Shown piece after piece: positions 1 through 64,000 of a DNA stretch of 64,000 bases. The notes below the pieces were generated by a model, which was not told the DNA's origin, made no database searches, and saw only the letters and a list, made by a program, of their open reading frames with translations. Both the position numbers and the translations under genes were made by a program. Within the stretch, counting starts at the first letter, position 1. Each line of letters opens with the position of its first letter. Origin of the DNA: Romanomermis culicivorax (lineage: Eukaryota > Nematoda > Enoplea > Mermithida > Mermithidae); contig CAWUHX010000118.1 in the NCBI GenBank assembly GCA_963922205.1, positions 434,001 through 498,000 of the forward strand, in the 5' to 3' direction.

Positions 1-2040
1 CTACATTATACTGGACTCTGGGAAACGGGACTTTTGGGGCTCCACTCTAGGTGAAAAACTCGACACTGGGGGAATTTATTTAAACCCAAGGGTGGTATAC
101 ACACATAAGGGCGATAGATTATGCACATAAATCAATTTGATCACTCATAAGGGCTAATTCAGGCTTACAGTAATTGAACTCGACTCAAGGGTGTTTTTGA
201 GCTTGAGCTGGCAATAAACTCCAACATAAGGGCCATTTTCCAAACTAAGGGGCAGTATACCTGCCTTAAGGGATGTTTTTGGCTTATATGAGGCCTAGAG
301 ACCATCTTAAGGGTTAGTTTTCCGACTTAAAAGGCGATTCACCTGATTTGAGAGAGGTTTCTCCACACAAATGCTGATGGTTTGTACTTAAGGGCGATTA
401 GCGAGGCAAAAGGTTGATTTTCCAGCCTCACTGTGTCACATTAAATGAAATTGGAGAAATGTCACATAAGACGAAATTGAAAAATCACATTGATGGGAAA
501 AACCCATGCCATATTGATAGAAAAATATGGCCATGTCACTGTGAGTGACATGCTCTGACCCCATTGGGTGGCTCATTTATATTTCATTTTGGGAACTGGA
601 CCCAGCTAGTACTGGCTATAAAAGGGCCTATAGGGTACTCTGGTGCTGTCCTGGGGTTCTGCTGTAGAGTAATGGACAATGCCGCCAGGTCATGGGTGGC
701 AATCCCTGGTCCCATTTATTATGAAAGATGGACAAGGTCACTCCAGGAATGACCTGATATAGGGGACCCGATTGTAAACCAAAATCCCCATCTTAGCCCT
801 GACCCAGAGGCAACAAGGGCCCTTCTAACTGAGGGGAGACTCAAGGGACAACTGACTTAGGAAACGGTTCCCCAAAATACACCCTCAACAACAATAATCC
901 CCTGAAAAGACATAACTAGTCCTGTTTCTCAGATATGATTCAATGCAAGGGGACTGGTCCCTGTGGATGTGGATATCGGGTGGCAAATGGGGGAAATGGT
1001 CCTCTCAGTTCGGCAATGGGTAATTCAGAAGGTCGGAGGAACACTCTAGTACCAGAGGGACAGGTGATGGGGGTAAACCAGGCGCTAAGGCTGACAAGTC
1101 TTCTCTCTATACACGGGCTGAACAGCGGAGGCTGTGGATGCAAGGAATATGCAAATTCGGTGATGTATGCAAGTCAAAGGGAAATATTCAAATTTATTAT
1201 TTAAAATGAGACGATGGTGGACACAGACTAAGTATAAAGTCAGAGGTGAGCTGAAACCCTGAGAAACTAACAAAACAGGCCCTTTTAAGGGCCTCATAGG
1301 CCTAGAGTATGGCCTGGGCGGAGCTTACAATGCCCAAGCTAGCTTCTGCAGCAGAAATTGGTGCACAAGATACCTATGGTCACATAGACATTTTCTAGTA
1401 CGAATACAATAAGCATTGGGAATAAGTTTCACTCCCATGCTAAACATATGAACGTCTTTTAACGAGAACTTCCAAACTAGTTGTCTTGCGTTGCAAAACG
1501 TTGCTAGTTTTTCCAATGTGCACAACAGAAAAAAACAAAAATGCAACAAGAATGACACACAGAAATGCATGGGAAATAAAAGTAAGTAACTGTCAAATAA
1601 AAAGTGGCGAAAAACATAAAATATCAACATGGTAGAAATAGCATGATGTTGGACAAAATCAATTGGCATGTGACAATAGGCAGCACAAATAAAAAAAGCG
1701 ACTTTTCGGGTTATGAAAAATATAAATAAATAAATTAATTAATTTTATGCAATTAGTAAACAGGAAAAATCACTGAAAAATCAATAAATAAAAGGTTATG
1801 TGTAAAAATTGTCTAAAATTTGTCTTTTTGTATAAACTATAGTCCTTTTTACAGATGCAGGTAAAAACATTTCTCTCCTTGTCTCTTTGTATTTATACTT
1901 CATAAAATGTTTTTATATCATTTTCATGTAATATTCGTTTTAAAGATTTGAAAATTACTGTTTTTTTGTTATTATAAGCTAACCTAAAACCTCCTGCCTT
2001 ATTTACTTGTACAAGAATGCTACCCAGTTTATTACAAATT
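1..2040. other. Gene-free stretch with a degenerate AAGGG motif
   Basis: No convincing coding region was seen. From about 80 to 400 a short motif of the form YHTAAGGGNN recurs at irregular spacing (for example near 105, 147, 183, 224, 247, 266, 311 and 388), which suggests an old degenerate tandem or satellite-like block. Short open frames at 564-752 and 935-1204 have low-complexity composition and no recognisable motif. From 1670 to 2040 the sequence is AT-rich. Confidence 0.5.
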
Positions 2041-2057
2041 CTATAAGCATAATTTTT

Positions 2058-2611
2058 TCAGCCTCCAGCCACAAACTCTTCTATGTAGGCACTATCGTCA
2101 TACCCCTTGAGCTCGTTTGTCATTTCTTTTAAATAACAACCTATGGGTGGACTATATGTATGAGACTTATGATGAACATTTGTTAAGTATATAACAGAGC
2201 CTGTGTCCACACACAAAACATGTTCTTGCAATTTTTTGATAAAAGTGTACAATTTTAGGCGAGCCTGGGAAGTTAGGAAGGATGCATGTTTGTGTTGGTT
2301 AGTGCTTCTAAAAATTCACCATTATATGTGTACCTTACCCGGGCCATAGAGTCCGCATAGAACCTTATAGCAGGCACAGTTACTTTATCATTATAAACTA
2401 GAGTGAAAAATTTTTCTGGCTCTGTTAAATATTCTGTGTGACTTATATGATTTCTTTGCCTAAATTCACCCCAAAAGCTAGTCAACATTAATTTAGCTAA
2501 AGTTCTCATTCCACTATTTTTCTCAATTTGATTTTTTATCAATCTGTTACCCTCATGTTGTTCACAATTTCCGATATATGTATCTTTTTCTTGTTCCATC
2601 ATGTTGCCCAA
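2058..2611 (-). pseudogene. Polinton PolB, C-terminal palm fragments
   Basis: Two adjoining frames, 2273-2611 and 2058-2252, carry the end of a family B DNA polymerase palm. The first contains a block ending in AKLMLTSFWGEF, the usual conserved palm segment of Polinton PolB (normally with N before the SFWG). The second contains the motif C region, CVDTGSVIY, where active enzymes have Y-x-D-T-D-S. The second catalytic aspartate is therefore replaced by glycine. It is followed by the expected G-x-x-L-x-E-x-T-x-E-L and FVAGG segments. The frame change between the pieces and the lost catalytic residue make it a pseudogene. Confidence 0.7.
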
Positions 2612-3170
2612 TGGCCACCCATGGGATTGTTGCTTAAGTCAGAAAAATGTGTTTATATAATCCACAAAAAGTCCTCTAGTCTTTGTACAGGTGTCGTATT
2701 TTGTTGTCTCTTCATAGTTCCAGACTTCTTGTATTTCCAAAACCTGCAAAAAAATTGAGAATAAAAAACAAAAAACAGAATTTTTTTGCTCACTTTATAG
2801 CCCCAACTCCATGGCCTTGTATAACGACAATGCCACCCATGCTCCAGTGAGTGAATGCTCATCATTTGTATGTGTGCAGTCGTCCTTGGAATGGTCTATG
2901 CAGGATCTGCAGAGTGGGAGAAGCAGCTTTCCTCCTGATGGACACCGAAGCACTGGATGAACGAGCTTTTATGGGGGCACAACTGTGTGTTTAATGATTC
3001 CAGTGTATGGTTGATTGTCTAATTTGGCAAAATTTTTTGTGACAATTTGTAGATGCTTGGTGTGGAACAAACCCATCTTGCACATCCAATGGTAGAAAGT
3101 AAAAACATCCACATAGCTGATCTGTTCATTATTTCGACATTTATGGCACAGTTTAATTGGATTTGTATGC

Positions 3171-3823
3171 TCACCACAAAATGCTAAAAAAAGAAAATAA
3201 CCCCAGTATGTTATATTTCTTGAAAAGTAGTTCTTTACCATCTCTTGATCCTAAAGGTGAATGAATTTGAATACAATCGAAAAAGTTTTTCATAGCAATG
3301 TTATTTTCAAGTTGGTCTTTTAATTGACATTCCCATTTTTCCACTACTGTAAATTTTTGACTTTCAAAATAAAAATGTTGATTGATAGTAGATTGATAAG
3401 CCTCCTCTGCAGTATTTTGATAGTCCAGAGTTTCCGATTTTTCCGATTTTTCATACAGTTGGGACAACCACCAATTTCCGATTTTTCATACAGTTGGGAC
3501 AACCACGCCACTTGACAAATTTTACCAGCACCCATAAAATTGGTAGATTGTTTGGCCACACAATCCACCCAGTTTATATGGCCCAATTTGACCTCATCTC
3601 CATTAAATTTGTTGTGAATCCGAATGTTGTCTTTGTGGGCCATGCATTTAAGCCATTTAAGTGTGATAATTGACTGATTTTCCTGATGCCGATATCCTCC
3701 ATGTGGAATAATGCCAATAGTGTTTTCTTTCAGGAAATTATGCCTATATACTTTTTGACATGCTGAGACAATGGTCAAACTGGTCAAAAAGGTGGACATT
3801 CGTTCCACAAAGAAATATTTCAC
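3171..3823 (-). pseudogene. Polinton PolB, middle fragment
   Basis: Frame 3344-3823 carries the segment typical of Polinton PolB between the exonuclease and palm: SACQKVYRHNFL, then IGIIPHGGYRHQENQS, then a WL block and a weakened version of the DG...E-F-x-G-C stretch. An overlapping frame at 3171-3467 has further degenerate coding-like sequence. A short direct repeat around 3437-3508 (CCGATTTTTCATACAG twice) is a small tandem duplication inside the frame. This is a broken part of the same polymerase as its neighbours. Confidence 0.6.
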
Positions 3824-4141
3824 AAAATTTCAAGGCAGTATTCAACAGAATATCGACATCAGATTCACAGTAAGAAATCATTCATTTCTGTAAATCAAGC
3901 AGTTCCTCACTAGCTAATTGTTTTGAGTGCTCAAAAAATTGCAGATTAGATGTAGAAAACAAAAAAATTAAAATTTATCACTCTAGAAAAATTTTCTTTC
4001 ATCAAGTTTGAGTTATAAAATTTGCTGTCTGGTGAAGGTTCAACATATCCCCAATTTTCTTTCCTGTGGAACAGATGGGCAAGGTACCTTTTTTTCTTTT
4101 CTTCCAGACCAAAAGTTTTTAGGAAAGCAGCAAAAAATTCA

Positions 4142-4963
4142 GGCCCGTATTCACAATCACGTGTTAAGTCAGCACCGTGTTAGGACTTAACACCATGTTG
4201 GCTAACACGGCAATCGAGCTAACGCCCTGTCAAGTATCACCTCGTATTCACAATAGCCTGTTAAGTCCGTGTTAGCCAACACAGTGTTACCACCGTGTTA
4301 CTTTCATTATCACTGTGTTGCTTTTGTAACAGGATGGCAGAATAAGCTCAAGCATGTTTTTTAATATGAAAAAGGATATAACAGGAAAAAAATAACATTG
4401 TGGTCAATGTCAATTGGGTTTTTCAACAATGCCAGCATTTTTCAGTATGTAATATTTGAGTTGAAACAGTCATTTGATGAGCAGTTAATTTTCGTGAATA
4501 AAACTTATGATTTTGTAGAAACCTGAAGTGCTAGAGGAATCGCATGATTTCGACCAGAAGTTTCTAATTGATCCTGGAGAAGCTTAATCAAGTCTCGGGA
4601 ACCATTTTTCGACAATTTATATCTTGATTTAAAGGTAACATCATTGTAGCCCTCAAATGGATTGTCAATATCCTGAAAGTGACGAATATGATGTACTATT
4701 TCTTCATATTCATCAAGATGATCCAATAGGTCAATTATATCCATGACAATTGAAAAAATTAACAAAGAAACTACTGCTAACACACCGCTAAAACTGGTAG
4801 GGGGCAGGTTTAGAACGTCATGTTAACTTTTGCATTTGTTCGACCCTAACACGCGATTGTGAATACGGGGATAAAACTTAGCACCGTGTTACCACCCTGT
4901 TAGCCAAAATTTAACACAGTGTCAGCCTAACATGCTTCTAACACGCGATTGTGAATACCCACC
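4142..4963. mobile_element. PIF/Harbinger-derived element nested in the Polinton relic
   Basis: The left end GGCCCGTATTCACAATC and the right end (reverse complement GGTGGGTATTCACAATC) form terminal inverted repeats. They are flanked by a 3-bp TCA direct duplication (4139-4141 and 4964-4966), the target-site length of PIF/Harbinger elements. A second, inner pair of the same GTATTCACAAT / ATTGTGAATAC ends lies near 4244 and 4863, with many GTGTTAGCC-type words between, so each end holds two inverted-repeat units. Inside is a fragment of a HARBI1-like protein. At 822 bp it is a non-autonomous derivative. Confidence 0.7.
4505..4744 (-). pseudogene. HARBI1-like transposase N-terminal fragment
   Basis: A 79-residue frame starting MDIIDLLDHLDEYEE carries the NPFEGYNDVTFKSRYKLSK block and an LIKLLQDQL helix. 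This is the pattern at the N-terminus of PIF/Harbinger transposases (NP-x-E-x-x-x-D-x-x-F-x-x-R-Y-R-L). The DDE nuclease region is missing entirely, so the fragment cannot transpose on its own. The ATG at 4742-4744 was preferred because the frame upstream lacks another ATG. It lies within the terminal repeats of the 822-bp element, which explains its presence inside an unrelated polymerase relic. Confidence 0.6.
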
Positions 4964-5071
4964 TCAGAGTGCCAATTATCCTTACATTTCCTGCTTCTAA
5001 CGTCATCAGTTCCAACGCCTTTGAGACTATATCTGGTGGCAAAGTCCACCAAGAATGTAAACATTCAAGTA

Positions 5072-5320
5072 TTAATCATGAGTTGAAACCCCTAGCATTG
5101 TGAGTGAGAACTGTAAAGCCTCAATGCTCATCAGAAAAAAGCCAATGTCAAAAATCATTTCTCCAATGAAAATAGGATGATTCACCCCACCCCATGACTC
5201 ACACTTGTCATATACTATATATGCGACACAACAGTTTGGCACATGTTTTCTTACTGGTCTCCACTGATTTGGGGTCATTTCCACATCCTGGAAAGTTTCC
5301 AAGTCGAAAAAAATAAACTT
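5072..5320 (-). pseudogene. Polinton PolB, 3'-5' exonuclease motif I fragment
   Basis: The frame contains F-F-D-L-E-T-F-Q-D immediately upstream of and into the 5072-5302 open frame, followed by HVPNCCVAYIVYDKC. This is the D-x-E first exonuclease motif of protein-primed family B polymerases and the usual PN-C...C pattern after it. It lies between the N-terminal zinc-binding part (higher coordinates) and the middle fragment (lower coordinates), as expected for a - strand gene. The nested Harbinger copy begins just downstream. Confidence 0.6.
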
Positions 5321-5654
5321 AGGTTGATGAGGTTTTCTCTCATCTTATAATGTCTGAAGTTATGAGTTATTTTTAAAACAGGATTTCACAACACAAAAAG
5401 TCTTACTTTTGTATATCATTCATGACTTTCTCTGTCAACCCTAGCATGGCATGTATGACAGAAAAATTGGAAAACTTGTGGTTTTTTGCTTGTTCAGTTT
5501 CATCAATTGGCCACAATTTTTCCATTGTCTGAACTTTTCAGAAAAAGACTTAACATGTTTGAACTTGTTTTCCAGACCAATTCGTCCTAGTTTGTGGTTA
5601 GTTAGACACCTTTTGCTGGAGAACCATCTGAGAAATCAGATTCATTAAAAGATA

Positions 5655-6846
5655 TCAGGTATTCACTAATTTCTCATGTTCATTGCACTTAGTGTCTTTG
5701 TACCATTCTTCTTTCGTGGGAAGCTCTTTTGAATTGCAACTAGTGCATTTCCCTTGACTGCATTTATGATCACTTTGGTGCCAAATCCCTTTCTTGCATA
5801 TTTTACAAAAACTTGTTTTTCCCATGAAAGCTGGCATATGTGTGATGACATCAAAATGATTATCATGATGATATAAGTGTAGGACTTTTGGCACTTGAAG
5901 CTCCTTATAAATTAATTGTCCAAAATTTTTTTTTGAAAATATCTTTATGTGATAGTTTGGTGTCAAATGAGCCTGAATCTTTTTAAGCTCATCAAAACCA
6001 AAATTTCGGGAGTGATTTCCAAGGCCTGAATCATTCATCAGCTTTTTGGCTAGTCTATACTGAATTTTACGACCCTGGAATATGGAATTCCATTAGGGTG
6101 AGTTGTTCACCTTTGCTTCAGCAACCACCACAGCATGGGCAAGGCAAAGCTGATCATCATTTTTTATCTGAAAAGCCAAATATGAAAAGATTAGAAACTA
6201 TTTTCCAAACACATACCACATGTTATACTTGTATGAAAGAGCCTCTGTGGCCACAATGTCTCTCAAACCACTGATCTCAATTGATGATTCTGGAATGTGT
6301 ACCTTTTCCATGCAGTGTTAATTCCAGTACCTTAAGGTGAATCTGCAATAACAATTTTTAATTGCATTTGTTCATCAATCTCGAATCCCTGTTCAGATTG
6401 CTCTACTGCTTTTATTTTGTGCAGAATCTGTGCTCCATTCATATGCTCTGGTGGCACAAAAGGTAGCAATATTCTATGAGAAGGTTTGGGAAGGCTGATG
6501 TCCGCACCAACCCTATGCTTTGAACCATTGTCTCTCGACAACACTTTTCTCAAAATGTCATCAAAGATTTGATATAGAGTAAAAACTGCATTTGTTGAAT
6601 TATGGAAATTTTGAATTTGAATTTCATAAGTATTTGCTTGACATTTAAACCTGTTTACGCATAATTGTGATAAAACTCCTCAATATTTCCAGCTCCAAAT
6701 TGGCTTTCATCCATACTTTTGAAGACATTAGTCCAAAATTCTCTATTACCAAAAGTTCGAAAATAACCTCTGGAAATACTGATAAAATTGTCATAAAAAA
6801 ACCAAACCAGTTTCGCATTTTTTTTTCCAGAAACCACTGTCAACAA
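5655..6846 (-). pseudogene. Polinton PolB, N-terminal fragments
   Basis: Three frames in order carry the N-terminal part of Polinton PolB. 6655-6846 has an acidic first segment. 6332-6553 has VGADISLP, ILLPFVPPEHMNGAQIL and a VEQSEQ block that matches the family's conserved I-x-x-P...QSN region. 5655-6038 has HFDVITHMPAFMGKTSFC followed by a C-x2-C...H-x2-C...C-x2-C zinc-binding pattern. Breaks between frames may include one or two introns, but taken with the mutated palm motif the gene is non-functional. Confidence 0.6.
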
Positions 6847-7199
6847 ATAATTGCAACATCAGTTGATGGATAACCAGGTCTACAAGTGGTTCCTTTGTTC
6901 AATCTTCGAAGGCTGTTGATGAGATTTTATCCAGAAAGCCATTATTCCTGCCACGTTTCATCAATTTGTCGAGAAGAATACCAATCAAATTCTGATTGCC
7001 AATTCAATCATGAGTCGTAAGTTGTCAATTTCGAAATGGGCATTCCAAGTGAGTAATTCTGAACTTTACAGGATGAATCGATTCCACAGAAGTAATGAAA
7101 AATACAAATCCTCTCTTTTTTAGAGGGTCCTAATGATAGTTCAAAAATTTTATTTTTAGAGATCAAAAACCATCAGTATTACTGTAGAATTTTGATTAC

Positions 7200-8350
7200 A
7201 AAAATTGTGCTTTTTCTTTTTTCATTTTCTGTCATGCACATTCCGTACATTAGGCTAAAATGTTTTTCCCATTATTTCTATTCGAAAACAGATTTTGCTT
7301 AAATTTCTAATCAAGTGTTGTTTTTTTCTCATGAGCAAAGTCCACCTCTTTCCTGCAAACTGAAGAATGTGCAACATGGACACTGATAGAATCGAACCAA
7401 AAAATCTCTTGCCTTCCAATTTTTCATTCTTTGGTCAGTTTGTTTAGAAAAATGGCTCAATGCTTTATCCTTTCTAATGGTTTTAATTCATTGGTTCCAT
7501 CAGGTAATGGTAGCACCACCCCATTATCTGAAAAACATTCTAAAAAACATTTTTGCCCAAAAGAAGCCATGAGGGCTGCTAAGAAAAGTCCTTTTCACAT
7601 ACCTTGCTAATGTTTTTATAATCCTGCTGATGTATGGGCATTGGTGGAAAATGTTGTGAAAAGGACCTATCCCTGTACTGAAAAGCGTTAACGGGGTGCA
7701 CGTCGAGATTACTGCCCCATCTGCCTTGGGAGAATGTGTGCAAGCTCGCACTGCAAGGGTGAATAACATTGTCACTACAATTCCAATAAAAATAGTGACA
7801 TGTAGAATGAGAATCATGCTCACAAGTCCCCTACAGGAGACCACACGATTCTTTTCCTAATTTCGAAAACTAAAAATTTTGGTTTTGATCAAAATAACTT
7901 TCTTCATGAAAAGTGTCAGTGATTTTACTTGCAAATCAGGTTTCCGTCAATATTGTATTTTTAAAGAATTGGATAGTTCACCAGGTACACTGCTTGTAAT
8001 CTTGTTTTTTTGGTATTCTTTGTGTTCTAACTTTTCTTCTTTTTTTCACCTCATCAATTTACAAATAATATATATGACTACCGATCGACTAAAAGTTCGT
8101 GGAGGCGAAATTAAAGGTGGTGGTTGGTCAAGGCGGGCGGGCGGGTTTACCTAGAATTTTCAACAATGTCGATTTTATTTGAAGAAGCATCAGTGGTGAG
8201 TTGTGCTTAACTTATATAACAAGACATGTGTTTACTGTATTTGCTAAATCGATTTTTCCTCCTCGTGAAAAACACTGATGTTCAGGGATTACAAAAACCT
8301 GTTTTTTCCATTTTTTTCTAGAATGCACACTCTGTACATTGGCCTAAAAC
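7200..8350. repeat. Direct repeat, copy 1 (degraded)
   Basis: This block matches 10400-11440 in the same orientation along about 1 kb, with many substitutions and small indels. Shared words include the stretch from TCAGTTTGTTTAGAAAAATG (7436) to the GCAAGGGTGAATAACATTG region (7752) and the GGCGGGCGGGCGGG-TTTACCT box (8134). A subrepeat of its left end (GCACA-TC-GTACATT-GGC) also recurs at 8324. The ATG plus splice-donor unit present in copy 2 is partly kept here (8167-8196), but the following acceptor is altered. No complete gene is seen. Confidence 0.6.
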
Positions 8351-8937
8351 ATTTTTCTCATTATTTCTATTTAAAAACAGATTTTGAGGATTTTCAATCA
8401 CTTGTCAAGTACGAAAACCACTGTCAGTATCATTTTCATTTTCACTTTCATATCCACTATCATTTTCTTCATCAATCATCTTTATTCAAAGTGGATTTTT
8501 TTTTGGTGAATTCGAATTTTTTTTCTTTCATGTGGTCCAGTGTCACATTAGCCTCCATGTGGCTAAGGCTGGGCATTTCTTTTTTTGCAATGGCTAATGG
8601 AGATGTTTCCCGAAATGAAATCTTGCTATAAAAAATATTGCAATATTTAAAGGTTAATTTTTTAGACTAAGAAGACTTACAGTAAAAATAGATTGTGGCT
8701 GTCCCTGAACCATACTATATACCAGATCATAAAACTTGAATTTGAAAATTCTTTTGCTTCAGTAATAGTGTCAACAGCTAGATATGGTTCTGTAGTTGAA
8801 CCACTAAGTCGTGGGGCAGAAAAATTTGAGATCACTTTGAAATTTTCTCGAATGTTTTGATTAAAAACTGGTTTTCGTTCAGGTGGAACAGCTGGTGCAT
8901 ATTGAAAATTTGGAGGATACTTTTTTCCAACAATGAG

Positions 8938-9291
8938 TCAAAGAATATTAGGTAAGAAATCTGATTCTACCCCGAATTGAATATTTTTTGAGCTAAATCT
9001 TATAGTTTCCACATAAAAAATGACAGCTCTGAAATAAGGTTTTTGTGAATGTACTCTCTCATAATTCATTTTTGGTAGCTCGCTCTGGTGGTTTAGAAAA
9101 TTGTCATGTCTGAGTGATTTAGGTATATTAATTCTCACTGGTTTGAAAATTAATTGCTTGAGCGCAACTTCCCAGTCACCATCAAGAATCAATGGTTTCT
9201 TCAGTGGTACAGTTATAACAGTGACATATTTATCCATTACGTTCTTGGAATCCCCTGAGGACAGGGTTAATTCAAAGTTGTCAGAAGTCAT
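8938..9291 (-). pseudogene. Polinton capsid-associated-like ORF
   Basis: A 117-residue frame starts with a true ATG (9289-9291) and reads F-E-L-T-L-S-S near its start, then TVPLKKPLILDGDWEVALKQL. Polinton and related elements encode proteins that open with F-x-L-x-L-P-S-N-x-S, then N-T...Y...L...I-x-L-x-G-x-W-E-V-A-L-x-E-I, and lie near the capsid genes. The match to this pattern is good, though the NT-x-x-x-Y section is weakened. It lies upstream of the polymerase relic on the same strand and is probably part of the same element. The frame ends early, so it is treated as a relic. The exact role in virion-like particles is inferred only from family position. Confidence 0.5.
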
Positions 9292-9639
9292 TTTTTCTCT
9301 TTTCTAATTTTTTTCTTATTTATGTGCTTTTCCAGCAGTCCACGGGACTGGCCAGTCTGCACTGGGTTTAGGTGTAGCACTAGCAGACTATACTTTTTTT
9401 TCTTACTTATTTCTATATATAGAACAACACATCAGTATAATTTTGCATACAAAAGTGAAACCAATGATCCAACATATCTCTAGCGTTGGTATCAAAGTGT
9501 TGCCGCAACCCATATGGCTGCTCTGCATTCCTGTTGGTTATGCAATTTTTCACGTAGAAAACGAAATTCCAAAAAGCTTTTCGCCAGCCTTCTGCTTATC
9601 TGGCTTTTTTGTACTGTTTGCTGATGTAGCTCCAGAAGC

Positions 9640-9905
9640 ATGACATGATGTTCTTGACTTCATTAACACCAATAAATCATTTTGTTGCCTTTTCTAGCAA
9701 CTTCTCCACAAAAACTTGATGATTTTTTCGGCCTGCTATAATCATCCTTACTTGCTTTTTGGTATTAAATTGTTATTTATAAGTGTTTTGATGCATCTCA
9801 TCAATGATCACAATCTCCTTTCACTTTTACATCCAGCAATCATAAATTTTCCACTGCAGAATGGTTGCAGTATTGATTCTGCATGTAACCACTGGAAATA
9901 ATTCT
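9640..9905 (-). pseudogene. Possible Polinton packaging-ATPase relic
   Basis: On the - strand a frame around 9808-9905 reads LQPFCSGKFMIAGCKSE. This resembles the P-F-x-x-x-I-x-G-x-T-G-S-G-K-T start of the FtsK-like packaging ATPases found in Polintons, with the P-loop glycines and lysine damaged. A following frame-shifted stretch (about 9640-9760) reads like R-M-I-I-A-G and a leucine-rich segment. This is weak evidence on its own; strand and neighbourhood give it some support. Confidence 0.3.
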
Positions 9906-10399
9906 GGCTCATAAGTAAAAACTGATCAATACATTTGATAGACTGCTCTAAAATCCACAGTGTGTTCGAGCTTGTTTGAGCTGATGTAATTCTGGATTTT
10001 AATCTTTCCAAACTTAGCTTCTGGCCATAGATTTATGATTATCAACTGACATTTGGATAAAGCTTTTTGGACATCTTTTTCTGTTTTGGCACCAGTGTAT
10101 AATAGTTTCCCTAATGTGAATATGATCAGTGTTGCTTCTGGATTGTCGAACTAGATGCTAAGACTGGAAATCATCCTGGTCTATATTTTACCTTTTCTTT
10201 ACACTTTTCTCCTAATGTATTTAGTTCCAATTGATAATTGCATGTACATGTGGCTATGATGTTGCAAATTTGCATACTGCAGGTATGAAAAATTTTTCAA
10301 ACATTATTTTTCCCATGATAAAATCATTTTTTTGACTCTTTGTCTTTCACACATGCAAAAAATTTTTGGAAGGCATGCAGCAATAGAGTGCAACCTCAA

Positions 10400-11440
10400 A
10401 AATGCTCAAATTTCTAATCATGTGTTGCTTTTTTCTCATGTGCAAAGTTGCAAACCAGAGAATGTATAACATAGACACAGATAGAATCGAGCCAAAAAAT
10501 CTCTTCCCTTTCAATTTTTCACCCTTTGGTCAGTTTGTTTAGAAAAATGACTCAATGCTTTATTGTCTCTAATGGTTTTAATTCATTGGTTCCATCAGGT
10601 AATGCTAGCACCACCCCATTATCAGAAAAACATTTTAAAAAACATTTTTGCCCAAAAGAAGCCATGAGGGCTGCTAAGAAAAGTCCTTTTCACATACCTT
10701 GCTCAAGTTTTTATAATCCTGCTGATGTATGGGCATTGGTGGAAAATGTCGTGAAAAAGACCTATCCTTGTACTGATGAGCTGGAGGGTAGCCAGGTGTC
10801 CCTCGAGATTACTGCCACATCTCTCTTGGGAGAATGTGTGCAAGCTCGCACTGCAAGGGTGAATAACATTGTCACTACAATTCCAATAAAAATAGTGACA
10901 TGTAGAATGATAATTGTGCTCAAAAAGTCCTCTACTGGAGACCACACGATTCACACTCTTTTCCCAATTTTCAAAACTAAAAATTTTGGTTTTGATCAAA
11001 ATAACTTTTTTTATAAATAGTTTGAATGATTTTACTTGCAAATCAGATTTCGGTCAATATTGTATTTTTAAAGAATTGGATAGTTCACTTGGTACACTGT
11101 TTATAATTATTAAACCTTTTTTTGTATTCTTTGTGTTTCAACTTTCCTTTTTTTTCACCTCATCAATTTTCAAAATAATATTTACAACTACCGAACGACT
11201 TAATTTTTGTGGCGACAAAATCATAGGTGGCGGTTGGTGAAGGCGGGCGGGCGGGTTTACCTCGAATTTAGGACAATGGCGATTTTGTCGGAAGAAGCGG
11301 CAGTGGTGAGTTGTGCCTAATTTATTTGACAACACCTGTGTTTACTGTATTCGCTAAATCGATTTTTCCTTCTTGTAAAAACGCAGATGTTTAGGGATTT
11401 GGCAAATAGGACTGTTTCCCAGGAACTGTTCTATATCTTG
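10400..11440. repeat. Direct repeat, copy 2 (better preserved)
   Basis: Second copy of the block at 7200-8350, offset by about 3.08 kb and in direct orientation. It contains a 164-codon open frame (10526-11020) that is interrupted in copy 1 and has no recognisable motif, so it may be chance openness. The right third has a sharp rise in G+C (GAAGGCGGGCGGGCGGG at 11238), followed by an ATG and a splice donor. The pair could be a tandem segmental duplication of a gene 5' region or copies of an uncharacterised repeat. Confidence 0.6.
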
Positions 11441-11441
11441 G
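11232..11441 (+). promoter_or_regulatory. Candidate GC-rich promoter with two short 5' exons
   Basis: After the GGCGGGCGGGCGGG run, an ATG at 11276 opens a ten-codon frame that ends at the donor GTG/GTGAGT. A pyrimidine-rich tract and CAG at 11384-11386 then precede an in-frame second segment (11387-11441) beginning with ATG, which ends near a GTATTG donor-like site. Phases at the first junction agree (phase 0). No downstream exon with recognisable homology was found before 12890; 12480-12540 has an acidic coding-like stretch. It could be a genuine small gene start, or the start of a gene whose copy 1 (8167) has decayed. No product is proposed. Confidence 0.3.
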
Positions 11442-12899
11442 GTATTGTAATGTATTTTATCTTTTATTTTATCAACAACCTGCTTTTTCTATTTTTGTTT
11501 CTTTTCATTTCTGATTGGCCAAAACAGATTGAGATACTATTAAATATATTTTCTACTCTATGGAAAAAAATTCGGATGCAACAAAATAGGAGAGTTTAAA
11601 TACTACAAACATGTTGAAACGACAAAAAAGCTGACCATTGGGTCCACAAGGACAACTGGGCAGGACCATGTCCTGCAGCTCGATTTCATTTTTATTTTCC
11701 TGATTTAGCCTCCATGCCCAAAACAGTTGGGAAATAAATGGAACTAAAGGTCGATGATAATGAAAAAATGAGGTAGTTGATAAGCTGAAAATTATGCCTG
11801 AAATTTCAAAAATGTTTTGATTATTTTAATTGATTTGTATGAGTTTTTTAACCTATAATCAAAAACACAAAAATTGCATAAGGTGTTGAGGGTTTTTTAA
11901 TGCTTTTTCTTGATATGTTGCATGATCAATTTAATGAACAGCTGAACGTAGACTGCCTATGATGTATGGCATCATGTTGGTTGCAGAATGAGGACAGGGT
12001 GTTATCGATTCCTTCAACGTGGGAAAAATTTGCTGTGTAAAATATCAACATGTTTTGTGAAACATTCTAGGCTATCTAAAATTATTTGATGCACTTTAAT
12101 TTTATATATCTGTAAATGTCATTTTCATAATTTTGATTTCAAAATTTTCTTCCCTCATTTACTGGTCCTCCATTTCGGTCAATAGAAAAGTTCATTTTTG
12201 ATGAGCAGATTGCCTTGGCTCTATTATCAGAGCAGCTAGAGATCTCACTAAATTCCCATGAAGGCAAAAATTCATAATAGATAACTAATCTTAACAAAAA
12301 TTCATAACAAGATAACTAATCTTAACATTTTGAGTATTGGAAATCAAATCACTCAAAAATAAACGATAAATCACAGATGTAACTCTCACTTTATAAATTC
12401 GGAAATGTAAAAATTTGAATAGACATCTATATATATTATTTTTTATTTTTTTCATAAATTTAAGAATCAACAGCAGCAAGACCACAGGGTGGATGAGGAT
12501 GATGGTGATGAGACGAGACATCAACAATTCAAGGGAACAAATTTTTTGAAGCTTGACCAGATGAGCTTAAAATTTCAAAATATTTTTGTAAAATATTTCC
12601 TCATTTTTTTTTTAAATCTTTGCACTATACTCGATTTTATTTCATTTTTGGTTGAGAAAGTTGATGTACTGATTCTTTAAAAACGTTTGAAACTCTTTGT
12701 TTAAAAATTCTGTTCCAGAATTGGTTTTTAGCAGAATTTTTTTCCTTGAATGGCCATAAAAATACGTTTTGGTAAACTTTGAAGTTTCAAAACCTCAAAA
12801 TTTTTCAGTGCTTCAGGCCAGTTATGGGTATAATAATCATTTTTTATTAGACATGGCAGATAGCATATCTACTCCCACTTATTGTTTAAGGCTCAACAG
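11442..12899. other. No supported gene
   Basis: AT-rich sequence with many short homopolymers. 12476-12545 has a coding-like acidic stretch (GGTGGATGAGGATGATGGTGATGAGACG) after a CAG-rich region. It might be an exon of the candidate gene starting at 11276, but neither boundary is convincing. Confidence 0.4.
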
Positions 12900-13841
12900 T
12901 TTTTATCAGTTGAGTAACGACATCTTATTTTAAAATTGTCAACAGTCAGTGTTTTATCCAAAATAGTGGTTTTTCATAAATTCTCTCGTGTGGAATTTTT
13001 CAAACTTTTGCATTTGTAGATAATGAAGATTGAAAATATTGTTCTAGACTGAACATTTATTTTCCAGCATTTTAGGAAGCAAAAGTGTGAAAAAATTTTT
13101 CGCACTCTGGCTCAAAATTGAAAACAATTCAGATTTTATTAGTTTGATTTCTCGACATTGTGAAGGTTTATTTAACAGCATTTTGGGATGTGAAAATCTC
13201 AAGCAAAGAAATATTAGTGTGAGATTAATGAGAAATCTATCTTTATTAAAGTTTCTCCTAATGACCTTTTTTAGGAGTTTCTCAATTCCTGAATATCCTG
13301 TTATAGGATCATAGAAAACTTTATCCAACTTTTTATTCATTTTACAACAAAAATGAAACAAACAATTAAAATTATTTATAGAAATGATGACGACAACAAT
13401 CTGGTGACAAGGATGAGACTATGATGATGATATGATGACAACAGGACAACGTGGACAGTTAAAGTGGGGATGATGGGACAATGACAGGATGATGATGACC
13501 ACATGACGGCAATGGCGATAGGAGGGCGATGATGGGATGATGAGGACGAAGACGACAATGACGTTTTTTTTTTGTTTTTCGTTTTGTTTTTTTTGGAACA
13601 AAATCATTTATATACGTTGTTTGATTCATTCATTTCAAGGAGGGCAAGGTCTAGTGGTAAGATCTCCTCTTCTCATACAACTGACCCGGTTTCAAATCTC
13701 TCTTCTGTAAGTTTTTGAAAACTTAAATCCAAAATTTATTCTTAGAAATTGATCTAGTCTCAGGCTCTTAACTACTCTCAAGCAAGAGAGAAAAATTTTT
13801 CCCTCCTGTTTCCAGGTGTGACTATGATACTTATTGTGCTT
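12900..13841. repeat. Direct repeat unit 1
   Basis: It matches 14945-15919 in the same orientation from AGTTGAGTAAC to CCAGGTG-GACTATGATA, with moderate divergence. Internal landmarks in order are a GTCAACAGTCAGTGTTTT-like word, a purine-rich GATGAC low-complexity tract (13383-13560) and a tRNA-like head (13640-13708). The - strand frame 13044-13361 and the shorter + frames inside have no known motif. Confidence 0.65.
13640..13708 (+). repeat. tRNA-derived SINE head, copy 1
   Basis: The segment carries an A-box-like GGTCTAGTGGTAAGA (13648-13662) and a B-box-like GGTTTCAAATC (13688-13698), spaced as in a tRNA gene and resembling the 5' half of a glutamate/glycine-type tRNA. The acceptor-stem halves do not pair, so it is not a functional tRNA. 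It recurs in the paired repeat at 15717-15787. Confidence 0.45.
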
Positions 13842-13859
13842 TATTCGTCAATGAAATTA

Positions 13860-14944
13860 GCTGTTGGCTGTCGAAATTTCAGGCTTTTGCTGGCCAAACT
13901 ATTTTTTGGGTTTCACAAAGAAAATTTCTTTAACAAGATTTCATCAGCGAAATTTTCAGTTCACTGACGAAATTTTCCAACTTCGTTGGTGAAATGTGGC
14001 TTCGAATTTCACAGAGGTTGCTTAATATTTGCGGTAAAATAATTTTGCCTGTTTAATCAGAACAAAGCTAGAGTGGTTCGGAGCTCTCTAACTGCTCATC
14101 GAATTTGGGTTTTATCATACAAAGAACACAGGATGGCAAAAATCAATAAGTTTTGTGTCCTCTAATTTTTGTTACTAATTCTCCTGAGTTTTATTGATTT
14201 TGGATTTTTTAGAATGGAGGCATAAATGTACATATTTAAAGAAATGAAAATTTGTCTAGTTGGTTGTTGGGAAAATTTTCATGCTGAAAAAGCAGACTTC
14301 AATGTAAGATACGTTTTTTCCAGAAATTTTACAGTTTTTCAGAAATTTCAAGTGTTCAAAGTTACCCCATTACCTTGCAGACGGATAATAATTAACAATC
14401 ATTTAAGCCATTTTAGGCTAGAAAATAGCATCTTCTGAATAAATCGAATTCTGGTGCAAAATACCAGAAAAACTTTTTGCACTTTTGCAATTTTTGATGC
14501 ATAAAAAGTCTTCTTTCTCACTATGTGATCTGAAAAATGTTTCAACATTTGTGGAAAGTCGGCCGAATTTCTTCCAACATCCCAGAAATTTCTTCGACAT
14601 TCGAAAACAGATGTAGAAAATTAGGAACCTCGCTCTCCAACCCCCTCTTCCCTCCCCCTTTGAGCAAATTTAAAAAAATAAAAGTTTTGCTACAGTAGGC
14701 ATTTAAGCAACCTGGTGAAATAGCGTGATAGGCTAGTACTGCAAATCGTAATAAAACATCTTGCTTACAAACTCAGTTTGCTGGCGAAATCCTTGACAAG
14801 ATTTAGTCAACAAGCTGAAAATGGCTATGAAGCTTTGTGGAACCCAAAAAACGAAGCTCACGAAATCTCATCAGCGAAATTTAAAACTTTGCTGGCGAAT
14901 TCAGTTCATCAACGAAATATTAGTGAGCTTTGTGAAACGGGACC
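13860..14944. mobile_element. MITE-like inverted-repeat element
   Basis: The right end reads (reverse complement) GGTCCCGTTTCACAAAG, a terminus style common in PIF/Harbinger-type MITEs. A further inner word, TTTTTTGGGTTTCACAAAG at about 13902, has its inverted partner near 14845 (CTTTGTGGAACCCAAAAAA). Both flanks are rich in TTTCGCTGATGAAATTT-like words in opposite orientation. There is no transposase frame. The left terminus and target duplication could not be fixed. The element sits exactly between the two direct repeat units. Confidence 0.4.
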
Positions 14945-15919
14945 AAGTTGAGTAACCTTGTCTTTTTTTAAAATTGTTAACAGTCAGTGTTTTTCCTAAA
15001 ATAGTGGTTTTTCAGGAATTCTCTCAATTTTTTCTCTCGTGGTGTAGAATTCTTTAACTTTTTGCATCTATACACAATGAGGATCGAAAATATCGTTTCA
15101 GACTGAACATTTATTTTCCAGCATTTTAGGAAACAAAAGTCTGAAAAAATTGTTCACACTCTGGCTCAAAACTGAAAACAACTTAGATTTTATTAGCTTG
15201 ATTTCTTGACGTTGTGATGGTTCATTCTACATGATTTTAGGATGTGAAAATCTCAAGCACAGAAATATTAGCATGATAGATTAGTGAGAAATCTATTGCT
15301 AATAAACCTTATCCTATTGAGCTTTTTGAGAAGCCTCTCAATTCCTGAATATCCTGTTTTAGGGTCATAAAAAATGTTATTCAACTCCTTATTCATTTTA
15401 CAGCAACAATAAACAAACAATCAAATTTGTTTGTAGAAATGATGACGACTACCATGTGGCTACCGGGGGACAATGACAAGATGACAATGACGTGACACTG
15501 ACTATGGTGATGGTGGGGATGATGAGACGATGATGACAAGGGCATGATGATGAGGAGGACGACATAACAATGATGACAATGTGACTATGGGACGACAGTT
15601 AGGCGATGAAAACAACAATGGGACGAATGGGATGATGATGATGGTAGTGATGTTTTTTATTTATCTTTTTTCTAGAAAAAAAATCATTTATATATGTTGT
15701 TTGATTCATTCATTTCAAGGAGGGCAAGGTCTAGAGGTAAAATCTCCATGCGTCATCCAACTGACCCCGTTTCAAATCTCTCTTCTGTGTGTTTTTGAAA
15801 ATTTAAGTCCTAAATCTATTTTTAGAAATTGATCCAGTCTCAGGCTCTTAACTACTCTCTGGCATGAGAGAAAAATTTTTTCCTGCTGTTTCCAGGTGCG
15901 ACTATGATATTTATTCTGC
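14945..15919. repeat. Direct repeat unit 2
   Basis: Second copy of the 12900-13841 unit, offset by 2037 bases at its left end and about 2076 at its right end. It has the same internal order of landmarks, including the GATGAC low-complexity tract (about 15438-15650) and a tRNA-like SINE head. Confidence 0.65.
15717..15787 (+). repeat. tRNA-derived SINE head, copy 2
   Basis: Same tRNA-like segment as at 13640, with A-box-like GGTCTAGAGGTAAAA and B-box-like CGTTTCAAATC (15768-15778). The changes in both boxes suggest it is less likely to be transcribed than copy 1. Confidence 0.4.
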
Positions 15920-16885
15920 ACGTCTACTCTTTGGAACTACTTGTTATATAAGCCTTGGATCTAGTGCAAGAGTTATTGCCCAGACATGACCTGAACATAG
16001 ACCAATGAACTAAACTCCAAATGAGCATCCAAAGAATGGACCTCATAGATTCAAAGATTAAAGTCTATTTCAACTGGAATTACTAGAAAGGAGAGACCCT
16101 TCATGTTGAATCTCCAATCTAATGTATGCAAGTTATAAGGCCTGGACCAAATGCCCTTCATATAACTACTAACTTTTTTTGAAATATGGAAATTAGTCAC
16201 AAATGAACAATATTATAAAGAAACTGGACGATCATATGTAACCAAAAATATATAACAAAATAAATATAATTTCACAACCATTTTTCCTTCTTTCTATTGA
16301 CTTCATTGCTATGCAAATTTATCTGCACAATCTGGACGCCTAAAATGTTTTGTTTTAATTTCCTTTCAGAATCTCACAAAAAATTTTTATTTATTGGAAA
16401 AACTTGACAATCAGAATGAAAAGAACAAACTGAAATGCCCTACTTCTGATTGATCAGATAAAATCCTAACTAAATTTATAATGTGTATTTCCCAAAATTG
16501 GGCTAGAATGACTTTTAGAATTTTGCTTACATCAACATTTAAACTACGCTCACAGTGTGGGAAAAGTGATAAGCTGTTTTTTAGTAGGTAAATATTTTCC
16601 AATTTTCGACATTCTTGCTTCACCAGACATTGCTTGGTAAATATGTAACTATCAGCTAATCTTGGTTGTCAGTTTTGACCTACCTGATAGTGTCAAATGT
16701 TTATCTCATTTTGTTCATATGACCACAATTATTTGTTATTTTTACAGCAGTTTTTTTGTGTTTCATTCAGTAGGTCTAGGCAGAATTTTCCTTCCCAAAA
16801 ATACAGAGCAAGTTGTTATAATACTAAATACTAGAATTATTGAATTATTTTGCTCATATTCCTTCTCACAGCAGGCTTTTTGCCC
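15920..16885. other. Upstream region of the oxygenase gene
   Basis: No gene is visible. It is AT-rich sequence ending in a CTCATATTCCTTCTCACAG acceptor-like site (16871) 14 bases before the oxygenase ATG. This would fit a 5'-UTR intron or a spliced-leader trans-splice site. No clear TATA box or other promoter signal was found. Confidence 0.4.
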
Positions 16886-19800
16886 ATGATGGTGCAAGAA
16901 TCAGCATCATTGATCACCAATGAAATACCAGTCATTTCGCTAAAGTCTTTGGTCAATTGTAGTGATCCAAATTGGCATGGTGTGACTGATCAAATGGATC
17001 AAGCCTTGACCACTTTCACATGTTTTTTCATTGTTGATCATGGAATCGAGGACGAATTGTGCAAGAAAGTTCTACAAGATTTGACCAAATTTTTCGAAAA
17101 GCCAGTCAAAGAGAAGTTAATTTATGAATTGAAAAATAAGTAATAATATCGTCATTTTATCACTTGAAAGAAAAATAGGTCAGAAAAGGGAATACCTGAG
17201 GCTTGAGATTATGTCATTCTGCAATTCTCAAGGACATGCCCTCATCCGCAGAATCAAAAGGAGCTATTGTACTGACTAATACCCACATCCTAGAGAAGAT
17301 TACTTTCTGAAGCAAGCATATCCTACTAAAAATTTATCTATGTGCAGAAATGAAGGTCGGGGCTACGTGCCCTTATTTACGCTCAATGCTAACTTGTACA
17401 TGGGTCGTGAAAATTTGCCCAATGATGCCATCGAACGATTTTTGTTTGGTGATCCCGACACTCGTATCAGTGGTTACAACCAAGCACCAGATGACTGTGC
17501 GGAGGGTTGGACGCCTAATGTGTATGATCCATGCTTCAGGAGCAGTGTCATGGATTTTTACAGGGTAATGATCTGGATACTTGAATGATTTCTATCAAGT
17601 GTTGGACATGTTGATGTGGATTTCAGATGTGGATCCAGATTCAAACCATAAAATTTCTGGCAGCCTTATTTCAAATGTCTGAAATTTTATGGTAACACTT
17701 CACTTTTTCTTCAAGTCTTAATAAGTATCTTCGCCTTGGAAGCAGATTCTTAAAACAGAAAAGTACAATTGGCAAAGGCACAAACTAGTTGGATCTTACA
17801 GTCTCCTAGAAAAACATTTAGTTGGTCAAGTGTGTAACATATCAGTAGATTAAAATATGTTAACACAAAATTGATTATTCTGTAGATGAACAATTGTTCA
17901 CAGTAGCTTTTTTTGTCCAGAATATATTAATGATTTCATTGCAATTGCTGATTGTGGATCATGATGAATAATTTTGTTCTTCACAAATGCCAGTTTTCCT
18001 GAAAATCCCATGTTATAATTATGCTTTTATGCATAGCAGAAGATTTTATTTTGCATACTGTAGAATGTATTACATATAGCCAGAAATGTAATATTTCAAT
18101 TTTCAATGTATTTTTATATTTAGCCCATATGATAATAATGTTATAAGATTTGTACTAACCTTTGCACATTTGGTTTGATAGGAATTTATATAATTAGTAA
18201 CGAAAATTGACAATCTGACATTTATATTTCTTACATGTATTTGAAACAACGGTCATTAAGTTTTTGTAAATTGGTCTTTAAAATTTATAACTATACCTCA
18301 GTTGTAGCTTTAACAAATAGTCTAAAGATACTTTCAACTCCATATTATTTATAGAATATATTCCACAAAACACCTTTCAGATTGTAGATTTATAAATCCT
18401 AGATTACATAGTGCCCCAATAACGTACAATATATTGTAGGATACAATGAAAAATTACTATTATAATATGAAGTAGTGTTATATATCAATTCAGAGAGTAT
18501 TCACTTGAATATTTACTGCATTATAAACATTTGTAGATTTAGTAATAATATATGTATTTGAAATAAAATAAATTTAGCACTAGGTATTTTCAATACTTTT
18601 AAATTTTCCAAACTTGCACTTATATCATTCAATGTAATAGATGTTGGTGTTGTATTTTAAGATGTGTTGGCGGGTGATGAGTCACAGGCAGGATTGGGAT
18701 TCCAGGGTTCGTCCTTAATGTACGTGTTTCCCACGCCCACGTTTACCCGATTACCTTAACTATTTTTACTTAAACCCAACACTAAAATCCCACCAATTAA
18801 GGAATAAACACTTTCCTTAATTGTCTCCCTAATTGGGTAAGACTGAAAGGAGAATATTATCTACCTTTAATGTTACACAATAAATCAAAACCAAAACTTA
18901 CTTACAAAACGAAACGGGCGACGAGAATAATGAATAATCCACTCCCACGCACTGGAGAATAGAAGAAAAGAACGTGCAGAAGGAAGCAATGAGTGGCAAG
19001 AAAGTAGTAGTAGCCAATGGGGCGCACAACTAGTACACAAAGTATACGTTAAAAAGTGAACGACAATAATAATAAGAGAGACCAGTGCACGCATACCGAC
19101 GTGCGCTACAGTAAGATGGCTGCTATTAGTCCGCGTTGCTCTCTCCACTTGCCACCTGCGGACCTCATACGCGCTTTGACCAAAATAGCGAAAATCGGCG
19201 GAAAACACACTACAACATTGGTAGAAATAAAAAATTGAAATATAATGTTTAAGGGTTTTGTAACACACTAGGATGCATGTTCTATTGCATACAATTGTAT
19301 AACCTTAATGCATAGCAACTAATCACCGACACAATGTCATCCTTATAAAGTGGAAAAATTTTGATGACATTTATCTTGTGGCCCAATCAAAAAATGGGCA
19401 TCACATTTTCATTAGTGGTGCCAACTTTTTCAGCGTTGAGTCCTGATCTATGACTGAAGATCTGGATGTAAATTCTGGATGGTATATTTATGACAAAAAC
19501 TGGATGCAAATGGTGGATGCAGATTTTTTGGTATGAAATCTGCTGATTTTGATGACTATAAGGTGAATTGTTTCCTGAAGATCGCCCATTTAAAGCCATC
19601 TGATGTCAAAATGCAGGTTTTTAAAGGGATATTGGGCAGTTTGGATTTCGTCCAAGAAATCTGCACCTGTCTTTCAGTTGTAAAGTGTCCACATATAGCC
19701 TTGAGTTGTATCCTTTAGTTTTTTCAATTCCCCACATTATTTCTAGCTCCACCAGATTTTTTTCAAATGTTTGTAGAACAGAGGATGATTGTAACATTAG

Positions 19801-20689
19801 ACCATATTAAACATAGAAAGAATGATGTGGAAAAACATAGGAAACAACACATTATGCCTCTTTTCGATTTTTTAACACTATGGGGGACACTGTATACTTC
19901 ATACTACAACTATGTTTACTGTAAGTCAGCTTCCTACTTTTCCATCATTAACTATTAGCCAGTATATTTTCCAGCTCCTGTATATATTATCTTTTCTACA
20001 AATATAAAATCTTATCTTATTTTACACACATCTTTTACAAAGGCCATCAAAAGTGTAGCTTTTGTCCTAATGCGGTCCATGTCATTGGCTTTGGGAGAAA
20101 ATGCGCAGTACTTGGAATCATTGTGCTCAAGAGCATCACACACGATGAAAGCCAACTATTACCCAGTGATCAAGAAAGAACATGAAAAGCAAAATCGTCT
20201 GTCCGAGCATGTCGATGTTACCCCCATTGCATTGATCATTCAGGATGGGCAAGTAAGAACACTACAGTATAATTGGGAGTCAATCATAACACTTGCCCCA
20301 ACCTAGAAAACTTTGTTTTCATTTTCCAGGAAGGCCTAATTGCTCGTGATGTTGATGGCAGATGGCATAGCTGCAAACCACCCAGCAGATCAGCCATCCT
20401 GGTCATGGTGGGTCAATGTATGGAAAAAATAACCAATGGTCATTGGCCCGGCACATTGCACACTGTCCCATTGCCAACTGATCAAAAAACAATGGTTCAA
20501 CCACGTATTAGCATGCCATTCTTTGTGCATATGAACAAAGATGCCCCATTGGTCCCAGTAAAAAAGTATGCCAGCCATTGCCCTTTGATGACCGATGTCT
20601 CAACTTTTTGGGAGTTGCAGCAAATGCGGATGCAACGAATGGTTTCAGCAATGGCTAAATGTTCAGCAATGATGCAGCAGAAAGTCTAA
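16886..20689 (+). CDS. IPNS-like 2-oxoglutarate/Fe(II)-dependent oxygenase, 4 exons
   Basis: Four exons (16886-17139, 17348-17564, 20043-20252, 20330-20689) join in matching phase into a 346-residue protein, the usual length for this family. Exon 1 has the N-terminal DIOX_N-type segment: IPVISLKSL, then FTCFFIVDHGI. Exon 2 holds the GRGYVPLF region. Exons 3 and 4 form the double-stranded beta-helix: H213-V-D215 and H271 (in TNG...GTLHTV) as Fe(II) ligands, and R286-x-S288 to bind 2-oxoglutarate. The catalytic set is complete. Such enzymes oxidise small molecules with O2 and 2-oxoglutarate and are usually cytosolic; the substrate is unknown. Intron 2 is 2.5 kb and includes a GC-richer insert. 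The third acceptor (TTTTACAAAG) is weaker than the others but is the only nearby site found that keeps phase. An AATAAA is found about 140 bases after the stop. Confidence 0.85.
18662..19265. mobile_element. GC-richer insert in intron 2, possible solo LTR
   Basis: This block is clearly less AT-rich than the intron around it. It begins TGTTGGCGGG and ends GTTTTGTAACA, so it has LTR-style TG...CA ends. No target-site duplication is evident and no similarity to the other LTRs in the window was noticed. A retroelement LTR is one option; a MITE or a captured genomic segment are others. No open frame in it is convincing. Confidence 0.3.
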
Positions 20690-22489
20690 ATAGAATTTAT
20701 TGCTGGCAAATATTCTGTTTTAAATTATTATATATAACTGTAATGATAAGTAATCATGGATTTCTCCAATTTTAATAAGTTTTCCTGAAAATTCAGCATG
20801 TTTGCCAAACTTTCTTTATGCTATACTTCAAAATAAACAAGGGGTTAAGATAGTCTTGGTCCATGAGTCAGAAGATGATGGTAAAGTTGGCTAGGAGAAA
20901 TAGCCATGAATGATGTTCATGCAGGGAGTTTCAACTGAAGTCCTCTCCTGAGTCAGAACACTGACCTCAAAGAGTAGGTTGATGTGTTTAGCTCCACTAC
21001 CCAAAAGACTCAATATGCAGTAAGTATATAATAAATGAATAAAATGATGAAGAGGACATTCCACAGACAACAAAATTGAACAACAAACAAATATAACAAG
21101 TTCTCAGTATAGTTACCATAACTACTACAAATGGTCTGCTGTGGCTGATTATTCAGTCCTAACCTGCAAGTAACCACCACTGTTGCCAAGAATGAGAAAA
21201 TGGCAATGGGCGTTGGGCAGGTGCAGATAAATTTGCATGGCAATGAAATGCGCAGGAAGAAGAAAATTGATGATGAAAATCATTCTTGTTTTTTCTATTG
21301 TATGGTTCCATGTATCTTTCACCTGGCTTGGACTTTTTTTTTGCACAAAGGAAGTGGTCAATCCAATTTGTTAATGACATGGTTTATTACTGTTAACCTC
21401 ACATATTAAGGCTTTAATCAGCAGTTATATATACAGACCTGATCCCAAGCATCAGTATCATGCTGAGCTATGCCATGCCACGCTAGGCTGCACTGTGAAA
21501 AACTGGGCTGGCCCAACCCAGCATAAGCCTAATGTCAGCATGGTTTAAGGAGTATAATCCAGTCTTTAAGCAGAGAATTTAGTTCACAGAAAAAATGTCT
21601 GCATTTCCATTGACAACTTACAATATTTTGTCATCAATATTCAGCTTTTAAACTTTTTTGTTATTCAGAAAAGTTTTTTACTTTCCTAGGCCAACCTTTT
21701 TGTTGATCTTGATGAGCGATTTAGTTGCCAATTTTGGAATATTGGGGCTCATTAACTTGCCTTTTCCAGTTAGAAATCGATGTTTGTATGTCAAAGTTAT
21801 CACTTTGATGTTTGCTGATGGATTCAGATCAGCATTCTTTCTGCTCAATTGTAACTAGTAAAAGAAATAGTTTCCCATTTAGAAACAACTCTTTCTATGT
21901 AGGAGGTGACTGTGTTCATTTTGAGCTCAGGACACAATCACAACCTAGATGAGAAGCCTAGTGTATGCCACATTCTACAGGCTAGCTTCTCCTTGACAAA
22001 CCAGGACATGTTCAGCTACATATCAATGGATAGAAAATGGCCCACCTCCTCATCATGTGCACCTCAACACCTAGAGGCTAATTGGACCCAGGGGACCTTG
22101 GCAAGAAGCGCTCCAAGCTTGCGTGCACAATTTATCGACCCTGTAAAGCTAAAAGGCTGGGTATTTTAAGGCCAGCTACCAGACTTCCAAGATCCAACCC
22201 TGGTTCTCGGGACTAGTAATTGGAAAGTGATAGTGTAAGAAAGTCATTAATTTGATATAAAATTCCATATTCATACCGCCCTAATGATTAATTGTACCAG
22301 TTGCTTTTATGTTAGCTTCCATTTTCATTTGCCATTCCATGAAGAAGTTCGTATTTCTTACAATAGCAATATTGGAGCAAGATTGACCAGTTGTACATCT
22401 CCAGGTAAACTGGATTGACCGAAATCTCCTGCTGATCTAGAGAGTAAGTTATGACTGGAAGTGTGATGCAAAAGTGCATGGCAAACATA
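20690..22489. other. Intergenic, repeat-like
   Basis: No gene is supported. 21170-21330 contains a degenerate relative of the block at 25790-25960 (shared GGGCA-GTG...AAATTTGCATGGCAATG). Around 21570-21650 the sequence resembles 32402-32475 in duplication copy B. About 840 bases (21660-22490) with no counterpart in copy B then follow before similarity resumes, which suggests an insertion in copy A or a deletion in copy B. Confidence 0.45.
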
Positions 22490-24498
22490 GAATACAGAAT
22501 TTTTGATGCATTTTGGTGTTAAAAAGTAGATTTCCTAAAATGCGTAAAAAATTTGCATTCCATCATCTGTGATTCTCTCAATAGTCTTAATTCACCCCCA
22601 AAGAATGTGGATTCCATGTCCAATATGGCCATCTGCATACACATTGCAAACACAATCACTCAAGGGCATCCACAGTCAGATTCAATCAAACCACCAATGA
22701 CAATCACTTGAGGGCTTTGTCTATTTATGTATGTGGGTTACTGTATTTTTTAATGGGACTTACCAACTCACCTTACTATTTTTTTCAGAAACACAAAAAT
22801 AAACAAAAATCCAAAGGTGACACATCTGAATTGCTTGGAGGACAAAGTGAAGCACAAATGGAATGCACAATGTTTGAAAACAGTTAGATTTGAGCTTGGT
22901 GCGAGGAAAATACTGATAATAAAGAAGCAAGAAAATCGCAGAAAAACTTCAAGGAGTGGGGTTCTATTCATTTCCTGTAGATCCCAATATTCAAGACAAT
23001 GGTCGAAATTCTATAGTATATGTTGATTAAAAATGGCAGCCCTAAAAATCATACGTTCACAAGTAATATTTTTATTTTCATACTTAAGGTGAAAACTTTG
23101 AATTTCAGATAATCATGAGGATTTAAACATGGCACAATGATTCAGGATCAATGATGAATGATTACTGTAATGTATGCATATTATATCTACTTTACACTTC
23201 TTGAATTAGTTTTGTATTTCCAGAGTAAACTGGAGACTTACAACTAATGGGATCCTACACTTGTTTGTCTTCCATGCAAATTGTCACTGTCACTTGTTGG
23301 GCATGTGTTTACAGTAGCAGTCATCCCAAATTCTTGCAAAATTGGTGAATTGGTTGAAGCCACAATTTGACCAGGAAAAGGATGATTATTTATATGATAT
23401 ACTTTTTTGTGTGATGAGCGAGTTACTTCCATGAACATTGTTCTGTTCATTTCTGCCCAGTAAAAACACAATGCTGACATCCCCAACCAATTTGAATATG
23501 ATGATTATTATTCAATACTACTTAATATTTATTATTATGATTCTCCCTTCATTTAGCAGAGAAGAGCGCGGATTTACTGGGATTGAGTACCAAGGCAGGA
23601 CCCAAGCCTTTCCTGGATAATATTGTAGTGAGTTCTTTGTATTGGGTTAGCCTTGAGGAAGCATCTGGGGCAACCCTGATTTCTTTCTGATTGCATGATT
23701 TGGATATTCCAGTTACTAACTAGTGACTGGAGGTTGTGTTTAGTTCTGCTAGGGACTTTTGCACTATACTTAGCTGATTACTTATAGGAAGCTCCTTTAA
23801 GTGATCTATGGTAGTTGGTTAGATAGAGGCCATAAGACCTCTTCAGTTATATTGCTGACATATTCGGATCTAAGCAGATACCTAAACATAACACATGGAC
23901 TTTCTCTGGATATTCCATGTCCATAGGGGGCACGTTGACATACATATTTGAAATGTTTACATATTACCTGAGCTTCATATGCTTATATATGCTTAACCAT
24001 GTACCCTATAATGTTCAATATTACTACTGACCACTAAAACAAAAGAATAAATGGCCGTAAAAATGTCAAGAGAGGCTAATTAATAATTTATTATAACAAA
24101 GTCACAATGAAAGACAAAAAAATCACCTTAAATAATTACACCCTTTTCAGCAAACAAAGATTTGGCAATCAATACGCAGTTATATGATGGCAATAGATGT
24201 TGAAAATTTTACATATTACTTGAATGCGCAAAAAGAAAGGAAAAAGGTGAAAAAAAGATGTAAGAAAAATCATGTGAGAACCCCTACCTCTAGTTAAGAC
24301 AAAGGTTTAACTCCCCTTTTATTGACAACTTGCTCATACATCAACACAAATAATGGTTATAAACACTAAATTGGTCTTTCTGATTCTTACTTTTACAAAA
24401 ATCAAAAAAAATTCTCAGCAATTAAGATGATACAGTTTGTTTTTTCTCTCACTCCCAGTTCAACTCCATATTACTTCAAGATGTGAAAAAAATCTTTC

Positions 24499-25464
24499 TT
24501 AATTCCACAATTTTTCAAAAACTTGTTTCAAGTGCTGCCTGAAATCTGGCAAAAAAATCATAAATCCTGTGAACAATGTCAAACTTTCGATCGAAGAAAA
24601 TGGCGCCAAATAAATACCATATTTGAATGACATTTCAGCACTTAGCAGCTGTAATGTTGTTGATAGCGTCAAATTCGTACATAAATATACAATAGTGTAA
24701 AAGAATAAAACCTTGGTCAATTTTTTGTCTCTGTCACTCTGAACTTCAGCTATATTTCCAATATTTTGGGCTGGAATAATTTGATTAGTAGTTCCAAATC
24801 TTAATAGCTTGAAAACTAGTTTCCTGTTCAAATAAAATACAATCATCATGTAGTTGATTATGGTGAGGAGGTTGCACATGAATAGAGAGTTTCTAAAAAT
24901 CCAGCCAAAATATTTACCACTCGAATTTCGTGCACGACAGATAAGTAGTATTTGATCATTTTCAGAAAAATCGTCCCAATAACTAATCAAATATATTGTC
25001 GAGTTGAAAAGAAAGACAATTATTATTACAATTTTGTACAGTCTTTTCATTACAACTCTTTTCTTCTCATAAATCTTTGTTGAAGTAATCATGAATAATC
25101 TGTCGAAGCTGAGCAAACAGCTCAACATTTGTGCACTGGGTACAAAAATAATTTGAGTGCCTGCTCTCATATGGCAGGTAACAACATCCTGAACATCATC
25201 GAGGCTGTAAAATCGTTGATATACCAATTTAAAAGAAGAAATTATGAAATAAATACATTGACCAGAATCAAATAGTATTATTGAAATGAAAACCATTCTT
25301 GTAATAGATTCACGCATGAAATTGGTCAGCAAAAGAATGGACAAATTAATAATTGCAAATATGAGGTTTATAATTGATGATATTGTGACTTCTAAATCAA
25401 ATGCAATCCCTTCTTTTTCCATTGCAAGTGATGCCAAATGCAATGACAAATTGCTTATATTCAT
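24499..25464 (-). CDS. Seven-helix chemoreceptor-like GPCR, copy A
   Basis: A single open exon encodes 321 residues from the ATG at 25462-25464. The frame is open 12 codons further up, to a TTTATTCCAG acceptor at about 25502, so an upstream exon or a trans-splice site is possible. Seven hydrophobic helices are visible at about 24-46, 54-78, 103-126, 143-163, 186-212, 249-274 and 285-306. C97 before helix 3 and C176 in the second outer loop could form the usual disulfide. FDR (residues 120-122) stands at the DRY position. The NPxxY motif is replaced by a P-D-F ending. This fits divergent nematode serpentine chemoreceptors, and a peptide receptor cannot be excluded. The ligand is unknown. A nearly identical paralogue lies 10.7 kb downstream. 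Confidence 0.8.
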   Translation of the reverse strand: MNISNLSLHLASLAMEKEGIAFDLEVTISSIINLIFAIINLSILLLTNFMRESITRMVFISIILFDSGQCIYFIISSFKLVYQRFYSLDDVQDVVTCHMRAGTQIIFVPSAQMLSCLLSFDRLFMITSTKIYEKKRVVMKRLYKIVIIIVFLFNSTIYLISYWDDFSENDQILLICRARNSSGKYFGWIFRNSLFMCNLLTIINYMMIVFYLNRKLVFKLLRFGTTNQIIPAQNIGNIAEVQSDRDKKLTKVLFFYTIVYLCTNLTLSTTLQLLSAEMSFKYGIYLAPFSSIESLTLFTGFMIFLPDFRQHLKQVFEKLWN

Positions 25465-26340
25465 GCTTGAAGATAGGATTGAACCAAGTATGTGCTTCAA
25501 GCTGGAATAAACATTTTTATATTAGATAATAGAACACATGTTATGACAACATTTTACCACATATAATCCAACCATGAACTAAAACTCCCAAAATCCACAA
25601 ATTTTAAAACAGAGTATCTTTGCTAGTATTCATAACAAAGTTTTGCAGTATTCTGAAATTTTTTTTCAGATCATAAGATTTTTGGACTAAATTTTTAATT
25701 TTTCAATTTCAAATTTTCTGAAATGAATTTTTAAAGGTTTTTATTAAAGTTTTTCTGGTATTTCATAATAAGGAACCCATCTGCTATAAGGTGGATGTTG
25801 GGCATGCTGTTGCTGCCCATTTTTCAATCAGGAAGTCAACATGCAAGTCAATGATGGGCTCCCAGCAGGCGCAGCCAAATTTGCATGGCAATGGAGCACC
25901 AAAGAAAAAAAATGATGATAAACATCACTCAGGCTTTTTTATTTTTTTGGGAGGTTTATGTCAATGCCCCACGAGGCCCGAATAGAGCTTTCTTGCACCA
26001 TTGGGTCCAGTTTACATGTATCTAGTGTTATTATTTGTACATTCATAAGTACACGGTGGACAGTACACAGGGAGGTATGAAAGGCAATAAGCACATGCCT
26101 CACTTTCTTGAAGATGTCAATTAGAAGACATACCATAGACTGCATCTCCAATGTCCTTCCTGCCACTAGATACATCTTTTCCTCTGAGAGCCTGGGAGGT
26201 TTGCTTTGCTTCACTAACTTATTGTCATCTACATGGTGAAAAGTACGTTGGTGACATGACATACAATGAGTCAGAGGAGGCTCTAAACCAGCAGGAGTCC
26301 CAAGGTCTGATCTATGACCACCCAAGCTAAGTTACAGTAT

Positions 26341-26470
26341 TGGTCATGTTCATTGTCATGTCATGATCATGGTCATGGTCATGATGATGGTGATGGTGAT
26401 GGTGATGGTCATGGTCATGATCATGGTCATGGGCATAGTTATGGTCACGGTCATGATCAAGATCAATCCA
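26341..26470. repeat. CATGGT/GATGGT minisatellite, copy A
   Basis: An imperfect tandem array of 6-base units (CATGGT, GATGGT, CATGAT). The same array in duplication copy B (37029-37105) is about 45 bases shorter, so repeat number has changed since duplication. Open frames here that translate to His/Asp/Gly or Met/Thr runs are products of the repeat. Confidence 0.75.
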
Positions 26471-28011
26471 GGGAAATGCCCATTTTGAGATGTTTCCACC
26501 AGACATGCACGACAAGACTTTTCCCCAAGGGGAGGGTCCGTGGGCATTTTTCCCAAGGGGAGGGGGGATGGGTGAGCAAAAAAACAAAAAATGTTCTGCA
26601 AGCCTGTTTTTCATACAAAATATGTGCAAAAATCATCAAAAAAGCTATACTGGAAAAGGTTCAGGGATGTGTTTGTCGATTTTTTGGGTCAGGGGATAGC
26701 CAGGGTCTCAGATATGGGGGTTTGCCTCCCTACCCCTCTATGTGCATGTATGGTTTCCACTTATCTTGATCATCACTGATAGGTTCAATTAAAACCAGCT
26801 TTATTGTGTACAAAATGCCCTGATTCAAAAGCACCCTGTGTTGGTATACTACAAAAGAGTATTTACTTCTGTTCTGAGCTAATGCACCTGCCCTGCCATT
26901 GTTCATGCAAAATCCAGGAGCTAAATTAGGGCTATCCCATCAGCAATATTCATGAGACATGGCTCTGTCGAATTATTATGTGTTCCCTTTATTGAAGAAT
27001 AGCCTTGTTGAGATGAAACTCTCAAACAGTGACCACCTCTGAAAGTTTATCCATAATTTTTTATGATTGGGAGCCCAAGTCTTTTTTTACACAGGATACG
27101 TACAAGATGGCACGGTGATTGATTGTAATTATTCATCATGGGCAATATGCAAATGAAATAGAAATTGAAAACGCCATAAATCTTTTAACATTTACTTTAT
27201 TGTACAGTGAAAAAAGCAATATTCAAGTTGAATTGTAAATCATGACTAAGAGGCTATGAAAATAGTTGTGAGAATAAAACTTCCATCTCTGATTCTCAAA
27301 CACCCTCTTACTTCAATTGATGCATTTCATCAAAATCATTAAATTGAAATTGCCATCAAAATGCTCATTAATTTTATTATATCAGCATGCAACCGTTTGC
27401 TTGAATTTCAATTTCCTCCTGATAATTTCCTGTTTTCATGGAAATCACTGGTGAAAAACATTTCTCTAAATATCAAGCTTTAGTGCACTACTTATCCATG
27501 GGATAGGGAAATTGGATTAGAGAATCTGGGGTGCAGCAGAAGTAATTTATTATATCATACTACAATTAATTCTATTTACAATACTTTGCATTTCCAAAGT
27601 GCCACCTATGAGAGAGGGGGTACAAAGAATCAATAATTTAGCTTTAAGAAAATTACTTGCTTACCATAAAAGAAAAACTTAGCTATAACCATGAAATTGA
27701 TATCAATCAAATACAGAATGATTGAGGCATTAAGAATGTGCATTTTGTGAATTCTGGGAGAAATATAAGAAAACTTTTGCACGATGGGCAAGCTCACACT
27801 TTATCAAAGTGTAAGCTGGGGGGCAAATATAGCCTTTGAAAAACATGGTTCAAGCAAAAGATGACTTTAGACAAATAGCCTTATGATAAATGTTTACAAC
27901 TTTCTTAGCATGCATAACCATGCTGCACAAGCTGCACAATCTGAGGCATGAATGATCATTGATGAAATAAAGGACAGGGCAGGCACTACTGAACATTTAT
28001 CCTCAGCAAAT

Positions 28012-28079
28012 TAAGACATTTGAGCACCGACAACTGAGCACCGACTATTTAATGCATTATAATTGAGCGTTTTTTTCAT
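28012..28079. other. Junction between duplication copy A and the telomere-like array
   Basis: About 68 bases between the end of the duplicated block and the first CCTAAG unit. It contains a short direct repeat, GAGCACCGAC twice (28022 and 28038). Confidence 0.5.
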
Positions 28080-28850
28080 TTACTGAGGCCTAAGCCTAAG
28101 CCTAAGCCTAAGCCTAAGCCTAAGCCTAAGCCTAAGCCTAAGCCTAAGCCTAAGCCTTAGCCTGAGCCTAAGCCTGAATCTAAGCCTACGCCTAAGCCTA
28201 AGCCTAAGCCTAAGCCTAAGCCTAAGCCTAAGCCTAAGCCTAAGCCTAAGCCTAAGCCTAAGCCTAAGCCTAAGCCTAAGCCTAAGCCTAAGTCTAAGCC
28301 TAAGCCTAAGCCTAAGCCTAAGCCTAAGCCTAAGCCTAAGCCTAAGCCTAAGCCTAAGCCTAAGCCTAAGTCTAAGCCTAAGCCTTAGCCTTAGCCTGAG
28401 CCTAAGGCTGAATCTAAGCCTACGCCTAAGCCTAAGCCTAAGCCTAAGCCTAAGCCTAAGCCTAAGCCTAAGCCTAAGCCTAAGCCTAAGCCTAAGCCTA
28501 AGCCTAAGCCTAAGCCTAAGCCTAAGCCTAAGCCTAAGCCTAAGCCTAAGCCTAAGCCTAAGCCTAAGCCTAAGCCTAAGCCTAAGCCATAGCCTTAGCC
28601 TGAGCCTAAGCCTGAATCTAAGCCTACGCCTAAGCCTTAGCCTAAGCCTAACCCTAAGCCTAAGCCTAAGCCTAAGCCTAAGCCTAAGCCTAAGCCTAAG
28701 CCTAAGCCTAAGCCTAAGCCTAAGCCTAAGCCTAAGCCTAAGCCTAAGCCTAAGCCTAAGCCTAAGCCTAAGCCTAAGCCTAAGCCTAAGCCTAAGCCTA
28801 AGCCTAAGCCTAGGCCTAAGCCCAGGCCTAGGCCAAAGCCAAAGCCTGAG
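28080..28850 (-). repeat. Interstitial telomere-type array (TTAGGC)n
   Basis: About 125 units of CCTAAG on the + strand, which is TTAGGC on the - strand, the nematode telomere repeat. Most units are perfect. Variant units occur in a repeated order (CTTAGC, CTGAGC, CTGAATCTAAGCCTACGCC) near 28176, 28410 and 28614, giving a higher-order period of 234 and 204 bases. Unique sequence on both sides shows it is not the chromosome end. The right edge decays into CCTGAG/CCAAAG units and is cut by a hAT element. Confidence 0.9.
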
Positions 28851-28876
28851 CGTGTACCTGAGTAAGAACCTGAGCC

Positions 28877-31800
28877 CAGTGTTTTTTTTTAGCCAAATGG
28901 CCTATTTTGGCTAAAAAAATTTTGGTTTGGCGAAAAAATTTTTAGAGGTTTTAGACAAATGGCTAAAAAAAATTTGAGTACTCTTTGTTCACGAAAATTG
29001 TATCAATGACAAGAAAACATTTATCCAAATTTATTCGTAAGCTGTTTATTAATCCAGCAATGCACACATTTCATCCAAATTTTTTTCATCGTCATCTTCA
29101 TTCTCTTCACAATCATGGGCATCTAAAATTTGCTCAAAGTTATTATTAGTTGAACAATTTCACAAGATAAGCGAGTAACATACCGTCGCCACAATGCTTG
29201 GCCTTCCTGGCTGTCTTCCCGACGCTATAAATCATTCCTTTCAAGTAACATTCCAACGATTTGCTGTAGTCAAATTTATCGTAACTTGCCGCCGACAAAT
29301 GTAGACATAGCAGCTTATCTAGCATCTGAGCATGCAATCGATTTCTGCTTTTTGTTTTCAGGTGATTAACGGTGGAAAATCCTCTTTCGACTGTGGCATT
29401 TTGTGCGTTAAAACACAACACTTGAATATAATAGTAACAGGTAATGTGTCATGGCTGTGTAATTATATACATAATCTAAATGCTCACAAATGGTGGCAAA
29501 GAGTCTCAAGTTAGGAAAAGCTTCGGCCGATTGAACACATAATTGCAACGGAGCTTTCCAATCAAAATCGCCGGCACCAACATTCGATCTCAAGTACGAG
29601 TACTGGAAAGTGAAGTGAATATTTCAAAACTAAATATACGTACTAATTAATTAGCGAATTAGTAGTCAAGGTTTTCAGAAAAATAGAGGAAATCAAGAAA
29701 GAATTTCTATACATACTTTGTAACTCTTCCACTCTGCTTGAATTTCGCTTGCATCCAATTTGTTGGTTTCGCTGTAAAAATCTACTAATGAAGTTATTTC
29801 GTCCTCTCCATATGAAGAGAAAGTCGGCTTTTCCTAGTTTTTTTTTGAATTTTCGCCCAATTTAAATATCGAAAATTTGGAAATGATGTCATCATTGCAC
29901 AACATGCGTTTTTTGGTATTTTTTAAAACACTTTTGGCGAAATCTGAAAATTAAAAGTGAGATGAATTGATTGATTTCTCGACTTTTCAGCAACTAAGTT
30001 AAATAAAGCTGAATTTATACCTCTCATAGTCTTTTCGCACGACGACAAAACAGTATTGACCAATCCCCCACCAGATAATAGAATTGAACCGTCTTCAACT
30101 TTAGATTTCAATAAATTAAAACTTCGGCTGCACAGTTGTACATTATCATCCAAAAAAGTTTCTTCCAGTTCCACCATCATGGATTGAATGTGCAACTGAA
30201 TGAATGGAACCGTACCATGTATAATATGAAAGGATTCATGTATCATGCGCATGCATGTACCTACAAATTCTTACATACCAAGGCGTCAAAAGGGTGTAGA
30301 TTTCTCTTTTGAAGTTTTAAAGACAGAATCTCAATCGGCCTTAATAAATCGTCTAAGTGATGCAAAATCACTTGATTGTACACATTTGACAGGCGGGTGA
30401 ACAGTGTCTATAATTGAGAAAATAATTTTAAAAATGCATGTTTATTACGTACATAATTTTTCTATGTTCACTTTTGCCATTTCATCATCATTCGACTTTT
30501 CTTCCAGAAATGTCAAAATCAGGGGCATTGATTTCACGAAATCACTCACCACTTTAATTCTCGACAACCAACTGAAATATTTTATTTTCATTTTTATACT
30601 GCAAAAATTTACTAAGTATTGGTTTACCGAATTTTGTATATCCGCCTCGGTACATATGCCACTTCGTCCAAAATCGATGCAACTTTTTTCAATCCTACCA
30701 TGTTATTGTGCGTCGCCAAAAAAGTAATTACATCGTGAAGCACACTTTCCAATTTAACAAGACGTGGGTTTTCCTGAAAAACACATAAGTAATGTTATAG
30801 ATTATAATAGGCATTCGAATGACATAATTATAATCTACTTTATATGAATCTTTCATCACCAGACTTTCACGATGACATACGCAGTGATAGTCGATGAGGC
30901 AAACATAATTATAATTTTCGCGAAGTTTTTGAGCAACTCCATTATATTTGCCTGTCATAACAGCTGCTCCATCAGAGGTGAACATGAAAATTTTTTTTTA
31001 TCAATGCCAACCATTGTAACCCATTGGTCGATCACTTCGGCGATTGAGGACGCATCACACCTTTCGATTTCAATCACTGTTCCAAATTTTTCTCCATCCA
31101 TCAGACACTCAACATTGCACACATTCAGGTAAATCAATAGTAACTTAGAACTACTGACATCGGTCGACTCATCAACGTGAATACAAACAGCCGAGGATGA
31201 TTTAAAAATTTCAAATTGTTCGTTTTTTACGGACTGATTCAAAGCAGAAATGATTTTGTAAGTCGAATACAAAGATCGATGCTTGCCCGATAGCTTTATA
31301 CTTTTTTCGCCTCCTTCTCCAGACATATTTCCATCCGTTTTGCAGCTACTCAAGGCGCAGTCAATGTGAATATCACACAAGGGTCCACTTTATTCATACT
31401 CATTTCTTTCTGTAGAGATGCCAACACATTTATCATGAGACCAATGGTCTGTTCTGAAGCCTTTTCGTTTGCCGTTATCACAGCTTTTTGGAACCCGCTT
31501 TGCAATGGCGCAGTCAACAAATTTTGTTTATGTTTGACACTGCTGGCATGCTTTTGGAAAATATCTTTTTTCCAATCAATCAAGCACTTTTCTGTCCCCC
31601 AATCATTCTTTGAATCGGACTTGTTGCGTTCACATACCGAACACTTCACTGTAGTATCACTAAGTTTTACTAACCAATTGAATTCTGAAGTCCAATGACT
31701 TTTGTACGATCTTTTGGCGCCATCATCTTTTGAAGCGTCAACATCGTCATTGATCATTATATCATCAGGATTGGAATCATGTTGTTCATTTTGAGACAAT

Positions 31801-32085
31801 TCTGGCAAATCAGCTGAATGGACTGGTTTGAAAAAATTTTTAATTGACTTAGACATGCTAAAAAATGAAAAGAATGTATATACAGATAGGATATTAATCA
31901 AAGTGAACAAAAATTATCGTTTTGTTCCTGAAGTGATAACATAACTCCTGAAAACACCTTACATAACATGTTTAATATTTAAAAAGTGTATCACGTTTGA
32001 GCAAAATAAAAATTTTAGCCTTTGGCTAAAAAATTTTTAGTCATTTTAGCCATTTGGCTAAAGACGTCGTGCTAAAAAAACAGTG
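28877..32085 (-). mobile_element. hAT transposon inserted in the telomere-type array
   Basis: The left end is CAGTGTTTTTTTTTAGC. The right end, in reverse complement, is CACTGTTTTTTTAGC, differing at one base near the tip. Subterminal words TTAGCCAAATGGC and GGCTAAAAAATTTTTAG occur in inverted orientation at both ends. Degenerate CCTGAG repeats flank both sides, so the element split one array. A clean 8-bp target duplication could not be recognised, perhaps because the flanks are themselves repeats. Length is 3.2 kb, with the transposase on the - strand. Confidence 0.8.
29146..31856 (-). pseudogene. hAT transposase, frameshifted
   Basis: Pieces in order on the - strand are: 31350-31856, starting MSKSIKNFFKP, with a C-x2-C...H-x4-H zinc-finger-like N-terminus; 30955-31380 with CIHVDESTD, holding the first catalytic aspartate; 30728-30985 with TSDGAAVMTGKYNGVAQKL and HCVCHRESL, the second catalytic region; and 29146-29421 with ATVERGFSTVNHLKTKSRN, the C-terminal hATC dimerisation motif. 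The first two pieces overlap in different frames near 31365, and the next two meet at an A-run near 30990; both look like single-base indels. An apparent genuine short intron (GTAGAT...TTTTTCAG) ends near 30776, and other introns are likely between 29422 and 30700. It resembles hAT proteins related to the host ZMYM/SCAND3-type genes. It appears dead. Confidence 0.75.
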
Positions 32086-32205
32086 CAAGCCTGAGCCTGA
32101 GCCTGAGCCTGAGCTTGAGCCTAAGCCTTAGCATGAGCCTGAACCTGAGCCGGAGCCTAAGCCTAAGCCTTAGCCTAAGCCTAGGCTGAAGCCAATACTG
32201 AGCCT
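32086..32205 (-). repeat. Right remnant of the telomere-type array
   Basis: Degenerate CCTGAG/CCTAAG/CCTTAG units after the right end of the hAT element continue the array interrupted at 28876. The unit composition is like the decayed edge on the left side. Confidence 0.75.
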
Positions 32206-32646
32206 AAATAAAGTTTTTTAGCTTTAGCTGATGTCTCTGTAGTGCAAAGTTACTTTTGCCTTTTTTAAATCCATTAAAGGCATAACAGTACCTTAGAGGG
32301 AAATTGATAAGCTATGGTTTTACATTTTTACATCAGATGAAGTTTTCTTCATTTTAGAATTCTTTTGTATCCAATTGGGACTAGAAGTGGTTGATTAATT
32401 GAGCTCAAGCAATGAGTTTAGATCACAGAAACAATTTCTGTATTTTCATCGACAGTTTAACATTTTTCATCAAAGTTTTGTCCACATGTCAACTTTTGTG
32501 ATAAAAATTTTTTGGTGCATTTGGTGTCCAAAAGTAGCTTTCCTAAAATGCACCAAAACATGCATTTTGTCATCTTTTATCCTACCAATAGTGTCAATTC
32601 ACCCTGAAAAGACATGGATTCCATGTCTATTATGGCCATCTGCATA

Positions 32647-33399
32647 TGTTGTAAATGGCTTGTGTATACTCTCCGCTACCTGGCTGGGGTTCTTGGGAGA
32701 TCCAATGAGGTACGCTCCTGATGCTAACCCCGCACTAACTCTGAACCTAGGGTACCCAGCTGAAGTGAGATGTGCAAAAGGGTTTATTAGTATTAAAACA
32801 AGAAAGGAACAAGAACACAGGTTAAGTGCCAACAGAAAATGTGAAATGCCAATGCAAACTTGCCGCTGAACCAAGAACTCCTTCACCAGGCTCTGCGCAA
32901 AGGGCCACAGGGATTCCCGGATACTGAAACACGAGCCCCACACAGTCTTGCCCTCTATAGGACTGACCCTAACCTTACTCCATCGTAACTGAGACAGAAT
33001 TACCTCACACTCACTATTTCCTCAATCGAGAATGTCGCCAAACTTCCTTTTGCCACACTGGGCTCCCACATGCAAAATGTATACAACGTACAAACGAAAA
33101 TAATAATTAATTGCGGCAGCGTGTGCGCTCTCCTATCTTCTCCTAAGCCACCATCCTCCAAAACGATAAAATTACTATAATGAAAAATTGCATGATGGCG
33201 TGTCAAACATCTGCATGTTTTATGCCAAACTTTTGGGCTATCCATTTATTTGTTTTTTGGACCAAAAATTTTGTGACACAAACCGTTTTGCAGGTTTGTT
33301 TACTTAGTAATAATTGGAACCACTTTAACAACAAAGAACTCTAAGAATAAAAGTATAATGATTAGATGACCAAAGGTTAGAGGAATTGACTCTCTGATG
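32647..33399 (-). mobile_element. Solo LTR related to the 836-bp LTR element
   Basis: On the - strand this 753-base segment aligns with the LTR at 40767-41602. It shares the AGTCAATTCCTCT-ACCTTTGGTC start region, the GTAAACAAACC...AAACGGTTTGTGTCAC word, and the GGATCTCCCAAGAACC end region. It is flanked by CATA on both sides (32643-32646 and 33400-33403). The matching site in duplication copy A has a single CATA near 22636 and no insert, so copy A shows the empty site. It is more divergent than the two intact LTRs are from each other, so it comes from an older or sister family. Confidence 0.75.
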
Positions 33400-35184
33400 C
33401 ATACACATTCCAGAAACATTCACTCAAAGCCATCCACAATCAAATTAATTCATTCAGTCATCCTTACAATTCTTAATAGTAAAGCAGCAATGACAATCAC
33501 ACCAACGATTTTGCCAATTTATGAATACTAGTTACTATAATAGCTATAGATATTTACCTTTTGAACTGACCAACCCACCCATTAATTTGTACAAAATTCA
33601 TCAGAAAAAAGTGTTCCGAAATGCAGAAGGCAACCTAAAGCTTAAATGGAATGGAAAATGGTGATAACAGTAAAGCTTGAGCTTGGTGCCCTGAAAATAC
33701 TTATAATTAAAATGTGAGAAAATTATAGAGAAACTTAAATGGGTGGGGTACCATTCATTTCCTTTAGATTCCAATATGCAGGACAATGGTCAAAATTCTA
33801 GAGCACATATTGATTGAAAATGACAGCACAAAACATCATTCTTTTCTGAGAAATTATGCAAATCAAGATGAAGATAAGACATGCAAAATCACTGTCACAA
33901 ACAACAAAAACGCATTAATACATGAGTTTGAATATAAAACGAATGACATAAAAACATACACAAAAATGTGTCATGTGACAGAAAACATGACCGCATTCTA
34001 AAGCTTCTTCGTGCATCTTCTAACAAGGAAGTAACACTGCTGGCAGTTTTGGGACATGCATCATGTGAGCATTGATATGCATCATGATGAGTTTTCATAT
34101 TATTTTCATAGTTTTTATGTAGAACTTGCAAAGATCAGATAAGATCAGTAGTTGGAGCATATAAGAGTTTTTATGGGTAGAATAATTCTGGGATGGGTAC
34201 TGTAGGATTCACAAGTAATATTTATATTTTCATATTTAAGATGAAAACTTTGGATTTCAGACAATCATTGCGATTTAAATGAGGCACAATAATTCGGGAT
34301 CAATGATGAATGATTACTGTAGTTTATGCATGTTATACCTACTTTACTCTGCTTGAATTATTGTTGTATTTTCAGAGTAAACAGGAAACTTGGAAACTAA
34401 TGGTATCCTACACCTTCCATGCAAATTGTGACTGCCATCTGTTATATTACTTATAGATTACTTATAGGAAGCTCCTTTTTGTGGCCTATGGCAGTTAGTT
34501 AGATAGAAGGCAATAGACCTTTCCAGTTATATTGCTGATGTCTTTGGACCTAAGCAGAGACCTAAACATAAGAAATCGACTTTCGTTGAATATTCCACGT
34601 TCATATGGGGCATGTTGACCATACATATTTGGCATGTTTACATATTACCTGAGCTTCATATGCTTATATATGCTAAACCATGCACCCTGTACAGTCTGGT
34701 ATTATACTGGATGCTGTAACAATAGAATAGATGGCCATAAAAAAGGTTGAGAGAAGTTGACCAATAATTTATTATAATAGAATGACAACAGGAGGCAAGA
34801 AAAGCCATCCCGAATAATAACACACTTTTTCAGAAAACCAACATTCTTCAATCAATACAATGTTATATGATTGCAAGACATGCTGAAAATTTTACATATT
34901 ACCTGAATGCACAAAAAGAAGGGAAAAAAGTGAAAAAACAAGTTGTAAGGAAAATCATATGAAAACCACTACCTCAAGTTAAGACAAATGTTTAACACAC
35001 CTTGTATGGACAATTTGCTCATACATCAACACAAGTAATAGTTATAAACACTAAGTTGGTCTTGCTGATTCTTACTTTTACAAAAATCTACAATTTTCTC
35101 AGCAATTAAGATGATACAGTTTGTTTTTTTCTCTCACTCTCAGTTCAACTCCATCTTATTTCAAGATGTGAAAAAAAATCTTTC

Positions 35185-36150
35185 TTAATTCCACAATTTT
35201 TCAAAAACTTGTTTCAAGTGCTGCCTGAAATCTGGCAAAAAAATCATAAATCCTGTGAACAATGTCAAACTTTCGATCGAAGAAAATGGCGCCAAATAAA
35301 TATCATATTTGAATGACATTTCAGCACTTAGCAGCTGTAATGTTGTTGATAGCGTCAAATTCGTACATAAATATACAATAGTGTAAAAGAATAAAACCTT
35401 GGTCAATTTTTTGTCTCTGTCACTCTGAACTTCAGCTATATTTCCAATATTTTGGGCTGGAATAATTTGATTAGTAGTTCCACATGTTAATAGCTTAAAA
35501 CCTAGTTTCCTGTTCAAATAAAATACAATCATCATGTAGTTGATTATGGTGAAGAGGTTACACATGAATAATGAGTTTCTACAAATCCAGGCAAAATATT
35601 TACCGCTTGAATTTTGTGCATGACAGATAAGTAGTATTAGATCATTTTCAGAAAAATCGTCCCAATAACTAATCAAATATATTGTCGAGTTGAAAAGAAA
35701 GACAATTATTATTACAATTTTGTACAGTCTTTTCATTACAACTCTTTTCTTCTCATAAATCTTTGTTAAAGTAATCATGAATAATCTGTCGAAGCTGAGC
35801 AAACAGCTCAACATTTGTGCACTGGGTACAAAAATAATTTGAGTGCCTGCCCTCATATGGCAGGTAACAACATCTTGAACATCATCGAGGCTGTAAAACC
35901 GTTGATAAACCACTTTAAAAGAAGAAACTATAAAATAAATACATTGACCAGAATCAAATAGTATTATTGAAATGAAAACCATTCTTGTAATAGATTCACG
36001 CATGAAATTGGTCAGCAAAAGAATGGACAAATTAATAATTGCAAATATGAGGTTTATAATTGATGATATTGTGACTTCTAAATCAAATGCAATCCCTTCT
36101 TTTTCCATTGCAAGCGATGCCAAATGCAATGATAAATTGCTTATATTCAT
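35185..36150 (-). CDS. Seven-helix chemoreceptor-like GPCR, copy B
   Basis: Second intact copy of the receptor, 321 residues from the ATG at 36148-36150, with the same helices, C97 and C176, and FDR motif as copy A. The copies differ at 13 residues: 75, 80, 128, 171, 177, 179, 187, 190, 200, 217, 222, 223 and 283. Nine of these fall between 171 and 223, the second outer loop, helix 5 and third inner loop. No stop or frameshift is present in either copy, so both are probably used. The same acceptor-like site lies about 37 bases before the ATG. The shared flanks mean the promoters were duplicated too. Confidence 0.8.
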   Translation of the reverse strand: MNISNLSLHLASLAMEKEGIAFDLEVTISSIINLIFAIINLSILLLTNFMRESITRMVFISIILFDSGQCIYFIVSSFKVVYQRFYSLDDVQDVVTCHMRAGTQIIFVPSAQMLSCLLSFDRLFMITLTKIYEKKRVVMKRLYKIVIIIVFLFNSTIYLISYWDDFSENDLILLICHAQNSSGKYFAWICRNSLFMCNLFTIINYMMIVFYLNRKLGFKLLTCGTTNQIIPAQNIGNIAEVQSDRDKKLTKVLFFYTIVYLCTNLTLSTTLQLLSAEMSFKYDIYLAPFSSIESLTLFTGFMIFLPDFRQHLKQVFEKLWN

Positions 36151-37028
36151 GCTTGAAGATAGGATTGAACCAAGTATGTGCTTCAAGCTGGAATAAACAT
36201 TTTTATATTAGATAATAGAACACATGTTATGACAACATTTTACCACATAAAATTCAACCATGAACTAAAACTCCCAAAATCCACAAATTTTAAAACAGAG
36301 TATCTTTGCTAGTATTCATAACAAAGTTTAGCAGTATTCTGAAATTTTTTTTCAGATCATAAGATTTTTGGACTAAATTTTTAATTTTTCAATTTCAAAT
36401 TTTCTGAAATGAATTTTTAAAGGTTTTTATTAAAGTTTTTCTGGTATTTCATAATAAGGAACCCATCTGCTATAAGGTGGATGTTGGGCATGCTGTTGCT
36501 GCCCATTTTTCAATCAGGAAGTCAACATGCAAGTCAATGATGGGTTCCCAGCAGGCGCAGCCAAATTTGCATGGCAATGGAGCACCAAAGAAAAAAAATG
36601 ATGATAAACATCACTCAGGCATTTTTATTTTTTTGGGAGGTTTACGTCAATGCCCCACGAGGCCCGAATAGAGCTTTCTTGCACCATTGGGTCCAGTTTA
36701 CATGTATCTAGTGTTATTATTTGTACATTCATAAGTACACGGTGGACAGTACACAGGGAGGTATGAAAGGCAATAAGCACATGCCTCACTTTCTTGAAGA
36801 TGTCAATTAGAAGACATACCATAGACTGCATCTCCAATGTCCTTCCTGCCAGTAGATACATCTTTTCCTCTGAGAGCCTGGGAGGTTTGCTTTGCTTCAC
36901 TAACTTATTGTCATCTACATGGTGAAAAGTACGTTGGTGACATGATATACAATGAGTCAGAGGAGGCTCTAAACCAGCAGGAGTCCCAAGGTCTGATCTA
37001 TGACCACCCAAGCTAAGTTACAGTATTG

Positions 37029-37105
37029 GTCATGTTCATTGTCATGTCATGATCATGGTTATGGTCATGATGGGTGATGGTCATGGTCATGGTCATGATC
37101 AAGAT
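37029..37105. repeat. CATGGT minisatellite, copy B
   Basis: Contracted version of the copy A array at 26341-26470, with a shift of about 45 bases between the flanking offsets. Confidence 0.7.
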
Positions 37106-38641
37106 CAATCCAGGGAAATGCCCATTTTGAGATGCTTCCACCAGACATGCATGACAAGACTTTTCCCCAAGGGGAGGGTCCATGGGCATTTTTCCCAAGG
37201 GGAGGGGGGATAGGTGAGCAAAAAAACAAAAAATGTTCTGCAAGCCTGTTTTTCATACAAAATATGCGCAAAAATCATCAAAAAAGCTATACTGGAAAAG
37301 GTTCAGGGATATGTTTGTCGATTTTTTGGGTCAGGGGATAGCCAGGGTCTCAGATATGGGGGTTTGCCTCCCTACCCCCCTATGTGCATGTATGGTTTCC
37401 ACTTATCTTGATCATCACTGATAGGTTCAATTAAAACCAGCTTTATTGTGTACAAAATGCCCTGATTCAAAAGCACCCTGTGTTGGTATACTACAAAAGA
37501 GTATTTACTTCTGTTCTGAGCTAATGCACCTGCCCTGCCATTGTTCATGCAAAATCCAGGAGCTAAATTAGGGCTATCCCATCAGCAATATTCATCAGAC
37601 ATGGCTCTGTCGAATTATTATGTGTGGCCTTCATTGCAGGATAGCCTTGTTGATATGGAACTTCCAAACAGTGACCATGTCTGAAAGTTCATCCAGAATT
37701 TTTTATGATCAGGAGCCCAAGTCTTTTGTTACACAGGATACATGCAAGATGGCACAGTCATTGATTGTAATTATTCATCATGGGCAATATGCAAATGAAA
37801 TAGAAATTGAAAACGCCATAAATCTTTTAACATTTAATCCATTCCATAGTGCGAATAGCAATATTCAAGTTGGATTGTAAGTCATGACTAAGAGGCTATG
37901 AAAATAGTTGTGAGGATAAAAGTTCCATCTCTGATTCTCAAACACCCCCTTACTTCAATTGATGCATTCCATCAAAATCATTAAATTGAAATTGGCATCA
38001 AAATGCCCAACATTTTTATTATATCAGCATGCAACCTTTTGCTTGAATTTCAATTTCCTCCTGATAATTTCCTGTTTTCATGGAAATCACCAGTGATAAA
38101 CCTTTTTCTGAATATCAAGCATTAGTGCACCACTTATCAATGGGATTGGGAAATTAGATTGGAGAATCTGGAGTGCCACAGAAGTAATTTATTATATCAT
38201 ACTTCAATTATATCCATTCACAATCTTTTGCATTTCCAAAATGAGAGACTCATTCTACAGTACAAAGAGTCAATAATTCAGCTTCAAGAATCTTACTTGC
38301 TTATCATAACTGGAAAAATTAGCTGTGACCATGAAATTGGTATCAATCAATACAGAATAATTAAAGCATTTAGAATGGTCATTGTGTGAATTCTGGAAGA
38401 AATATAAGAAAATTTCTGCAGGATGGGCAAGCTTACGCTTTATCGAAGTGCACAGTGGGTGGCAAATATTGTCATTAAAAAACAAGGTTTGCAATAAGGA
38501 TGACTTTTGACAAATAGCCTTATGAATAATGTTTACAAATGCATAATCATGCTGCACAAGCTGCACAATCTGAAGCATGAATGATCATTTACGAAATAAA
38601 GGACAGGGCAGGCACTACTCAACATCTATCCTAAGCAAATT

Positions 38642-40766
38642 ATTTTCTTTGCTATACAAAAAATATGATTTTGTTTTATGTGTTTTTTTTTCCCCAATTT
38701 TTTTTTGTTCTCTTTCCTCTGAGCTTTTTTCACTCTGCTGAAACATTACTAGATTATATTATGTTAATATCTCTGGATGCATATTTCTTTTTCTTTTTGT
38801 GCAGTTGTTCATTTTAGCGTATGTACATGTTGGTCATTTTCTTCAGTAAATTTTCTGCCTACTGGACCAAGTGCTAAAAAGGTGATCAAGATAGTGTACG
38901 AGCACATTTATTATGAGGTATAATCCAGGCACAATATTTACACCAGCCTGCTATTAAAATAGGAAAGAATCCATCACCCCAAAACTATCTCCTGAAACAA
39001 AAACGTTTTCATCCTTGAATCATTCCTTTTATAAGTATCCAGATTTTATAAGTATCCAGGTTTTTGTCAGTGCCTCAAAATTTTCTGCTTCCATTCACAA
39101 AAGTTTCCAAAGATAAAGCATCAACAATAAAGCATCTATTGTGTCACAAAGCCATAAAAGAAAAGACACATATGATGAAGCATCCCAAAAAAGCATAGAA
39201 AACAATATATAAGCAATTTTTAATGCACATTCTATATTAAAAATGAAGAATTGAAAAACCAATACTTGAAACGAAAGGTCAAAACAAACCAAAATTTCTT
39301 CTTTCTAGGATTTAAATATTTAGATGTTTTCTATTTGCATCCTAAAATTCTGAATTTAGGAATAAAAACTCTTTTATACTGTGGAGCCTAAAAATGCATA
39401 ATTTCAACCACTAGATACTAAGTGTGAGCTGACTATAATCTAAAATTGAAAAACAATTGAGAATAGAATCTATGTTGACCAAATTGGTGATCTCATATTA
39501 ACGGAACACACAAATTTGCACAGAAACAAAATATTTCAAGTAAAAAATTAACATTTGTTCTTTTTCCTGTTGACTTTTGGAAAAAAATATTTTTTTTCAA
39601 CAAACTGATATGTCACAATCTTGGAAATTGTGACACATAATTCGATTGTGCCTGCACAAACTTTTGTAATGTTAGGGAGGTGTTGTCAAGGATGAAGTAT
39701 GGAAGTAGCAAAAGCTTCAAAAGTGTGGGCAAAAGGGTGTAGGAAAGACTACTTATTACCTCCACCTTGTATATCACAGAGCCTATCACATAGAGTGACT
39801 GCCCGTGGTTAATGAGAGGGACATCAACAATCCTAGTCCTGGAAAGGCACGTGTGCAGGGCTGGAACCTTAGCCCAAATAGGAAGTTCCTGGAGGGAGAA
39901 ACCCAATTGAAAACTGGAGGGGTAAATCTACAAACCAGTAAGAGAGAGAGTTGGGGCCCAATCCCAACGATGTAGCTCATGGAGAAGAATTACCAAAATA
40001 TTCAAATTAACTCTTTATTAATATAAAAAAGGCAACATTGATGTAAACGGTTGCTTTGAGTCAATCCTATCCTGGAGTATTGCAATATGAGTTTGGTGGA
40101 AGAAACTCAGTATTTATGCTAGCGGGAGTCATATGGTTAGCAGCTCCTGAGTATGGTAGGACTACAGTATTCATCAACGCTTCTTGCAGGAGAAGAAGAT
40201 CGAGATGGAGACAAAAAACAGTTGATGCTGACCTAGGCAAGAAGAAGTCAGTGTGCATGCATCCTGTAGAGATGCAGGAGAGGATCTCTGGAGGGATGCC
40301 AACTCTGTTTGCTAGTTTTTTGTCAACTACATAAATAGATGCAAACATGAAAGCTTGCAAATACAATAACAAACAAGCATACTGTATGAGATTAAATGGT
40401 ATACTGTAGTTCCACTTGAGCTGCTGTCCATGACGTTTTGATGCTGCATGAGGAAATTCAAACACATTTTTAAGGTAAAAAATCCAATTTTCTTCTGGGT
40501 TTTGTGTATGTTCCCGAGTTGAGGAACCATTGTTCTCTTCCCGTATTATCAACTGATTTATTGAGAGCTGAAATATCACACAGAAACTTGCCTAACAATT
40601 TCTCCATCAACTGGATGATAATGTGTAAATTATTTGCGTTCTCAGTGTTAAGTGGGTATCGAAATTGTAATGTACTGCAGATGTAAATTCGTGTATTTAG
40701 AATAAAGTAATCAAGTTCAGCACCAGTTGGATGTTGACCCAGTGTGAACAAGGTGTGAATTAGGTG
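38642..40766. other. Intergenic between duplication copy B and the retrotransposon
   Basis: No gene could be supported. The overlapping - strand frames at 39613-39980 are proline- and leucine-rich and slightly GC-richer than their surroundings. They could be a repeat fragment, but they have no recognised domain. The rest is AT-rich with T-runs. Confidence 0.4.
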
Positions 40767-41458
40767 TGTCAGAGGGTCAATTCCTCTGACCTTTGGTCCT
40801 CTAATTACATCATTTCATTTTCTAAAGTTTCTTTATTGCTAAAGTGTTTTCATTTATTCTCAGGTAAACAAACCGATAAAACGGTTTGTGTCACTCATAT
40901 TTTTGGTCTAAAACAAACAAATGGTTGGCGCAAATGTTTTGCATATCACTGGCAGGTCGATGTTAGACGCGCGCCAGCGTTTTTATTCATTCTTAGTTTT
41001 TTCTTATTATTATTATTGTGACAAATATTGTCGTCCGGAGAATCGCCTCTCCCTTGCGTAGTATTGGCGTCCACCCCGTAGTTCTCGGACGCTGTGTTAT
41101 TTTGGGACGACGGTGACGGAGGAAAGGATCGTCGTCTTGTTTATTTGTATTTCGTGATACGCGCCGCGGGCGGATTTTGAGTGATAACGCGGCCTGAGAC
41201 GTTTTCGACGTTCCATTTTGAAGACAGGAATCGTGAGTGGTTGTGTGAGTTAGTTCACTTACTTTTGGTAGAGTTTCAGCTTAGGCCGTGCCCTGAGAGA
41301 TCCCATTGGCCCTGTGGCTCGCTGCTCAGGGACAAATTGGAAGGATCAGTTGACTAGGGAGGTTGTTGGCGTCGGTGTTTATATTTTCGGCGCTCTGCAC
41401 CTTTGTTTCGTACTTACATTCCTCACTGTATTTCACTACCTGTTGTGTTTTGCTCACT

Positions 41459-41464
41459 AATAAA
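41459..41464 (+). terminator. Polyadenylation signal in the LTR
   Basis: AATAAA within the LTR, repeated at 54291-54296 in the 3' LTR, where it would end the element's transcripts. Confidence 0.5.
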
Positions 41465-41561
41465 CGTTCACGTACCTCAAGTCTCAACTCACTGCTGTCG
41501 GAGTGAAATTAGTACTGGGTTAGCGTCAGGGGCCGTACCAGATTGGATCTCCCAAGAACCG

Positions 41562-41570
41562 CAGGTAAGC
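41562..41570 (+). promoter_or_regulatory. Splice donor in U5
   Basis: CAG/GTAAGC matches the donor consensus and lies in the leader ahead of gag. Such a donor allows subgenomic messages that skip gag-pol, as for retroviral env. The same site is present in the 3' LTR at 54397. Confidence 0.55.
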
Positions 41571-41603
41571 AGCCGAGGGCATACGACCACGTTAATACGA
41601 CAT

Positions 41604-41621
41604 TGGTGACTTGTGCAGCTA
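41604..41621 (+). other. Primer-binding site candidate
   Basis: TGGTGACTTGTGCAGCTA begins one base after the LTR. TGG is complementary to the CCA end of a tRNA. The tRNA species was not identified. Confidence 0.55.
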
Positions 41622-41633
41622 CAAAGGTAAAAG

Positions 41634-42977
41634 ATGAAGAAAGTATCGAAGCCGAAATTAACGATACGGAAGCAACCTGGACGACGGCCGAAAGTAACAT
41701 TATCGCAAATGGAATTGAATAAAGAGGATCACGACGAACGGATGGCAAATATGGAAGCAACGATCGAACAAGTAGCAAAGAAATTTGCGAATTCACCCGA
41801 TGACAGCAACAAAGATCAGACTATTGACGCAGAGACATATGATTATGCGGATCAGGGGATACAGACGTCCTCTGGTTCAGTATCATCCTTCGAAAAGATT
41901 AATGTAACTCCAAAAACGAATGTGGTATCATTTCATAATTCGAAATACACGCCTACAATACCGGAAATCGACGCAAAAATTGGTATCGAAACGAAACCGA
42001 GGAATGAAACCGAAAGACCGATGAAAGGGAATTTGCAGGATGTGGCCACTTTAGCCATCCTGGAATCAATGCAAAGAGCAGTCGATAAATCAACAAATGC
42101 CGTTAATGTCGAAAGAACGAAAGCAGCGCTCCGGGAACAAGAAATATTAGAACAACTTATGCAAGAAAGAGCAGAGAGAAAATTATTGGAAGAAAGGTTA
42201 CGAGAACAGGATCAACAAAATGCGAGAAAGATAATGGAAGAGGTCGAAAAACAAATGCGGGAGTTAATGAGGAAAACGGATAAGAAGCTCGATGAAAGAA
42301 TATCGAATTATGAAAATACAGAAATACTTCAGTCTGAACCGGTTAAAGACCATTTAGACAGAAGTTTAGAGAGAAAATTAAATTGGTTTGAAAATCATCT
42401 CGCCCAGGCACAGGCTCAAGGCGCACAATATCGAAGGATGGAAGATGAAATACCAACAACGTCATGGAATCGCGGAATGGAACAACCTATATCTGGAAGT
42501 ATCCCTCGAAATCAGCATGATTATGGACGATATTGCGAAGATCCTGAGAAAAGAATAAAGATAATTTTGGGTCGAATGAAGAACAAAGAAATATCAGATA
42601 AAATGGAGGCCGCAGAAATACTCAATTTTTTCGCCTGTTTGGAAGGCACATTCAAGCCTGAAGATACGGAAGATCTTAGAATTGAAGTACTTTGGCGATG
42701 TTGTGATTTTGAAACTTCGACATACGTGGATAAGAATAGTAGCTATGAAGAAGGAAAGGCAAGCGTGATAAGAATGATTGCTCCCAAAATGGACACTCCT
42801 GCACTTAGGAGGGAGTTACATGATATGAAAAAACGAAAAGGGGAGACGACAAAGGATTTTTTACGCCGAATAAAAACTTATGTTCATTTATTAAATTACG
42901 AAAAAACCGAAAATGAACGAAATCGTATTGTCATCGAAACATATTTTCACAAAGCTCCAGTTTACGTCCAAACGTGA
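41634..42977 (+). CDS. Gag N-terminal and capsid part, ends at in-frame TGA
   Basis: The ATG lies 31 bases after the LTR. The 447-residue frame opens with a basic segment, then has a long charged coiled coil at about 130-230 and a retrotransposon Gag capsid-like helical region at about 300-447 that includes a KRKGET-type stretch. Translation ends at a TGA (42975-42977), and the next codon continues in the same frame into the rest of Gag and Pol. The capsid homology appears to run across the stop. It is therefore either a nonsense change in this copy (CGA to TGA is a simple transition) or a stop that is read through. Gag would form the particle in which reverse transcription takes place. Confidence 0.85.
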
Positions 42978-45476
42978 ATGGAAGGTCGGCTGCACGAATT
43001 CAAAAATATCGCCTCTTTGGCGGAGTTTGTAAACAAATTGAAAGCCGATACGACGGCCTGGAAGGAATTCAGCGAGGACCAAGAAGATGGCGAAGATGAT
43101 CGGTTGAATAGAGTCTATGAAAATAAAAGATTTAATAATTTACAATTTCGTCCGCAGGATAGTAATACTGGTCAACAACAACAGATTATACGGCCTCAGC
43201 AAATTTTCCCGCCACCACCAGCATTTCAAACCCCTTTGTCTCAACAGGATATTATGAAAATGGTTAATGAAGCGATTAGGAGTCAGGGCCCTCCAACTCT
43301 TAATCGTTGGGGAATCAATAATAATCCTAATAAGGTACCATATAATAACAATTTACCTGGTAGAATTTTGGGAAGTCCGTATCGTCGGCCATATTGTACA
43401 TACCACAAATCGAATAGTCATTCGTCTGAAAATTGTTTTATCCTTCACCCGGAATTGATCCAACCAACGGATCAAGGGAGGTCGTGGAATCGCGGCAATA
43501 ATTTTTATAATCGAAATTTTGACCATCGCGGCGGCTTTGTAAATCGTGGAAGAGCAGGATTTGCTAATTTCGGCCAACGGGTGCCATATCACAATAATAA
43601 CGTCGAACAGAATCCTAATGTGGCATATTATTACCGCCAAAATACCGTCCCGCAGCCACCGCCAAATGCTGTACCAGTAACGCCAACGCAACCGGTGAAT
43701 AACCCTCCGAATAATTCCGTAAATGTTATAAATTCACAAGAAGCTAAAAAGCAAGACAAGCCGGAAATTATAGCATTAGATGGAGTTTTGATAGAAAACT
43801 ACGAGTTAGGCTTGGGGAACGTTATCAATTCTACTTCAGAGACGAAGCCTAGACTCGCCAATGATAACGAGCACCTATTTTTGGAAAATTTTCGCAAATG
43901 TCAACCGTTATTGATACCCGTTAGGATACGGGGAGAAGAATTTAAAGCCCTAATAGATACGGGAGCCCAATCTAGCTTCATGAGGACAGATACAGCGTCA
44001 AGGCTACTGAATACGCCCAAGACAAAATTCCCTATCTTAAATTCAGTAGTAACAGCTGTTGGAAAACGAGTGACAACATATGGTCCTACATTTGTGTACG
44101 TCGGAACCAGTTTTGGGAATTTTCTGGCCAGATTCGCATTACTAGATAACCTAAATGAAGGTATTATATTGGGTCTAGATTTTCTAACCCATCCTAGTAT
44201 ACAGGCGTCTATCGATTTTCGAAACGGCCACATACGCCTAGCAAATGTAGAGAAACAAATTATTAGTGAGACATTATTCGACGATGCGCAAATACCGTCC
44301 CGTTTACCGATCCCTACGAATCCAATGGTTCTCGATTACGTACCTCTACAAGAGGAAGTCAAAGAAGAAGACCTACCTGAATTAGAAAGTGACGAGGATC
44401 AAGAACAAGTGATGCGAATTACTGAAATGAACGAAGAAACCTTTATTTGGACAAAAAACGGGACATATATTCCCCCAAATACCACTTCTTTTGTGCAAGC
44501 TGTGGTTTGGCCACAGAAAGATTGGGCAAAGGGTCCTATAGTGGTGGAAGAAACGGGGAAAGATACCTTATTTGACATCGATGCCTCAATCGTGGACGCT
44601 AGAGACAACAATTTTCGTATCCTACTCATAAATGAGACAAACAAGGGAATCAAACTGCGTGGCAACGAGTTGATAGCCAAGACCAAAACAAAGTTCGTGG
44701 GGCCAGAATTTGATGAAAAAGTACATCAACTGCAATCGGAGCCCCAAACTCAGTGGCAAATCGAACCCGAATTCGTCAAAATAGTTACGCAGTTGGTAAA
44801 AGAATCGAGTGTCGATAGAGAAGGACAACAACAGCTTATGAATGTCTTACTCAAGCATAGGCAGGCATTCAGCATGAAAGACGACCCTTTAACAATGACC
44901 CACGAAGCAGAACACAAGATCAATACAGGAGACGCGTTACCTGTCCAAAAACACTACTGGAGAGCGCCAATTATGCAAAGAGATATAATTCGAGAACATG
45001 TAAAAGACATGATGGAAAAGGGTGTCATCGAGCCTTCTAGAAGCCCTTGGGCTGCGCCATTGTTTTTAGTAGGCAAAAAAGATGGCACATGGAGACCAGT
45101 AGTCGACTACAGAGGAATCAATCAAGTGACGAAAGACGACAAATTTCCAATACCTCGAATAGATGATTATTTAGATGCGCTGGGAGGAGCACGGTACTTT
45201 TCTACTTTGGATTTAAAGTCGGGGTATTGGCAGGTACCCATGCACTCCGAATCAAAAGAAAAAACAGCATTTATATGTCAAGAAGGTTTGTTCCAGTTCA
45301 AGGTGATGCCGTTCGGTCTAAAGAATGCTCCCGCGGAATTTCAACGACTCATGGAACGAATTTTGTACCCATACGTATGGAAAATATGCCTAGTATATAT
45401 CGACGATGTTATAATTTTTTCAAAAACCGTCGAAGAGCATATATTTAGAGTTTATAGACAATATTTCGATGTCTAA
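42978..45476 (+). pseudogene. Gag zinc knuckle, protease and reverse transcriptase (frameshifted)
   Basis: This 832-codon frame is in the same frame as gag, directly after its TGA. Residues 140-153 form a C-x2-H-x4-H-x4-C zinc-knuckle variant. Residues 155-255 are rich in Asn, Arg, Gly and Pro. The aspartic protease has D327-T-G-A and an ILGLDF motif at 397-402. Reverse transcriptase runs from about 650, with [19 protein letters not shown] and the catalytic Y-I-D809-D810. The frame ends shortly after YIDD at a TAA that lies inside the RT domain. Homology resumes one frame away at about 45473, which is best explained by loss of a single base. In intact relatives these domains are released from a polyprotein by the protease. 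Confidence 0.9.
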
Positions 45477-47668
45477 CAAACGCGAACCTCACACTAAAAC
45501 CTGACAAATGTTCCTTTATGCCAGCCAGTGTGAAATTCTTAGGCCACATATTGGACAAGAACGGAATGTCAGTGGATCCACAAAAGATAGAAGCGGTAAA
45601 AAATTTCGAAGTACCCAAGTCCATCAAGCAGCTGCAAAAGTTCTTGGGATTAGTGCAGTGGTCTAAACGTTTCATTCACAATTTAGCCTTTATCGCCCAG
45701 CCCTTATTTAAAGCCCTCGCAAAGAAAAATAGGAAGGAAAAGTTTGAACTTTCAGAGGAGCAGTTAGCAGCTTTCGAAAGTGTAAAGAATGCCCTAATGA
45801 CGGCACCCTTCCTCCGATACCCAGTATTTGACGGGTCAGCAAGATTTGTAATTCAAACAGATGCCTCAGGAACGGCAATAGGGGCAATTTTGTATCAAGA
45901 AACGGAAAATGATCGATGGACAATAGCCTACTCGAGTCGAGTTTTAAACGACGCGGAAACAAGGTATTCAACGACAGAAAGAGAATGTTTGGCAGTAGTT
46001 TACGGGTTCAAGCAGTATAGGCATTACGTGATGGGGTTTAGGGTCACGATCAGGACAGATCATAAACCACTCACGTGGCTCTCCGCAGAGAAACAGCAAA
46101 ATCAAAGGTTGTTAAAATGGGCTTTATATCTCGGCCAATTTAATTATATATTCGAATACGTAGCGGGACGAGAAAACGCCTTCGCAGATTTCTTATCACG
46201 ATCCGAAGAAAAGGAGAAGACTCGAAATAAAAGGCAAGAAACAAAGGAAGAAATCGAAGAGGAGAAAGCGACTACGGAACCCGAATGCATGGCGGTTACG
46301 AGAGCCATGACGAGGCAAATGCTTGAACCTGAGACTCAGGAAACATTCATTGATCCCCCACCGCCGACCCAGCAAGAAATAGATCAAACACCGAAAGAAG
46401 TGAAAAAAGATTCCGAATTATTCTCCCTGGAATTAGTTAAGAAACAACAACAATTGGATCCGAAGTTGGTGGACATTTTTCGGAACGTTGCTGAAAATAG
46501 TTCGAAAAAATACTTTAATAGTTTTCACTTGGAAAACGGAGTATTATACCGTGAAAATGCCCATGGAAAAAGCCAACTAGTGATCCCATCAAGACTTAGA
46601 CACCTCATCTTACATCAATATCACGGCGATACATTAATGGGACACCAGGGAATAGATAGAATTATCGCCGCGATAGGAAACAAGTTTTGGTGGCCAAATA
46701 TGGAAAACGACATTATTAAATGGATAAAATCCTGCGTCGTTTGCCAACTGTGCCGCCCCATAGCAAATCCGATCCAACCACTTAACCCAATACCCGTCTC
46801 GTATCCTTGGGAGATAGTAGCAACCGATGTGGTCAGTATTTCGCCCCTTCGAGAAAAAAGACCATACGTTATTGTATTTATGGACTATTTCACGAAATGG
46901 GTCGAAGCAAAATGCATCCCAGATCAAAAGGCCGACACAATAGTGAAGGCATTTATGGAAAAGGTCATTTATACGCACGGCACACCGAAACACCTGCTGA
47001 GTGACCAAGGCTCAGCATATATGTCCGAGTTAATGCGCAACGTGTGCGATCTCTTAAAAATAAAGAAAATAAATACAACACCATACCACCCGCAATGCAA
47101 TGGTATGGTGGAGAGATTCAATAGAACGTTAATAGAACAAATTAGGAGAGTCGCGATAACCGACCCAGACGATTGGCCACACTATCTCGAGCAAATTTTA
47201 TTTGCATATCGGATTACGCCGCACAAAACAACGAAAAATTCCCCCCATAGCCTACTGTACGGGCACGAGGCTAGGTTTCAATTGGATAATGAGATAGCGA
47301 GGCCAATAATTATCCAGAATAATTACGATACCTACAGATACATGTTAACGGAGCACCTCCTTAACACGTATAAAATCATAAATGAAAACCATAAAAAATC
47401 CGCGGCCGAAAGGAAACTACAGTACGATAAGAAGGCTCGCGAAAAAACATTCCAAACGGGAGAACTTGTTCTCTACCAAAAGGGAATTATCAAAGGAAAG
47501 GCCGATACAACAAACGACGGTCCGTACGAAGTAATTGAGACATCGAATTTAGAAAAAAATGTCATTAAAATACGTCGCGCTGGGAAACCAGATTCGCGCG
47601 TACAAATAGTTTCTGTAAATCGCGTAATGCCTTTTGTTACGCGAACGCCCGATTTTTACTGTAATTAA
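45473..47668 (+). pseudogene. RT thumb, RNase H and integrase (continuation after frameshift)
   Basis: Homology begins at about 45473, although the first ATG in this frame is at 45518; residues here count from that ATG (716 in all). RT thumb occupies 1-60. RNase H has TD115AS, the TERE block at 153-156 and TD181HKPL. A charged linker covers about 228-300. Integrase has an HHCC zinc-binding part (H369, H376, C406, C409) and catalytic D437, D496 and E532, spaced as D35E. GPY/F-type G-P-Y-E-V follows near 666. Apart from the frameshift upstream, no stop interrupts RNase H or integrase. Integrase would insert the cDNA copy. The frame ends 5.9 kb before the 3' LTR. Confidence 0.9.
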
Positions 47669-48067
47669 CAATTCATTTTTATCGTTTTCGTTGTGCATTT
47701 TGTTAGGATTAATTTTATGTGTATTTTCTAATGCCCTATGTATTATATTTTTTCTAACCTTTCCCCCTTTCTCCTTTTTCAATTTTTAATTGTACTGACT
47801 TATTTTTGGCAACTTTATGGCAAGTTTTAGGCATTTTCCAAAAAATTACGACGCCGGAAAATTTTTAATGGGCGAAATAATATTTTTTCATGCGCTCAGT
47901 GTGAAAGAATTAAATCTTTATAAGTCCCGGGAGAATCTTCCCCGAATCATTGAAGTCGCGAAGCCGAGGAATTATGGAATTATTTTTTAGATTTCATTTG
48001 CAAAGCGTTAGTGTATTAGTAATTTTCGTCGATTGGAAATTTCAAGAAATTCGGATCCAAACGCGAT
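47669..48067 (+). other. Spacer between integrase and the ORF3 leader exon
   Basis: A 400-base AT-rich spacer without a long open frame. AG sites such as TTTCAAG near 48045 could act as acceptors for splicing from the U5 donor to the ORF3 message. Confidence 0.4.
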
Positions 48068-48152
48068 ATGGCAACGTCCACTATCGTCGAAGTTGATAGC
48101 ACCTTCGGGCAGCCGCAAGATCGGCAAGATAATACGAATTTTCAACTCAGTA
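48068..48152 (+). CDS. Candidate leader exon of ORF3
   Basis: The ATG at 48068 opens a 28-codon frame plus one base, ending exactly before a near-perfect donor, GTAAGTAT (48153). A splice from here to an AG at 48381-48382 leaves exon 2 starting at 48383 in the phase needed to enter the long ORF3 frame, and the codon across the junction is a sense codon. The 230-base intron contains in-frame stops, so reading through unspliced RNA would fail. The acceptor (GAAGATTAG) has a poor pyrimidine tract, which is the weak point. Confidence 0.55.
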
Positions 48153-48381
48153 GTAAGTATTGGAAAGGTAGAATGTATGTTGAAATTTTTCGGAATAGGA
48201 CTCTAAGTTGACCGGCCGGCAATTTATATGCCGAGGATTTTGGGTGTTTGAGAGCCTGATCAACTCCCCTTCGTCCAAATTTATTCTTGTGCATTTGAGT
48301 CGTTTTTGTTTCGAAATTATTGTTAAAAATTGTAGTTAGAAAATTGTGTGGAAATTTTAAGATTACAATATTCGAAGATTA

Positions 48382-51300
48382 GTGCGTTCAACGGATATTT
48401 CAAATTATTTCACGTCGTTGTTCGGTGTGCCTCATGCGGCCATCGAAGAACCATTATTTTTGGCGCCCGAAAATTTGAAAGCATTTATTAGAGCGATAAA
48501 CAATTCGAAGTTTCGAGGACGGATAGTCATAGCGCTGGATACAGAAAGTGGGAGGAAGCCAAAAACCCCAGGATCGAAGCCTAGTGACGCATTGCGACTT
48601 TTAACAATTTCAACCATGTGCGGGAAGAACTTCATAATCGATTTGAAATTTTGGGACAGAGAACATTTCCACAAAGTATATGGAACAATATTTCGCCGCG
48701 AAAACATCATCGTCGGTTTTCATATTCGAGAGGATATCACGTTAGTTTTGACCAAATTCGGATATTTGGATCAAGAAAAAGAACTAGTGCGGAAAAGACG
48801 GGACAACATAGATTATATTTTATCGTGCTGCGTTTACGATTTGGAGATTGTGTTGGCAGAAATGAAGGACAAGCCGAAAGCCAGAATAGTCGGAATCAGC
48901 CCCGAAGGTCTCAATTTGAAAGCCCTCATGACGGAAATTTTGTTTTTATGGGCCGATGCCTTCAAGATTTCGTGGGGACAGTTGAGTTCCCTGGAGTTTC
49001 GACAGCTAATGGAGGCAGATAAGCTAAACATAGAACTTTTGAGATACGCGACGCTCGACGCGCGCGGGTCGCTTTTATGTTTTCTAGCGTTACTTCGATA
49101 TGGATTCGCGAGCGATATTCAAAATTGCTTTCAATTGTACCCACACGACACAATGGAGCCGGAATTGATCTCCGATCTAGCACGAAGATTCAGAGATACG
49201 TTCGAAGGTAGAATTGCTGATCCAGAGTGGAAAGGAGCATATGGAGTGGAGGAAGTAACGGATAACACCAACGCGTTGTATTTCATGATGCGTGGAGAAG
49301 CTATCGCGACGTATAAATTGTCGGAAGAAATGGCGCCCGGGACTTTTCATTGTCCTCCGCATTTCTCCAATACCGATATTGAGCCACAGCCAGTACCAAA
49401 CGGTTGGTTCCCGTGGATAGAGAGAAAAGTGAAAGCGTCAAGGAAAAGAAAAGATACTGACGATTCCGAAGAAGCACCGGCAAACGATTGGGATTTAGAG
49501 GATATCTTGGCTGCACGACAGTTCGGACGGCCAATTGAACCCCGGGAAATGGAAATGAAAAAAGGAAAATGGCCTAAGGATGTGGTCCAGTTCACTAATG
49601 TTATACGAGAACAAGTTTCGGCACTCAAAGACCATTATCACTCCAAAATCAACCGATCAATCGTCCCCATAGTCAAAGAGTTGTACGAGAAAAACGTAAA
49701 CCCGATCATTTACTTCTTGTGGCCTCACTCGGCGCAAGAATGGAAATCCTGGGTTCCGGGATTCACGTCTGGTATGTGGGCCTCTGTGTGGAGAAATGAA
49801 CAGGAACGGGTTGAATTTATGAAGTGGATGGGCCAGGATCTTTTGAACGACAAAATTACCGATCAGATGGAGCAGATGATGGAATGGTATCCGAAGATAC
49901 GTACGCCAAAATCCATCCAGAACACTTTTTGCGTACTACCTATAAGATGGATACCGCGATCCTGCAAAGAACCTATCCAAGAAATAAAGACCAATTTGCG
50001 CGATAATTCTATTTATCATATGAATTGTAACTTTTATAACTTGTTTCATTTTCTGAATATCCATGCCGCGAGTCAGAACCTCATTTATTGGAATGTTTCC
50101 GCGTCCATATTCGAGGCTAAGGACCTATGGGCCCCTAGCACCTCTGCGACTTTTAAATCTGTAAATAAGTGGGACGATTCAGATCTGATTCCGCAAGTAG
50201 AAGTTGTGGTTCCCGCTAGCCAGGGCCCTATGGAAGAAACTTCGAAGGAGCAGACTGTAACAGTACCCTCTACAATAGATAATTCGAATGTTTCAGGTAC
50301 CGAGATGGAGCAAGAGAAACCCGTAGTTGTGGTCATCACGGATCCCCCTATCGCCAGTACACCCGCTGAGGGGAGTACAGGTGTTGAAGAGGAGGAGAAA
50401 CTCATGGAAATAGTCGAAACTGAAAAAGAAACCCAACCGGATTTCGAGAAATTAACCGACCAGATAAAAGAAATGAAAGAAAAAATAGAAGTTTTGGAAA
50501 GAGAAAAGTACGGCAAGGCCGCAATCGAATTGGCAAAGCAATTAGAAGATGTCAATCCCGAGGAAGAAGAAACGAGCGAAGAACCCTACGTGGAGGTGGT
50601 ATCAGAGATTGGTAGCGATGACGAAGAAATTACGGATAACGTTTTGCCCACGCCGCCGGTTTATGCAAAAGCCGGTGGGCAAAATGTAGAGAATATCAAG
50701 AATCTGGACAAATTTGCTAAAGTGATGCAATCGAAAAGACAGGCTACAGAGAAACGGATAGGTCACGAAGAAAATAAAGCCGAACTGGACAAAGTAAAGA
50801 GCGGGCAGTTTCAACAGCCAGCCGGAAATCCGAATGATAAAGTCAAGTATCGACGGGGCCTCGGGAAACGGGGACAAGTTCTTAACAAGGCCTTGAAGGA
50901 AGGAAAGTACGTCGTAGATTTCCAGTATGGGAGAGTATCTCTGTCAAACCCATGTGTCCAGAAGTATCTCGCGCACATGAATCCGACTTTAGATGAAGAG
51001 GTAGCTCTAATGGCGACGGATTTGATAAACCGGGTGTACGACGAAGCCGGGGTCGAAATTGAAACTATACGATATTACAAACTACAATTTCACGTTCTAC
51101 AGGCGAACTTGCCAGAAAAATTGTGGAGTATTTTCGAGCTTCAATTAACGGAATGGAGTACTACACGGTCTGCGGAGAAAGCTTATGAAGCCGCCGTATG
51201 GGCCTGCGCGTGTCTATTTATGAAGTTGTCGAGATTGGGCAGGATTCCCCAAAATTTTGCTGGGTTCCATTACCAAGCCCATGCGTATGTTACGATGAAA

Positions 51301-52434
51301 TTGCGTCGCGAGTTCAACGCTAGGCAAGGAGGAGCAGGGAGCAATTTTCATAGGTTATACTCCTCATGTCAGGCAAAGGCAGCGGGGTTAGCCTATACGG
51401 TTGCTAAGGCCGTGCTGCAAGACAAGAAGGACCCTGAACCCAAATACGCGAACATACAAGTTTGGAAGAAGGAAATTGACAATACGGACCCCAGAATACG
51501 ATTTTGGGAAGTTATCGATCGAAAGAAGGCTCACGATATATTGGAAGTTCAAAAAGCCTTAAAGAAAAGAGTGGGATACCGAGTCAAGCATGCCCACGCT
51601 AGGCCTGCGACCAGTAAGGTATCCAAACGATGGAGTAGAAAACAAACTGATACGCAAAGAACGGAGAAATCGAAAACGCCCGAAAACGACAGAAAAAGAA
51701 GGCACGAAAGTCGACACAGAGACGAAAGTCGTCACGAGAAGTCGATGTCGGGAGAAAAGAAACGCAAGGAAGCTGAAGAAGAAAGTTGGCGCAAGGAGAT
51801 CGATGACTACGAAAGGAAATACGAAAGGAAGGAAAGAGAAAAAAGAGAAGCGGCAGAACGTAAAGATAGTAGAGAGTCTCGAAGTAGGAAAAGAACAGCC
51901 GCATATTACCAACACGATGATAGAGTGGACGTGTCCTACTCCAGTCGAAGGACTTCACTGGACAGGTCTAGGGCCACCGAAACAACTCAGCAAGGAGTGT
52001 CAATGGCCGATCCAAACGCGATGATGCAAGCCCAGCAGCAGCAGTTACCTTATTTACCGCCGAATTATCCGGGATTGCCGATGGTGGGTGTTGATTGTAT
52101 AAACCGCCCTCTTTTTTCAGGACAATTATTCCCGAATACAATGGTGCCGCCGCCGGCACAGTTTCAAGTCCCGCAGTTTCCGGTCATGCAATTCCAGGCC
52201 GGGCAACCCCAATTTTACCACCAGTTCTTAGTTCCGCCGGGAATGCAGATGCCTCCGCCTACAATGATTCCGCCGGTGCGTAGTGTGCAAACGGAGGAAA
52301 GGATGGACATCCCGGGGACGTCGACGAGTACGAGACCGCCGTCGACTGAAAATCCCGATTATATTTCGCCGCTTAAACGGGAAACCGGTATTGGTCAACC
52401 GGGACGTGACCATAACGGTCATAGAAGGAAGTAA
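48382..52434 (+). CDS. ORF3: DEDDy 3'-5' exonuclease protein of the retrotransposon
   Basis: A 1350-codon frame with no stop. It begins at a GTG with no upstream in-frame ATG, and the first internal Met (residue 79) lies after motif I, so splicing from the 48068 exon is the likely start. Residues 45-240 are a WRN/RNase D/MUT-7-type exonuclease: motif I D53-T-E55, then RLLTIST and IIDL strands; motif II H114-x3-D118; motif III Y222-x3-D226. All DEDDy catalytic residues are present, with His in place of the usual Asn in motif II. Then come an unassigned region (250-680), a coiled coil (about 686-726), an acidic stretch, an unassigned helical region (about 823-1040), an Arg/Glu/Lys-rich region (1071-1173) and a Pro/Gln/Met-rich tail. 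Such nucleases trim RNA or single-stranded DNA 3' ends. A role in cDNA or RNA processing is inferred. There is no signal peptide or membrane segment, so it is not an envelope. Confidence 0.85.
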   Translation: MRSTDISNYFTSLFGVPHAAIEEPLFLAPENLKAFIRAINNSKFRGRIVIALDTESGRKPKTPGSKPSDALRLLTISTMCGKNFIIDLKFWDREHFHKVYGTIFRRENIIVGFHIREDITLVLTKFGYLDQEKELVRKRRDNIDYILSCCVYDLEIVLAEMKDKPKARIVGISPEGLNLKALMTEILFLWADAFKISWGQLSSLEFRQLMEADKLNIELLRYATLDARGSLLCFLALLRYGFASDIQNCFQLYPHDTMEPELISDLARRFRDTFEGRIADPEWKGAYGVEEVTDNTNALYFMMRGEAIATYKLSEEMAPGTFHCPPHFSNTDIEPQPVPNGWFPWIERKVKASRKRKDTDDSEEAPANDWDLEDILAARQFGRPIEPREMEMKKGKWPKDVVQFTNVIREQVSALKDHYHSKINRSIVPIVKELYEKNVNPIIYFLWPHSAQEWKSWVPGFTSGMWASVWRNEQERVEFMKWMGQDLLNDKITDQMEQMMEWYPKIRTPKSIQNTFCVLPIRWIPRSCKEPIQEIKTNLRDNSIYHMNCNFYNLFHFLNIHAASQNLIYWNVSASIFEAKDLWAPSTSATFKSVNKWDDSDLIPQVEVVVPASQGPMEETSKEQTVTVPSTIDNSNVSGTEMEQEKPVVVVITDPPIASTPAEGSTGVEEEEKLMEIVETEKETQPDFEKLTDQIKEMKEKIEVLEREKYGKAAIELAKQLEDVNPEEEETSEEPYVEVVSEIGSDDEEITDNVLPTPPVYAKAGGQNVENIKNLDKFAKVMQSKRQATEKRIGHEENKAELDKVKSGQFQQPAGNPNDKVKYRRGLGKRGQVLNKALKEGKYVVDFQYGRVSLSNPCVQKYLAHMNPTLDEEVALMATDLINRVYDEAGVEIETIRYYKLQFHVLQANLPEKLWSIFELQLTEWSTTRSAEKAYEAAVWACACLFMKLSRLGRIPQNFAGFHYQAHAYVTMKLRREFNARQGGAGSNFHRLYSSCQAKAAGLAYTVAKAVLQDKKDPEPKYANIQVWKKEIDNTDPRIRFWEVIDRKKAHDILEVQKALKKRVGYRVKHAHARPATSKVSKRWSRKQTDTQRTEKSKTPENDRKRRHESRHRDESRHEKSMSGEKKRKEAEEESWRKEIDDYERKYERKEREKREAAERKDSRESRSRKRTAAYYQHDDRVDVSYSSRRTSLDRSRATETTQQGVSMADPNAMMQAQQQQLPYLPPNYPGLPMVGVDCINRPLFSGQLFPNTMVPPPAQFQVPQFPVMQFQAGQPQFYHQFLVPPGMQMPPPTMIPPVRSVQTEERMDIPGTSTSTRPPSTENPDYISPLKRETGIGQPGRDHNGHRRK

Positions 52435-53586
52435 AGTTTTTATGTTTCAGATGACCCCGCTCTCCGTGAGGTCATTATAAAGGTAATTATTTCGTTCTGT
52501 AAAATTTCTTCGATATTTCAAAAGTTGCCTATTTTTTTCCGTTTTGAGCGTCTGTATTACAAAATCGAAACCGGTTGTGCCACCTTTTTATGCCTTAAAA
52601 GTTGCCTCTTGTACTAATCTTAAATTGTTTCATTTATTTTTTCATTTGTGTTTTGTTCGAGATCTGCACGGGAATATATCGTATTTCTTTTTTTTTGCGA
52701 ATCTGGAAATTATTGAGCAATTTTTTGTATTTTCTTAAATCTCGGGTATTTTGTTCCTTTCCGACAAAGTCACCAACTGGCATCGCCCAAGGATAGCAAG
52801 CTTTGCGCTGCCATTTTCATATTTTTTCCATCTTTTTTCCAAAACACATTTTCATTCTAAAATTTTTTCGTGGCACAGACCGTGTTATTGGTTTAAGTTT
52901 ACCTCTTAATAAGGCAAATTCACTTTAGCAATAAATACCTTAAATATTTTTGGTTCAAAATCTAGACAGCCAAAGGGCCAGAGGATTTGGTTTTCGGGCA
53001 TCCTTTCTCCCTGGGGGCAGATAATACCAAAGTCGTCGGGGGGGCCAGTGTCCGGCCAAGGGGCCAGAGGAGCAATGGCGGCGGAATTTGGAAAGTCTTG
53101 CGGGCTCTCCACAGCAACAACCCCCCCTCCGGAGAGGACGGAGACGAATGCCACAATCCGTGATGGAGGAGCCGCCGATACGAAATAAATCGACGGCAGT
53201 GGGGAGCAGCCCACAACCTAACTCGGGCACCGCGGGGGTCGCCGCCGATAAAACGTTTTTATTTTTATCTTGATCAAAATTCGGCCCGAGTGCCGCGAAC
53301 GCTATTCGTTCGAACATTTTTTATTCTTTTATTCGGGACCACGAGCCCACGGGGCATTTTATTAGCGAACTTTTTAGCGTCGGGTAGCATCCGGCGCAAT
53401 TGGCCCAAAGTTGTAACGATACCGTTCGATACGGACATTTTATTTTTTATTGTTTATAATTGCGTCAACGGCGCGTAGTGTCGTTGGTTGGAACAGTTGG
53501 AGGCGTCGATCGTCGGCGTCGAGGGTCTGGGGCCCTTGGGGGACCTCCTGACTTTTCCCTTCGCTGGCGGGAAAAGTCTTGCCTTT
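52435..53586 (+). other. 3' non-coding region of the retrotransposon
   Basis: 1.15 kb between the ORF3 stop and the purine tract. G+C rises after 52970. The - strand frames at 52906-53317 overlap one another, are proline-rich and come from composition. No ORF4 is supported. Confidence 0.55.
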
Positions 53587-53598
53587 GGGGGGGAGGGA
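53587..53598 (+). other. Polypurine tract
   Basis: GGGGGGGAGGGA lies directly before the TG of the 3' LTR, the standard position of the plus-strand primer. Confidence 0.85.
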
Positions 53599-54434
53599 TG
53601 TCAGAGGGTCAATTCCTCTGACCTTTGGTCCTCTAATTACATCATTTCATTTTCTAAAGTTTCTTTATTGCTAAAGTGTTTTCATTTATTCTCAGGTAAA
53701 CAAACCGATAAAACGGTTTGTGTCACTCATATTTTTGGTCTAAAACAAACAAATGGTTGGCGCAAATGTTTTGCATATCACTGGCAGGTCGATGTTAGAC
53801 GCGCGCCAGCGTTTTTATTCATTCTTAGTTTTTTCTTATTATTATTATTGTGACAAATATTGTCGTCCGGAGAATCGCCTCTCCCTTGCGTAGTATTGGC
53901 GTCCACCCCGTAGTTCTCGGACGCTGTGTTATTTTGGGACGACGGTGACGGAGGAAAGGATCGTCGTCTTGTTTATTTGTATTTCGTGATACGCGCCGCG
54001 GGCGGATTTTGAGTGATAACGCGGCCTGAGACGTTTTCGATGTTCCATTTTGAAGACAGGAATCGTGAGTGGTTGTGTGAGTTAGTTCACTTACTTTTGG
54101 TAGAGTTTCAGCTTAGGCCGTGCCCTGAGAGATCCCATTGGCCCTGTGGCTCGCTGCTCAGGGACAAATTGGAAGGATCAGTTGACTAGGGAGGTTGTTG
54201 GCGTCAGTGTTTATATTTTCGGCACTCTGCACCTTTGTTTCGTACTTACATTCCTCACTGTATTTCACTACCTGTTGTGTTTTGCTCACTAATAAACGTT
54301 CACGTACCTCAAGTCTCAACTCACTGCTGTCGGAGTGAAATTAGTACCGGGTTAGCGTCAGGGGCCGTACCAGATTGGATCTCCCAAGAACCGCAGGTAA
54401 GCAGCCGAGGGCATACGACCACGTTAATACGACA
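53599..54434 (+). repeat. 3' LTR
   Basis: 836 bases, with the same ends as the 5' LTR and four transitions different. It is followed by GGTG, the second half of the target duplication. Confidence 0.95.
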
Positions 54435-54438
54435 GGTG

Positions 54439-55563
54439 TAAAGTACATACATTTCAGTTGACAATATATGCAAGTTCAGAAAATATTTGTTGGTCAAGTT
54501 GCTAGAGTTTAGACTCAATTCAGGGAACTAAATAATTTGTGAAAACTATGTATTTGTACTATATAATTTTGGCAACATCCCTACTGTCAACTGGGACAAA
54601 ATCAAATCATGTATCATATTAAAAAAACCTGCAAGAAAAAGTATCCTAGAATGTCAATGTAATTTTTTTCATTTGAGACTTGATGAAAACATTTTCAATC
54701 ACTTTATAATCTGCAGGCCAATCTGTAAATTAACGTTGTCACATTCAGCATGACATTCAATATGAAACATTTTAATCAACTGGCTGTTCAAAGTTTTTAA
54801 TATAAAGGTGTAATATAATCATGGAGTAAAAGAAAATCCGATCATTTGCATATCACACCATTGTCTGTCATTGTTTATGCACATTGATTAAAACGTTATA
54901 TCTATTATTTGTGGAAATAAATTCACAAAGATTTTGTTGGTGATTTTTCCAAGAATTTTTGGATCGATCCCATGTAGGAATATAATGTGAAATACTCTTC
55001 CGCATTCTTTGAAATTGAGCTCAGTGATTGCAAATAAAAACCTAATAAACCACAGTTTTTGTTCATCTTGTGGCAAATTATCAATGGGTTGCCCGTTGCT
55101 TCATATCAAGAGAGAAATAAATCACCCACATGATACTCTATGCATAAAAATGACTATCCCAAAAATACAAAGCATGATTGTGAATTCCCAAAAATTTTCA
55201 AATCTGGCATGCTTCTGCTTCAACTTTTTATCGTTTGTATCCAAAACTAATAGAATCTGGTTCCACAGTTTTACTTTTTCTGCTACTGTACATATAGTGG
55301 CAATCTCACCATGTTGCTGATGATGTTGTCATTTCTGTGATATAAACGTTGGGTAACAATTGTTGAGACTTCATCCAATTTTATGTTGGCATCATTCCAA
55401 AATTTTGATTGTTCTGCTTGCAAAGGTATAGCATATTGTGGACTGTAATATTTTCCTGTAATATGCACAAAGGAATTAAGTGCATCAGCTCAGGATTAAT
55501 CAAAATGAGATGAGTGATTCGTATGAAATGTCTCAAGCTGAAGTTGTAGCAGATATAGCTTAC
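54439..55563. other. Downstream flank; possible further exons of the protease-like gene
   Basis: On the - strand 54900-55076 and 55300-55468 hold coding-like frames next to splice-like sites. The first contains a C-G-x-V-F-H segment and the second a basic helical segment. They might belong to the S1 protease-like gene upstream, but no catalytic serine block was found in them. Confidence 0.25.
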
Positions 55564-55612
55564 TTGTGCCATGCAAAAAAATGTGTGGTGATGGTGTGCA
55601 ATCCTTGATGTT
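55564..55612 (-). CDS. Possible small exon of the protease-like gene
   Basis: 49 bases on the - strand between a TTGTGTGCAG acceptor and a GTAAGC donor, open in the tested frame. It lies 0.5 kb downstream of the exon with the catalytic-Asp-like motif. It has no motif of its own. Confidence 0.25.
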
Positions 55613-56147
55613 CTGCACACAAGATGAATGTGCTACTGAAACACGTATAATTTACATGGGAGGTGTTAAAAGTTGAACTTTCTTGGTAGAAAATAGCTGC
55701 ACAAAAATGTAACTTTTGCAGTGGTATGTGCTGTAAATACAGCTTTTCCAGACTTCGAAATCAGAATTTGGTTCATCCAATGACCCACACCACTAAAACT
55801 TTGCATAGGCAGTGATACCATCAAAAAAGAGTTGGTATGGGGAAGATATCCAGATCTAGATCCAATTTTGCTGATATCAAGTAATTGATCATCTTACTTC
55901 TTCACATGTCTATGCTGCATACAGGATCCAAATCCCATCCAGACCCAAGCTTAATCTAGAATTGTGGATCCTGAACCAATAATCAAATTTTTGGATCTGA
56001 ATCTAAATGCAATGTAGTCAAAAAGTGGATACCTCCCATGTGTGAAAAACCACACGTGTTCCTGACTTCTGAACAGCTTATATGTACTAATCAAGTCATG
56101 CCAATTATTGATAAATCAAGATTGTGATGGTGATATAGAAAACTTAC

Positions 56148-56448
56148 TGTGATTCCAGCCGACAGTTGCAAAACTCCAATCATCAATTCTAATTGATCCA
56201 TTTGTCACTAAGTCCAGTGGTTGAACATATGAATTGAAAACTATATCATCTTCAAGTTCCAGAATTATGGGCCAGTCAGCCAGGGTGACATCCAATTTGT
56301 CATAGCATGGGTAAACATGACGTTTGTTGATCCTTATAATTTGTTCATGGTAGCCATTCAAGTCCAAAAAGTAGCAACCAGCTATCAGTCTTGGTCGCTT
56401 ATGTTGCCTCAGTCTATAAAGAAGTTTTTTGCTCAATTGAGGCAAAAT
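56148..56448 (-). CDS. S1 protease-like domain 2, Asp-region exon
   Basis: The frame runs from a TTTCCTTTAG acceptor to a strong GTAAGT donor. It encodes RLIAGCYFLDLNG, a basic linker, HVYPCYD, TLADWPIILELEDDIVFNSYVQPLDL, and ends near ATVGWN. This follows the chymotrypsin-family layout A-G...H-P-x-Y...D-I-A-L-L-x-L...V-x-P-x-x-L...G-W-G. The Asp of ADWPIILEL stands at the catalytic Asp102 position. The exon belongs to the same - strand gene as the exons upstream (higher coordinates). The following exon with a serine block was not identified. Confidence 0.5.
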
Positions 56449-56908
56449 CTAAAGGAAATTGATTCGCCAGCATAAATTTAACCAATCAACTTTTCCACCC
56501 TGCTCAAAACAAACCACTTAGAGCCTGAGAGATGACTTTTCCCACATGAGATACACAACAGATTTTGAAAAATAATCGTGAAATCTACAGCACATAGTTG
56601 TGAATCTGCACAGAATGCTACAGACTACATAGAAAACATTCTAGATGGAAACTTAAGCAGAGCATAAGAAGAGACTCGAGTGTCATGATTATGGTTTCAT
56701 CTGTTTTCATTTTCTACACAAAATATATGATGATAAGCTGCACAATAATTTCAGAATTTTATAGTTTTTCCACTCCTCATTTGACTCCAGGATTTTTAAA
56801 CTATTCAATAATGATAAGTAGTGGAAAATATTCCCAAAATTATTGGGAAGTAGATCAAATAAATTGCTTCCATTCAATGTACTTGACTTCACAATTAAGC
56901 TAATTTAC

Positions 56909-57286
56909 CTCATTTCGATACAACGCATAGTTGAAAGTAAAAACCTCGTCCTGTCTTTTCGTCCAGCTCTTGTTATTAAAGATTCATTCAATAGTGCACT
57001 GGCACAATATTTGTTCCATTGTTTTTGTTCGAGGCCTACGATCCAGGGCGCTGTCAGAGGTTTGACCATAAAAGCACCAGATGATGGTTCATATTCCGGT
57101 ATTACAGGGTATTTTGCCACTGGGATGTTCATTTCAGCATATCCACTTTTGAATAATTCATTTTTAAAATGGGATTCAGCATTGGTCATTTCATCAAATG
57201 CTTGAATACTGAACTGTCTTGTTGCTTCCTGCATTCCAATCATGGACAACACTGTGACATGTGTGTCCAAGAGTGCTCTACTTGAC
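56909..57286 (-). CDS. S1 protease-like domain 2, N-terminal exon
   Basis: The frame from about 57286 to a GAG/GTAAAT donor at 56909 ends with a chymotrypsin-like start: PLTAPWIVGLEQ, then KYCASALLNESLITRAG. In active S1 enzymes the latter reads C-G-G-S-L-I...V-L-T-A-A-H-C. Here the histidine position appears to be glycine, so this domain is probably a catalytically dead homologue, unless an exon boundary hides the true histidine. The first part (about 65 residues before APW) has no known motif. The acceptor phase at 57286 matches the donor phase of exon 58617-58809, which links them as neighbours in one transcript. Confidence 0.5.
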
Positions 57287-58260
57287 CTTAAAATAGAAAC
57301 AGGATATTTGAGTTTAGTTAAGCGGGGCCTTGTAGATACCGAGTTGTGCTGCACTTCTGGGAAACTGTAGATATATCAGTACATTTTTGACCTGTTTTAG
57401 AACCACAAGGTAATTTGATGATGTGTCAGTGCTGTCAAAGGAGCATTCCTGTAATGAAAAGTCGCCCATTCCAAAGTCTTTTTTTATGGTTAGCATAATC
57501 GTATTGTATCAGCAGTATATTACTGTAGGTTACTAGCGAATAAAGAAAAGCAAAAACCATGCTAGTTGTTTCTTGCATACATTTAGTTGAGGTTAAAGTG
57601 TCATTGGAGCCACCAGCTGAAATTTTCTACCATACCACTAGCCATTGGGTGATTATCCCACAGAATTTTCTAATCAAATGAGATTTAAAAAATACTGAAA
57701 ATTGTTGAAACTATTTGATGGAAATTGATAATTTTTAAACGGAAAAAAAATTCAAAAATTTTAGTGTATTTCCCTCCATAAAAACATTTATGAGTTTTTT
57801 CCTGCCATGTGTACATTTTCTGCAGAGTTTAAGACAAAAACAAAAGTGGGGGGTGTTTTTCTATTTTACCTCCCTAACCTTAGGACTATGTGATGTCTAT
57901 GACTACTTGTAAATTGGGAAATGTCGCAACAGAAAGCAAACAAAAATTGTGAACATCTCTTTAAGGTAAAGTGAAGAAGTTTGACTGAAGATTATCAAGA
58001 CTGTTTGGGTTAGAAAAGCATTCAACAGACCTGAATTTCATGTTGGACAATGATGCAATTGTAGAAATTGAGTTTCAAATCAGAATTTACACAATTTTCA
58101 GAGAAAAAAGTTCACACACATTGTGTGCTGATGATTTAATTTGAACACATCAATCTACATTCTGAACCTTGCTCGTTAACCACATTGAGTACTGATACAT
58201 ATCCTACTGTATGATCACATGACATGATGTGCAGGTACAGTTCATGTACTGCATTGTACC

Positions 58261-58353
58261 CGAAAGTTCTAGAACCTTCCACAATGTTCTATAATATTCT
58301 TTTATATTCTACAAAGTTCTAGAACATTCTGTGATCTTCTGTGACACTATAAA
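58261..58353 (+). promoter_or_regulatory. Heat-shock-element cluster with TATA box
   Basis: Inverted and direct TTC/GAA units occur close together from 58264 to 58340, including GTTCTAGAACCTTCC and GTTCTAGAACATTC, the classic heat-shock element form. They are followed by CTATAAAAG (TATA at 58348). The orientation is +, opposite to the protease-like gene whose intron contains it. The short frame after it (58356-58583) has no ATG at its start and no known motif. It could be the U3 promoter of a decayed LTR or another mobile element. Confidence 0.45.
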
Positions 58354-58616
58354 AGATGTGTTATTTTGTATACTCATTCATTTTATTTATTGTACTATTT
58401 AGTACTTGGATATTATTTAGATATATTTATGTTGTGTTAGTTAGTCTTATTAAATTTAGCTATTCAAGTGCTATTATTCCAGTTGGATATTTACCAATTT
58501 TTCTAAGGCTAATACATTTGCAACTTAGTCCAGTCATTATTCAAGACACAACAAGTGCACTCATATTTTATGATTTTGTCTGACACATGATAGGATATGT
58601 ACTCTTATTAGCTCAC

Positions 58617-58809
58617 CTTGGGACAACTTGACTTATACAGCTAGCTGATACTTCAACTTGTGGATTGTCCGAGTTTGACATTCGACCAGTGCAGTGAAAT
58701 GGACCATCGAACAACTGAATACTAATATTCCATGTTGGTTGCATTGATTGGATATCAAATTGTGCACTAGGTGGTGTTGACTTATCTGATCCTCTAGTAT
58801 TTTCTCCTC
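58617..58809 (-). CDS. Linker exon of the protease-like gene
   Basis: 193 bases on the - strand between a TTGTTTACAG acceptor and a CAAG/GTGAGC donor. The frame is open and includes FHCTGR and SASCIS. Its entry phase matches the donor of the PAN-containing exon, and its exit phase matches exon 56909-57286. No domain is recognised; two cysteines could form a disulfide in a secreted protein. Confidence 0.45.
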
Positions 58810-58863
58810 CTGTAAACAATGAAAGCTCACACTGCATGGGAAAATCATTCTCTTACATATCAC

Positions 58864-59452
58864 CATGATTTTGTTGAAAGTAGATGACCACAGACTGCCT
58901 ACCATGGGTAGATACCACTGACAACATTCGGTATATTTTTTCATCGGAAAAATAACAACGCTTTGCAAACTGAACATAGCCGCAAATTCCTCCATGATTT
59001 TCATCGTAACAAAGCACAGCACACGTTAGTGCATCAGCCACAATTTTGTAGCCAAAAATACCAGTTATATAAAATTGATCATTTTCAACATGGAAATGTT
59101 TATGAAAAGTTCTATCAAGCCATCTTTCATCGTTATTAACTTCTGTTCCAAAGTTTAATTTTCTCTCGAAGTCATCTATTGACAAACCGACTCCCATAGA
59201 ATAGTACTTCAATATTTCTACAATTAACATGTTACTAGGAGACAAAGATCGATAGGGCAATAGTTTAGGGTGGTAAAAATATGGATCATCTATTTTGTCC
59301 AAAGTTTTCAATATCCATGCAAAATATTCCACAATGTCCACAAAAACTGATGCAATATCCAGTAAGTTGTCAGGGCCATTGTAATTTGATACAATACCTT
59401 GTGCTACCACATTATTATCTTTAGTACAGACAATTGGGCTTCCACAGTCACC
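58864..59452 (-). CDS. S1 protease-like C-terminus with Cys nucleophile position, plus PAN/apple-like segment
   Basis: The exon begins immediately with GDCGSPIVC at the place of the chymotrypsin-family GDSGGPLVC, followed by AQGIVSNYNG and an FVDIVEYFAWI helix, the standard end of an S1 domain. The catalytic Ser195 position is Cys. After about 60 residues comes a cysteine-rich segment (ADALTCAVLCYDENHGGICG, then RCYFS) of PAN/apple type. The exon starts after a TTTTTTGTCAG acceptor in phase 0 and ends at CATG/GTGATA. PAN/apple modules bind proteins or sugars, so the product is probably a secreted or surface mosaic protein with two S1-like units around the PAN module. Whether Cys keeps activity cannot be told. 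Confidence 0.55.
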
Positions 59453-59570
59453 CTGACAAAAAATGAAAAATGAATGCATTCTCATTCTCATGGATAGACT
59501 AGCTTGCTAAAAACTAAAAATTGGAACAGAAAATTGAATTTGAGATAATTGACAATTCTCAAAACCAAAC

Positions 59571-59698
59571 CTATTGTCTGATAACCATTAGGTTCATATT
59601 GAAGAGGACTCACAAAAGTTACACCGGAATTCAGTGCACGTATTGCCTCGTAAAATTCCCCTACGTCAACCATTTCTGTTATATTTGTTGTCTTTAAT
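59571..59698 (-). CDS. Upstream exon of the protease-like gene
   Basis: The frame starts after a clear CAATTTTTCAG acceptor and includes MVDVGEFYEAIRALNSG. Two donors are possible: GTTTGG after 59571, or GTGAGT after 59614. Only the latter gives the phase needed by the GDCGSP exon. Exons carrying the His and Asp of the first S1 domain should lie further up (above 59700), but none was recognised. Confidence 0.35.
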
Positions 59699-59699
59699 G

Positions 59700-60650
59700 C
59701 TGAAAAATTGAGATAATTGTGGATTTATGACCACGTCTCTGAATCATCTTCCTTTCATCCAGAAGTAGGAGAGTGAAATATTGGAACTCAAAAAACATGC
59801 TTTTTTACCCAAGTTTCATTGATGTGCTCTAAAACACTCTGTACAGGGAGAGGGGTTGCTGTATTTCATCAATGCATAAATTTTTTATATCAGTTTCAGG
59901 AACAGCATTTCAGAACGATTCAAAATATGTAGATTGGGTCCTGATTAAATAATCTGCAAGGGAAATAATAAAAACTCTGAATATGGAAATTGGGTGCAAA
60001 CACAATCTGGCACTGTGGTACAGATAGGATGCTATGAGTAACATACAAAATTATGACACAGTGAAAGCACAGAAGTCTTCATTCTATGCAACATCACAAT
60101 TTTAAGAAATGTGTTCGGGCAACCAGTTTCACATTCAAGTTTTCTGAAAATATGTTAAGATCTGATTACTCTATAGAGTTGAAACTCTTCTAAGATTGTG
60201 AATATTAGAATTCGAATCAGCAACTGCAAATTTTGATGTGAAGCACAGTTATTACCTTCTATGAGCTAAAAAATTTTGAGCACACCATTTGATTAAGGAT
60301 CCATATGTGCCATCAAGTTAGATTTATCGCAGGCTGAAACTAATTTATCTCTATCATCCCTGAACAAACTCAACTTCTCTGCACAGCCATCATATCTCAA
60401 GATATCCTCACAGACTAGAATGTGAAATAGGCAGTCTGGATAAATTCTCAAGAATTTTTCTGAACGTATTGTGCAATTGCAGTTGCAATTTCACAAAGTT
60501 TTTTCTTCATGTGAAAGATAAGTAATGCATGTTTCTCACTGCTTTGGCAATGTCAGTTCCTTCAAAGATACCACAATCAAACTTTTTATTGATTTTAAAT
60601 TACAGATAAGAGAATCATACCTCTACTTTGACTCCCACCCCAACTACTCA
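59700..60650. other. No supported gene
   Basis: AT-rich sequence. It may contain introns or unrecognised 5' exons of the - strand protease-like gene. Confidence 0.35.
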
Positions 60651-60654
60651 AAGT

Positions 60655-61205
60655 GCAATGGTCAACTTTATCCAAAGTGAAATGGGGCAAAGCAGTCAGT
60701 CGTATAAATTCATTGTACTCCACTGAAGATCAAATTCGGCCTACTTAACTCCATCATGTTCCCAACCGCAATCTATGCCAGTGAGACATGGAAGGCGTCA
60801 GCCAGCATTAACAACAAGCTGGATGTCTTCCAACAACATTGCCTCCCCTAAACCCTAAAGATCCCCTACACCGATCACATCACAAAGGAAGAAGTCCTGA
60901 GAGGGAGTGGCGCAGTCAAACTCCACAACATCGTTGCAGGTTGAAGACTCGGACTGGCTGGCCACATCCTCCGAATGGACCACTCATGGATAGCGAGGAT
61001 AGCGATGCACTGGCATCCTCGAGGCGCGAAAAGGCCTCGTGGACGTCCATGAAATACCTGGAGAAGGACGTTCATTCAAGACCTGAAGGCATCGAACATG
61101 GCCTGGGATGATGCGCAAACCCTGGCACAAGACCCAAACCAATGGCGATCATTTGCTGCCTGATATGCTACATAGCATGGGAGGATCTAAGTCTAAGTCT
61201 AAGTA
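60655..61205 (+). pseudogene. 5'-truncated LINE remnant (RTE/CR1-like RT C-terminus)
   Basis: In translation this reads MFPTAIYASETWKAS, then FQQHCL, LKIPYTDHITKEEVL, RLGLAGHILRMD, GRPWNTWRR and AQDPNQWRSFA. This is the conserved tail after the reverse transcriptase of RTE/Jockey/CR1-type non-LTR elements (Y-G-x-E-T-W, L-R-x-I-L, G-H-x-x-R-M, G-R-P...W). Stops and a frame change interrupt it. It ends in a short (TAAGTC)n-type tail near 61185, as expected for a LINE 3' end, and upstream domains are missing. Confidence 0.75.
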
Positions 61206-61638
61206 ACATCGTATGTAACAGAACAATACGGATAAGCAACGTTTCTGCAATAATCCTACTACCTTCCTCAGGCTTTCTACAACTTTTACTAAATTTCCAC
61301 TGGTGTGGGGTTTGAACTGTGAGCTTTGAGTTTGTGAGTCAAGGGCCCTATCTACTTGGTCATCTGGGCCTAGAAGATAGCACTCTTGATAGCATGTGAG
61401 TCAAGAGCATTGTGAGTCAAGCATGTGAGTGCAGAGCGTTGTGAGTTTTGATAGCATGTGAGTCAACAGTGTTGTTAGTCAAGATCCCTATTTAGTAGAC
61501 AGTGCTCTTGACTCACAAACTCAGAGCTCAAAATTCAAACCCTACACCAGTCAAAATTTAGTTTGTAGAAATCCGAGGAAGGTAGTAGGATTACTCCTGA
61601 AACCTTGCTTATCCATATTATTCTGTTACACACGTTGT
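61206..61638. repeat. Inverted pair of tRNA-derived SINEs
   Basis: The left arm (about 61206-61380) and right arm (about 61485-61638) are inverted copies that end at GTAACAGAA (61215) and TTCTGTTAC (61621). The left copy on the - strand has an A-box-like TGACCAAGTAGATAGGG and a B-box-like AGTTCAAACCCC (61307-61318). The right copy on the + strand has the matching B box ATTCAAACCC (61533-61542). Between them are repeated GTGAGTCAAGAGC-like words. The pair could fold into a hairpin if transcribed. Confidence 0.6.
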
Positions 61639-61639
61639 A

Positions 61640-62004
61640 TTGTTACATTATATTGTGTGTTATATTGTGTGTTATAATAAAGCATTTCAACATTTTTATG
61701 CAGTTGTACAGGCCAAAAAGCAGACAGCAAAAATGAGCTATTACAATGAGCTGTCACAAACATTCAGACAATTGTTAGTATTTAGCTGGTTATTATTCAA
61801 CATTTTCATCTCTTCCCAAGTGTGAATCCAATTTTCAGACATGATCCAGCTTGCAATATCCAGTATCCCCAGGTCGTCGCTTCCTTGGGGAAACATAATT
61901 TATCGGACCATAATGAGCTGCATCAACTTAAAGTGCCCATTGTGAGAGCAACGATTCGTGAGCAATACCATCCCAGCTATAATGTACCAAAAAGTGCACC
62001 TTCC
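61640..62004. other. No supported gene
   Basis: AT-rich start, then a short open frame (61822-62031) without known motif. Confidence 0.35.
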
Positions 62005-62007
62005 CCT

Positions 62008-62190
62008 TGCTCAGCTGGCTCAGTTGGTTAGAGCATGTGGATGGTAGCCGCAAGGTTGCAGATTCAAGTCCTGGACAGAGCCTAACTTTTGCTGAAGCCC
62101 TGTGTAGCGGGAACAGGTTGGCTCAACAGGTTTCTCGTTGTTGAAAGCAAGTCGCCTTTGTGAAGACCAACAAGCCTATTATTATCATGC
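62008..62190 (+). repeat. tRNA-derived SINE
   Basis: TGGCTCAGTTGGTTAGAGC (62018) is a near-perfect tRNA A-box region and GCAGATTCAAGTCCTG (62060) carries a B box, with tRNA-like spacing. The stems do not pair well enough for a functional tRNA. A tRNA-unrelated body follows, ending near ATTATTATCATG. Confidence 0.6.
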
Positions 62191-62949
62191 TGAAGCAAAC
62201 GATCTATGTGAGGAAGATGAAGCATAAGTTATGAAATATCGCAAGCTATGACTCACATTCGAATTTCATTCGAGAGTGATTTATTCCAAACTGACTGCTT
62301 CAAGTCTGATGGTTTGTTTTTTACTGTTTTTCCACTCCCTATACTTTAAGATTGTATGATCTGAACCATAAAAATTTGAGGAAAGCCAACTTTTGTTGAT
62401 CAAGGATTGAAGATCAAAATGTATAAACTGGAATAGTTCACCCTTTTTTGTAGATTCAACCTCACAAACTCAGTTTTATCATTTTTTGTTAGTAAATAGA
62501 AGAAATTGTGAACTATCAATTGTATGAGGAATATTTTGCTTCTTTTGAACTTTAGCAGTAGAAACAGTTATTTCTGTGGAAATGATCAGCTTTTGTAATG
62601 ATTTTTACTCTTTGTTTTCGATGTTTTAAATCTTGTTAAAAAGTTTAAAATGTGAAATAGGAAAAAGCTTTATACCACATTATAGAGCATTGTATTGAGC
62701 ATATAATGAATGTTCAACAATGAAGCAACATCATGTCTAGGCCAATACATCTCAAGTCTCATAAAGAGACCCAAAATGCCAAAAAAATGTGAAAATTCGT
62801 AACTTTGGGGTACTATAGCTATGTGAATACTTTTTTCAGCAATATGGGAAATACCTCGATATTCAGTATCAAAAACTTGACCTAATTTATCAAGCTGTGA
62901 TTCTCCCACAATTGAGGTCACAATTATTAGAAAATGCAATTATAAGATA
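62191..62949. other. No supported gene
   Basis: AT-rich sequence. The - strand frame at 62670-62939 has no known motif. Confidence 0.35.
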
Positions 62950-63560
62950 GCATATTGGGGATGTACTTATGGTAGCAGTTATCCCACATATATGCAAAAT
63001 TGATGAAATCGACAAAGTCACAGTTCGACCAAAAAGACAGGATGTTGATCATTCTGAAAATTGTTTGTGTTGTGGGTGAGTCGCATCGTCCGTGTACTTT
63101 TATAATTGTTCTGTTTCGCCCAATAAACTAGAACGCTGACAGCCCACGACAATTTGAATAATATTCTTATATTATTATTATTGTTACTATTATTATTTAT
63201 TGTTTATTACTTGCGCATTTAGCGGAGGCGGTAGCCCATTCACCTGGAATTCATTACCAAGGGGAGCCCCAGCCTTCCTGGATATCACTATAGTGAATTC
63301 TCTATATTTGTGTAAACCTTTAGGAAGCATCTGGGGAGACCCCGATTGCTCTTCAGTTGCAAGAGTTAGAATTTCCAGTTACTGATTAGTGACTGAAGGT
63401 TGTGTTTATTTCTGCTTAAGGACTGTTGCACTGTACTTAGCCGATGGCTAATAGCAAGCTCCTCTGAGTGACCTACAGTAGTCAGTTGGATACAAGCTGA
63501 TAGTATCTTAGGTGATATTGCTGATGTCTTCTGACCTAATCAGGGAAGTAAACATAACAA
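62950..63560. repeat. Diverged third copy of the receptor-upstream repeat
   Basis: It matches about 23290-23905 in duplication copy A, in direct orientation, with many differences. Shared words include CAGTTACT-A-TAGTGACTG-AGGTTGTGTTTA and AGCAAGCTCCT-like segments. Copy B keeps only the right part (about 34440-34570). A further receptor copy could lie beyond the right edge. Confidence 0.55.
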
Positions 63561-64000
63561 GCATTCATACTCCAAGTTCTGCAACCCTCTAGGGGTACAT
63601 GAATTTCTGTAATTTTTTTTGTCAGCAGGTTAAGGACATGGTAAACTATCTATTGTACATGAGTGCTTCCGAGCTTTAATGGTAGATATAGTGATTTTTG
63701 TGGAAAAAGTGACAATTTTTGCTCTCAAAATTTGATGTTTCGAGCATGGCTGTATTCTTAATATGCACTGTACACTAATAAATCTGACAGTAAATTATCA
63801 CCATTCATTGGCCTAATATTGAGTAAATTTTCAGAATTGGATTTCTGACATACCTAAGCTTGCAAAAGTTGAAAGATGCATATGTCAAAAATCGAAAATT
63901 GTTGGCATTTGTCTTACTGTAGCTATGCGAGTTTTGACTTCCAGACAAAATGAATATCATTTTTGTTCCTTGCGCATCAAGTTAGCTCGAAAAATGTGTG
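63561..64000. other. No supported gene
   Basis: AT-rich sequence. The stretch 63640-63760 resembles 62500-62640, suggesting another old dispersed repeat. Confidence 0.3.

Follow-up and report, generated by a model that had tools for sequence, protein, structure and literature searches.

What function could a DEDDy exonuclease-like protein serve in the env position of an LTR retrotransposon? The question is raised by a 64,000-nucleotide stretch of Romanomermis culicivorax DNA (contig CAWUHX010000118.1, positions 434,001 to 498,000, from here on the window; all positions below are counted from its first letter), in which positions 40767-54434 are occupied by a 13.7-kb LTR element. The element is recognisable as Ty3/gypsy-type by its LTR pair with TG...CA termini, a 4-bp target duplication (GGTG, 40763-40766 and 54435-54438), a primer-binding site, a polypurine tract and the order of its pol domains. 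Its features are:

40767..41602, + strand: 5' LTR, 836 bp, identical to the 3' LTR at 832 of 836 positions
41565-41566, + strand: candidate splice donor GT in the last 40 bp of the 5' LTR, read from the sequence
41604..41619, + strand: primer-binding site (TGG...), directly 3' of the 5' LTR, read from the sequence
41631..47668, + strand: gag-pol with gag, protease, RT, RNase H and integrase, from the ORF list and Pfam
47989..47990, + strand: candidate splice acceptor (TTTTTAG), 5' of the start of ORF3 and retained in 20 of the 20 other copies
48068..48152, + strand: predicted ORF3 exon 1, 28 codons, ATG at 48068, donor GTAAGT at 48153
48362..52434, + strand: ORF3 exon 2, open frame with predicted DEDDy exonuclease domain, conserved C-terminal region and K/R/E/S-rich tail
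48496..49104, + strand: predicted DEDDy exonuclease domain, residues about 46-248, from profile, motif and predicted model
48538 (D), 48544 (E), 48733 (D), 49045 (Y) and 49057 (D), + strand: putative catalytic codons of ORF3, from the alignment
50929..51360, + strand: ORF3 residues 857-1000, a region also found in family D ORF3 (22.5% across 151 alignment columns, E 2e-5)
53587..53598, + strand: polypurine tract, read from the sequence
53599..54434, + strand: 3' LTR, 836 bp, identical to the 5' LTR at 832 of 836 positions

A preliminary description of this DNA had listed a standard Ty3-type pol. This is correct for the content, as protease, RT, RNase H and integrase are matched by Pfam in that order (gag has, by reading of the sequence, a zinc-knuckle-like motif), but not for the frame of this copy: gag-pol is interrupted twice, first by an in-frame stop (42975-42977) and then, within RT, by a change of frame around 45458-45476. 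Among the 61 pol copies scored in the genome, 18 have gag-pol as a single frame of 2011 codons and 17 of these are stop-free in the matched part. Several of the named pol relatives carry the annotation transposon 412 pol; a search of viral contigs with the pol protein returned 25 pattern matches and no relative.

Pol is followed, before the polypurine tract, by ORF3, a stop-free frame of 1357 codons (48361-52434), in agreement with the roughly 1350 codons and the end at 52434 given before. The start proposed at 48068 is plausible too: ATG, donor (GTAAGT, 48153) and acceptor (AG, 48360-48361) of a short intron are in phase in the window copy, and all three are preserved in 20 of the 20 other copies fetched, one of which (L031) has a stop within exon 1. 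ORF3 is therefore predicted, from these sequence signals, to be made from spliced RNA: the donor in the LTR would be joined to the acceptor upstream of ORF3, and a second, short intron would be removed behind the 28-codon exon, resulting in a full predicted ORF3 of about 1385 codons. The putative exonuclease domain begins some 75 residues into the predicted protein, with little space for a large N-terminal domain; Pfam matched neither a HEAT-like N-terminal domain nor MUT7-C in ORF3, and any similarity to these would be remote.

The DEDDy residues of ORF3 are D60, E62, D125, Y229 and D233 (the count starts at 48361); their spacing is exactly as initially described, but all numbers are seven higher. 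D125, Y229 and D233 are present in all 19 aligned rows of the family, here called family A, and D60 and E62 in 17 of the 19, the remaining two being later-starting fragments. Neither ORF3 nor its family A copies match Pfam DNA_pol_A_exo1 directly. The connection is made by a second family of the same genome, family C: two of its pieces pass the DNA_pol_A_exo1 cut-off (7.7e-8 and 1.3e-7) and its profile scores the window ORF3 at 54.5 bits, compared with at most 4.3 bits in 1000 shuffles. Sequence databases gave no relative: a search of 5.8 billion proteins with the full ORF3 yielded 6990 candidates, none at E <= 1, and among PDB sequences the exonuclease part had a single, unrelated match (E 1.4) and the ORF3 alignment profile two unrelated chains (E 2).

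A structure predicted from an alignment of 25 rows, two of them Pfam-positive relatives, is of modest confidence (pLDDT 54.9, pTM 0.59) and resembles the exonuclease domains of Nibbler/MUT-7, RNase D and WRN, although Foldseek returned nothing at E <= 0.001 for this model; a single-sequence model was poor (pLDDT 41) and its Foldseek matches were uninformative. The first-ranked folds are RNA trimmers, with Nibbler less than 1 Z ahead of the structures that follow and hence tied with them, and the same fold includes the DNA-acting enzymes WRN, DnaQ epsilon and Pol I. Because of the profile transitivity via family C and the predicted model, we predict that the ORF3 N-terminus has an RNase H-like DEDD exonuclease fold, which supports the WRN/RNase D/MUT-7-type assignment initially made from the strand pattern. 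By this fold ORF3 would carry out metal-dependent 3'-5' cleavage, and its substrate is likely RNA, since the first-ranked folds trim RNA and since the ORF3 tails are basic and K/R/E/S-rich in family A and RGG-rich in family D.

Further copies combining gag-pol and ORF3, which the preliminary description had proposed to look for, are abundant in the genome (359,112,060 bases in 595 contigs). ORF3 was scored 117 times; 43 copies have stop-free frames of 1355-1361 codons and 74 have no such frame. Of the 61 scored pol copies, 51 have ORF3 downstream at constant spacing, and for the other 10 no ORF3 was scored where it would be expected. The dN/dS ratio of ORF3 is 0.05-0.15 across copies, indicating strong purifying selection, and residues 851-1100 have values of 0.04-0.16 in eight comparisons, a ninth being saturated. 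Both full elements read have near-identical LTRs. The element thus belongs to a multi-copy Ty3-type family that has ORF3 in the env position, keeps it under purifying selection and retains the DEDDy residues. Family copies without ORF3 and loss of catalytic residues had been named in advance as signs against an enzyme belonging to the element; with 51 of 61 pol copies linked and the catalytic residues retained in the rows examined, these tests did not refute it.

Besides family A, the R. culicivorax genome has three more families with DEDDy domains (B, C and D), and DEDDy-bearing copies of all families together number in the hundreds. The catalytic residues are conserved across all four. Family D has the same ORF3 plan as family A and an integrase that is 50% identical; the copies of family C are mostly decayed. 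Family B, an LTR element as well, has no RT match in the single full copy read; its exonuclease is constrained (dN/dS 0.02-0.16) and its integrase part relaxed. One family B copy (L005, outside the 19 aligned rows) has a stop at the E of the DEDDy motif. A database query with the family B exonuclease found one protein among 2929 candidates, an R. culicivorax UniRef entry with 90% identity over 28% of the query. The family B profile has no significant similarity to the window ORF3 and only the Y-A-x-L-D motif aligned; the comparison therefore supports kinship between families A and B no further than the DEDDy motifs.

The closest known systems are the LTR elements Juno and Vesta of bdelloid rotifers, which have a DEDDy exonuclease-like ORF3 (PMC5408684), as had been stated in the preliminary description. 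Like R. culicivorax, bdelloids have more than one LTR lineage per genome with such an ORF3, and for bdelloid ORF3s expression through spliced mRNAs is reported to be typical (PMC5408684); in R. culicivorax such splicing is predicted. Differences to Juno and Vesta, as described there, are the nematode host, the predicted ORF3 length of about 1385 codons, including a long additional region that family D has too, the lack of a dUTPase among the Pfam matches of the window gag-pol, and the presence of DEDDy domains also in family B with its full copy free of an RT match. Terminons/Athena elements likewise carry a DEDDy exonuclease ORF but are described as Penelope-like and telomeric in rotifers, not as LTR elements (PMC6431247, PMC5408684). 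Rotifer ORF3 sequences were not among the protein-database results for ORF3 or for the family B exonuclease. Cer1 of C. elegans is, like the element described here, a nematode Ty3-type element with a spliced (here predicted) non-envelope protein in the env position; the domains described for this protein, CERV, are however H, M and G, of which G has a GTPase-like fold, and the description includes no exonuclease (PMC10309623). Nibbler, MUT-7 and EXD3 share the DEDDy fold and rank first among the structures matched by the predicted domain, but they are host genes that encode a HEAT-like domain at the N-terminus and, in most cases, MUT7-C (PMC11347159), while ORF3 has no Pfam MUT7-C match and no PDB chain with detectably similar sequence. 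In the literature covered, retroelement DEDDy ORFs are reported in the bdelloid paper and in reviews (PMC5408684, PMC6431247, PMC5718144, PMC6338049), and titles and abstracts of the nematode LTR and Romanomermis literature, preprints and most subscription papers being outside the scope, revealed no exonuclease case. Within these sources, DEDDy ORF3s are already known from bdelloid rotifers and the mermithid nematode family is a new variant.

Two explanations of ORF3 are highly improbable. An envelope-like entry protein with a coincidental resemblance to exonucleases would suit the location between pol and the polypurine tract, but the profile match, the motif conservation and the predicted fold speak against it; also, Pfam searches of ORF3 that admitted E values up to 10 gave no envelope family. 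Equally improbable is a host exonuclease gene that was captured and is carried passively, or that was inserted once: apart from the general precedent for gene capture nothing favours it, and it is contradicted by linkage and selection: ORF3 was scored in 117 copies and lies downstream of pol in 51 of 61, its dN/dS is well under 1, and family D, although diverged, has a homologue of it.

An enzyme of the replication cycle, trimming the 3' ends of element RNA or cDNA (to clean up primers or ends ahead of integration) with no role against silencing, deserves more weight but is still somewhat unlikely. It would agree with the constant spacing to pol, with the DNA exonucleases WRN and DnaQ epsilon within the fold and with the 3'-end processing proposed by the bdelloid authors (PMC5408684, PMC6431247); however, most LTR elements replicate in its absence, and the exonuclease of family B is constrained despite the relaxed integrase and the absence of an RT match in its one full copy. 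Less probable again is a CERV-like nuclear regulator of the element's genomic RNA (splicing, export, protection) whose exonuclease fold would bind RNA ends or trim them. ORF3 and CERV have in common the env position, a spliced message (predicted for ORF3) and a nematode host (PMC10309623), and the basic motifs and the K/R/E/S-rich tail would be in line with it; yet the CERV domains are H, M and G, the word exonuclease is absent from the main text of that paper, and conservation of the catalytic residues across four families argues for catalysis.

Our preferred reading, tentative and somewhat short of an even chance, is that ORF3 is a 3'-5' exonuclease, likely acting on RNA, that serves the element against small-RNA silencing by the host. 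The element would produce a spliced ORF3 mRNA and from it a protein with a DEDDy domain; this exonuclease would trim the 3' ends of siRNAs or of RdRP templates, and the trimming would weaken small-RNA silencing of the element. Clade I nematodes have an RRF-3-type RdRP and, to our knowledge, no Piwi; Trichinella spiralis, which belongs to this clade, produces Dicer siRNAs against transposons, and we know of no small-RNA 3' methyltransferase in this species. In such a setting, the last two points of which are from T. spiralis, the 3' ends of siRNAs and RdRP templates may therefore be open to such an enzyme. An argument against the proposal is that MUT-7 itself is required for silencing in C. elegans (PMC11347159). 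The more specific version, in which ORF3 is a Nibbler/MUT-7-like suppressor that shortens RdRP templates or antitransposon siRNAs without methylation and in which family B persists as a satellite-like, RT-less family with little else selected, is possible but rather doubtful.

Since the bdelloid report it has been an open question whether retroelements benefit from accessory enzymes in the env position; that study saw neither a clear advantage in proliferation nor a significant deviation from neutral evolution (PMC5408684). With hundreds of copies, near-identical LTRs, conserved catalytic residues and dN/dS values down to 0.05, the R. culicivorax families make the question of a benefit testable. 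If ORF3 processes RNA or cDNA ends, it would be an extra enzyme in the LTR replication cycle; if it counteracts silencing, it would be a suppressor of RNA interference encoded by a retrotransposon.

Several features of the family A element in the window, a Ty3-type LTR retrotransposon with a predicted DEDDy 3'-5' exonuclease at the N-terminus of an env-position frame (ORF3), are needed for the comparison with other copies.

Features of the family A element (window coordinates, forward strand)
40767-54434: whole element, 13,668 bases
40767-41602 and 53599-54434: LTR pair, 832 identities over 836 aligned bases
40763-40766 and 54435-54438: GGTG on either side of the element
48361-52434: ORF3 open frame, 1357 codons

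The LTRs start with TG and end with CA. The left one is followed directly by a primer-binding site, and the right one is preceded directly by a G-rich polypurine tract. The GGTG target duplication is shared with L041, a copy of another DEDDy-carrying family (family B), possibly a target preference. Pfam identifies protease, RT, RNase H and integrase domains in pol; the gag-pol of the window is broken twice, by an in-frame stop (42975-42977) and by a frame change within RT near 45458-45476. The genome searched for copies has 359,112,060 bases in 595 contigs (the long-read assembly is reported as 359.1 Mb in 595 scaffolds, PMC10879605) and yielded 61 scored pol copies from 10,633 first-look candidates. 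A single gag-pol frame of 2011 codons is present in 18 of these, of which 17 are stop-free across the matched part; in two others the single frame has 2049 and 2050 codons.

The N-terminal part of ORF3 (346 residues) has 117 scored matches of 86-100% identity in the genome, from 2973 first-look candidates; 49 of the 117 belong to frames of 1355-1361 codons, of which 43 are left when the six with a stop in the matched part are removed. The preliminary description had proposed a genome search for further ORF3 copies linked to pol, and such copies are numerous: 51 of the 61 scored pol copies have a scored ORF3 2.9-4.5 kb downstream (49 at 2881-2907 bases) and ten have none at that distance. Both long frames, gag-pol and ORF3, are found together in 12 copies, ten after subtraction of two whose matched ORF3 part contains a stop. 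Seen from the ORF3 side, pol is upstream in all 20 copies fetched and the start of a 3' LTR is downstream in 19. One locus, L027, has a second, inverted ORF3 piece (1-1108) upstream of its ORF3 at 4201-8515.

There is a stop codon directly 5' of the 1357-codon frame, thus its start is either internal or upstream across an intron. The ATG at 48068, previously proposed as the start, opens a 28-codon exon that ends at a GTAAGT donor (48153) and joins in phase to the AG acceptor at 48360-48361. ATG, donor and acceptor are kept in 20/20 other copies read, and the exon is open in all of these except L031, which has a stop. Also kept in 20/20 is a TTTTTAG acceptor 5' of the ATG, at 47989-47990 in the window, and the window element has an AG|GTAAGC donor close to the LTR end. 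Given these sites, a spliced ORF3 message is predicted.

Selection was analysed on full-frame copies, namely the window element and 13 of the 20 fetched copies; the other seven were left out. Pairwise dN/dS (Nei-Gojobori) of the whole ORF3 is 0.05-0.15 between the window and nine copies. For the 45 pairs that combine a member of the window group with one of the L036-L040 group the mean is 0.053, synonymous sites being close to saturation. For the exonuclease part, six comparisons give 0.02-0.09, one gives 0.27 but rests on a dS of 0.007, and two are saturated. Values for the RNase H-integrase part of pol are lower still (0.02-0.09, ten comparisons).

The only full family B copy read, L041 (1126-8652; on contig C69), has 620-bp LTRs with one base different and a single frame of 1155 codons, in which a zinc knuckle, RNase H and a weak match to the integrase zinc domain are found, followed by a 608-codon DEDDy ORF; no RT match was found in the 1155-codon frame of this copy. 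An integrase end is upstream of the DEDDy ORF in 7/8 family B loci. Across five loci (L002, L005, L006, L007 and L008; ten pairs), dN/dS is 0.51-1.03 for the integrase part versus 0.02-0.16 for the exonuclease part, and the integrase frame is still open in four of the five. In the exonuclease, dS reaches 2.1, far above the divergence seen in the adjoining integrase, spacer and 3' region, a mismatch that recombination between modules could have caused. A UniRef protein of R. culicivorax matches family B with 90% identity over 28% of the query.

Family D has 150 scored places (of 2753 first-look candidates), 76-100% identical; the exonuclease domain is identical in the first 14 rows, and in 14 rows the frame has 1356 codons with the matched part free of stops. 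The one family D locus read has an upstream integrase 50% identical to that of the window over 333 residues; residues 857-1000 of the window ORF3 align with the C-terminal portion of its ORF (22.5%, E 2e-5), and the tail of that ORF is RGG-rich. Judged from the integrase and C-terminal alignments, one ORF3 plan is common to two elements with integrases half different. Family C is mostly decayed; many of its listed rows contain stops. The window pol has its best relative among database proteins in P0001, a protein of 952 amino acids from a 10,055-base contig (source ENA), with 45% identity over 66% of the window pol. By eye, the integrase of P0001 is seemingly nearer still to family D; a related element may thus be present beyond the R. 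culicivorax genome.

DEDDy ORF3s have been published for the LTR elements and the Athena/Terminon elements of bdelloid rotifers (PMC6431247). The R. culicivorax element resembles those of bdelloids in its ORF3, but its host is a nematode rather than a rotifer; judged by title or abstract, no nematode case was among the papers that the literature searches listed.

Outside the element, the window has two nearly identical 340-codon membrane-protein-like frames on the minus strand, 10.7 kb apart (24499-25521 and 35185-36207), with repeated neighbours (25939-26331 and 36625-37017), a tandem duplication. The one copy tested has no Pfam match. At 2273-2638 (minus strand) there is weak similarity to organellar/viral DNA polymerase B (E 0.033, below the cut-off), among short minus-strand frames extending to 9303, possibly a decayed self-synthesising DNA transposon. 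A long simple repeat at 28080-28914 translates as (RL)n from one strand and as (SL)n from the opposite strand.

The CpG observed/expected ratio of host DNA in the window (1-40000 and 55000-64000) is 0.38-0.41 with an excess of TpG, a pattern as in methylated genomes. The element is not depleted (about 1.2); pieces of families A and B have 1.0-1.46, family D 0.87-1.00 and the decayed family C 0.26-0.96. According to PMC4323106, clade I nematodes have an RRF-3-type RdRP and are missing Piwi and the EGO-1-type RdRP; the clade I species T. spiralis is described there as being without a HENN-1-type methyltransferase and as directing Dicer siRNAs, accompanied by DNA methylation, against transposons. 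For R. culicivorax, the same source reports methylation machinery and no detected piRNAs or 5'-triphosphate small RNAs.

The ORF3 enzyme could process the element's own RNA or cDNA, or it could have a role in RNA handling like that of CERV, the spliced non-envelope protein in the env position of the C. elegans element Cer1 (PMC10309623); both are live rivals to our preferred role, in which the exonuclease would trim siRNAs or RdRP templates. For a DEDDy enzyme with an RNA-binding-type tail, under selection in at least two families and constrained where RT seems missing, the best reading, an inferred one, is an action on RNA to the benefit of the element.
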